Made by a program: the position numbers and the translations under genes
Notes under the pieces: generated by a model
What the model was told of the DNA's origin: nothing
The model's input: the letters and a program-made list of their open reading frames with translations, nothing else
Databases searched by the model: none
Shown: positions 1 through 64,000 of the stretch, piece after piece
How positions within the stretch are numbered: position 1 is the first letter of the stretch
How the letters are laid out: each line of letters opens with the position of its first letter
Origin: Xestospongia muta
Lineage: Eukaryota > Porifera > Demospongiae > Haplosclerida > Petrosiidae
NCBI GenBank assembly: GCA_963693285.1
Contig: OY848931.1
Span: 1,121,001 to 1,185,000, forward strand
Length of the DNA stretch: 64,000 nt
Reading direction: 5' to 3'

Positions 1-1551
1 TCATTAGGAGGAGGTGTGGCTTTAGGTTCAGCTCATCAGGAAACTACAAATGTTAATCAATACCACAGTCCAGGTTCAAATAGTCCTTTTTCTGTTGATT
101 TCATATTGCAAAAATCGGCCCCACTTCATGAGGCTTCATCTGTTGGATATGGCCATGCTGTTCCTGAAAGATATTCCAATGACCAGTCAAGTTACTCAAC
201 AATAGAATCTTTTCATACCTCACGGCCACCTCCTGCAATAGGGGGATGTGATAGTGGCCTAAGTCATGTTGAAGTTGGTCATAATAACTTTCATGGTTCT
301 TCTCATTCCATCCTTCCTCATGTTGAGCAGGCCACAGACAGTACTCTTCCACCTACTGTCACTCATCGACCTTTCTCACAAACAGATACCAATTATAATG
401 TTCCTTTATGTTCAGATTTCACTGCTAACAATACCGGTCATCCTTCTGTTCCAACGGCAGCTCCACCTTCTCATTGTAACACACCAGATGAAGGTGATAA
501 CTTTGGTATGACTTTACCGCCTTCAGAGGAGGAGCCCTATAGTCCCCCTGAGCTAGTTCTAAAAGAAGATGAAAACCAAATGCAATCAGAAACTACTCCA
601 ACTACTAATATAATGCAATCTAGGAATATTAATGATAATGGACGATTGTCATCTGCATCATCAAACAAACCTCCAATATCTCTTTCTCAATCACAGGGTC
701 ATTCCATTGGTTCATTTCCAGGAATAGATGATGACGATGATAGCAACGAAGATGATAGCTTCCCATCAGGTGGTTTCCAATTGGGTGTTTCACCTCCTTC
801 AATAATTGAGGCCAATAAACCAATTAAGAGTCTTATAAATGCCAAGTATGAGTCATCGAATAGTAGCAGTGATATGGAGGATAATAATATGGCACTTCAA
901 ATTGAATCTGATAAACTTGACAATGAGGAACAACCTGTGTTACCACGTCAACAGTCATCTCCTCCTCCTCTTGTTCCAGTAAAAATGGTCACACAAGGAC
1001 CGTCCCACTCTTACGAAGATGACGATGATGTTTTTCTTCCGTTGTCACCAAAATCTCCACCTCCTTTTGAGAAAAAAACATACACAAGTCTATCAGAAGC
1101 TGACAATGAAGAATCTTCCAACGAGAACTCTAATGCAGACAGACTCCATTCACATATAATTGAGAACTCAACAACACCAAATGCTGACGATCCAACATTC
1201 CCTGATGATCCAACATTCCCCCTGAGTAAAGGAGAACAAAAGACATCAATGACAGTTATTGGACGACGTGGACGGGCAGCTGGCAAAGTTTTAGATGAAA
1301 CTAAATTAAAAATACCATTGGAAAAAGGGTAGGTTCTTTATGTAGAATTAGATGTTGCACAAGTAATTTAATATCCTATTGTGCTCTGTTCAATACATGT
1401 GTTCTTTACATGTACATTCACATGTAATTACAGCTGCTAAATTTATGACTTCCTAGTAATTGTTTATTTCCAAATAAGGAATTTGAGCTATCTTATATTT
1501 CCAATAGTTTCCTTTATATCCACTGTTTTATCATTTGATGTTATTTGTATG

Positions 1552-1589
<38 letters not shown>

Positions 1590-4500
1590 ATCTAGATGGC
1601 AAAGAGTAGTTCGTGCTCGAATTGCCGAGGGTAATGCTGCTCCTCGTGTTGACATTTGCTATGTAACTCCATGCAAACGTCGTCTACGTACCTTTCCAGA
1701 AATCCAACGTTATTTATTATCTAATAGCATTTCTGATTTAACTATTGACCATTTTACTTTTAGCAAGAAAGTCAATGTGGGTGTGGTCATTGATGAGAGT
1801 ACTGTTATTGAAACCACTGATGATACTCTTGTTCATCCAAGAAGAGGACGCCCCCCTAAAAGATCCAGAATCATTAAGCAGAATATTTCAGAGGGAACAC
1901 CAGATAAGAATGTTGAAACTTATCGAACTAGCTTGGAACCACATGAAATAAAAACCACTCGTTTTGTCCAAGATTTTGAATCAACTCCTGTGTCCACAGT
2001 TACAGTCCCTCCAACAGTCACCTTATCTTCTCAACTATTTTCTGAAGAAGGTCACACTATCACAAAAGTAGTCAACGATGTCAGTAACTCTGTCCATGCA
2101 ATGATATCATCGCTGCCTCTACCAAAAGCTATACCTCCTCTTCTCTCATCTGTTCCAGAGGCTCAGGAAAACAACATAGCTTCTCAGTACGAAAACAAAG
2201 ATAAACAACTTGATAGAAAGAGAAAGACCAATGCAGGAGATAGTCCCTCTAGTCTTTTCATTAAACGACCTCGTGGACGTCCCAAAGGCAGTGTCAATAA
2301 ATTCAAGATACCTACAACAGCAGCTGGTACAGCATCATTAGGTAAATGGTCCTTAGTGTGTTGTGGTTGTTAAATAATGGATATATTTTGTTAACATTAT
2401 TACAACTTGCTCACTACATGTAAGCATATTAGTAGGCAAAGAGGGAAATGGATGAACTATAATTTGGTAGATGGATGGATAGCATCTCAAATTGATAAAT
2501 AGTCTCACAAATGATTAATATAATGTATATTTGGTTTCCTTTTATTTTAGCACCTGTCAATGTCGCATCTCCAAACCGAAAAGGTCGCAAACCAAAACAT
2601 ATTACTCATATAACACCACCTACTTCTTCAATGACTATGTCTACTAATGTACAACAAAATGAAGGGGCAAGTAATAATCACAGCAATGATAATAGCAGCG
2701 GTCAAGGTGAGGATAGTACATATTAGCTACAACTTACTTCTGATGTATTCTGTAGCATCATCTTATGGCTCAGCCAATGAAAATTCCTCAAGTTTTAGAA
2801 TGTTATTGCCCAAACTGGATTCCTCAGGTATAGTAATATACTAATTGTGCACAGTAGTATACTAATAGTGTGTTGAATTAAACATTAATTTTTAGGGTAT
2901 ACCCCTTATAATTATGATTTTATTATATTAATTAATATAATTATTATCACAGCTCTAGTATCAATAACATGAGTACATGTAAGTGTACTCGTCTTTATTA
3001 CACATGATGGTTTCAGTTGTAGCTAGAGCATGTGTGTGTGTGTGTGATCATCTATCATCTCTTGTTAGTATTATTGGAATGCTTTGGTGTTAAATAGTTT
3101 ATTGTATTTAACAAATTAAAATTTTATTCTCATAATTAATTTACTCCTACATTGCTTTAAAGCTCTCCTACTCCTTAACTGTAAAAGATGGCTATATCTT
3201 CTTACCATATCATTATAACATATCATTGTACCTTAACACATCTCTTCATATACATATGTCATATGCCTGTACATATATTAAATTTATTAATATTTGTACT
3301 TTTAATAACTGTGCTGTCATTGCTTCATTTGACCATTTAGCATCAACTGAAGGCGTACCCACGACAAAGACGCGAGTCATAAAACCTCCAAAGCCACTGG
3401 ATGACAAAGAGCGGAGACGTTTGCTTATCAAGAAAGTTAAGAAGAAGGCTGATTCTACTCATCGTGCCAGTCAACGTCGTCAGTCACAGCAAGCTCGTAG
3501 ACAGAGAGAGAAAGCTATGATCAAACAGGCCAAAGAACATCTTGATAAAGTCAACAAGCAAAAAGAAGCTGAGGTAAATAAATAGACCTTACTAATGGAG
3601 GACTTGATTTAATAATGTTGAACACATCACATAATCTTTTTTTTTTGTGGCATGATATTCACATGATATTCACATGATATTCACTAGTAAATTTATTAAT
3701 AGTATTTTTCTCTGTGTAGTGGCATCAATTTCGTAAGAGTCGTTTAGCAAAACAACGCGAGGAACAAAACCAGAAAAGAGCTCGAGAAAGAACTCTTAAA
3801 CTCGTTGAAGAAATACAACAACAAGAAATAGAACGAGATCGAATTATGCGCATGCGTCAATTGGAAATGGAGAAGGCTGAACAACTGCGACGTCCTACGG
3901 AGGACCTCCTTGTTAATGACCTCATGACTTTGCCCCCTCTAGCAAAACTGAATTGGATATCTCTTCCACCAAATAAATTTGCTGACCTATTAATGGTGTT
4001 TGAATTTAGCCATTCTTTTGAGGATTTTCTGGAACTAGATCGAGTCCCTCCTTTTACTGAGTTATACTCTGGTCTTTTTAACATGAAAGTGAAGAAAGAA
4101 AAAGAGCAAGAACAAGGAGAGGAAAATATCATCGAAGGGTTAATGCTTTTGACCATCCAATTGGTAAAGGCTGTTGTCCATGATGGAACTAAGGTATGGT
4201 TGTAGGAATAAGATGGAAGATAATGCTCTCTCTCCCTCACTCCCTCCCCCCCTCTCTCTCCCCTCTCCCTTCCTCCCTCCCTCTTCTCAGACATACACAA
4301 TGTCCGGTCAACAATTGAAGGAAGTTGATGTTAAAGAGGAGACAGTTTCAGAGATATTAAGACTTTACCTGTTGAACAAGAGTGGTCACTCTCTACAACA
4401 AGTATGACCAGTTCTTGTATGCCTCTTCCCTCTCTATCTTTCTTTATAGATATGTAGTATTCTTGAGCAGTACCCCTATCAATCTCTCCGACCTACGGAT

Positions 4501-6319
4501 AAAACTAATGTCCTTGCTTTCTTAGTGGATGAACTTCTTAGTTCAACCTCTTTATGTCGTGAGATTGACAACAGAATGGAACAGATTGCTACCCTCAGAA
4601 GAGACAAATGGAAAATCAGTCTTAAACTAAAAAGGTCTGCAAAAGCTTTTAAAAAAATTATGAACTAGTCTTTTTCACTTCTAGATTTCGTTCTCGTCTT
4701 ACTGATGTCTATGGTATTCATCCTCCTCAAAAACCAATTGTTTATTCTGGACGTGGTCGACCACCCAAGAGAGCATTCCTCAATACCAGCTCTGGCCTAG
4801 CAAATGAGGTACAAACAATAGAATACATCTTGTGTAATCTCTTCTATCATATATACATGTTTACATCATATATATAATGGCTGTATGTTTACACAGTAGC
4901 TCTAGCTAATGTAGTTAACATTTGTCATCACACATTTTCATTAGATAATTCATAGTAAGCACAGTTCTTACATCAATTAATTACATGTACATGTACATGT
5001 ACATGTAATTAATTATGTATGTTTATTATAGGATGGTGATAGTAGTGATGATGAGGCTGGAGAAGGTGGAGCTAATGATCCGGAGGAGGTGATTGAAGAT
5101 GATGCATATTATTCTGAGGAGGAAACAGATGAGGAAATACCCTCGGAGAAAGAGGACCTCCAAAGACGAATAAAAGAGCTCAAGAAGGTCAGTACTAAAA
5201 AGCAATGGAGTTTCTTTGGAGAATATGTCCAGAGAATATAGTTAATCTAAGTGTCCTTTAGTTGACTATATTAATATAACATTATAAAAAATAAGAGTGA
5301 TTTTAATTTATTTTATTATTGTCTTGTAGAAATTTGTGTCTGTTCGTAGTCGTATCTATACTGTCACTCGACAGATGCGTAAATTCCCACTTGGTCAAGA
5401 CCGATACACTCGACAATATTGGAATCTCCCTGAAATGGGTGGAGTCATTGTTGAAGGGGTAGAGACATCTCATAATGAGTACTTGGAGAAGCTGTTTCCT
5501 CGACTTGAAGCAGAAGAAAAAAAGAGAGAGAAGGCGCAAGAAGGAGACAGTGTTGACGATTCTAGTAGTGGAGATAGACAAACAAGAAGATCGAGATCTC
5601 CCTCTGTGTCTTCTTATCGTACTTTTGATAGCCGAGCTGCTTCTGAAATACCACTAAGTTCACAGTCATCACCTTACCCAGCATTGCCTCAACAGGGGGT
5701 GTGGTCAACTGATTCACCAGCAAAATACTCTGATGATACTGATACAGAGACACTTCCCACGCCCACCAAAGATAGTAATCAATTATCGGACGTTACTTCT
5801 GTGGACACTCCTCCACATTTAAGATCACTTCCTTCAACTGATACCTCACCTGAGAAAACGTTTCATCCATTGGAGGTCCAATTAACTGCAAAACAAGGGC
5901 GTGGTCAAGAGAGGGAAGAAATGGAGATTGATGCACAAGATGATGACGATGTTACAAGTCACACGGCTCCCCTTCCTCCACCTCTTGTCCCTCCTTCTCA
6001 TATGAATACAGATAGTGGACAAAATACACCCAAGAATGAGACTCCACCCATTTCTCCTCCCCCTAAATTAATTCCCTCGACACAATCTCAGGTTCACGAT
6101 GCAACAGGCACATCAAATAACACTGGTAACATGCACTCACCTTCAATTGTCACTTCTTTCACCTCCACCATCTCAGCTTCTACAACATCAACAGTACCAT
6201 CTGATTCTGTTTTGTCTAATGGAGTCCCTGCCAAGAATTCAGTGATGAAGTGGTTCTCGCTCTTCCCCAGGAAACCTTGCGAGTTATTACATTTTATACA
6301 AGGCAATGTTAGTACTTTA

Positions 6320-6352
<33 letters not shown>

Positions 6353-7712
6353 CCACAACAACAACAACAGCAGCAGCAGAAGCAAGGTGTTATGGTAGGT
6401 AACCAATATGTAATGCAAGGTGGATATGCTTACATGACTGCTGATGGGGCTATTATTAGTCAACCAGTTGTCCAACAAGTCCAAGTTGGGTATGCAGTTG
6501 TAGGTAATACGTTAGTACCCCAAACTCAGTACATTCTTAGTCAAAACCCAGTTGCACTGACAGCTGGAAATCAATATGTGTCTCTTGGTAATGCTGGGCA
6601 GGTTGCTCTGGCTGCTACTGCTACAGGGTCTGGTATCCAGTTAGCTAATATTGGTGGGAACCAATATGCTATTGTACAGTCGCAAGAATCAGAAGTTAAA
6701 AGCAATGAGGGGGCTAAGATTGTGACTGATGATAGACAATTAACGTCTGTTAACCAATCACAAAGTCTTGTTCCTAAACTGGTTGAATCAGACACAGTTC
6801 AGAGTTCTGCGTCTGGGAATCTGGATGCAAGTGAAGACCAAACCAAGAAGAGACGCAAAAAGAAGCACAGAGAGGAACAGCCGAATGAGTCATCATCAGC
6901 TAGCCAGTCAGGTAAATATAGGTATTGTCAATACATTACGTACACGTACAGACAAACAATGAGTATTACATTACGTTCCATCACTAAAGTAAACAATAGA
7001 TGTTATTATTGACCATTACTCTCAAACCAGCTGTTAGATTACATTATATTCCGTTCATACTAATATTACTACTACTTGTGATGATAAATGTACTATCATA
7101 ATTATTGTCTAAATTAATAGTAATTTTGTTAATTATCTATTACTGTTATTCCAGATGTAGCCACAACTACTGATGGACAACAACAATTAGTTACACTAGC
7201 TATTCCTAGTGGTACATCAGGAGAAACTCAGTATGTTCAAATACAAGCTGATCCCAGAGTTCTCTCAGGCCAGTACTCCTATGCTATTATGCCACAAGGT
7301 GATGGGACGTCTCAAATTGTTTTAGTAGAGAACAGTTCTGTGGGTGTGGCTTCTAGTGGATCAGAGCTGATTGAACTAGAATGTCCTGTGGCCACCATAT
7401 TAGACAATGAGTACGAGGGTCATCCTTGGATGGTTGATATCACGTTGATGTACGCTGATAATCCTTTGCCGTTTTTAAATGAGGGAGCAAATGAGGAGAA
7501 AAAAGAAGATGAGAAACCACTCCAAGAACTATTACAAGACATAAACAAAGGTAGAGTACATGTATATGTACATGTATATTGTATTACATGTAATGTTCCT
7601 CATGTTGTACTTGTAATATCTTACTGTGTTATTTAGACTTGACTCAAGGATGGTGGACCGTTTCTTCACCATTAGAGATTGATTACCTCCTGAGATGTCT
7701 CACAATGAGGTA

Positions 7713-7745
<33 letters not shown>

Positions 7746-9937
7746 TACATGTGTATATATGTAATTATTATGTCATACATGTACATGTATGATGTAATAA
7801 TTGTAGTGGTGAATGGTGATATGCCCCAACTTTTCTATTTCAGAGGATATCGTGAGAAAAGTTTACACAAACTTCTTCAGAAGAACAAAGACAATATCTG
7901 TGCAAGTCTCTCTACTGATAAGTTAACCACACCCCCTTTTAGCAAAGATGATCTGGTCCTTTCTACTAAGAACCAACCAAAAGAAGAGACAACTGAAGAG
8001 AAAAGTGACAAAGAGAGTGAGGTAGAAGGAGATATGGAGGTTGACGTTGAAGGACGTCAAGAGTCACCTAATGTGGAAACCAATACTGAGTCTAGTACCA
8101 TTGACCACACCCCTTCAAGTCCTCTCTTAGATACAAAAACTCCCTTGTCTGATACCTCATCAGTTGTTGCACATGATGCTCCACCCCCACAACCTGCTGA
8201 TCTTGTTGATGCAATGTCTGGTGTGATAACAAAAGAAAACGATCCTTTCTTTCCATTGGAGGCCATTAAAGCTGCTCACTTTGTAATGAGCTATCTTAAA
8301 GCTATGGAAAGTAGGCTGTTTGATGCTCATCTTCATTTGAAAGTAAGATATTAGACAAAACAGCTGGATACTTCTCTCTCTCTCTCTCTTCCTCCCTCCT
8401 TCTCAGGATACCTTGACTGCAGCCTATAGAGAACAAGATGGAGATGAAACAGATACCTCAGGTAATAGTTAATTTTGCTGAATTGTTGGAGTATGTTGTT
8501 TTTCTATTAGTGTTATCTCCACTCCCAATATCGAGAATTGCAGACCGGCTCCTCAGATTTGAAGCTTGTGTACAGAGAAGATATTTGAAGCCACCCTTCA
8601 AAGAAAAGTACACTGTTAACTAATACTATTGAAAATTAATTCTTTTTTAGACGTTCTAATGTAAAGCAAGAAACAACAGATGAAGCAAACAAACCAGCCT
8701 CGCCTCCTGAGGAACCAATAGCATTGATAAAATGGAGGGATGCGATATCTCAGGCAAGCTCCACCTCCCAATTAGCTGTCTACTTGAATCAACTTGAGAA
8801 ATGTATTGCTTGGGAAAAGAGTCCTATGAAAGTTGTAAGTAAAGAATCTTAAAATGTGGACAGTGTTTAATAATATCTTACAATGTTTTGAGAGTTCAAA
8901 GTAACTTTATGAATTTCTATAGTTTTGTGTAGTTTGTCAAACTGGTGACAATGAATCTCTTCTGTTATTGTGTGATAGTTGTGATAAAGGTACACACACT
9001 TACTGTTGTCGACCTAAACTGGATGCCATTCCTGACGGAGACTGGTACTGTCACATATGTATTGTTAATGTGAGTTTCAGTGACATGATAGTGTAACATT
9101 GATGATATTATAATGTTACACTATAGTATAACAATAGCAATAAACTTTTTGTTTTAGCCATGAATTGGTTTCTTTTTGAACAGTAAACATACCATTTGAA
9201 CTGTTCTCCTGATTGAGGTTTTATTTTCTCTATTACAGAACTCTCGTAAGAGTGTGTGTGGAATATGTCAAAGTTCTCGAGGTACTATGTTACATTGTAC
9301 AGACTGTCCTAAAGTCTTCCATAAAAGATGTCTTAATCCCCCTCCCACTAAGTATGTACTTAAAACAACTCAGTAATCTTATGTTTTACTCTTCTTAGAA
9401 TGCCCACTGGTCCTTGGGTTTGTCCTGAATGTCGCCGTTTATCTCGTCGTCCTAAATCTCGTAGTAATAAAGAGGACCTTGTCATCTGTGAGGCATTGTT
9501 GATGGAGTTGGAAGAACACGCGTATGCGTGGCCATTTTTACAGCCTGTCCATCGTAAGAAAGTACCTGAATATTATCGTGTGATTAAGAAACCAATGGAC
9601 TTTCAGACAATCAGGAATAAACTACAAGATGGAAAGTAAGAGAGAGTTTTATAGTTAGAGTTTGAATAATACGTAATGTACTGTATTGTGTGTAATTTTG
9701 ATTTTTATTATATTGTTAATACTTTTACTTGCAGATATAATACTCGAGATTCTTTTGCTACTGATGTTAAACTTGTTTTTGACAACTGTTCTTTCTACAA
9801 TGAAGACGACTCTGAGGTCAGTGCTTGCTAGTTTAGTAAAGGCAGCTGTATTATGACAATCTTCTTGTTAGATTGGAGCAGCTGGTCATACAATGAGGGA
9901 GTTCTTCCTGAAAAGATGGGAAGACATCTCTCACTAG
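1..9937 (+). CDS. BAZ2: BAZ2-type chromatin remodelling subunit, 5' partial, many exons
   Basis: The reading frame is open from base 1 with no ATG, so the N-terminus lies upstream. The first visible exon (to about 1328) is Ser/Pro/acidic low-complexity sequence. The exon from 1596 encodes an MBD/TAM domain (starts GWQRVVRAR, then CYVTPCKRRLRTFPEIQRYL). AT-hook-like motifs follow (RRGRPPKR, RPRGRPKG, NRKGRKPK). A Lys/Arg/Glu-rich coiled coil (about 3342-3890) precedes a DDT domain (about 3910-4080, LPPLAKLNWISLPPNKFADLL). WHIM-like segments lie around 4450-5480 (PLGQDRYTRQYWNLPEMGG), then a polyQ-bearing linker, PHD finger 1 (about 8923-9068), PHD finger 2 (about 9240-9450) and a bromodomain (about 9470-9937) that keeps the acetyl-lysine Asn in FYNEDD. 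BAZ2/TIP5/Toutatis proteins are the accessory subunits of ISWI (NoRC-type) complexes in the nucleus. The stop at 9935-9937 follows the last bromodomain helix. Vertebrate BAZ2 has one PHD finger; two resembles my recollection of Drosophila Toutatis. BAZ2A versus BAZ2B cannot be assigned. Confidence 0.9.
1553..1590 (+). repeat. (TC)n microsatellite serving as polypyrimidine tract
   Basis: A run of TC dinucleotides ends in TCTATCTAG, immediately before the MBD exon of the BAZ2 gene at 1596. It doubles as the pyrimidine tract of that 3' splice site. Confidence 0.8.
4975..5014. repeat. 40-bp perfect palindrome with ACATGT core repeats
   Basis: The first 20 bases (4975-4994) are the exact reverse complement of the next 20. 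The core is ACATGT repeated and the ends are AATTAATT. It lies in a BAZ2 intron and could form a cruciform or hairpin. No function is assigned. Confidence 0.8.
6319..6384 (+). repeat. (CAA/CAG)n coding repeat, polyglutamine tract
   Basis: Tandem CAA then CAG codons encode about 20 glutamines, broken by one Pro and one Lys, in the linker between the WHIM region and the PHD fingers of the BAZ2 protein. The mix of CAA and CAG is imperfect, so the tract may be less length-variable than a pure CAG run. Confidence 0.85.
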
Positions 9938-10657
9938 TGGATATGTCACATGACATCATATGACATCACCTACTCAACAAAAGTCATGCAACATATAATA
10001 GTCTCCTAGTAAATCATGGACTCTCTCTACCTCTCGCCCCTTCCAAGTTTTGTTATTATTTAATTTTCTTTCATCTTTTACAATTCCCCCAAACACTGGT
10101 TTGCATCTCCTAAAGTTTTTCTAGTTCCATTTTCCAAATTAGATATATATATATATAATATATCTTGCACAATAGGTGCATCAGTGCACAGGAAAACATC
10201 TTTTTTCGTTTTACACGAAGCAAAACATTTTATACGTACCAACAATATCAAATTATTTCCTGTAAATACAATTTTAATTTTATTTGTGAATCTAACTTAT
10301 TCTCTCTTTGAAATGTTTATGTTGATAGCAATGCTTTAAATATTATTAATAGTTTTATTGGGAAAGAATTTTGTATCATCCATCATTCATTGAGTTTGTT
10401 TCTGATTTATTTATCATTCATTTAGCTATCAGTAGTACTGAGTTTACATTATTATGCAGACATTATTATTCTTAATATCTTATGTTGTTAGCCTTTTCCA
10501 ACAATCATTTCTTAATCTCAATTGTTATAATTATGTGACTACACACTTATTGAAATAAAATCCAATTTTTTCGTCACAAGACAATTAATTATAAGATTGT
10601 AGTCATAAGTGATTAATATTTTATCTGAAAGGGTTAAATTTTCTTTTTGTCTTACCA
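9938..10657. other. 3' UTR of BAZ2 and intergenic spacer before CLN3
   Basis: AT-rich sequence with no open frame of interest. An AATAAA-type signal (ATAAAA/AATAAAAT) lies near 10555 and could end the BAZ2 transcript. The CLN3 promoter must lie in the last few hundred bases; no clear TATA box or other element stands out. Confidence 0.5.
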
Positions 10658-13600
10658 ATGGCTGATAATGAAGAGATAGAGACGCCGTTTTTGGCAAATG
10701 AAGGAGGAGAGGAAAATGTACTCCTTCTGAGTGACGACAAAGTCAAAGAAGGACAGCTCAGTAGTAAGGAAAAAAACATATTATTGTTATTATTATTTTA
10801 AAATTTCTTGCAGCTGTTCATAAAATACGTCTTTCAAGAAGTGAAAGAATTGAAAAATGGAGGAATTTTGCAGGATTTTGGTTAGTTTTTTGTACATCAT
10901 GTTGATCAGCAATAAAACAGTAATGTTACAATAATCGGTAACAGCTGCCTATTTTGTCTTCACTCCGCTAATAGTAATGTTTTCTTGATACTAAATTATT
11001 TAGTTTAGTTATAAGGATATAAACAGGAGTCAGTCTTTATGGAAAAGTGAAAAGTATCTTCTCTCTTCTCTCTAGGATCTTAGGACTTTGTAATAACTTT
11101 CCATATGTTATTATGTTAAGTGCGGCTTATGATATACTGGAACAATTAGAGCATAAAAACTCTGACGAGAATGATTTAGCAGAGGTATAATATAATTAGC
11201 CACATCCATATTATATATATAGCACAGGAATACACATCTCTTGATAAAATGATACCACATTTATTTTGATAGACAAATCAATTTTATTTTTACTGGATAA
11301 TCAATCTTTATTTTTAATAGACAGTCCATCCAAATAACTTATCATCTTGTGTGTTGTACTTGAATGAGACTACTAATAGCACTTATTACTTATCAAGAGA
11401 GTGTCTACCTAATGGAACATATGTAAGTTATACCAGTATAATTATACATGATATAAGACATGTATTATTGATGTAGTAATTGTCATTAATACATCAATGT
11501 GCTATTGACATTATATTATTACGGTATGGCATTAAAAGGAAGTATTGTGTACAGAAGATCAAAGATGTTGAAAGTACAATATTTTTCGTGATACCGCTAT
11601 GTAAAATGCCGTATAGTACACATTATACAATATTGTATAGGTAAGATCTGGAGTTAACCTTCCCAGCTACTGTCGTAACATGCTCACATAATAATATCTT
11701 GGTTCAATCACAATAAACCAGTCAAGGTACTATACAGGATATATATTGCACTTGAAGTGGGATCCCAGTATTTATACAGGAGACAGCTTTTCCTCACCCA
11801 TCCTTATATGATATTTCTTGTATAGAACTTAGTGCAGTGCTTTTAACTAGTAAAAATATTATAATATTGTAGATAATACTGTCCACTCATGAGGTCCTGT
11901 GTGCACGTGGTATATACATGTAATAGTCTCTCATGGACATATATAGCTACTACAATGTGTTAGTGTAAACTAAGTCTTGTGACGCTTGAGATATCATCTG
12001 CTGAGTATTACTCACTAGCTGGGGAGTCATCTTTCTTGTTTGTGCTCTGTATCTACTCAGAAAGAAAGGCTTCTACCAGTGTTAGTGTGGTATAGGGTGG
12101 TATATATGTTGTATAACATTGGAGGTTGTGAACTAGAAAGTTGATATCATAAAAATGGCTAACAACAACAGTTCTTCTCTCCATTGTTTTGAATTGTATG
12201 AGACTCATAAATATGATATCATCATGGGACTTCGTTCAGGATTCTCATTTCTATCTTTTATTGTCATCATTTGTATGATGGCTATCATCATCTTGTTTAA
12301 GAAGTACCTCTTTTTCACCCAGCGACTAATTCTTTACTTGGCTCTTGCTAACTTAGCCTATTCCTTGTCTGCAGCTTGTAATCTCACAGGACGTGTGGCA
12401 TATAAGCATATAGCTACACAATACTGTGTGTTCATAGGGTTTGCTGAACAGGTAACAATATGGTGGACTTTAATGGCAACAGCTTGTATCATGATTGATC
12501 TGTTTGTTAAAGCAGTTTGTAAAAAAAACACAGATCGGCTCGAGATTGTATACTTGTTTTTCATATTCGTTTCTCCACTTTTATTCTGTTGGATTCCATT
12601 TATCAAGTATTCATTTGGTGCTGATGGAGTTTTCTGTTGGATCAGAGAACTCAATCAGTATGATTGTGGTGATTTTAACTTTGGAAAGTGGCTTCGTTAT
12701 GGTATCTATTACATTCCCTTATATCTGTTAATGATATTACTAATAGTGTTATATATTCCTGTAGTGGTGTTTGTACGACGTAGACAAAATCGATGGGCAG
12801 GAATATTCAATCCAGAAGCTCATGCCATTCAGAAAATGATAGCTACAGAAATACGCCCACTTATTTATTATCCTTTAATTGTTATAATCATTAATGTTTT
12901 TCCACTTATCAAGCAAATTTATGCAACCACGGGCCATAATGAGACTGTGTACTATTTCATATCTTTATTCTCAGCTGCAATCTATCCTTTTCAAGGTTTC
13001 TTTGTTGTGATAGCATTTACACTAGATCCTGAAACTAGGAACAAATTGAATGGGAGGACAATATATGCAGCCTTAGTTCAATGCTGTAGGAAAAGTGATG
13101 TCAAGTTATATCCAGCTCAGAAAGATCGAAGTGACTCCTGGACGGGACCTGCAAGTAATGCTGACTTTCCCAATTATCATGCTACTGATTCTGGCTATAA
13201 AAATATCAACATGAATAGCATTGATAATGTTCAAATTATTTAAATTGTTGTCTTACTTGTTACATTGTTGATGTGTATGCTTAAATTTTGAGTGTCTGAC
13301 TTGCAACTTGAGAGACAATTTACAAATAAATTTTAACATATTTTGAATAAGTGAAAGAATTTAAATAGAAAATATTTTGGCTGACTGCTTCATACATTTT
13401 TCTCAATGGTAGATGGAAGAGGGAGTGTTCTTTACATGTGTAACACTTTATAGTCTTCCATTGTAATAACATGCCCACGGTTGAAATCACCTGATCAATC
13501 AAAAGAGCTAGTCATAACTGTTGCTGGTGTTTTTTTCATAACCTGCTTTGAGTTCCACTGAGTCCAGTTTCTACCAACTCATCATGATGTCTGATATTAC

Positions 13601-16600
13601 CAATGAAACTGCGTGTAATGTTTACAGTGGATCACAATATCTGAGTCTCTTAATCCTCCGTTCAACTTTGTCTGCTGTCTCCTGTCTTTGTATCCTGAGT
13701 ATGATAGTTATTATTATCTTATTTAAGAAGTATCACTTCTTCACCCAGCGACTTATTCTCTATCTTGCTATATCAACTTTTTCCTTTTCTTTTATTGCTG
13801 TCATTAATCTGTCAGCTAAATATGCATGTGACCAACTGTCTGCTCGAATTTATTGTATTGTAATGGGATTTTTTTTTCAGTTGACCATGTGGTGGGAACT
13901 AATGGCTATTACCTGCATCATGGTTGATGTCTTTATTAAAGTTGTTTTTAATAAGTTTACTGAACGACTAGAACTGCTGTATTTTCTTACGATTTTTGTG
14001 TTACCTCTCACTTTCTCATGGATACCATTTCTAAAGTTATCATATGGACCAGCCGGAGTTTTCTGCTGGATCCGAGATAGAAATCTTGAAGACGATAAGT
14101 TGTTTCGCTTTGGTATTTACTTGCGATTTTTGCTCTATTATATTCCTCTTTATTTACTAATGCCAATTCTTATAATATTGACAATAATCTCCTTTTGTTG
14201 TGTTCGTCGTAAAAGAAAGCAATGGATTGGTCAACACAGTCATGAAGCAAAACTGATATCCAAAATGATGGAAAGTGAGATCCGTCCACTCATTTATTAT
14301 CCATTCATTTTCATAGTTATTAATGCAATCCCTTTTGTGAAAAGAGTCTATGGTATATTCGACCCTAATGATACTGTATTGTTTGTATTGGCATTGATTA
14401 ATGTTATGGTCTATCCACTACTTGGTATTCTGATAACACTAGTTTTTGCTTTGGATCCAGAAACCAGAAAGAAAATTAACAGAGTTGAAATAAAAGCAGC
14501 TATAGGACGATGGTATGGAGGTCACAAAGATGTTGTATCATTCTATGATATAAAGAGGACACACTCAGACTCCTTTATCTCTGCTCCACAATTTGGTTCA
14601 ACAAACGATATACCCTATACCAAACTAGAAGATAATTAGAATGGTTGTTTGATATAGTAATATGATATTTATTGTTGTGAGTTGTATATTTGTAACAAAG
14701 TTACAGAAAACAAGATGAATTTTCTGTTACAATTACCTCATTCACTATGTTCTTTTCCATATAAATGTTCATGTTGTAGTGCTTTTAATTGTAATGTTTT
14801 CTTTGAGTCAGTTCCTAGTAATTACACTTGAATAGTTTGTTTAGTTACAATTGCACTATGTACTTTTACTACAAATAGTTGTCATGGCCCTTATTTGGCT
14901 TTGTTCTGGTTGTTGAGCTGTTCTTGTTAACTAGGAGTTTTATATCATACGTGGAACAACCTACTGTTATCATGGCCACTGACAATAACTCTAATAACAG
15001 TTGCTTTGATGTATATGACACTCCTGGAAACAGAGCACTTCTTGGTCTAAGGAGTAGCTTATCATTTGTCTCCTGTTTCTTCATACTCGTTATGATAGGT
15101 ATCATGGTTCTTTTTAAGAAGTATCTGTTCTTCACACAACGACTCATTCTCTATTTAGCTATTGTCTCTTTCTCTTATGACTTTTTGACTGCTTTTAATG
15201 TTGCTGCATTTGAGGCACATAAAAATGAAGCAGCTCGTATTTATTGCTACATTATATCTTTCATAGCTGAACAGGTGTCTGTTTGGTGGATCTTTAATGC
15301 AGTGACTTGTATTGTCATTGATATTTTCTTAAAAGCTGTCTTTGAGTTGCATACTGAGAGATTAGAAATTCCATACGTTTTGTTTTCATTTTTTCTGCCA
15401 TTTACATTTGGTTGGATACCGTTCATTCAGTTGTCTTTTGGTCCAGCTGGTATATTTTGTTGGATACGGACTAAAGATTTGAATAACTGTTCAAATTTTA
15501 AGCTAGGTGTGTTATTGCAATTTATCCTCTACTATATTCCTCTGTATCTTCTTATGGCTGTTCTTGTGATTATGATGATTGTAACACTTGTATTTGTTCG
15601 GAAAAAGAGAAAAATGTGGGCTGGTAAAACTGAAGAAAAACGTATTAAGAAAATGATGGAGAAAGAAATCCGTCCACTTATCTCCTACCCTTTCATCATC
15701 ATTGCTGTTAATATTTTTGCTCTACTTCGACGATTATATGGGATTTATAGTGACACTGATACCGCCTATTTTGTTATAAATCTTTTGGTGGTTATCACTT
15801 ATCGTTTTCAAGGTGTAGCCATTACTCTTGCTTTTATTCTGGATCGTGAAACAAGAAAGAAACTCAATCGGAGGGAAATTAGAGCTGCTTTTCAAAGACT
15901 TTGTCAGAAGGAAACAGAAATCATTAAAGAATATCCTATGGAAGTAGGTCGTAGTGATTCTGAAACCACACCACTGTAAAAAATTATGATGACATAATCG
16001 CAAGTCTGAAGAAAAACGATTTACTCCAAATTATTCAGTATTAGCTATCATTTTTTAGTTTGTTTATATTGTACCACAGGTCAATGTTTCTATAGTTATT
16101 GGAGGGGGTTTTAATCAAGATGTTTTTGTTAGCCAGGGAACACATTATCGTTCATTTACAATAACATATGACTTGCATATAATATCACTATAATGTTTTT
16201 TTAACCTAAACACATGCTGTGATCATGGAGTGTCATGAAACAACACACAGATGTCAAAATTCCATCGATTTTGGAAATAAGTTATAATACATGGCATTTC
16301 TGTCCAAAAGTCCGTTTATTTCTTTATAAACCTCACTTATATAATTCCTAAGTGGGCTTGTGTATGATATCCCTATTGTAGGCCATGCAATACCCACGAC
16401 CACTCAATGGCTGGTATCAATTAAGTTTTACATTGCTACAATAGCTGGCTGCAATTTTGCTTTAGATCCAATGACTAGAAAGACAAATGAGTTATGGTAT
16501 GGGTCTGCTGGTGCCGAGAGAGCTGTTTCTCTCAAATTGTAGGTTATTCCTTTGCTTAATAATGTAGCAACTTAGTTAATCCTATTAATCTTTATGGATA

Positions 16601-19600
16601 AATTTTAATTATAATTATAATTATTACGTCTACCAAGGCAACGGTACTCTGACCAATCAAATTCTCAATTGCTCTTGCTGGGTATGCAACGGAAGTTTTT
16701 GACCAATCAAATTGCTTCTGAGATGTGCGCGCATAGTTACGATAATCGCTTGTTTCCGCCTGATCCGCATTCTGACAGCTTTTTTCTTCGCTAATAAAAC
16801 GTCTTTACCTGCTGTGGTTTGTAGCCCTTCTACTTATTTTATTAGCTGATTTGATCACATCTGACTAACTTTATATTCTGAAAAGACTTTAAGGCAGCAG
16901 AACTACTTTGAGTATCATTGTGTATATTTCCCTACTTGATCGTTAGTACTACAGTCATGGGATCTCAACTGTCTCATACCAGACTCCCTTTTCAAAAAAA
17001 GTGGACCACTCCCATTCAACCTTTTGATCCAAACTATTTTAAAAAATTGGATGAGAAATTGAAAGCTGAGAAAAAAGAGAAGAAATCTGCAGTAAAGTCT
17101 TCAGCTAAATCTGCAAAAAAGAACCAAGCAGTCCAAAAACCTGTAGCTGCTCCAAAACCTGTTCCATTTTTCCAACCTGCACAGTGGTGGCTAGGAACTG
17201 AACTAGATGATATAACAACAAAAGAAGATGAGCAACAACCAGTCACTGTGTTGACTTCTCCCCTCATCTCTTCTCCACTGTTACCTGATGAGAGTTCACT
17301 CCCTAAGCCTCCCTCAGGTCCTGGTATTCCCGACTATCGTCTCTTTATCCTTCCAGGACAAGCTGAGTTATCTGATGATGAAGTACAAGAGATTCTCCAA
17401 CAAGATGTTAAGCCTCAAGTCTCTACTAATCCTGATGATGTTGTAACCATTACACTACCTGATCTAGACAAGCCTAAATCGACAATACCATGGAAGAAAT
17501 CCAAGAAAGATGAGAATGAGCTTCCACTAGAGAAGGTTCTTAAGAAGTCCAAGCCTTCTAAGAGCAATCAGTCCATTCTTCCTTTAAACGAGGAGCTCTT
17601 TGATACTCCTGAACCTGTTCTACAAGATTTTGAAGAACCAGATATCAAATTTGGTCGTTACGAAAACCGTTGTCCAACTCGTGGAGGTCTCCGATTTGAG
17701 TTAGTCTTTGAAGATGAGGAGGAACATCCTCTTGCTCCAAAACCTAATCTTGATGCGGAAAGTCCTAAAAGAAAGAGAAAAGAAATGAAAAAAGAGTTAA
17801 AGAAAAAGCAAACTGCAGCTGAAGCCAGGAGGAAGGTAAGATATTGATGATGGAGTCCAGGTCTGTACATTATGGAATATATTTCTTTGATAGCAACATC
17901 AAGATAATATCAAGAAAAAAATGCAGGAACAAGCTATGATTAGAAAGAACAAGATTGAGGAGCTTAATAAGAAGAAAACACAAGAACAAGCTGCACTTGA
18001 CAAGTTTATGAATGTGCTTTTGAAGAAGGATGCTAATGATCGTGCTAGAAATAATCAATTGAGCATGCTATCAACTGAAAAACTAATTTTACCTTGCTTC
18101 ATTACTTTATAGTTTGTTTCAATTCTATTATTGTAATTCTAATTAATAATTGTAATTTTGCTTTGTTTTTGTAACTGTAATTCTCTATTAATTTGGGTAT
18201 TATTAATTTTATTCCTGTTATTAATAATAATATTAAATCAAAGCTCAACAATCATTTAAATCCCTTCCCCCCCCTCTCTCTCTCCCTTCCTCCCTCCATT
18301 TCTTCCTCCCCCCCCCCTCCCTCCCCTAGCAAATCTTATTAGCTAACATTCTTCCAACATTTATCATCAAACTAACTGTTCCATACTTCATGCACTATTT
18401 TCCATACTGGTATGATGAACATTATCATGACACAAAGACATTAACCATGTTTTCCCACAGGATACGAGTATTAACTGTGGTCTTGTTTAATTCAGCTAGC
18501 TACATTACAGTAGCATTAGCTGACAGCATTGCAGTGGTCTTATTGGGTGTTGTATTTGCTAGTATCAGCTCTGGTTTAGGAGAGATCACTTTCTTAGCAT
18601 TCACAGCAAGATACGATAAGTGAGACTAATATAACACATTTTAAGATTATATAATTTAATAGGTCAACTGTTGCTGGATGGTCATCAGGAACAGGTAGAT
18701 TGACAGTCCTTGCTATGCCAGTATTTTCTCATCGTCTTAGGAGCTTCTGGGGTCGGAGCTGCTCTCGTATACACTGGTCTCTCAGCATTTCTTTCCCCTA
18801 AAGTCTCAATTCTTATTCAACTAATAACACCAGTTATAATGGAGTTGAGGTAAGTAAATGTATAGAGTACTGTAATGATGCTACTGCCATTCTCTATGCA
18901 GTTATCTCTTTTTATTGGGCAAACCAAAAGAGATTGTAGATACACTCTCCAAAGATAATAACAAAGAAAGAGGTGATGCCATGGGAGGAGACAGTGAAGA
19001 TGTAGAGAACAAAAGTGAAACAAACTCTAAAGACACACTTAATTTGCTTGATAACCAGCCAGTTGAATCTGATACTGGCAAAAGACGAATTAAACTAGGT
19101 AAATAAAGTGTCTTAGTAGTAATGTCTTAATTTTATTGTTGTACTTTGCTAGTATTCCTACAAATGCCGAAAATTAGTTTAGTTAAACACTTGAAGTGTA
19201 TTCCAGTAAGTCAGTAATTTGTGTCTTTATCACAATGACTTGACTTTATGTAGCGTGTCTTCTTTTATTATATGATTTGGTTGTTCCTAGTTTACGTAAG
19301 TGAATATATGATCAACCATTCACTGGTGAGTCATATCAGTAACTCCCTCTGCTTGTAAATCAAAGTATATTACATCAACATTAATCTTTCTTGTTGTTTG
19401 TAGCATGAGTCATTGTATTATCCTAATACACACATTGGGAACTATTGTTTACAACAAAATGTTCAGTATAAGTGGTAAGGGCTAACCCCTTTTATTAGTG
19501 AGTGATATATGTACATTATTTTCATGAAGGTATCAAGTGACTTATCAACTCGGAGTGTTTTTGTCAAGAACATCCATCTTGCTATTTCATATCAAATATT

Positions 19601-20033
19601 TCCATTTTCTTTCTATTTTACAGGTATGACCTTGTATTGTTAGTCAACTCAGTGTGTGTTGTTTCTGTTATAGGTTGTTAACTTTATTTTTTTGTTACTC
19701 GAAGTAGTTTATCAATTTATACCAAGCTTCTGGATCACTTTATTCATCGTGTTATATGAAGGATTGTTAGGGGGTGGGGTTTATGCTAATGCATTTTATT
19801 CCATTTCAAAAAGAGTAAGTATTTTAATAACGAACATTTTAAAGTGCATATCAATTCTTCATTCTGCTCATCTGCTATGCATGCATTCATATAGTTATCT
19901 ATTATAATAGGTAGATCCTATTCATAAGGAGTTTGTTATGGGTGTGGCCAGTGCCGCTGATAGTACAGGTATAACAGTAGCAGGTGGCCTGTCTCATTTT
20001 GTACATGACTTCATTTGTTCTTTGGGCTACTGA
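10658..20033 (+). CDS. CLN3: CLN3 / battenin, lysosomal membrane protein
   Basis: CLN3 is a multi-pass late endosomal/lysosomal membrane protein whose loss causes juvenile Batten disease in humans. The start is the ATG at 10658 (MADNEEIETPFL). Exons: 10658-10763, 10814-10880, 11076-11184 (LGLCNNFPYVIMLSAAYDIL, the family signature), 11321-11422, then after a 6907-bp intron 18330-18620 (ILLANILPTFIIKL; VVFASISSGLGEITFL), and further exons to the stop at 20031-20033. The exon 4/5 join is in phase 0. The spacing from the Cys in ECLPNGTY to ILPT equals that in human CLN3 as I recall it, so nothing appears to be missing. One intron (about 18694-18739) is only 46 bp. The splice from KL (about 19099) to VYVSEYMINHSL (about 19294) is phase 1. 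The C-terminus LYEGLLGGGVYANAF is the other conserved block. Four genes lie inside the large intron. Confidence 0.92.
12155..13243 (+). CDS. Seven-transmembrane receptor, cAMP-receptor/GPR157-like, copy 1
   Basis: A single-exon 362-residue protein starting at MANNNSSS, with an N-glycosylation-type N-terminus and seven hydrophobic segments. Family marks shared by the three copies are FKKYLFFTQRLILYLA after TM1, a Trp-rich TM3 (TIWWTLMATACIMIDLF), a FGADGVFCWIRE loop before TM5, a basic loop (RRRQNRW), EIRPLIYYP entering TM6, and LDPETRNKLN after TM7. The Cys-Trp-Ile loop motif is typical of the cAMP-receptor-like/GPR157 group of GPCRs, which couple to G proteins at the plasma membrane; this placement is from memory and the ligand is unknown. 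The gene lies in the CLN3 intron in the same direction, the first of three tandem copies. It could also be called a secretin/adhesion-like 7TM without an ectodomain. Confidence 0.82.
   Translation: MANNNSSSLHCFELYETHKYDIIMGLRSGFSFLSFIVIICMMAIIILFKKYLFFTQRLILYLALANLAYSLSAACNLTGRVAYKHIATQYCVFIGFAEQVTIWWTLMATACIMIDLFVKAVCKKNTDRLEIVYLFFIFVSPLLFCWIPFIKYSFGADGVFCWIRELNQYDCGDFNFGKWLRYGIYYIPLYLLMILLIVLYIPVVVFVRRRQNRWAGIFNPEAHAIQKMIATEIRPLIYYPLIVIIINVFPLIKQIYATTGHNETVYYFISLFSAAIYPFQGFFVVIAFTLDPETRNKLNGRTIYAALVQCCRKSDVKLYPAQKDRSDSWTGPASNADFPNYHATDSGYKNINMNSIDNVQII
13584..14639 (+). CDS. Seven-transmembrane receptor, cAMP-receptor/GPR157-like, copy 2
   Basis: Intronless 7TM gene paralogous to its two neighbours. 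The first in-frame ATG is 13584 (a second follows at 13587); the frame is open further upstream but without an ATG. It keeps FKKYHFFTQRLILYLA, MWWELMAITCIMVDVF (TM3), YGPAGVFCWIRD, RRKRKQW, SEIRPLIYYP and LDPETRKKIN. The extracellular N-terminus is short (about 25 residues), which argues for a small-molecule or peptide ligand over an adhesion role. It starts 340 bp after copy 1 ends. Tandem duplication inside the CLN3 intron is the simplest origin. Confidence 0.82.
   Translation: MMSDITNETACNVYSGSQYLSLLILRSTLSAVSCLCILSMIVIIILFKKYHFFTQRLILYLAISTFSFSFIAVINLSAKYACDQLSARIYCIVMGFFFQLTMWWELMAITCIMVDVFIKVVFNKFTERLELLYFLTIFVLPLTFSWIPFLKLSYGPAGVFCWIRDRNLEDDKLFRFGIYLRFLLYYIPLYLLMPILIILTIISFCCVRRKRKQWIGQHSHEAKLISKMMESEIRPLIYYPFIFIVINAIPFVKRVYGIFDPNDTVLFVLALINVMVYPLLGILITLVFALDPETRKKINRVEIKAAIGRWYGGHKDVVSFYDIKRTHSDSFISAPQFGSTNDIPYTKLEDN
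14972..15979 (+). CDS. Seven-transmembrane receptor, cAMP-receptor/GPR157-like, copy 3
   Basis: Third intronless paralogue. The ATG at 14972 (MATDNNSNNSCFDVYDTPGN) is chosen because it aligns with the start of copy 1; upstream in-frame sequence to 14879 is open but lacks an ATG. Conserved blocks: FKKYLFFTQRLILYLA, VWWIFNAVTCIVIDIF, FGPAGIFCWIRT, RKKRKMWAG, KEIRPLISYP, LDRETRKKLN. In the last block the acidic-Pro pair (DPETR) has become DRETR. The C-terminal tail is short and ends in ESETTPL-like Ser/Thr sequence (RSDSETTPL). Role and ligand unknown. Confidence 0.82.
   Translation: MATDNNSNNSCFDVYDTPGNRALLGLRSSLSFVSCFFILVMIGIMVLFKKYLFFTQRLILYLAIVSFSYDFLTAFNVAAFEAHKNEAARIYCYIISFIAEQVSVWWIFNAVTCIVIDIFLKAVFELHTERLEIPYVLFSFFLPFTFGWIPFIQLSFGPAGIFCWIRTKDLNNCSNFKLGVLLQFILYYIPLYLLMAVLVIMMIVTLVFVRKKRKMWAGKTEEKRIKKMMEKEIRPLISYPFIIIAVNIFALLRRLYGIYSDTDTAYFVINLLVVITYRFQGVAITLAFILDRETRKKLNRREIRAAFQRLCQKETEIIKEYPMEVGRSDSETTPL
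16425..16505 (+). pseudogene. Remnant of a fourth 7TM receptor copy (TM7/tail)
   Basis: A short stretch encodes ATIAGCNFALDPMTRKTNE, close to the end of TM7 and the LDPETRKK block of the three intact receptors upstream. DNA identity over TTTGCTTT-GATCCA-AC-AGAAAG with copy 2 is plain. No other receptor blocks are seen around it, so this is a decayed or partial copy. A 60-codon frame around it (16360-16542) is probably not a gene. Confidence 0.55.
16640..16790 (+). promoter_or_regulatory. Candidate promoter of the stathmin-like gene A: two CCAAT boxes
   Basis: Two copies of GACCAATCAAAT lie about 50 bp apart (about 16650-16712), preceded by an ACCAAGGCAAC element and followed by a GC-richer block with GCGCATAGTTACGATAA. 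Similar CCAAT/ATTGG and GCG-TAGT-TA motifs lie upstream of the other two stathmin-like paralogues in the appropriate orientation, which supports a promoter role. The bound factors (NF-Y for CCAAT) are inferred. Confidence 0.5.
16957..18112 (+). CDS. Stathmin-domain-like protein A, N-myristoylation signal
   Basis: Two exons, 16957-17835 and 17894-18112, with a 58-bp intron in phase 0. The protein starts MGSQLSHTRLPFQKKW, which fits the MGxxxS N-myristoylation consensus, so membrane anchoring is likely. The middle is Pro/Lys-rich. A block NRCPTRGGLRFELVFEDE is followed by a long charged helix (KRKRKEMKKELKKKQTAAEARRK, then KKMQEQAMIRKNKIEELNKKK). The order short beta-like segment, basic Pro-rich turn, AAE-RRK helix resembles the stathmin domain, as in the myristoylated STMND1 group; stathmins bind tubulin dimers. 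That assignment is an inference from pattern. ATG 16957 is chosen because all three paralogues align from it. It is nested in the CLN3 intron on the same strand. Confidence 0.65.
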
Positions 20034-20315
20034 GGAAGTGATAGTTACTGTTTATTTTGCTGTTAAATAAAAATTCTATCATGGTTTTTATTCAGCTTGA
20101 TTTTAATTTTTCAATTTTTTTATTAATTACAATAAAATTAATTGTTATCACTAAACTGTAATATAGCATGGTGTGTGCATACAATGTGTACAGCTGTACT
20201 TTATTACACTACTTGTAAATGAAGTGTGTGCATGGACAGTATAACTACAGTCAGTTTTGTGTACTGCTACTAATAGTTATTTCTTCTATATTTCTAAGCT
20301 CCTTTGCCTGTTGGT

Positions 20316-21294
20316 TTAATCGTAAACAGGTAGAAATTTCACTTCGTGAGGGATTTCATCCTTCTTTCTTTTTTCATTTGCTTCCTTTGCAAGTTGTGAA
20401 TTCATGAACTTGTCGAGTGCAATCTTTTCCTCCATTTTCTTTTTGTTGACATCAGTTTGTTCCTGCATTTTCTTCTTAATGTTTTCTTGGTGTGCCTAAT
20501 AATGGAATAATCAAAGAGTATTCTCAGTTTCAAATAGATTATATACTAACAATTCTCCTCTTCTTTGCTGCTTCTTGTTTTTTGTTTAACACTCTCTTTG
20601 CTTGCCTGCCTCTCCTCTTAGGACCTTCTGGGATGCTAGGCTTATCATTTATTTCTGCCTCCTTAAAGACAAGGTCAAATCTCAAACCACATCGGGTTGG
20701 ACAGCGATTATCATAGCGTCCATAAACGAGATCAGGTTCATCAGCATCTTGCAAAACTGGGTCAGGGTAGTCAAAGAGATGATCCTCATCAATAGGAGGC
20801 AGGAAGATTGGTCGTCCACATCTTTGAGGTGTAGGTCTGGATCGTACTCGAAGAGGAGGCAGTTTGTTGTCAATGTCAGGCCTTTCCAAGGGTGTCCTTG
20901 GCCTAAACCTCCTCCTAAGAGAACATTCCACAGCTAAAGAAGGTAGAGGCTCAGAAGGGTGAAATCTTGGTTGCCTATAGACAGCACTCAATGGTCGCTG
21001 TCTAGTCACACGTCCTTTAAAGAGCTCATTGTCAAAAACCGAAGTGTGTGGAGGAGGATCAATACTATCAGGAGTAGGAGGAGGGGGAGAAGGAGCAGGG
21101 AGAGCTGGTCGCACATGTATCGTCTCGACTTTGTTGGGATGAACACGATTATTTTTGGCTTTAGTCACCATCTTCCAGAAAGTCAATTTGGTTTTGGGTT
21201 TGTTGACCTTTTTTTTCTTAGGGTCAAAAGGCTTAACAGGAGTAGTCCACTTCTTTTGAAAGGGGAGTCTTGAATGAGAGAGATGACAACCCAT
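20316..21294 (-). CDS. Stathmin-domain-like protein C, dual acylation signal
   Basis: Minus-strand paralogue of gene A with the same two-exon plan: exon 1 21294-20551, intron 20550-20496 (55 bp), exon 2 20495-20316. It begins MGCHLSHSRLPFQKKWTTP; Gly2 with Ser6 fits myristoylation and Cys3 could be palmitoylated, unlike copies A and B, which have Ser3. The middle differs from A and B (Pro-rich, Arg-rich), but DNRCPTRCGLRFDLVFKEAE and the charged helix are kept. Exon 2 reads AHQENIKKKMQEQTDVNKKK and ends FLPVYD. It is the most divergent of the three. It ends 283 bp from the CLN3 stop, tail to tail. Confidence 0.65.
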
Positions 21295-21439
21295 TTTTTG
21301 CTATGAGAAAAGTTTTCTGCGTCAACGTTACTGCACAACTTTTTACACGATGTACGCTTTTACTAACACAACTGATTTTTCGCTAAAATGAATCGATATA
21401 CACTTAAACGAATGCTCAAAAACAGCTAAACTCGAGAGA

Positions 21440-21600
21440 AGACACCAACGACACTTTCTTACCGGCGTGACAGCGAAGAAAATGATTCGATCGCTATAAC
21501 TACGCATTTTTAATCCGCAAAGGCGATTGGTCAGTTTTGAACCGTATTACATCTAATAACACAAGTTTATAATTTTTCTCGCTGAAGGCGACGTTACACA
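21440..21600 (-). promoter_or_regulatory. Candidate promoter of stathmin-like gene C
   Basis: Upstream of the gene C start, the minus strand carries a CCAAT core (ATTGG on plus at about 21517) and TGCGTAGTTATAGCGATCG. These resemble the CCAAT and TAGTTACGAT blocks upstream of gene A and those upstream of gene B. Shared spacing is only approximate. Confidence 0.4.
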
Positions 21601-21664
21601 AGAGACAATACACACTGACATGACAAAAAACAAAATATCATTGTTTTATAATAAATATAATTAA

Positions 21665-24600
21665 TTAATCTTCATGATCCTTTCTTTTTTTATTTTTATG
21701 TCTTGATAGTACTTTTAATGATCTCACTCTTTCTTGTAATAAATAAGTCACTTCTTTGATAACAGTTTGAGTTGCTTGTTTGAATAAAATAGAGCAGGTA
21801 AGTATGAAGAAAGTAATGTTGTAGGCAAAAACAACCCAAAAGTTATGAAGAACAGCAATACTGTTAAAATGGCCCAATAAATTGTATTTAGTAATTCCTA
21901 TAGGAAAGACACACAAGAAGTTTAGTAATGAGGATCTCGAAAGTGATTATACTCCGATCTACTTACCTAATACTCTGACCATTACTGGTATGGCAGAACT
22001 TAGAACAAGAAGAACAATACTGTTTAAAATAATCTGTTGAAACAAATAAAATGTAATGACATGCACATCCATTCATTCATCCATTGAACAATAAGTTGTA
22101 ATCCCACCCACTCACTCACCAAAACCTTATTTGTTATTTACAAGCTATACAGGATTGTTGTACATTACCTTTGTAATTGATGTGTTATGAGGAACAGGTA
22201 ACAATCGTCTCATCAAAGGTGTATTATAGAACCCAACAAAACTAGCAGCTATCATATATCTGATAATTACAAAGTCAAGGAAGCCGGAATATTTCAAAAG
22301 TATTTCAAAGAGTAAGGGGAAAAGATAAAATAGTAACATTGGATAATGCAGTGTTTACTACAGCATTCAAATTAATATCTATTTTTCACATATTGATTGA
22401 GGCAGCATTATCCTGTGTTAATTATTTTATCCAATATTCCTTGGTACAGTTTCTTTAATTAATATTGATTAAAGAATTAAAGTATGACCATTACCACTGT
22501 ACTATGTAACAAGGATACATTATTAAAATGACTTCAACCAAAGCTCCCAAAGGTCCGAGATAAGATGTAGAAGCTTCTCCTAAACTATAAATGTGCTCCT
22601 AGCAATTTAACAAGATAATCTGTAATACAACATAATGTAATTACTTGTGCTCCTTTGGGTAAGTTTTCTGGTGTAAGGATAAGTGATATAACATTAACAC
22701 CAACAAGAAATAGAGAGAGACAAGTAAGAGACAATAAGAGTATGAAACATAAGGGAAAGAGAAAATGACGCTCCCATATTGAGGATCGCCGATGACGTAC
22801 TAAATATGAGAGAATTAAATTCTATTGGACCTTCATGATATACCTAATCTTTTCTTCTGCTCTAATATATCTTCTAGTGTTCTCTGGTGTCTACTAGATG
22901 CTAAAGGTGACACTTGTATAAGTACATCATTGGGAATTACTGAAGATAAAGGAAAGCAATGAAAACAACATGACATAATGTCACTAACTATTACAAGATC
23001 TTTTGATTGATGCCTCTTCCATTGATAACCTCTCTAATTCTTGGTCCACATCAACATGCAGCTATAATGATAGTACCAACATAATCAATTGAGGTTAAAC
23101 AAATTACATTAGAAATGACCTTTTACTAGTAAATAACTTAATGGTTTCTAAGCCCTGAAATCAAGATTGGGCGTGACTTTTCCTTACCTCAGGTTGAACA
23201 ATGATTTTTCCAAGTATAATAAAGAGATGAGAGAAGCCATTAGGAGTACACATACTAGTAAGTAACACACCCAACATAGACATACATGAATACAGGAATG
23301 GGACATATGATAACCAGCCTTGAATATCCTACACAATATACAATAACAGTGTAATATCAGACAGCAGATAGCCATGTAGGAATGACCAGGATTGTTCATT
23401 AAAATGTACTGGTAGAAAATGCTAGATAGCTTACTCAAACCTGACATGATAATTCTTAAATAATAACAAAGTTTAAGTCAAGGTTTCTGATACAAAGTGT
23501 TGTTCGTCTTTCCATTGCTTTTTTGACACAATAAACCATTTCAAATTGAGTAACACAATCCATTATAATTACATTTTTATATTTCATTTGAGCACTTTAG
23601 AAACAAACTATTAGTATTTTAAGCAGTGTTATTCTGAATAGCATTTAGATCCACATCATTTTCAACATGATGTGACATTTACTCAAACAAGTATGATATA
23701 AAGTAACTTGCAACTGATATGGTTTGAAATTAACTGTTAGCAAAACTGTGTTTATACATTATCTTCAATGTATACAGAAGAGTGGCAAAACACACATTGA
23801 TCATCCCTAGATAACACATAGGCAGCACAATCAAATGATGTAAATAATAATGTAGGTACTAATGATGATCATGTAATATTATGTTCTGTGCTAATAATAA
23901 GGAGGGATGATCTGACTGCCATCGCAACCATCTTGTTGTATACTTTATATTGTCTCTCATCTTGTTACATGCTTTATATTATCCCCCATTGTTACCATCT
24001 TGTTGTATGGTTTATATTGTCTGCAATCCCTACCATCTTGTTACATGCTTTATATTATCTCCCATTGTTACCATCTTGTTGTATGCTTTATATTATCTCC
24101 TATCCCTGATCCCTACATTTATTTTTTCTTTCCCATTTTTTCAATGTATAGGATAAAGTGGACTAACCGCTATATGTACTGATGTAGTATTGAGGTGTAA
24201 TGTGAGTGCATCAGCTACCCAGACAGTACCAAGTACTAGAAGTCCTACCATAATTAGTAAAATAATGGCTTCGTACACACGAGACATAACACCCTGAAAG
24301 GAAGTAAAGATACACTACAGTATAAAATGTCTTCTTGGTATATTGTGGCTGAATATTAGTAAACTCATCACAGACATATTACAGACATAAAGATTGTTAT
24401 GGCATAAATGTGAAAGCAATAGGCACTGTTTGTACAGACTGACTTTCTTTGTTCCTGGAAGACCTTCTGCCTCATAAAAGAAGTAAGCAAATGGCAATAA
24501 TAGAAACAGAGATATATTAGAACCCAAAAAGATTAAGTTCCACAATCCTAAAAACATATTAAACCACATTCTAACAGTTTTCTTAAAATTAATTATGACT

Positions 24601-24917
24601 GTCTATACCTCTAATGAGAGAAGTATCCAACCACCTGACATAAAAGTTGTCATGATAGACATGTCTAATTTCATTACTGATGATAGATGATGGTAAAAGG
24701 AACATAGAACTAAGACTAACAGCCACTGCTATAGTACAGAGTACTGAACTGTGAAGGTATGGAATAATAAGCGAGCTTGATGCTTTAATATGACTTACGT
24801 TATTCTGTATACTGCAGCTTCTTCTTCATCTAGGAGAGAGGGAGAGGGAGAGGGAGAGAGGGAGAGGGAGAGAGAGAGAGAGGGAGAGGGAGAGGGAGAG
24901 GGAGAGGGAGAGGGAGA

Positions 24918-24965
<48 letters not shown>

Positions 24966-25786
24966 ACATTATTTCTGATTTCACATATCATGTTAAACTT
25001 ACTACTTAATATCTCATCATCTTTTTTCTGTACCCTGAAATATCTAACAATAGAATATGCACACACATAGAAACACAGAACTAACAACATACTGATCTAT
25101 ACAAAAGAACACAATATAACTCTTTATACAACCAGGTTATGAATATAGTAGATTGATATGGACAACCAGGCAATGCTATTATACCAGCTGGTATCCAATT
25201 AAATAGATTAAAGTACCATCTTAGACCTAAATCAGCCTCTAGCCATATACAATATGTAATAGTATTAATCTTAATGGATTCTAGTACTATTATAATTAGA
25301 CTGTGTCTGGAGTATCTAAAGTAAACACTATTACTCATTAGGAAATCATAGTACACTCTAGACTCTTTGGAACCTATACATATAAAATGTATTCATTGCC
25401 AATACTCTATGCATTATGTGGTATTTACTTAATATGTGATAAAGACTTCCTGCTTAATTAAAATGTGAAGTCATTCTCTTCTAACTATACTGTGTCAAAC
25501 ACACCTGTTCATTACAAATCTAGACTAGAGTCATGTGATAAACATATGACTACACTACTTATTACAAATCCTATTTGACTCGTAACAGCGTTTTAGAATT
25601 GGAATTTTGTAATAAGTGCTTAGTTTCCTAAAGTGTTTATGATATTATAATTATTGTAATACGTTAATGAATTGAGTTCTATTATCACCAGTTAACACTG
25701 ACTATTGAACTTACTACAACTTCTCTCACAAATCCATAAAAAGCTCTTTGCTGTTCTAGATCTACTAATACTTCTTCTTCAACCAT
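21665..25786 (-). CDS. LMBR1: LMBR1/LMBR1L family multi-pass membrane protein
   Basis: Minus-strand gene of about a dozen exons. Start ATG at 25786 (MVEEEVLVDLEQQRAFYGFV); exon 1 ends at 25715 and exon 2 begins at 25096 (SMLLVLCFYVCAYSIVRYFR, TM1). The strongest signature is at about 24540-24450: GLWNLIFLGSNISLFLLLPF then AYFFYEAEGLPG, matching the LMBR1/LIMR block. Further marks are ASFVGFYNTPLMRRLLP (about 22240) and the C-terminal region ITKYNLLGHFNS with a last TM segment (21916-21740). The stop is at 21665. The family has nine predicted TM segments and includes the limb-region protein LMBR1 and the lipocalin receptor LMBR1L; the precise cell role in a sponge is unknown. Middle exon borders were not all resolved. 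Confidence 0.85.
24829..24964. repeat. GA/GGGAGA microsatellite in LMBR1 intron
   Basis: A purine-rich run of GAGAGG and GA units lies between the LMBR1 exons encoding RYFRVQKKDDE and the next exon (EEEAAVYRIT). On the coding (minus) strand it is a TC-rich tract just after the donor. Open frames through it are artefacts. Confidence 0.9.
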
Positions 25787-26020
25787 ATTCAAACTATTCG
25801 AGCTGCTTCAACAAATTAACAATAGCCGCACCTCCTGTTATGATAATCACTCCTTTTTATTAGCATCACCATGGGAACGAATTCATGAATATTAAAATAT
25901 TTATAGTGATTACTTAATAATAATAATTATTATGAAAATAATATTACAGAGACAGAAGAAATAATATTAATAAAATTAGCCATTAATTCTAGTTCTAGAA
26001 AGTAATAATTATTAAGTTTG

Positions 26021-27098
26021 CTATTTGCAAATCTGGAAACCAAGACCTCGGAATGGCTCAATTTGTTGCCTTTTCTGTGTCTCTTGAGCATCTTTTTCTA
26101 ATAGTAGATTCATAAACTTGTCAAGTGCAGCTTGTTCCTGCATTTTCTTCTTGATATTATCTTGATATTGCTATCAAAGAAATATATTTCATAATGTACA
26201 GACCTGGACTCCATCATCAATATCTTACCTTCCTCCTGGCTTCAGCTGCAGTTTGCTTTTTCTTTAACTCTTTTTTCATTTCTTTTCTCTTTATTTTAGG
26301 ACTTTCCACATCAAGATTAGGTTTTGGAGCAAAAGGATGTTCCTCCTCATTATCAAAGACTAACTCAAATCGGAGACCTCCACGAGTTGGACAACGGTTT
26401 TCGTAACGACCAAATTTGATATCTGGTTCTTCAAAATCTTGTAGAACAGGTTCAGGAGTATCAAAGAGCTCCTCGTCTAAAGGAAGAACGGACTGATTGC
26501 TCTTAGAAGGCTTGGACTTCTTAAGAACCTTCTCTAGTGGAAGCTCGTTCTCGTCTTTCTTGGAATTCTTCCATGGCATTGTCGATTTAGGCTTGTCTAG
26601 ATCAGGTAGTGTAATGGTGACAACATCATCAGGATTAGTAGAGACATGAGGCTTAACATCTTGTTGGAGAATCTCTTGTACTTCATCATCAGATAACTCA
26701 GCTTGTCCTGGAAGGATAAAGAGACGATAGTCGGGAATACCAGGACCTGAAGGAGGCTTAAGGAGTGAACTCTCATCAGGTAACAGTGGAGAAGAGATGA
26801 GGGGAGAAGTCAAGACAGTGACTGCTTTTTGCTCATCTTCTTTTGTTGTTATATCATCTAGTTCAGTTCCTAGCCACCATTTTGCAGGTTGAACAGGATA
26901 AGAATTATCAATTTCTTTTTTTGTCTTCTTAACAGAAGAAAGGGATCGTGATTTAGTAAATGGAACAGGCTTCTTCTCTGCTTTCTTAGCTTTCACTTTC
27001 TCATCTAGTTTTTTGAAGTAGTCTGGATCAAAAGGTTGAATAGGAGTGTTCCATCTTTTTTGAAAAGGGAGTCTGGTATGAGACAATTGAGACCCCAT
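26021..27098 (-). CDS. Stathmin-domain-like protein B, N-myristoylation signal
   Basis: Minus-strand close paralogue of gene A: exon 1 27098-26229, a 58-bp intron (26228-26171, the same length as in A), exon 2 26170-26021. Start MGSQLSHTRLPFQKRW (myristoylation consensus). Most of exon 1 is nearly identical to A at protein level, including the SDDEVQEILQQDVKP segment and NRCPTRGGLRFELVFDNE. The Lys-rich segment after DEKV differs. In exon 2, B lacks 19 residues present in A between two QEQA repeats, and has a different tail ending PFRGLGFQICK. The high similarity points to a recent inverted duplication. It probably binds tubulin like other stathmin-domain proteins, but that is inferred. Confidence 0.65.
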
Positions 27099-27289
27099 GC
27101 TATCAAAACAAATAGAGCACTGAATCTGACAAGTTCATAAGCAAATAGACATTGAAAATTGTAACCAGTAAGTTCTATTTACTTTAAAATCTTCTTTGAG
27201 ATAAATTCGGGAGTGATAAGTAAGTATTAATAAAGTCAATAAACACAGTAAAACGGTTGCAAAAACAACACTGGTAAAATAATTTCTTT

Positions 27290-27440
27290 CAGAAGAGAAA
27301 TGGCGGACTGAATAATAGCTTGTGCGTTACTATAGCGGCGCATCTACACAAAAAATCTGATTGGTCAAAAAATCTGTTGCATCGCTATCACACTTAGCGG
27401 CGTATTTGATTGGCCAGGATCCGTTGTCTTGGTGAGGGAT
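27290..27440. promoter_or_regulatory. Candidate bidirectional promoter between stathmin-like B and the EGF-like gene
   Basis: The region has two ATTGG (inverted CCAAT) boxes at about 27359 and 27410, GCGTTACTATAGCGGCG at about 27325, and CCGTTGTCTTGGTGAGG at about 27420. The motifs mirror those upstream of stathmin-like A. Divergent genes start at 27098 (-) and about 27553 (+), so it may serve both. Confidence 0.4.
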
Positions 27441-27552
27441 TATTGTCTGCCCCTTTTCTTATTATAAGTTATTAATAACTATTAATAATACCACAACAAT
27501 CCTGTGTGATCTCTGTGATTATGAGTTACCATGGAGAAACATCAGTACAGAC

Positions 27553-27966
27553 ATGGATGATCTTTGTGTTCATGGAAAGTGGGTGGAAGGAGTTTGTGTA
27601 TGCAATAAAGGCTATGATACAGGCTTCAATCATCGCTTACTTTATCCCAAATACTGCGAAAATGAAAAGGTCACAGTCATCAAGGTGGATTCATATGTTA
27701 CTAGTGAAGAACTGCTATATTATGTAGCTATGGCATTAACAGTGCTCATTGCAACATGGAGCATATTGGCTGTGAATACACTATGTGTTAGTATGGGAGA
27801 GAAAATCAAACTTCATAAAAGCACAAAGAAAGTTGAACAGGAGTGGAAACAGTTTAGCAATGAACAGAGAAATTATGACACACATGTCATGTTAGATGCC
27901 GCATTGTGGGATCCATCTTCTCGTCAATTTAAGTGTATCGTTAGCTCACAGGATAAACCTATTTGA
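27553..27966 (+). CDS. Small single-pass membrane protein with EGF-like cysteines
   Basis: The reading frame encodes DDLCVHGKWVEGVCVCNKGY then CENE, a C-x-G-x-W-x-G-x-C-x-C spacing typical of half an EGF-like module, then a linker and one strong TM segment (LLYYVAMALTVLIATWSIL), followed by a charged cytoplasmic tail of about 60 residues. The first ATG in frame is 27553; the frame is open upstream without an ATG or obvious signal peptide, so a 5' exon may be missing. It is not recognised as a known family. It lies head to head with stathmin-like B and tail to tail with TBC1D5. Confidence 0.5.
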   Translation: MDDLCVHGKWVEGVCVCNKGYDTGFNHRLLYPKYCENEKVTVIKVDSYVTSEELLYYVAMALTVLIATWSILAVNTLCVSMGEKIKLHKSTKKVEQEWKQFSNEQRNYDTHVMLDAALWDPSSRQFKCIVSSQDKPI

Positions 27967-28254
27967 ATACAGTGTCTTCCTGATTCTGATTTTGATTTAA
28001 TTTCATATTAAAGACAACAATTATTATCAACAGCTATTTATTTTGAATTTCATGTACAAATTTAAGATAGTTCATCAAATTTAAGAACAAAGAGAAAGCG
28101 TTCAGCAATTAAAAGAACTATAATCAATTAGTAGCCAAAATTCAGAGTCAACACACACACACAAAAAAACAAAAAACAGTGGTACTAATATCTCATATAT
28201 ATCTTCGAGTACGACATTGCTATAAATTAATAGACAAGTCACTTTTAATATGCA

Positions 28255-34546
<6,292 letters not shown>

Positions 34547-34833
34547 CTTTCAAAAATTACAAAATAACGAGCCCGTCTATAATTAGGTAATATACGGTTC
34601 TCCTGCCGTGAAAAGTCGTCGTTGTCGTGGCTTGGTTCCGGTACGTACTTCCAGCAGAATTTTTCAATACGATATATTTTTGATAACTAGTGTTTGGTTG
34701 GACCTTTGATGTATTATTTTCCATCTAAGTGAGGTAAATTGTTGGATTATTTGCATAGTTATAATAGTATTATTAATTTTATTTATTAACTAAATATATT
34801 ATAACACATTAATTTTGTTAGTTGTAAAAGGCA

Positions 34834-35070
34834 TCAGTTTGGTAAACCAAGCCAATTAATTACATCATTGAAATTTGGAAGGTAAATAGGCACAAACTTG
34901 TTACGTATATACTCCCACCATGCAGCAAGCAACAAAGAAAGCCAAACCTGCATTATAATAAACAATATTAAGACAAAAGTTACAAATAATCTTTAATCAC
35001 CTATTATGGTTTTCTTAACATGTATAACAGCTTCTGTAACAGTTTGTAACAGTTCAGTGGTCAGTCCAAA
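34834..35070 (-). CDS. Doubtful two-exon C-terminal fragment of a small membrane protein
   Basis: On the minus strand an exon-like piece (about 35069-35003; GLTTELLQTVTEAVIHVKKT) ends at a GTGATT donor and is followed by an AG acceptor at about 34950. Spliced in frame it reads into a hydrophobic segment (IIGLAFFVACCMVGVY) and a stop at 34901, as in a tail-anchored protein. A second frame of the downstream piece is also open to 34834. No upstream exon or start was found, and the family is not recognised. Confidence 0.2.
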
Positions 35071-35489
35071 CTACAGGAGGCAAAACATGTACAAGTCAAT
35101 ATATATATAGTCTATGGCCAAATAGCTATATAGTCTAGAATAGATTGATGAACAGAAATTTATTTAAAGTATACAAGTTAGTTATTACAATTAGGGATCA
35201 CTTAATGAATACATAATCATTAAACAAAATAGACTGTCTTGATCTAGTTTAAAAATCAGATGTAAAGACATGAGATCATGCAAAACAAACACATTAATCA
35301 TATAAGATGTATGGTGTAGGTTTTTGTACATAAGGTCAAAGACAGTCTGTTACATGATATACAAGGTCAACTATATTACACTGTACAATGTACATAACAG
35401 ATAGTCCCCCCCCCCTACTCTGGCATTCCTCCTTCTGTATGTAAGCACTTTCTCATGATTTCTTGGACATTGACCAGTATATATTGTCA

Positions 35490-36900
35490 GTAAAATTGTG
35501 ATCTTGAAACAACAATTCAAGAAGATTAATTTGAGAATTGTCATTACAGAAACTTTAATTTAAGTTCAATGGGTTTATTATTATGAGGCTGATCACCTAA
35601 TATCCTATTATATTGCTCAAATAAGAACGACCAGAAATTGGAGATGTAGGTTCATAGTCTACAATATAACTCTTCAAATAGTGAAGATGCATGTTGTGTG
35701 TTACAGATACTGGACCATATAAAAATACTACATGTACTATGGTCACTGATATTTATCTTTATAGGATTAATGTATGGAAGTCACAGTAATTTAGAGTATT
35801 AATTGGCAGTCAAGTTCTCTTTCCTTGCTGTCTAAAGTCATCTTTGATTTATGCTGTTTTAAGAGCTTTATTATCAGATCTATGCTTTGTATTATGACTT
35901 GGACTCCAAGATTCATTACTGAAATTGGAGTAGTTATTTTTCTCAATTACATTAAACAAATAAAGAATAAAATGTAATAGACGCTAATCCGTTAGTTTTT
36001 AACCCTTCTTTTTGACTTTGTATTACAAAATAATTCATGCATAATTAGGGTATATCTGGTTCTTCTGGGAGTTTGTGTCATGGCTGAGTCTGGTCCAGGT
36101 TCTAAAGAAGATAAGGCAAGTTAACCACTAATGGAATACTATATCCAGCTGTATTAGAAAACTTAGTTTTAGGATTTACAGATTCAAAGTTTGGCGTATA
36201 GATAGATATGATTTAATAATCTCTCAAATTCAATAAAAGTTACCTTTTCCGCCTATTGCGAAGAATATATCATAATTTTGACACTATTCATACTAAATAA
36301 TTAGACACAGAGGCCAAATTTATTAACCCAAAGAAGCCTTATCAAGCATGAAACATGAGGTTACAGTATATATATATATGTTTATAAATTTCATATATGT
36401 CATAAAACATTTCCAATAGTAAGTTAATGAATCACTATACTATCAGTATGTCTAGTCACAAGACAGTTAAAATATTGCGTGAGCAAGTGATAGATGTGAT
36501 AAGCTCATTTGCTTCCCAAGTGGATTACCATATTGTAGGCACTTACCTATTACAGATTCTCATAAGTCACAAAACAATTAGAGCAGACCAGCTTAGATTA
36601 TACATGACCACAATACTGCCATTTGATCTTGACTGATCAAAATTGTTTCTATATCGATTAGAAAACCTCTCAGAACCTCTGAATTAAATTTTATTAATTT
36701 GTCAAATAAAATCTTTTTCATACCATATATCAAATTAGTGTTTCAGTACACAGATAATATCATGGTTTTAAAACAATTTAAGCAAACAAACAAATAAAAA
36801 TATTTTCTAAAAAAATAAAGTAGGGAGGCTATTATTAGTCCAATACAAAGAATGGAAACAAGATAGTAGGGATGACAATTATACATCCTTACATAATAAC
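35490..36900 (+). repeat. Segmental duplication, left copy (upstream region and exon 1 of ZU5 gene 1)
   Basis: Sequence from about 35490 matches 50930 onward with small indels (for example GAGAATTGTCATTACAGAAA and the GGATTAATATATGGAAGTCA-type segment), through exon 1 (36080-36115) and several hundred bases beyond. It marks a tandem duplication of the whole ZU5 gene 5' end; the offset between first exons is 15.7 kb. Confidence 0.85.
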
Positions 36901-39900
36901 AAAGGTGACACAAACAATTAACGATATACACCAACAGTATCAGTGATAATATTGTTGCATTCTATGCCTGTGCTATTATGTGGGGATGATGCATTTGCCA
37001 ACCCTACTACCTTGTTTGCATTTTTTTTCTATTGGACTAATAGTGGTCTCTACATTTACTTTATTTTTTAGAAAATGTTTTTATTTACTTGTTGTATATA
37101 TAGCTAGTAAGATCTAGTATTATGCTCACTACTTTTATTACTTGACTTTCCCTTTTTATATATCTCTCTTCATCTTACCTATATTATACTTTTATAGGAA
37201 GTAAGTGTCATCAAATATAGTAATGCATTCATTATTTTGATAATACAACTTATTTTTTTTATATAACTTTGTTCCTGTTATTATAATAAAATCTATGCCT
37301 ATATTGTACTTGTATAGTGGGTAAGTGTCATTCAAAATCCAGTATTACATATTAACTACTTTATTATTTGGGTTTCTCCTTTTTTGTATGTCTGTTATGA
37401 TCTCTTTTAATAATGTGATGATACTCTATGCATATATTGTACTTGTATAGCATGTAAGTGTCATCAAATCTAGTATTACATTCACTACATTTATTACTTG
37501 ACTTTTTCCTTTTTCATATGTCGCTTTTCATCTCTGTTCCTAATGTAATGATAATCTATACCTATATTGTACCTGTATAGCAAGTAAGTGTCATCAAATC
37601 TAGTATTACATTTACTACTTTTATTACTCAACTTTTTTTCTTTTTGTGTGTCTCTCTTCATGTCTGTTCCTAATGTGATGATAATCTATGCCTATGTTGT
37701 ACTTGTATAGGAGGTAAGTGTATTTAATTCTAGTATTAGATTCACTACTTTTATTACTCAACTTTCTCTTTTTTATGTCTCTCTTTATCTTTATTCCTAA
37801 TGTGATGATAATCTCTACCTATATTGTACTTGTATAGGAAGTAAGTGTCATCAAATCCAGTATTACATTGCCTACTTTTATTATTTGGGTTTTTCCCTTT
37901 TTGTATATCTGTTGTGATCTCTTTTGATGATGTGATGATAATCTATGCATACATTGTGCTTGTAGCATGTAAGTGTCATCAAATATAGTGTACATTCACT
38001 ACTTTTATAATTTAACTTTTTCCTTTATGTGTCTCTCTCTTCGTGCCTGTACCTAATGTGATGATAATCTATACCTATATTGTACTTTTATAGGGAGTAA
38101 GTATCATCAAATATAGTATTACATTCACCACTTAATAATATAACTTATGTTTTTTATATGGCTCTGTTTATCTCTTTTCCTGTTGTTATAATAAAATTTA
38201 TACCTATGTTGTACTTGTATAGTTGGTAAGTATCATCAAATATAGTATTACATTCACTACTTTATAATACGACTTATCTTTTTATATATGGCTCTATTTA
38301 TCTATGCCTATGTTGTACTTGTATAGTCGGTAAGTGAATTTAATTCTAGTATTAGATTCATTACTTTTATTACTCAACTTTTTTATATGACTCTGTTCTT
38401 GTTGTTATAATAAAATCTATGCCTATATTGTACTTGTATAGTGGGTAAGTGTCATTCAAAATCCACTATTACATTAACTACATTATTATTTGGCTTTCTC
38501 CTTTTTTGTATGTCTGTTATGATCTCTTTTGATAATGTGATGATAATCTATGCATATATTGTACTTATATAGACTGTAAGTGTCATCAAATCTAGTATTA
38601 CGATCACTACTTTTATTACTTGACTTTTTCCTTTTTCATATGTCTCTTTTCATCTCTTTTCCTAATGTGATGATAATCTATATCTATATTGTACCTGATG
38701 TATAGTTTGTAAGTGTCATCAAAATTTAGTATTACATTTACTACTTTTATTATTTGACATTTTTTTCCTTTTTCATATGTCTCTCTCCATTTCTATTCTT
38801 AATGTGATGATAATCTATGCCTATATTGTACTCGTATAGTCGGTAAGTGAATTTAATTGTAGTATTAGATTCAGTACTTTTATTACTCAACTTCCTCTTT
38901 TTTATGTCTCTATCTTTATTCCTAATGTGATGATGATCTATATATTGTACTTGTATAGTCGGTAAGTGTCATCAAATCAAGTATTACATTGCTTACTTTT
39001 ATTATTTGGGTTTTTCCCTTTTTGTATGTCTGTTGTGATCTCTTTTGATGATGTGATGATAATCAATGCATATATTGTACTTGTAGCAAGTAAGTGTCAT
39101 CAAATATAGTATACATTCACTACTTTTATAATTTAACTTTTTCTTTTTTGTGTGTCTCCATGTCTGTTTTTAATGTGATGATAATCTATACCTATATTGT
39201 ACTTTTATAGGGAGTAAGTATCATCAAATATAGTATTACATTCACTACTTTATAATACAACTTTTTTTATATATGGCTCTGTTTATCTATACCTATGTTG
39301 TACTTGTATAGTCGGTAAGTGAATTTAATTCTAGTATTAGATTCACTACTTTTATTACTCAACTTTCTCTTTTTTATGTTTATCTATATTTACTCTATAT
39401 AGGAGGTAAGTGTCATCAAATCTAGTATTACAATCACTACTTTTGTTACTTGACTTTTTCCTTTTTCATATGTCTCTCTTCACTCCTGTTCCTAATGTGA
39501 TGATAATCTATACTTATTGTACTTGTATAGAGGGTAAGTGTCATCAAATCTAGTATTACATTCACTACTTTTGTTTATTGACTTTTCTCTTATTTATGTT
39601 TCTCTTCATCTTACCTATATTATATATTTTAGGGAGTAAGTGTCATCAAATCTAATATTACATTCACTATTTTTATAATTCAACTTTTATTTTTAAATGG
39701 TTCCTTCATCTCTGTTCATAATGTGATGACAATATATACCCATAATGTACTTGTATAAGAAGTAAATGTCATATATTCTAGTCTGACATTTCTTCCTTTT
39801 ATTATATAACTTGGACCTTTTTTGTTTTGCCCTATTCATCTCTTTTTATAACATGTCTATAATGTATGCATATATTGTACTTGTATAAGTTCCATCAAAT

Positions 39901-42900
39901 CTATTATTACGTTCACTAATTTTATTACTCGACTTTGTTTTCATATGTCTCTCTTAATCTTTATTCCTATTGTGATGGTATTCTATATCTATATTGTACT
40001 TGTATAGGTGGTAAGTGTATTTAATTTTAGTATTAGATTCACTACTTTTATTACTCAACTTTTCCTTTTTTATGTCTCTCTTTATCTTTATTCATAATAT
40101 GATGATAATCTCTACCTATATTGTACTTGTATAGCCGGTAAGTGTCATCAACTCTAGTAGCACATTGACTACTTCTATTATTTGACATTTTCCTTTTTTT
40201 CTGTTCTCTTTATGTCCCTTCCTAATGTGATTATAATGTATACCTATATTACATTTATATAGTTGGTAAGGGATAACAAATTTATTATTACATTCACTAA
40301 TTTTGTTATTCAACTCTTCATATTTGTATGTCTCTTTTCATCTCTTCTTAATGTGATGATGATCATCTATGCCTATATTGTACTGGTATAGGATGTAAGT
40401 ATCATCAAATCCAGTAATACAATCATTAATTTTATTACTTGACTTTCTCTTTTTCATGTCTCTCTTTATCTTATCATGTGATGATAATCTATGCATATAT
40501 ATGTACTTGTAGCATGTAAGTGTCATCAAATATAGTATACATTCACCACTTTATAATACAACTTATGTTTTTTATATGGCTCTGTTTATCTCTTTTCCTG
40601 TTGTTATAATAAAATTTATACCTATGTTGTACTTGTATAGTTCGTAAGTGCCATCAAATATAGTATTACATTCACTACTTTATAATACGACTTATCTTTT
40701 TATATGGCTCTATGCCTATGTTATACTTGTATAGTCGGTAAAGTGAATTTAATTCTAGTATTAGATTTAGATTCACTACTTTTATTACTCAACTTTCTCT
40801 TTTTTATGTTTCTCTTTATCTCTGTTCTTAATGTGATGATAATCTATACCTATATTGTTCTTGTATAGTCGGTAAGTGTCATCAAATATAGTATTACAAT
40901 AACTACTTTTATTATTCAACTTTTTCCTTTTACATATGTCTCTCTTCATTTCTGTTCCTAATGTGATGATAATCTATACCTATATTGTACTTGTATAGTC
41001 GGTAAGTGTCATCAAATCTAGTATTACAATCACTACTTTTATAATTCAACTTTTTCCTTTTACAAATGTCTCTCTTCACCCCTGTTCCTAATGTGATGAT
41101 AATCTCTGCCTATGTTGTACTTATATAGATTGTAAGTGTCATCAAATCTAGTATTACATTCACTACTTTTATAATTGAACTTTTTCCTTTTACATATGTC
41201 TCTCTTCATTTCTGTTCCTAATGTGATGATAATCTATACCTATATTGTACTTGTATAGTCGGTAAGTATCATCAAATCTAGTATTACAATCACTACTTTT
41301 ATAATTCAACTTTTTCCTTTTACAAATGTCTCTCTTCACCCCTGTTCCTAATGTGATGATAATCTCTGCCTATGTTGTACTTATATAGATTGTAAGTGTC
41401 ATCAAATGTAGTATTACGATTACTACTTTTATTATTCAACTTTTTCCTTTTACATATGTCTCTCTTCATTTCTGTTCCTAATGTGATGATAATCTATACC
41501 TATATTGTTCTTGTATAGCCGGTAAGTGTCATCAAATATAGTATTACAATCACTACTTTTATTATTCAACTTTTTCCTTTTACATATGTCTCTCTTCATT
41601 TCTGTTCCTAATGTGATGATAATATATACCTATATTGTACTTGTATAGCATGTAAGTGTCATAAAATTTAGCAATAAAATCACCACTTTCATTACTCAAC
41701 TTTTTCCTTTTTTATATGTCTCTCTTCATTTCTGTTCCTAATGTGATGATAATCTATACCTATATTGTACTTGTATAGTCGGTAAGTGTCATCAAATCTA
41801 GTATTACATTCACTATTTTTATAATTGAACTTTTTCCTTTTACATATATCTCTCTTCATTTCTGTTCCTAATGTGATGATAATCTATGCCTATATTGTAC
41901 TTGTATAGTCGGTAAGTGTCATCAAATCTAGTATTACAATCACTACTTTTATAATTCAACTTTTTCCTTTTACAAATGTCTCTCTTCACCCCTGTTCCTA
42001 ATGTGATGATAATCTCTGCCTATGTTGTACTTATATAGATTGTAAGTGTCATCAAATGTAGTATTACAGTTACTACTTTTATTATTCAACTTTTTCCTTT
42101 TACATATGTCTCTCTTCATTTCTGTTCCTAATGTGATGATAATCTATGCCTATATTGTACTTGTATAGTCGGTAAGTGTCATCAAATCTAGTATTACAAT
42201 CACTACTTTTATAATTCAACTTTTTCCTTTTACAAATGTCTCTCTTCACCCCTGTTCCTAATGTGATGATAATCTCTGCCTATGTTGTACTTATATAGAT
42301 TGTAAGTGTCATCAAATGTAGTATTACAGTTACTACTTTTATTATTCAACTTTTTCCTTTTACATATGTCTCTCTTCATTTCTGTTCCTAATGTGATGAT
42401 AATCTATACCTATATTGTACTTGTATAGTATGTAAGTGTCATAAAATTTAGCAATAAAATCACCACTTTCATTACTCAACTTTTTCCTTTTTTATATGTC
42501 TCTCTTCATTTCTGTTCCTAATGTGATGATAATCTATACCTATATTGTACTTGTATAGTCGGTAAGTGTCATCAAATCTAGTATTACATTCACTACTTTT
42601 ATAATTGAACTTTTTCCTTTTACATATGTCTCTCTTCATTTCTGTTCCTAATGTGATGATAATCTATACCTATATTGTACTTGTGTAGTTGGTAAGTGTC
42701 ATCAAATCTAGTATTACATTCACTACTTTTATAATTGAACTTTTTCCTTTTACATATGTCTCTCTTCATTTCTGTTCCTAATGTGATGATAATGTATATC
42801 TATACTGTACTTGTATAGCCGGTAAGTGTCATCAAATCTAGTATTACATTCACTACTTTAGTACTTGACTTTTTCCTTATTTATGTCCATCTTCATCTTA

Positions 42901-45900
42901 CCTATATTAATCATTTTAGGGAGTAAATGTCATCAAATCTAGTGTAACATTCACTATTTTTATTACTTATGCCTGTGCTATATTGTAGGGATGATGCAAT
43001 TGCCAACCCTACTATCTTGTTTGCATTTTTTCTATTGGACTAATAGTGGTCTCTACATTTACTTTATTTTTTAGAAAATGTTTTTATTTACTTGTTGTAT
43101 GTATAGCTAGTAAGATCTAGTATTATGCTCACTACTTTTATTACTTGACTTTCCCTTTTTATATATCTCTCTTCATCTTACCTATATTATACTTTTATAG
43201 GAAGTAAGTGTCATCAAATATAGTATTACATTCATTATTTTGATAATACAACTTATTTTTTTTATATAACTTTGTTCCTGTTATTATAATAAAATCTATG
43301 CCTATATTGTACTTGTATAGTGGGTAAGTGTCATTCAAAATCCAGTATTACATATTAACTACTTTATTATTTGGGTTTCTCCTTTTTTGTATGTCTGTTA
43401 TGATCTCTTTTAATAATGTGATGATACTCTATGCATATATTGTACTTGTATAGCATGTAAGTGTCATCAAATCTAGTATTACATTCACTACATTTATTAC
43501 TTGACTTTTTCCTTTTTCATATGTCACTTTTCATCTCTGTTCCTAATATGATGACAATCTATACCTATATTATACTTATATAGCCAGTAAGTGTCATCAA
43601 ATCTAGTATTACATTCACTACATTTATTACTTCACTTTTTCCTTTTTCATATGTCTCTTTTCATCTCTTTTCCTAATGTGATGATAATCTATACCTATAT
43701 TGTACCTGTATAGCAAGTAAGTGCCATTAAATGTAGTGTTACATTAACTACTTCTTATTCAACACTTTTATCTTTTTTGTATATTTCTCTTCATGTCTGT
43801 TTCTAATGTGATGATAATCTATGCCTATGTTGTACTTGTGTAGTCAGTAAGTGAATTTAATTCTAGTATTAGATTCACTACTTTTATTACTCAACTTTCT
43901 CTTTTTTATGTCTCTCTTTATATTTATTCCTAATGTGATGATAATCTATACTTATATTGTACTTGTATAGTCGGTAAGTGTCGTCAAATCCAGTATTACA
44001 TTGCCTACTTTTATTATTTCGGTTTTTCCCTTTTTATATGTCTGTTGTGATCTCTTTTGATGATGTGATGATAATCTATGCATACATTGTGCTTGTAGCA
44101 TGTAAGTGTCATCAAATATAGTATACATTCACTACTTTTATAATTTAACTTTTTCTTTTTTGTGTGTCTCTCTTCGTGCCTGTTCCTAATGTGATGATAA
44201 TCTATACCTATATTGTACCTGTATAGTTTGTAAGTGTCATCAAATCCAATATTACATTTACTACTTTTATTATTTGACTTTTTCTTTTTTGTGTATCTCT
44301 CTTTGTGTCTGTTCCTAATGTGATGATAATCTATGCCTATGTTGTACTTGTATAGACAGTAAGTGTATTTAATTCTAGTATTAGATTCACTATTTTTATT
44401 ACTTAACTTTCTCTTTTTTATGTCTCTCTTTATCTTTATTTCTAATATGATGATAATCTATACTTATATTGTACTTGTAGCATGTAAGTGTCATCAAATC
44501 TAGTATTACATTGACTACTTTTATTATTTGGGTTTTTCCTTTTTTATATATCTGTCGTGATCTCTTTTCATAATGTGATGATAATCTATTCATATATTGT
44601 ACTTGTAGCATGTAAGTGTCATCAAATCTAGTATTACATTCACTACTTTTATTACTTGACTTTTTTCTTTTGTGCGTGTCTCTCTTCATGTCTGTTCTTA
44701 ATGTGATGATAATCTATACCTATATTGTACTTGTATAGTCGGTAAGTGTCATCAAATCAAGTATTACATTGATTACTTTTATTATTCAACATTTTTATGT
44801 TTTCTTGTCTTTCTCTTCGGGTTTGTTCCTAATGTGATAATAATCTATACCTATATTATACTTTTATAGGGAGTAAGTATCATCAAATATAGTATTAAAT
44901 TCACCATTTTGATAATACAACTAATAAGTCAATAAATTAATATTATTACTTTTCCCTTTTTTATGTTTCTCTTTATCTTTATTCCTATTGTGATGAAAAT
45001 CTATACCTATATTGTACTTGTATAGGTGGTAAGTGTACTTAATTTTAGTATTAGAATCACTACTTTAATTTTATTATTTAACATTTTTTTCTTTTTTGTA
45101 TGGCTGTTGTCATCTTTGTTCCTAATATGATGTGTTACTATATCTATATTGTACTTGTATAGCCAGTAAGTGTCATTAAATCTAGTATCACAATCACTTT
45201 TTTTTATAATTTAACATTTTTTTCTTTTTTGTATGTCTCTCCTTATCTCTGTTCTAAATGTAATGATAATCTATATCTATATTGTACTTGTATAGCCAGT
45301 AAGTGTCATTAAATCTAGTATTACAATCACTACTTTTATTATTTAACATTTTTTCCTTTTTTGTGTGGCTCTCATCATCTTTGTTCCTAATATGATGTGT
45401 AACTATATTTATTTTGTACTTGTATAGCCAGTAAGTGTCATTAAATCTAGTATTGCAATCACTACTTTATTATTTAACGTTTTTTTGTATATCTCTCCTC
45501 ATCTCTGTTCTAACTATGATGATAATCTATACCTATATTATACTTATATAGCCGGTAAGTGTCATTAAATTTAGTATTACAATCACTACTTTTATTATTT
45601 AATGTTTTTTGTATATCTCTCCTCATCTCTGTTCTAACTATGATGATAATCTATACCTATATTATACTTATATAGCCGGTAAGTGTTATTAAATTTAGTA
45701 TTACAATCACTACTTTTACTATTTAACGTTTTTTTGTATATCTCTCCTCATCTCTGTTCTAACTATGATGATAATCTATGCCTATATTTTACTTTTATAG
45801 AGGGTAAGTGTCATCAAATCTTGTATTACTTTTCACTACTTTTATTATTCAACATTTTTTATATGACTCTTTTCATCTCTGTTCTTAATGTGATGATAAT

Positions 45901-48900
45901 CTATGCCTATGTTGTACTTATATAGAGGGTAAGTGTATTTAATTCTAGTATTACATTCAATACTTTTATTACATGGCTTTTTAAATTTTTTGTATGTTTC
46001 TCTTCATCTCTGTCATAATGTGATGATAATCTATATCTATATTGTACTTGTATAGAGGGTAAGTGTCATCTAATTTGTATTCCATTTGCTACTTTTATTA
46101 TTCGACTTTTTCTTATGTGACTCTTTTCATCTCTGTTCTTAATGTGATGATAATCTATACCTATATTGTACTTGTATAGAGGGTAAGTCATCAAATCCAG
46201 TATACATTCACTACTTTTATTATTTGACTTTTTCCTTTTTTGAATGTCACTTATCATCTCTGTTTTTAATCTAATGATAATCTATACCTATATTCTACTT
46301 ATATAGAGGGTAAGTGTCATCAAATCTAGTATTACATTCACTACTTTTATTATTTGACTTTTTTCTTTTTTGAATGTCACTCATCATCTCTGTTCTTAAT
46401 ATGATGATAATATATACCTATATTGTACTTGTATAGAGGGTAAGTGTCATCAAATCTAGTATTACAATCACTACTTTTATTATTTAACTTTTCTTTTTTT
46501 GTATGTCTCTTTTTATCTCTGTTTTTAATCTAACAATAATCTATACCTATATTGTACTTGTATAGAGGGTAAGTGTCATCTAATTTGTATTCTATTTACT
46601 ACTTTTATTATTCTACTTTTTTCTTTTTTTTATATGACTCACTTCATCTTATCTTCTTAATGTGATGATAATCTATACCTATATTGTGCTTGTATAGAAG
46701 GTAAGTGTCATCAAATCTAGTATTACATTCACTACTTTTATAATTTGACTTTCCTTTTTGTATGACTCTCTTCATCTCTGTTCCTAATGTGATGATAATC
46801 TGCAACTATACTGTACTTGTATAGAAGGCAAGTATCATCAAAATGTAGTATTACATTGATAATATAATTGTAGGACTGTCTGGCATGTTAAACAGCCTAT
46901 CCATATTTGTATAATTTAGTATAATCATGTGTAATGTATTTTTACTGTATTGTAAAACAGCATTTAGTTTGTTAGTTGTTTGGTGAAAGAAATGTATTTT
47001 TAAGCTGATGTTTTTAGTTTTTGAAATTTCTTTATTTTAGTTTAGTTTTACGTAGTTAACTGTAAGTACTAATCATTTTTGTTAAATACAATTATTTGGT
47101 TATAATTAGTTATGGAAATACTGTGAAACATTTAGTTTAGTTAAGCTAGTTATTGGTATTTATGTTTATTTAACTAAAAGTGAAAACAACTTAGTTTTAG
47201 TTATAAAACAATACCTGACTAATATATGTTTGTTTCATAGTTGAATGTTGAAGGCAACAAATATAATTTAGCCATCTGCAATGACTATAGGACACATAGT
47301 GAGCAACAAATTTCAATTAGTTTTATTATATGCAACTCAAACTAGATGTAACTAATTGAATGATTATGTAATAATCAATTTGTATTGTTAATGTTTTGAC
47401 TTCTTCATTTCTTTTTTGTGTGTCATTCATACTGGGTTAATAATTATCCTGTATTTGTCTGTCTATAAGTGTCGACTATTGTTGCCATTGTTGATGTAAT
47501 TGCTCTATCTCGTTGATGTGCCACTGATTTATGTTACAAGTACTCCTCAAATTAGAACTGTATTATTGATAACAATTTTCCTTTCTATTTCACATCCTAT
47601 GATATACATTTCTTTTGAATAGAGTGGAAAACTTTTTCCTCAAGACAAAACTGCTCAACTCAGTGATGCCAGTACTCAATATGATATCAATAAACAAGAT
47701 GCAATGATACAGTTTAATTATCTTGTTCCTTCAACTGGTATATATATATATAATAATAGTTGATGTATATTTACTTCTTTGCTTTTAGATCATCTATATG
47801 GTGTTCATATAGCAGAGAAAAATCTCTTCTACATTCAAGGCAATGAAGCTCAGTCATTTTATTGGGAAGAATATGGTCTGAGACTTCATTCACCTCAAAA
47901 CACTATTTCTTTATCTGATACATGTGAAGTTGCTATAACTATACTTGTTGGAGGTCATTTTAAGTTTCCTAAAGGAACAATGTTAGCAAGTGCAGTATAC
48001 ACCATTTCTGTCGCCAAACCACTCCTCAAACCTCTAACATTAGAGATTCAACATTGTGTTAACATACAGACACAGGCTCAGACTAACTGTCTCTACTTTG
48101 TTAGAGCTTCCCTCACTCCTTCAACATTACCTTACGAGTTCACATTACTTGATGGAGGACAATTTCATGTGGGAAATCGATATGGTTCTATCACACGTGA
48201 TCACTTTTGTGCTATTGGTATTGTGGCAGAACAGGACCAGCAACCGCATGGAGAATCAGATGATGAGGGGAGCAGTGACAGCGAGGCATCTGAAAGCACC
48301 AAAAATGAGGAGAATAACAGTACAACTGATGAGGAGAAAGATAAACCTCAGAATAAATGTGAAGAAGATAATCTCCGCAGTGACGAAGTAATGTTAACTG
48401 TTGCTACTACTACATCAGGTAACACTAAATAATTTATAACATATTGTTATTATGTTATTTTTTGTATAGAGAGTGATGTGAATACAGATTTAGTTAGTAA
48501 ACCACAATCTGCCTCTGGTTCCAGTACTAACATGTTAGAATCACCTCCTACATTATCAACTCTCTCTGACACTGATGGTCTTGACTTACAGCCAGAAAAG
48601 AAAGGTATTAGAAGAGTACTTGACTGTAATTATAAATAGTTTTACCATAAGGAGCAACTCCCCCTTTGTCATTCATGTACACTGGATTGACTTATTATGA
48701 GGAAAAAGATGGAGATTGGATAGTGAGGTTTTATGTTGTGAAAGATCTTGATGCTCTTTTAAAGGTAATTTTCAAAATTCTCCTTTTATGATATTTGTAT
48801 ACTATAATATTATAGTATTTAAAAGAAGAATATCCACATGCAGATAAAAATGATCCAATCTATTTCAATTTTGTTGATGAAATTGGATCTGTTAAACTCA

Positions 48901-50055
48901 TTTTACAAAAGAAACCACCTCAAGGATGGACTATCACACCTTTTTCTGAGTGCACGGTATGACTAATTATATTTACATTAACAATAACTATTAATTTTCC
49001 CTATTTTAGCTTTGGCAGTCTGTCATTGATAAATTTGGGTCATTACAGCATTCTATACCTCCATCATGTCAGTTGTTAGTTTATGTTGATGATGATGAAC
49101 CTAGTACTGTTAAACGTCTGGTCTATCCTATCAAATTAAAAGGTATAAAACCTCCAAATGAAATATTGATTTATCGAAAACTAATAAAGAAATCTCCAGT
49201 ACCAGGTATGAACATATTAACAGAATAGACATTATTTTGTTACTTTAGGTGCTACTTCATTGTCTCAAGAGATTATGTCCAAAGACCAGTCCTCTCCTGA
49301 ACCAACAATTTCTGGTAAATATGTATCTGTAAATTATGTATGTTGTGTTATATAATGATTGGAGAGGGATTAGAAATGAATCATGCCTATAATAGTATGG
49401 CAGACTTCTGTTATGTACACACTGATCTGTGTTTTGCTTGTGTTTTGCACTTCTCACTATGTCAACAAAGTAATGCAAAGATTTCTCTATAGCTGGTATC
49501 CCTGATATATGCTTGCTAAATTTGGTATACAAAACACTAGCTGGCATTGTCATTGATAAGAACTAATTATTTGACTTTTAATTTATACATGTAAATAACA
49601 TAGATGATATATTGGTAAAGTTCAATTTTAATCCCTCTCCTCTCTTAATTATGGCTTTATTTACTGTAATATTATATGATCATTTGTACTTCATAGACAT
49701 TGACATCAGCAAAATGAAGAAACTAATGAAGAAAGTTCTCACAAAAAATCATGCTGCTTTAACTGACTTGCCAAAAACTTCATTAGCAAAGCTAGCTGAA
49801 GAAATGTTTTCTGCTGGTCTTATTAATAGAGAAGTACAAAGAGCACCTACCCTTGATGACATTATTGGTGAATTCGAGGCAGGAATGAGTTTCATAACAG
49901 CTCACACTGAATTGCAAGAATATGTTGTGAAGTTCCTAGAGATTTTGAATAATATGGGTGGTAGTTTTGCTCGTGCTGCTAATGTCCTTCGAAGTGAATG
50001 GACTGAAATCATTAACAAAGAACTAAAAGTGGAAATAAACTTTACTATAGACTGA
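36080..50055 (+). CDS. ZU5-domain protein with a long array of single-codon microexons, copy 1
   Basis: Exon 1 (36080-36115) encodes MAESGPGSKEDK and ends with a GC donor (AAG/GCAAGT) in phase 0. The alternative GT donor 4 bases on would shift the frame to an early stop. The next long exon, 47623-47737, starts in phase 0 (SGKLFPQDKTAQLSD). Exon 47789-48418 holds the ZU5-like domain (EYGLRLHSPQNTISLSD, GGHFKFPKGTMLASAVY) and an acidic tail. Exons from 48470, about 48653, 48817, 49011 and 49249 follow, and the last, 49697-50055, is a helical domain (LPKTSLAKLAEEMFSAGL), perhaps a death-fold relative. Between exons 1 and 2 lie 76 units of AG-NNN-GTAAGT, each a possible 3-nt exon that keeps phase 0. 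ZU5 domains occur in ankyrin, UNC5 and PIDD scaffolds; the function here is unknown, and an intracellular signalling adaptor is the likeliest guess. Confidence 0.75.
36955..37500 (+). repeat. Internal duplication in array 1, left copy (right copy 42965-43512)
   Basis: The non-repeat lead-in (GATGATGCATTTGCCAACCC, then TTGGACTAATAGTGGTCTCT) and the first four units with CTA, GAA, TGG, CAT recur at 42965-43512 with few changes. Array 1 therefore contains two blocks of about 6 kb that began alike and then diverged in unit order. Confidence 0.9.
37104..46827 (+). repeat. Microexon array 1: tandem ~130-bp units, each intron plus a 3-nt exon
   Basis: Each unit has a T/C-rich tract, CTAAT and GATAAT branch-point-like motifs, TATAG, three bases, then GTAAGTGTCATCAAATC. 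First base and trinucleotide: 37104 CTA, 37198 GAA, 37318 TGG, 37451 CAT, 37581 CAA, 37711 GAG, 37838 GAA, 37966 CAT, 38094 GGA, 38223 TTG, 38327 TCG, 38442 TGG, 38573 ACT, 38706 TTT, 38840 TCG, 38959 TCG, 39087 CAA, 39211 GGA, 39312 TCG, 39403 GAG, 39531 AGG, 39633 GGA, 40008 GTG, 40135 CCG, 40263 TTG, 40392 GAT, 40513 CAT, 40641 TTC, 40735 TCG, 40869 TCG, 40999 TCG, 41129 ATT, 41259 TCG, 41389 ATT, 41519 CCG, 41649 CAT, 41779 TCG, 41909 TCG, 42039 ATT, 42169 TCG, 42299 ATT, 42429 TAT, 42559 TCG, 42689 TTG, 42819 CCG, 42920 GGA, 43107 CTA, 43201 GAA, 43321 TGG, 43454 CAT, 43584 CCA, 43714 CAA, 43844 TCA, 43971 TCG, 44099 CAT, 44227 TTT, 44356 ACA, 44481 CAT, 44609 CAT, 44739 TCG, 44870 GGA, 45026 GTG, 45163 CCA, 45296 CCA, 45428 CCA, 45552 CCG, 45676 CCG, 45801 AGG, 45926 AGG, 46056 AGG, 46190 AGG, 46307 AGG, 46437 AGG, 46566 AGG, 46698 AAG, 46825 AAG. 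Units near 39760 and 39890 are broken. 40869-42819 is homogenised at exactly 130 bp. Confidence 0.9.
46830..47622 (+). other. Intron sequence between array 1 and exon 2 of ZU5 gene 1
   Basis: AT-rich sequence with TTAGTTTAGTT-type runs and no AG-NNN-GTAAG pair. It ends in the acceptor TTTTGAATAG at 47613-47622. A related TTAGTT-rich patch interrupts array 2 at about 62860-63060. Nothing else is seen. Confidence 0.6.
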
Positions 50056-50242
50056 AACCTGATATTAACATGTAATATGTAACATTTTCTCTATAACTTA
50101 CTCAGTATAACAAATTTACTGCTAGGCACTGCAAAAGAGAATTTTTGAAAAAAATTGAATCATTGCAATGCAAACTGAAATGGCCATGGCTGTGGCATTG
50201 TGTACAAGAAACCTCTTTTAATTTTTAGTGAGACTAGCTAAG

Positions 50243-50292
<50 letters not shown>
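50243..50292. repeat. (AT)n microsatellite
   Basis: Run of about 24 TA/AT dinucleotides, about 190 bp after the end of the ZU5 copy 1 coding region. Confidence 0.95.
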
Positions 50293-50293
<1 letters not shown>

Positions 50294-50770
50294 GGACACT
50301 TGGTTTAATCATAGATAAAGGTTTACTACATCAGGTGAGTGGTATAATATATGTATCATGTGATATAAATATGCATTGTTGTCATTCTGTTTTCTCAAAC
50401 ACAAGATTAACTGATTGAGGTTTTACCCATACCATGTTAAATGCAATTTAACTCATTTCTATACCAATTAAGTATGAACCAGTCAAAGCAAAGATATTTG
50501 GCTTCTACTGTATTATTAGACAGAGGTTCCAGTTCATTACAGTAACTGTAATTAGACGAGAAATTAGAAAACTGACCACTATTAGCCATGAATTGAAATA
50601 TTAGTCTAGTTAATACATATTGACCATACATATAAGATTGTCCTTATGATTTCCAATACTGGACAGCTGATGATACACTATTGATATAAACTTATAATCA
50701 ATTGATGAATTGCAAGATGAATCTTCTTATAAATTTCAGTTATATTAATTGATTAAGTTCAATAGTTTTA

Positions 50771-50818
50771 TTGCAGAATAAGCTGTTTGCTATATATAGC
50801 AAACAGCTTATTCTGCAA
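50771..50818. repeat. 48-bp perfect palindrome
   Basis: 24-base arms (TTGCAGAATAAGCTGTTTGC plus TATA) with no loop. It can extrude as a hairpin or may be a processed foldback insertion. It lies in the spacer just before the duplicated segment. Confidence 0.9.
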
Positions 50819-50929
50819 AAGTACTTTATTTGACTGATATGAATTCCGCTACCAGTCATTTTCAGTAAAGGGGCTGGAATTCCATTGGAAAAACATTCTG
50901 AGACATTTGGAAAAACAATATCAACACTG

Positions 50930-52440
50930 TTGTGATCTTGAGACAACAATTCAAGACAATTAATGTGAGAATTGTCATTACAGAAACATTAATTAATTAA
51001 GTTCAATGGGTTTATTGTGATTACCTAATATCCCATTATATCACTCAAATATTATGAAAACCGAGATAGGTCCATAGTCTTCAATATAACTCCTCAAATA
51101 ACAGTGAAAATTGTGAAATTATCAATAATGATGTATCAAAATAAGTTACTGTGAAAGTATAATTTTTTATTCATAATTGAAACTAATGCTTTGTAGCTAT
51201 AGATCTAATAAGTAAATTGTGCATGTAGTCACTGATATTTATCTTTATAGGATTAATATATGGAAGTCACAATAATTCAGAGTATTGACACCGAACTTCT
51301 CTTTCCTTGCTGTCTAAAGCTGTACTTGATTTATACAGTTTTTCAGAGCATCATTATCTGCTCTATGTTTTGTATTATACCTTAGACTTCAAGATTAACG
51401 ACTGAAATTGGAGTAGTTATTTTCTCAATTACATTAAACAATTAAACAATAAAATGTAATAGACGATAGCTGTTCATTTTAACCCTTCTTTTTGACCTTG
51501 AATTGCAAGACTTGATAATTATTCATTATTATCGTAGTCTCGTATAGATTAAATTACAAAAAATACGAAGTGTCTACAGGTCCGGTAAAAAAAGCCATAC
51601 TTTAATGTGAAATTAATACATTTAGGGTCTAGTGTGTAGGGTCCAGGGTATAGTATTAATTTCACATTAAAGTATGGCTTTTTTTTACCGGACCTGTAGA
51701 CACTGCCTACAAAATAATGATTCACGTATAATTAGGGTATATCTGGTTCTTCTGGGAGTTTCTGTCATGGCTGAGTCTGGTTCAGGCTCTAAAGAAGATA
51801 AGGCAAGTTAACCACTAATGGAATACTATATCCAGCTGTATTAGAAAACTTAGTTTTAGGATTACAAGTTCAAGGTTTGATGTAGAGGTAGATATAATTT
51901 AGTTAAACATCTCTCCAGTCAGTGGAAACGCCCCTCTAATTACCTTTTCCAACTATTGAGAAATATCTATCATAATTTTGATACTATTCACACTACATAA
52001 TTAGACACTATGGCCAAATTTATTAACTCAAGGAAGCCTTATCATTCAGCATTATCAGCAGTAAGTGAATGATATCACTATGCTATCAACATGTGTGATC
52101 ACAAGGTTGTTAATATTACATGAGCAAATGACAGAGGTGATAAGTTCATTTGTTCTAAGTGGATTATCATATTATAGGCAACTGGCTAATGTAGATTCTC
52201 ATAAGGTACCAAGATCATTATAGCAGACCATTTTACATTAAACATGACCACAATACTACTTGACTGATCAAATGGTTGTTTCTAAATTAGAAAAATTCAA
52301 TTAAATTAGGAAACCTCTCAAAACCTCTAAATTAGCTTTTATTAATTTTTCAAAATATCTTTTAACATATCATACATCAACTTAAAGTGTTTGATTACAC
52401 AAATAATATTACAGTCACTGTTTTTACAGTTTATGATTCT
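50930..52440 (+). repeat. Segmental duplication, right copy (upstream region and exon 1 of ZU5 gene 2)
   Basis: Counterpart of 35490-36900. Identity runs through upstream sequence, exon 1 and the first part of the intron (for example CTAATGGAATACTATATCCA in both). The right copy carries an extra foldback element at 51569-51704. Confidence 0.85.
51569..51704. mobile_element. Foldback/MITE-like element with ~51-bp inverted repeats
   Basis: The left arm (51569-51619) starting AGTGTCTACAGGTCCGG is the reverse complement of the right arm (51653-51704), apart from one extra T in the T run. The loop of about 33 bases contains TAGGGTCTAGTG and TAGGGTCCAGGG. The element is absent from the left duplicate at about 36040, so it inserted after the gene duplication or was lost there. 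No clear target-site duplication and no transposase are seen. Confidence 0.75.
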
Positions 52441-55400
52441 TTGTTTTCATCTTTTTATCTGGCTTTCTTTATCTCTGTTCCTAATGTGATAATAATCTGT
52501 AACTATATTGTACTCGTATAGCCGGTAAGTGTCATCAAATCTAGTATTACAATTATGACTTTAATTACTCGACTTTTTCCTTTGTCTCTCTTCTTTTTTG
52601 TTCATAATACGATGATAATCTATAACTATATTGTACTCTATATAGAGCGTAAGTATCATAAAATCTATTATTACAATCACTACTTTTATTATTCAACTTT
52701 TTCCTTTTTTCCACATCTCTCTTACTTTCTGTTCATAATGTGATGATAATCTATACCTATATTGTACTCTATATAGCCGGTAAGTGTCATCAAATCTAGT
52801 ATTACAATCACTACTTTTATTACTCGACTATTTCTTTTTTTGTTTGTCTCTCTTCTTTTTTGTTCATAATGTGATGATAATCTATACCTATATTGTACTC
52901 TATATAGCCGGTAAGTATCATCAAATCTAGTATGACAATCAATACTTTTTTACTTGACTTTTTCCTTTTTCATATGTCTCTCTTCATCTCTGTTTGTAAT
53001 GTGATGATAATCTATACCTATATTGTACTTGTATAGGGGGTAAGTGTTATTGAATCTAATATTACAATTACAACTTTCATTACTCAACTTTTTCCTTTTT
53101 ATATATCTCTCTTCTTTTATGTTCCTAATTTGATAATAATCCATACCTATATTGTACTCTATATAGCCGGTAAGTGTCATCAAATCTAGTATTACATTCA
53201 CTACTTTTATTATTCAACATTTTTTTTTTTTTCGTATGACTCTTTTCATTTCTGTTTCTAATGTGATGATAATCTATACCTATATTGTACTTATATAGCA
53301 TGTAAGTGTCATCAAATTTAGTATTATAATCACTATTTTTATTATTCAACATTTTGTTCCTTTTTTATATGACTCTCTTCATTTCTGTTCCTAATGTGAT
53401 GATAATCTATACCTATATTGTACTTGTATAGTATGTAAGTGTCATCAAATCTAGTATTACAATCAATACTTTTATTATTTGACTTTTTTCTTTTTCCTTT
53501 TTTCCATATCTCTTTTTTATTTCTGTTCTTAATGAAATGATAATCTATATCTATATTGTACTTGTATAGCCGGTAAGTGTCATCATATTTAGTATCACAA
53601 TTATGACTTTAATTACTTGACTTTTTCCTTTTTCTTATATTTCTCTTCTATATTGTTCATAATACGATGATAATCTATAACTATATTGTACTGTATATAG
53701 ATGGTAAGTATCATAAAATCTATTATTACATTCACTACTTTTATTATTCAACATTTTGTTCCTTTTTCATATGACTCTCTTCATTTCTGTTCCCATTGTG
53801 ATGATAATCTATACCTATATTGTACTTGTATAGCATGTAAGTGTCATCAAATCTAGTATTACAATCACTACTTTTATTACTTGACTTTTTCCTTTTTCAT
53901 ATGTCTCTCTTCACCCCTGTTTCTAATGTGATGATAATCTATACCTATATTGTACTCTATATAGCCGGTAAGTGTCATCAAATCTAGTATTACAATCACT
54001 ACTTTTATTACTCGACTATTTCTTTTTTTGTTTGTCTCTCTTCTTTTTTGTTCATAATGTGATGATAATCTATACCTATATTGTACTCTATATAGCCGGT
54101 AAGTGTCATCAAATCTAGTATTATAATCACTATTTTTATTATTCAACATTTTTTCCTTTTTCATATGTCTCTATTCATTTCTGTTTCTAATGTGATGATA
54201 ATCTATACCTATATTGTACTTGTATAGAAGGTAAGTATCATAAAATCTATTATTACATTCACTACTTTTATTATTCAACATTTTGTTCCTTTTTCATATG
54301 TCTCTCTTCATCTCTGTTTGTAATGTGATGATAATCTATACCTATATTGTACTTGTATAGGGGGTAAGTGTTATTGAATCTAATATTACAATTACAACTT
54401 TCATTACTCAACTTTTTCCTTTTTATATATCTCTCTTCTTTTATGTTCCTAATTTGATAATAATCCATACCTATATTGTACTCTATATAGCCGGTAAGTG
54501 TCATCAAATCTAGTATTACATTCACTACTTTTATTATTCAACATTTTTTTCTTTTTTCGTATGACTCTTTTCATTTCTGTTTCTAATGTGATGATAATCT
54601 ATACCTATATTGTACTTGTATAGCATGTAAGTGTCATCAAATTTAGTATTATAATCACTATTTTTATTATTCAACATTTTGTTCCTTTTTCATATGACTC
54701 TCTTCATTTCTGTTCCCATTGTGATGATAATCTATACCTATATTGTACTTGTATAGATTGTAAGTGTCATCAAATCTAGTATTATAATCACTATTTTTAT
54801 TATTCAACATTTTTTCCTTTTTCATATGTCTCTATTCATTTCTGTTTCTAATGTGATGATAATCTATACCTATATTGTACTTGTATAGAAGGTAAGTATC
54901 ATAAAATCTATTATTACATTCACTATTTTTATTATTCAACATTTTTTCCTTTTTCATATGTCTCTATTCATTTCTGTTTCTAATGTGATGATAATCTATA
55001 CCTATATTGTATTTGTATAGATTGTAAGTGTCATCAAATCTAGTATTACAATCACTACTTTTATTCTTCGACTTTTTCCTTGTTCCTTTTTTCCATGTCT
55101 CTCTTCATTTGTGTGCCTAATGTGATGATAATCTATACCTATATTGTACTTGTATAGCATGTAAGTGTCATCAAATCTAGTATTATAATCACTATTTTTA
55201 TTATTCAACATTTTTTCCTTTTTCATATGTCTCTCTTCATTTCTGTTTCTAATGTGATAATAATCTATACCTATATTGTACTTGTATAGTCAGTAAGTGT
55301 CATCAAATCTAATAATACAATCACTACTTTTATTATTCGACTTTTTCCTTTTTCATATGGCTCTTTTCATTTCTGTTCCTAATGTGATGATAATCTATAC

Positions 55401-58400
55401 CTATATTGTACTTGTATAGCATGTAAGTGTCATCAAATTTAGTATTATAATCACTATTTTTATTATTCAACATTTTGTTCCTTTTTCATATGACTCTCTT
55501 CATTTCTGTTCCCATTGTGATGATAATCTATACCTATATTGTACTTGTATAGATTGTAAGTGTCATCAAATCTAGTATTATAATCACTATTTTTATTATT
55601 CAACATTTTTTCCTTTTTCATATGTCTCTATTCATTTCTGTTCCTAATGTGATGATAATCTATACCTATATTGTACTTGTATAGAAGGTAAGTATCATAA
55701 AATCTATTATTACATTCACTATTTTTATTATTCAGCATTTTTTCCTTTTTCATATGTCTCTATTCATTTCTGTTTCTAATGTGATGATAATCTATACCTA
55801 TATTGTATTTGTATAGATTGTAAGTGTCATCAAATCTAGTATTACAATCACTACTTTTATTCTTTGACTTTTTCCTTGTTCCTTTTTTCCATGTCTCTCT
55901 TCATTTGTGTGCCTAATGTGATGATAATCTATACCTATATTGTACTTGTATAGCATGTAAGTGTCATCAAATCTAGTATTATAATCACTATTTTTATTAT
56001 TCAACATTTTTTCCTTTTTCATATGTCTCTCTTCATTTCTGTTTCTAATGTGATAATAATCTATACCTATATTGTACTTGTATAGTCAGTAAGTGTCATC
56101 AAATCTAATAATACAATCACTACTTTTATTATTCGACTTTTTCCTTTTTCATATGGCTCTTTTCATTTCTGTTCCTAATGTGATGATAATCTATACCTAT
56201 ATTGTACTTGTATAGCCGGTAAGTGTCATCAAATCTAGTTTTGCAATCATGACCTCCATTACTCAAATTTTTCCTTTTTTCCATGTCTCTCTTCATATCT
56301 GTGCCTAATGTGATGATAATCTATACCTATATTATACTTGTATAGGAAGTTAGTGTCATCTGTTTTGTTTTCATTTACTACTTTTATTATTTGATTTTTT
56401 CCTTTTTTCCATGTCTCTCTTCATTTCTGTTTCTAATGTGATGATAATCTATACCTATATTGTACTTGTATAGTATGTAAGTGTCATCAAATCTAGTATT
56501 ATAATCCCTTTTTTTATTATTCAACATTTTTTTCTTTTTTCCATGTCTCTCTTCATTTCTGTTCCTAATGTGATGATAATCTATACCTATATTGTACTTG
56601 TATAGCATGTAAGTGTCATCAAATCTAGTATTATAATCACTATTTTTATTATTCAACATTTTTTCCTTTTTCATATGTCTCTCTTCATTTCTGTTTCTAA
56701 TGTGATAATAATCTATACCTATATTGTACTTGTATAGTCAGTAAGTGTCATCAAATCTAATAATACAATCACTACTTTTATTATTCAACTTTTTCCTTTT
56801 GCATATGTCTCTTTTCATTTCTGTTCCTAATTTGATGATAATCTATGCCTTTATTGTACTTGTATAGCTGGTAAGTGTTGTCAATTGTAGTATTTAATTC
56901 ATTACCTTTAATTTTTCAACTTTTTTGTATGGCTGTCTTCAACTCTGTTCCTATGATAATCTATACCTATATTGTACTTGTATAGTATGTAAGTGTCATC
57001 AAATCTAGTATTACAATCAATACTTTTATTATTTGACTTTTTTCTTTTTTGTTTATCTCTCTTCATTTCTGTTCCTAATGTGATGATAATCTATACCTAT
57101 ATTGTACTTGTATAGCCGGTAAGTGTCATCAAATCTAGTATTATAATCATAACCTTTGTTAGTCCTTATTTGTTTGTTTTTTATCTGGCATGCAATTGGA
57201 CAATCCTAAGATTGTTTTTGACCGCATGTACATGTCAATATGTTTGTTTCATAGCTCTATTGTATTGTTCTATATAATATTTTAAGGCTACAAATAAAAT
57301 TTATCCATGTGCAATGACTGCAACACCATAACAAGAAATAGTTCTTATTGTGTGTGCTTCTATCTGGCTGTGATTAATTGAAACAATATGTAATAATGAT
57401 TTTGGCAGTACTATAGCTACTTCTAACCCTTATGTTTCAGAGTCAAAGTAGTTTACTGCAACACCAGCAGTACCAAAACCATCTCAAGATGATTTTTACA
57501 ATTATAATCGTGCTATTTTTTGTGTGGCTCTTTGATCATCTTTGTTTCTAATACTCTATTCCTATATTGTACCTTTCTGTAGTTTGGTACTCTCTATTGT
57601 TATATTCACTTTTTCACTATTAATAATTTGATAATGTATTTTTGTTTGTGTTTATCAATTTATTATTGCTTCTAATCTTAAGATAATATAAACGTTTTGT
57701 ATTTGTTTAGGAAGTAAGTGTCACTATTTTAATTCTTAATTGGTCTACAATCTATCCTTCTATATCTCTATATTGATGACACTATGATTTTAGCCTGTAA
57801 GCATTATTGTTGTATTATCAATGATGTTATTGTTTTTTATGGTTTTGATCTAACTGTTTGACTGCAATATCTTGTTCAGCCTGTAAGTGTTAATCAAATA
57901 TTATTTTATTTGTGACTTTTTATTTTATTTATATGTTTCTCCTTCTATAACATTGACTGTGTGCTTCTACATGTTTAGCCTGTGAGTTCACTGTTTTAAT
58001 TATTCATTAATAATTGTCTATCTTTTATAACTATCTGATGCTAACAATATATTCTGTTTTCAATTGGTTCAGTATGTAAGTTCCCTCTTGCTAGTCTTGT
58101 CATATCTACAATAATTATAATTCTATTCTTTTTGTATGTCTCTTTCCTGACAATAATAATCTCTTATTTACATAGCGAGTAAGTTCAGTGAACAAATTGT
58201 TGTTATTATTTTTTTGATAAATTTGTGTCACTCTCATGCTGTGACAATAATTTTTCATATTCCTAATTGCTAACTATTAGAGATATTTTTATCTTTTTTA
58301 TGTGGCTCTCTTTTTTTCACATACTATAATAAGATTGTAAGTGTTAAACAATTATTTAATGCATTTTTATTGCTTTTTGTGATTTTTCTTAAATTTTTTA

Positions 58401-61400
58401 TCACTGTTCCTATAAGTGTAAAATTTTCTGTTCTTACTAAACTTAATATAATAATTAATTAACCATGCATGTGTAAATAGCTAGTTTTAACTTTTCAAGT
58501 CTTTACTTGACCATATTACAACTTCCATAACTATTATACTTAATTGATTTGTTATTTATTGTTGTATGTTTCTTTTCATGGTCAACTCTGTTCCTGTATA
58601 TTGTGATCTTGTCTTCTATTTTTTAGTCTGTAAGTCAGAAATTTGAGCTACTAGCATATCATTATTTTTATCTCTGTTTTTTTGTGATATACCATACTTC
58701 TTTAGTCTGTAAGTGTTAGCAAATTAGAAATCATTAATTGTTTTTATGATTTTATGGGTTTTTCATGGTGCTTCTACTAACCTGGCCTGAAATTTGTTTC
58801 TTTAGTCTGTAAGTCTTAAAAAGAATTACCGTCACTAATATAATATTATTATTTCATCTTTTTGTACATGGTTTCTGTACTTATGGACTTGTAAAGGCGG
58901 TTAGTGTTATTAAATTAGCATTTATAATTCTTAATATTATTTTTTATTATTCTGTGTTGCTCTTATATCTCTGATGATTTATTCTACTTGTTCAGCATGT
59001 GAGTCATCAAACTACAAATGTTGTCATTTTATTACTAATGTTTAATATTTATATACCTACTTTGATGATAATCTGTCCTGTTTTCTACTTGCTTAGTCTG
59101 TAAGTCTAGAAAACTCTCTTTAATCATTAATGATTGATGTTTTTCCTTTTACTTTTTTATGATCTACTTCTATTGTGATCCTTGTTAGTCTGTAAGCCAC
59201 CATTATTATATTTTTATTAAAATTGATTTTTTCCATCTCTTCCTTGCATTGCTCTTGTGTCTGTTTCTACTTGAACTTCAATTAATCTACCTACTTTCAG
59301 CCTGTAAGTATCATCAAACTAACCATCATAGCATGTTAATATATTTTTGTTGTTTTTATGGATCATTCAACTCTAATGTTGCCATGACAATAATGCTGTT
59401 CAGACTGTAAGGAAATTAAATTATATTGTTTTTGTGATTACTTATTAATATTTTTCATGGATCTCTTATTGGGACACACTAATATCTTTATTTCACATGT
59501 TAGCCTGTAAGTTTCACTAAGAAATATTTATCATTGTAGTCATACACACACGTTGTCTATCAATTGGAAAGTAAATGCATTGCATCTTACATTGAAACCC
59601 TTATCTTGGACCACTACTTTGATGGGCTCCTAGCAGATGTTATAATGAGGGAAGACAATTCCAGGTTTCTATATCTTAGTACATGAGCAAATGAGGATGT
59701 AAAGTCTTAGTATACTTGGCCTATATGGCAAGCACTGGGTGAAGTTATTCTACTCTGCAAAATTAATTGCCTAATAATTATTACTGTTACAATTTTCTTT
59801 TTCTCTCTTCCTGATAATTGCCTATGTAATCACCTATATTGTTTAGGTGGTAAGTGTCGTGAAACTAGAACTGTCTAATAATTGATGTTATTGTCTCTCC
59901 ATATGTCTGCTCCTATTGGGACATATATTCAGCGTGTAAGTACAATCTAACAACACCTACCATCACTGTTATATTTTGTTATCTTTGCATAACTCTTATC
60001 ATCTTTCCTCGTACTTGATGGGATGGACACTATTCATTGTAATCTACTTGTTATAGCGTGTAAGTATGATCAAGTTAAAATGAAATAGCTCTTATTATGC
60101 TATGATAATTATGTTGTTTTTCTTTTTCTCTGGTTCTCATCATCTCTACTTACCACTGTATTTTAGCCTGTAAGTGTCATCAAAGTAGTTATATTTTTCA
60201 TAATCAATGATATCTTTTTTATATTAATTCTTTACTCTTCATCTCTGCTCCTATGTCCTGTGATGCTTTCTATATTATACAATTTCCCTGTTCAGCCTGT
60301 AAGTGTCAGTAACCTGAATAATCAGTATTATTATTGATATATACTTTCTGTCTTTGCTATATGGCTCTCATCATTTCTGCTATTCTACTCTGATAATATC
60401 ATCCATCTTGTGTTTAGCCTGTAAGTATTGATAAACTATTGTGATAATATTCTCCCCAATATGCATTCCATTTAGTAGTGTGATCTTAAACAGGCATGGG
60501 ATGAAGTACTATGTTACTTGTACTCCTCATACTTAAAATACTTTGCTTAAGTATTTAAGTACAACAATTCTAGTTTTTAAAATGTGTTATTAAATTAATT
60601 TGCTCAACTGTTAACTTAAAACAGCAAAACAGATATGAATGTCACTAAATATAATTGATAATCTGTACTTTAGTGCACTTAAATAATTGTACTTGAACTC
60701 TAATATTTTTGCTAACCAAGTATTATAATTGTACTTATACTAAGTTCATTTGCTAACCAGTGGTTTGTGCTAGTATTTAAAATTTACTAATAGTTGTTCT
60801 TTATACAAAAGTATTCACAAAAATGCTTTGTCCCATACCTGGTCCTAATGCTAGGACTAGTCAAAACTATAGATAATTACTTTTAGTATTTGTTTTCAAT
60901 AGTAATCATGCAGTGTAACTGTTAAGTATTGATAATTGTATTTGTTTTTTTTATATGACTTTTATTATCTCTGTTCTGGTAATCTATTAAGTATACAGTA
61001 AGTATTAAACATACCAATGTATAATTAATGAATTTGGCTCTTTGTATGATGTTCTTTGCTTCTATTGTGATGATCTATTTTAACTCTAGCATATAAGTAT
61101 CAATAAATTACAACTATTAAAATTGTTTGTTTGTGATTTCCATCTGGCCAATTGTTTTGTTCCTTTGGTAATTTATTCTACTTGTTCAGTCAGAAAGTAT
61201 CATTTATATTATGCTTTAGTGATTTAAAAAGTTCACTAGACTATAACATCATGTTTATTCATAATTGTATATACCATTATATCTTTGTATAATCTCTACT
61301 TACTGTGATAATCCTAATAATGTAACCAACCTGTATAATTGTTATAAAATGTACTATTACATTCCATATCTTTATCATTCAACTTTTCCTATTTCTCTTC

Positions 61401-64000
61401 ATTTCTGTTCCTAATGTGATGATAATCTATATCTATATTGTACTCTATATAGATGGTAAGTGTCATCAAATCTAGTATGACAATCACTACTTTTATTATT
61501 TAACTTATGTTTTTTCATGGCCCTCTACATCTCTGTTCCTAATGTGATGATAATCTATACTATAATTTATACTTGTATAGCCAGTAAGTGTAACCAAACC
61601 TAGTATTACATTCACTACAATTACTATTCTACTTTTTTATGTCTCCCTTTATCTCTTTTTTAATGTATTGAAACTTTATACCGATATTGTACTTATATAG
61701 AAGGTAAGTGTTTCCAAATTTATTATTGTATTCTCTACTTTTATGATTTAACTTTTTGTACATCTCTTTTTATCTTTCTTTCTTAATGTGATGATAATCT
61801 ATACCTATATTGTACTTGTATAGGATGTAAGTGTCATCAAATCTAGCATTGCAATCACTTCTTTTATTATTTGACTTTTTCCTTTTTATATTGCTATCTT
61901 TATCTCTGTCCCTAATGTGATGATAATCTATACCTATATTGTACTTGTATAGGATGTAAGTGTCATCAAATCTAGTATTACATTCACTACTTTTATTATT
62001 TGACTTTTTCCTTTTTTGTTTATCTCTCTTCATTTCTGTTCCTAATGTGATGATAATCTATACCTATATTGTACTTGTATAGCTGGTAAGTTTCATCTAA
62101 ATCTAATGTTACATTCACTACTTTTACTATTCAACTTTTCTTTTTTATGTCTCCCTTTATCTCTTTTTTAATGTATTGAAACTTTATATCTATATTGTAC
62201 TTATATAGAAGGTAAGTGTTTCCAAATTTATTATTATATTCTCTACTTTTATGATTTAACTTTTTGTACATCTCTTTTTATCTTTCTTTTTTAATGTGAT
62301 GAAAATCTATACCTATATTGTACCTGTATAGGATGTAAGTGTCATCAAATCTAGCATTGCAATCACTACTTTTATTATTTGACTTTTCTTTTTTGTATGA
62401 CTTTCTTCATTTCTGTTCCTAATGTGATATTAATCTATACCTATATTGTACTTGTATAGCTGGTATGTGTCATAAATTCTAGTATGATTTTCACTACTTT
62501 TATTATTTAACTTATGTTTTTTATGGCTCTCTTCATATCTGTTCATAATTTGATGATTATCTATACCTATATTGTACTTATATAGTGGGTAAGTGTCATA
62601 AATTCTAGTATGATACTCACTACTTTTATTATTTAACTTGCTTTTTTATATGCCCGTCGTCATAACATAATGATAATCTTTTCCTATATTGTACATTTAT
62701 AGATGGTAAGTGTTATCAAATCTAATGTTACATTCACTTCTTTTATTGCTCAACATTTTCCTTTTTGATATGGCTCTCTTCATGGATGTCTGTTCTTAAC
62801 ATGATGATAATTTATGCCTATATTGTACTTGTATAGAGGGTAAGTGTCATTTAAACTATATAGTTAACTATAAGTACTGCATGGTCATTTTCATTAAATA
62901 TGATTAATTAGTTGCAGTTAGTTCTGGAAACACTATGAATTTTTCTTAGTTTAGTTACAGCTAGTTTGGTATACCAAACCTCCTTTTAATCAGTTATAAC
63001 TATTTAACTAAAAGTGAAGACAACCTACCTTTAATTTTAGCTATAAAAACAACACTTTAGATTTACTTTTTTTTTCAACTTTTTCCTTTTTTGTATATAT
63101 CTCTTCATTTCTGTTCCTAATGTGATGATAATCTATACCTATATTGTACTTGTATAGCCGGTAAGTGACATCAAAACTAGTATGACAATCACTACTTTTA
63201 TTATTTAACTTGTGTTTTTTCATGGTCCTCTACATCTCTGTTCCTAATGTGATGATAATCTATACTATAATTTATACTTGTATAGCCAGTAAGTGTAACC
63301 AAACCTAATATTACATTCACTACAATTACTATTCTACTTTTTTATGTCTCCCTTTATCTCTTTTTTAATGTATTGAAACTTTATACCGATATTGTACTTA
63401 TATAGAAGGTAAGTGTTTCCAAATTTATTATTGTATTCTCTACTTTTATGATTTAACTTTTTGTACATCTCTTTTTATCTTTCTTTCTTAATGTGATGAT
63501 AATCTATACCTATATTGTACTTGTATAGGATGTAAGTGTCATCAAATCTAGCATTGCAATCACTTCTTTTATTATTTGACTTTTTCCTGTTTATATTGCT
63601 ATCTTTATCTCTGTCCCTAATGTGATGATAATCTATACCTATATTGTACTTGTATAGGATGTAAGTGTCATCAAATCTAGTATTACATTCACTACTTTTA
63701 TTATTTGACTTTTTCCTTTTTTGTTTATCTCTCTTCATTTCTGTTCCTAATGTGATGATAATCTATACCTATATTGTACTTGCATAGCTGGTAAGTTTCA
63801 TCAAATCTAGTGTTACATTCACTACTTTTACTATTCAACTTTTCTTTTTTATGTCTCCCTTTATATCTTTTTTAATGTATTGAAACTTTATATCTATATT
63901 GTACTTATATAGAAGGTAAGTGTTTCCAAATTTATTATTATATTCTCTACTTTTATGATTTAACTTTTTGTACATCTCTTTTTATCTTTCTTTCTTAATG
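51767..64000 (+). CDS. ZU5-family gene copy 2, 5' end only: exon 1 plus second microexon array
   Basis: Exon 1 (51767-51802) encodes MAESGSGSKEDK, differing from copy 1 by one residue (Ser for Pro at position 6), and ends with the same GC donor AAG/GCAAGT in phase 0. From 52440 to the window end the intron is another microexon array (see the three array entries). The ZU5 and later exons would lie beyond 64000 and are inferred only from the duplication. No alternative downstream coding exon is visible in the window. Confidence 0.6.
52440..57160 (+). repeat. Microexon array 2, proximal homogeneous part (36 units)
   Basis: Same unit design as array 1. Trinucleotides: 52522 CCG, 52646 AGC, 52777 CCG, 52908 CCG, 53037 GGG, 53167 CCG, 53299 CAT, 53432 TAT, 53570 CCG, 53701 ATG, 53834 CAT, 53965 CCG, 54096 CCG, 54228 AAG, 54361 GGG, 54491 CCG, 54624 CAT, 54757 ATT, 54889 AAG, 55021 ATT, 55158 CAT, 55290 TCA, 55420 CAT, 55553 ATT, 55685 AAG, 55817 ATT, 55954 CAT, 56086 TCA, 56216 CCG, 56346 GAA (GTTAGT donor), 56474 TAT, 56606 CAT, 56738 TCA, 56868 CTG, 56986 TAT, 57116 CCG. 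A six-unit higher-order repeat of 796 bp (CAT, ATT, AAG, ATT, CAT, TCA) occurs twice from 54624. Minus-strand open frames here are by-products of the repeat. Confidence 0.9.
57690..60440 (+). repeat. Microexon array 2, diverged part: 23 splice-site pairs without repeat homology
   Basis: The intronic sequence no longer matches the 130-bp consensus, yet YAG-NNN-GTRAG recurs about every 80-130 bp. Trinucleotides: 57711 GAA, 57794 CCT, 57880 CCT, 57979 CCT, 58073 TAT, 58186 CGA, 58334 ATT, 58627 TCT, 58706 TCT, 58806 TCT, 58897 GCG, 58996 CAT, 59097 TCT, 59189 TCT, 59301 CCT, 59404 ACT, 59504 CCT, 59847 GTG, 59933 CGT, 60057 CGT, 60167 CCT, 60296 CCT, 60418 CCT. Most donors are GTAAGT or GTGAGT; 57794 and 59189 have GTAAGC, 59404 GTAAGG and 58897 GTTAGT. 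About 59520-59800 is a gap without pairs. Confidence 0.85.
60440..61400 (+). other. Interruption of array 2 with decayed units
   Basis: Mostly AT-rich sequence with no intact unit. Relics: about 60994 AG-TATACA-GTAAGT (6 nt between sites), about 61087 TAG-CAT-ATAAGT (donor G lost), about 61189 CAG-TCA-GAAAGT (donor T lost). These look like units that lost one splice site. Confidence 0.6.
61400..64000 (+). repeat. Microexon array 2, distal homogeneous part (19 units to the window edge)
   Basis: Trinucleotides: 61453 ATG, 61581 CCA, 61701 AAG, 61824 GAT, 61953 GAT, 62083 CTG, 62209 AAG, 62332 GAT, 62460 CTG (GTATGT donor), 62586 TGG, 62703 ATG, 62837 AGG, 63158 CCG, 63286 CCA, 63406 AAG, 63529 GAT, 63658 GAT, 63788 CTG, 63913 AAG. 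The block CCA, AAG, GAT, GAT, CTG, AAG at 61581-62211 recurs at 63286-63915, offset 1705 bp, nearly identical, so it is a recent duplication. The array runs off the window. Confidence 0.9.

Follow-up and report, generated by a model that had tools for sequence, protein, structure and literature searches.

INTRODUCTION

Dscam1-type arrays provide an isoform repertoire from tandemly duplicated exons, which are large and mutually exclusive, and in zinc-finger minisatellites of the PRDM9 type a conserved repeat scaffold, exonic and fully translated, holds a few hypervariable codons per unit. In schistosomes and tapeworms, micro-exon genes (MEGs) string together small exons whose lengths are mostly multiples of three, and exon skipping is said there to give proteins differing by one amino acid (PMC7653826, PMC10526429). 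According to the passages on S. mansoni, its MEGs have 10–20 short exons, mostly of 15 bp (the minimum is 6 bp in the results text and 3 in the abstract), introns of up to about 5 kb and secreted products, and a range of 6–81 bp is given for exons of the schistosome type (PMC7653826, PMC10526429). Under an operational definition, a gene counts as a MEG when it has seven or more exons, when half or more of these are micro-exons of <70 nt whose length is a multiple of three, and when four or more of them follow in a run (PMC7653826). Splicing of exons as small as 3 nt, and even 1 nt, is documented for Drosophila homothorax (micro-Ex8) and plant APC11 and VPS55; the VPS55 microexon has a conserved GTRAGT donor (PMC7392893, PMC8831610).

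Here we describe arrays of candidate single-codon exons in the sponge Xestospongia muta, starting from a window of 64,000 nt (the whole stretch of DNA that was analysed). With MEGs they share the runs of small, mostly three-divisible exons; they differ in that nearly all exons are one codon long, the introns are tandem, homologous and 105–135 nt in length, and the codons are hypervariable. MEG products are secreted; in exon 1 of the sponge genes (MAESGPGSKEDK, MSSRSTKDQ or MGTCFAKRR) inspection by eye showed no hydrophobic leader or signal peptide. As in Dscam1 there is a tandem exon repertoire, but with one codon per exon any number of exons fits the frame; as in PRDM9 a conserved scaffold is combined with diversifying codons, but the sponge scaffold is intron and one codon per unit is potentially translated. 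The homothorax, APC11 and VPS55 exons are likewise of 3 nt or less; they differ in being single conserved exons, for which neither arrays nor codon diversification are reported in the passages concerned (PMC7392893, PMC8831610).

RESULTS

Gene 1 and array A1

Gene 1 (window 36,080–50,055) was modelled as follows.

36080..36115, plus strand: exon 1, MAESGPGSKEDK, ending in phase 0 and followed by the GC donor GCAAGT
37104..46827, plus strand: array A1, 76 candidate single-codon exons, median spacing 130 bp
47623..47737, plus strand: first exon past array A1, SGKLFPQDKTAQLSDASTQYDINKQ... (SGKLFPQ...), starting in phase 0
47789..48418, plus strand: ZU5-fold exon, HLYGVHIAEKNLFYIQG..., from family Pfam ZU5 matches, predicted fold and dN/dS
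48470..48604, plus strand: linker exon, from conceptual splicing
48652..48764, plus strand: exon, GATPPLSFMYTGLTYY..., acceptor inferred
48816..48956, plus strand: exon of the gene model
49010..49205, plus strand: exon of the gene model
49249..49314, plus strand: exon of the gene model
49697..50055, plus strand: last exon of the gene model, with stop

The exon start was set at 48652 because 48640 gave a stop. Counted at the DNA level only and set against the operational MEG definition, gene 1 has 76 candidate 3-nt exons and nine others in the model.

The initial annotation had proposed about 76 tandem units here, each an intron plus a single-codon exon. In agreement with this, the stretch that separates exon 1 from the ZU5 exons holds 76 AG-NNN-G[TC]AA[GA] sites, against a mean of 0.7 and a maximum of 4 in 200 dinucleotide shuffles of the same stretch; the stricter pattern YAG-NNN-GTRAG, which defines a 'strict' unit below, occurs 73 times. 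On the plus strand of the array stretch, exon lengths of 0–30 other than 3 are seen at most once each, and on the minus strand the commonest length (0) has a count of 5. The shuffles and the exon-length counts rule out a chance repeat as the origin of the arrays. As to the splice pattern claimed for every unit, the three-base spacing (76 sites) and the near-perfect donor stand, with GTAAGT in 70 of 76 units and in 0 of 7 ordinary introns of the gene 1 model. The TATAG ending does not: some units terminate in TTGTAG, TTTTAG or GTGTAG, and two units, both degenerate and located near 39,757 and 39,887, have TATAAG instead. GC donors follow exon 1 and the last unit of A1; exon 1 together with its GC donor recurs in gene 2 and the C2 gene. 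Phase 0, which had been asserted for the end of exon 1 and the start of the next exon (47,623), was read at both places, and the many residues ascribed to the units were found as well: A1 uses 22 codons, none a stop, and its 73 strict units stand for 16 different residues.

The gene had also been called a ZU5-domain gene. The full model protein of gene 1 gave no ZU5 match in a profile search, and its ZU5 domain alone reached Pfam ZU5 at E 0.048, below the cut-off. The family, however, supports the assignment, as 6 of 8 members hit the Pfam ZU5 profile with E values no higher than 1 (the best being 5e-5) and homologue P0003 matches above the cut-off, and so does the predicted fold: the structure predicted for 47791-48328 gave 13 Foldseek hits (E 6.6e-6 to 9e-4), most of them to ankyrin ZU5, the others including UNC5b ZU5, NLRP1 and, ranked first, two GAIN domains. 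A profile search against PDB sequences returned no ZU5 hit. In four paralogue pairs the ZU5 exon has a dN/dS of 0.25–0.48. For the last exon (49697..50055) no Pfam domain was found; two relatives bear the UniRef name 'Death domain-containing'. Amphimedon queenslandica was set aside as the source of the window, its UniRef protein P0001 matching at no more than 53% among the 57 matches listed. A structured non-coding RNA was ruled out, as Rfam gave no match in window 36000-64000 and none of four intron consensus folds was unusually stable (z 0.70, 0.40, 0.11 and -0.56).

Gene 2 and its arrays

The initial annotation stops at 47,737; the same architecture begins anew at 51,767 in a second gene and extends past the window end.

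51767..51802, plus strand: gene 2 exon 1, MAESGSGSKEDK, phase 0, GC donor
52522..57118, plus strand: array A2, with 35 strict single-codon exons and no stop
57711..60420, plus strand: diverged array D, 21 single-codon exons, introns of 76–448 nt whose similarity is mostly lost
61453..64000, plus strand: array A3, with a total of 34 strict units, continuing into L025 beyond the window end
L025, about 3307-5507: gene 2 ZU5 exons, after array A3

In array D the introns are diverged (mean d 0.69) and YAG-NNN precedes 21 of the 22 plus-strand GTRAG motifs, compared with a mean of 0.056 and a maximum of 1 in 500 shuffles. Judged from its sequence, D is an old array whose putative splice sites were retained while the introns drifted apart.

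Spread of the arrays

Beyond the initial annotation, the scale, a second gene family and the codon diversification are new. Genome-wide we counted 901 triple-unit matches versus 15 in a reversed control. Seven arrays from five paralogous ZU5 genes were read, along with one stretch in an ankyrin-repeat gene cluster; together they hold 495 three-base exons, and three bases was the dominant exon length in each array region read. Exact C15-type units are confined to two clusters, each directly before paralogous ZU5 exons, which rules out a dispersed satellite. In all five genes exon 1 ends in phase 0, as judged by similarity in three and by eye in the two C5 genes; entry after the array is in phase 0 in genes 1 and 2 and was read as such in C5a, C5b and the ankyrin genes on C1 and C10. 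Some observations count against the exon reading: the putative phase-0 acceptor after the array of the C2 gene is weak, phase-0 entry in the C5 genes needs a 49-nt exon that was found by eye and has an unusual acceptor, and no array lies within 7.5–7.6 kb upstream of 3 of the 8 closest ZU5 copies.

The units of the C15/C2 and the C5 genes look homologous (z 4.0–6.2, although for the A1–C5b unit pair at least one shuffle outscored the real alignment) while their ZU5 exons are 75–76% identical, and the array is therefore probably old and kept. A shared origin of the ankyrin-type (C1) unit and the ZU5-type units was unsupported (z 0.2 to 2.6). The C1-type unit is present at many places. On C1, ankyrin exons lie on either side of array units, and two C1 exons match the Pfam Ank profile at 4.8e-16; one C10 array has ankyrin exons downstream, and none were found in the 6 kb examined on C7. 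A search for arrays with CAG acceptors at gaps of 80–110 yielded nothing beyond chance (1 match versus 5 in the control).

Codon and intron evolution

No stop codon occurs among the 495 three-base exons, whereas positional base frequencies predict about 26 (21.4 summed over the ZU5-gene arrays and 4.9 for the ankyrin-gene stretch), the 495 codons being non-independent because the units are related by descent. When units were located by their flanks alone, the exon was 3 nt long in 381 of 399 and 6 nt in 5, and none held a stop; with arrays of 21 to 148 strict units, exon size and number depart from schistosome-type MEGs. Over 317 tree edges we observed 0.327 changes per site in the codon against 0.036 in the intron, and the inferred codon changes were 154 nonsynonymous, 2 synonymous and 0 nonsense. 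In the ankyrin-gene stretch the rates were 0.526 and 0.070, with 39 of 39 codon changes nonsynonymous. For close units overall, codon divergence per site was 7–9 times that of the intron and the amino acid was altered in 193 of 195 codon changes. Synonymous pairs in the codon alphabets were fewer than in random draws (18 versus 30.3, P 0.002), and codon positions 1 and 2 were the most variable of 43 profiled positions in 6 of 7 arrays, the exception being D. The codon varies far more than the surrounding repeat, as though the gene stored a library of single amino acids for insertion into a protein by splicing. This is not the pattern of a satellite or introner-like element, in which all positions evolve alike and coding constraint is absent.

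The most recent duplicates carry the same codons (13 pairs in A2, 18 in A3), which counts against codon diversification, and the C2 array has a small codon excess (ratio 1.4 on 3 edges, about 3 at 10–20% intron divergence). Recombination between units probably contributes, because few of the inferred codon changes are single-base (44 of 156 on tree edges, 11 of 39 in the ankyrin-gene stretch). Identical neighbouring codons, which a target-site duplication would produce, gave a mixed picture: A1, D and C5b show an excess and C5a and C1 are borderline, whereas A2, A3 and C2 show none.

DISCUSSION

That the units are genuine single-codon exons, as first proposed, is strongly supported by sequence evolution, since stops are missing, the length is three or rarely six, splice sites are kept in a diverged array, the codons are hypervariable and the design recurs. 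We think it reasonably probable that they are spliced stepwise into a hypervariable peptide segment, with transcripts most likely carrying differing subsets. Each unit would be a short intron (about 105–135 nt) plus one codon, in tandem copies inside a phase-0 intron. Adjacent introns would be removed sequentially, assisted by the near-perfect GTAAGT donors; one after another is the probable order, because a 3-nt exon lacks room for U1 at the donor and U2AF/U2 at the acceptor together. Each step would add one residue or skip some. The resulting segment could reach about 75 residues in A1 and about 150 in C5b, and would lie either between a short N-terminus and the ZU5-fold domain or with an ankyrin repeat on each side. 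Consecutive 3-nt exons are sterically problematic, which counts against the exon reading, and we found no equivalent of such runs in the open-access literature.

Variable inclusion of codons is likely, yet the sequence would be explained almost equally well if every unit were included constitutively. In that case nearly all microexons would always be included in genomic order, giving one fixed linker per gene, and diversity would lie between genes or individuals instead of transcripts. The whole case for real exons applies equally to it, and uniform near-consensus donors (GTAAGT in 70 of 76) favour efficient splicing at each step; we nevertheless hold it to be rather unlikely, as broken units are tolerated and differing residues throughout a fixed linker of 75–150 residues would need strong selection on each residue. 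The anatomy, with phase 0, interchangeable splice sites and tolerated broken units, fits a variable subset.

Alternatively, the units might be splicing decoys or noise, spliceable but rarely included, with the array slowing, timing or buffering the splicing of a long intron or serving zero-product removal steps. Strong competing sites in a long intron and the GC donor on exon 1 could act in this way, but 0 stops in 495, exons of 3 or 6 bases and amino-acid diversification with almost no synonymous change are not needed for it, and we regard it as quite improbable. A neutral satellite or introner-like element, spread by unequal crossing-over or mobility and with AG-NNN-GT as mere repeat consensus, was already disfavoured and is very improbable: it would account for tandem, homogenised and in places block-duplicated units and for the many places of the C1-type unit, but not for a splice pattern that survives intron divergence in array D, nor for two codon positions that lead the variability ranking in 6 of 7 arrays. 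The exact C15-type units lie just before paralogous ZU5 exons in both clusters, and the C1-type unit lacks a measurable relation to the others, so that one common repeat fails to explain the pattern.

Returning to variable inclusion of real exons, we tentatively suggest a codon-by-codon diversity generator in which each transcript or cell would have its own subset, selection would keep the libraries diverse, and an early-branching animal might gain an anticipatory recognition repertoire of immune type via splicing and not DNA rearrangement. If true, this would be an extreme of exon-size reduction, with single-codon exons in runs of tens to more than 100, the intron as conserved scaffold and the codon as variable payload, and each gene could give astronomically many peptide segments, adjoining a ZU5 signalling domain or within an ankyrin stack. 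The arrays make testable how the spliceosome handles at least 100 consecutive 3-nt exons, whether an immune-like repertoire can be made by splicing alone, and how selection acts on single codons within tandem DNA. Gene finders and read mappers are described as struggling with very small exons (PMC8831610), which suggests that genes with single-codon exons may escape both.

Arrays of candidate single-codon exons in ZU5-type genes

The initial annotation had placed about 76 tandem units, each a short intron followed by a candidate 3-nt exon, in an intron of gene 1, a ZU5-fold gene, and this number was borne out. We counted 76 AG-NNN-G[TC]AA[GA] sites from exon 1 (36,080–36,115) to the exon at 47,623, compared to a mean of 0.7 and a maximum of 4 in 200 shuffles of the stretch; the stricter pattern YAG-NNN-GTRAG gave 73 sites. 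Exon lengths of 0–30 nt other than 3 were each seen at most once on the plus strand of this stretch, and on the minus strand the highest count was 5, for length 0. The donor GTAAGT is found in 70 of the 76 units and in none of the seven ordinary introns of the gene model. The units near 39,757 and 39,887 are both degenerate, and the final unit of the array (46,825) has a GC donor. The start of the array (37060–37960) is repeated 6,003 bp downstream (43063–43963) with 83% ungapped identity, and this repeat also takes in part of the pre-array intron (94%). Directly ahead of the first unit lies an imperfect inverted repeat (36785–37093, 72%), possibly MITE-like.

The same plan, a short exon 1 followed by an array and ZU5-fold exons, was observed in the C2 gene and in two genes of contig C5. 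Gene 2 starts at 51,767 and shares its exon 1, MAESGSGSKEDK, with gene 1; after its array A3 the same ZU5 exons follow. The arrays are:

A1, 37,104–46,827, gene 1, 76 units
A2, gene 2, 35 strict units
D, 57,711–60,420, gene 2, 21 units
A3, gene 2, 34 units, leaving the window into the adjoining sequence L025
C2 gene array, outside the window, 34 units
C5a and C5b, arrays of the two C5 genes, outside the window, 94 and 148 units

Counting gene 1, an array is present in five of the eight ZU5 copies with at least 68% identity and absent from the 7.5–7.6 kb upstream of the other three (C15:1,982,038, C5:375,435 and C1:2,512,799). The window corresponds to 1,121,001–1,185,000 of contig C15. Exact units of the C15 type gave 83 matches in the 158-Mb, 28-contig genome, in only two clusters, both adjoining array-bearing ZU5 genes; C5-type units also occur, among the matches listed, at C5:2.055–2.064 Mb. 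The ZU5-like exon itself matches at least 150 genomic places, some of them with stops; this figure comes from scoring 150 out of 401 candidates. The region upstream of gene 1 (35501–36115) is mostly duplicated ahead of gene 2 (~50935–51802), so that the gene copy extends to upstream sequence. A GCAAGT donor follows exon 1 in three paralogues (36116, 51803 and the C2 gene).

Evidence for exon status

For gene 1, the claimed phase-0 exit from exon 1 and phase-0 entry into exon 2 were both confirmed. All five genes have an exon 1 with a phase-0 end (located via similarity in three, read by eye in the two C5 genes), and the exon after the array starts in phase 0 in genes 1 and 2. For C5a and C5b we infer by eye a phase-0 entry via a conserved 49-nt exon, and in the C2 gene the sole candidate phase-0 acceptor after the array is weak.

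None of the 495 array codons is a stop, where about 26 would be expected from positional base frequencies, although the units were chosen by their splice sites and are kin by duplication, so that the trials are not independent. Likewise, 18 further units on C1 and C10 (stretches L040 and L042) contain no stops. The other two phases of the concatenated codons show stops in seven of eight arrays, for example 26 (C5a) and 24 (C5b) in phase 2. We also built flank models from strict units, omitting splice sites and exon and leaving out D and C1. Among 399 units with both flanks (42 extra hits without a downstream partner were excluded), the exon measures 3 nt in 381 and 6 nt in 5, all in C2; the rest comprise one misread 3-nt exon, one of zero length and 11 without a recognisable AG...GT, some being truncated hits. 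The 6-nt exons (GTTGAA, GCTAAA, GACGAA, GATGAA and GATGAT, at ~17,738, 19,424, 19,534, 21,453 and 21,850 in the reverse complement of C2:2,590,001–2,630,000) are multiples of three and stop-free.

In array D the introns range from 76 to 448 nt with a mean pairwise divergence of 0.69, and their likeness lies mostly near the splice sites. Here YAG-NNN precedes 21 of 22 plus-strand GTRAG motifs (500 shuffles: mean 0.056, maximum 1). Units of the C15/C2 type appear to be homologous to those of the C5 type (z 4.0–6.2), with at least one of 200 shuffles outscoring the real A1–C5b pair, and D matches the models of both types. Given this apparent homology and the double match of D, the array layout probably predates the divergence of the C15/C2 and C5 paralogues.

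Codon diversity

Of the 43 positions profiled, codon positions 1 and 2 vary most in every array except D (six of seven), with values from 1.67 to 1.97 bits; position 3 varies less (0.43 bits in C2). At 5–10% intron divergence the codon-site difference is 0.60 in A1, 0.69 in A2, 0.72 in A3, 0.48 in C5a and 0.63 in C5b, and C2 contributes one pair with the same codons. In the closest bins it is zero in A2 (13 pairs) and A3 (18 pairs), which we take as recent block duplication. Minimum-spanning trees for six arrays (D left out; edges up to 0.10 divergence, 317 kept, 95 dropped) gave changes at 311 of 951 codon sites versus 1,140 of 31,576 intron sites. Plain concerted evolution would even out the codon as much as the intron. 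Of 156 codon changes 154 are nonsynonymous, two synonymous and none nonsense, the last because no array codon is a stop. A separate tree for the C1 stretch (cut-off 0.15, 52 edges kept, 2 dropped) gave 0.526 for codons versus 0.070 for introns, with all 39 changes nonsynonymous. If the observed codons were altered at random by one base, 22% of the changes would be synonymous and 5% would give stops. The appropriate set to hold against this is the 55 single-base changes (44 + 11), among which about 12 synonymous ones are expected and at most two were seen. Each of the other 140 changes affects two or three bases, so recombination moving codons between units probably contributes to the diversity.

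Each array uses 9–22 codons, with 18 synonymous pairs versus 30.3 expected (P 0.002); for single arrays, P is below 0.05 in A1 and C1 only. A third-base G is found in 0 of 298 counted C5 and C1 codons, 31 of 34 in C2 and 37 of 73 in A1, and isolated exceptions, such as a CAG and an ATG (L042), turn up in other C1-type arrays. Alanine codons do not occur among the 495.

A second family in ankyrin-repeat genes

A pattern of three consecutive units gave 901 matches genome-wide versus 15 in a reversed control, those listed all lying within C1:7.15–7.26 Mb. The C1-type unit measures ~135 bp and has no measurable relatedness to the other units (z at most 2.6). In the C1 stretches read, array units stand between ankyrin-repeat exons (Pfam Ank match), which we read as phase 0; an ankyrin exon likewise lies downstream of a C10 array, and the 6 kb next to a match on C7 contained none. 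A BLAST search using the consensus intron gave 709 matches, those listed being on C1, C7 and C10. A shorter-gap pattern gave 149 matches (control 38), a TTAG-acceptor pattern 145 (control 0) and a CAG-acceptor pattern 1 (control 5), so that the pattern search does not report arrays everywhere. A short repeat of ~45 bp at C2:5,605,374–5,605,609 also fits CTTAC-NNN-CT.

Protein context

Six of the eight family members matched Pfam ZU5 with E values no higher than 1 (5e-5 for the best one), and one homologue passed the Pfam cut-off. The best AlphaFold model of the ZU5 exon has a mean pLDDT of 79.5, and three of five models are below 50. Foldseek with the predicted model gave 13 hits below 0.001, including ankyrin ZU5 domains, UNC5b and NLRP1, and its top hits were two GAIN domains; a sequence-profile search of PDB did not find ZU5. 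The Pfam family matches and the predicted fold are the basis of the ZU5 assignment. Values of dN/dS for this exon (0.25–0.48, four paralogue pairs) indicate genes under constraint. The last exon of gene 1 has no Pfam match. Organism-named homologues come from Amphimedon queenslandica (48–54% identity), whose protein P0001 reaches at most 53% identity in the Xestospongia muta genome. From the protein families named here, we infer that the array genes may have an immune-type role.

Proposed splicing and relation to known systems

A 3-nt exon could hardly be bound at both ends simultaneously, so splicing would probably be sequential over the short introns. Each join would recreate a donor beside the newly added codon, resembling recursive splicing, and the strong donors would fit such an order. 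The conserved GC donor behind exon 1 may weaken the first step. GTRAGT donors are likewise described for the 1-nt exons of plant VPS55 (PMC8831610), and a 3-nt exon of Drosophila homothorax is described as spliced and alternative (PMC7392893).

In the open-access literature searched, with subscription papers and preprints outside its scope, we found no single-codon-exon arrays. The nearest system described there is that of micro-exon genes (MEGs), said to permit proteins differing by one amino acid (PMC7653826, PMC10526429). If all runs of symmetric microexons are counted as one kind, the arrays would be an extreme variant, and gene 1 would satisfy one operational MEG definition if splicing were demonstrated. 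The combination of a tandem intron scaffold with a hypervariable one-codon payload has no counterpart in the same literature; we therefore rate the arrays as new in kind, conditional on proof from RNA.

Elsewhere, the left half of the window contains a 76-bp tandem repeat in two copies (23958–24107) and a GA-rich minisatellite (24834–24964).
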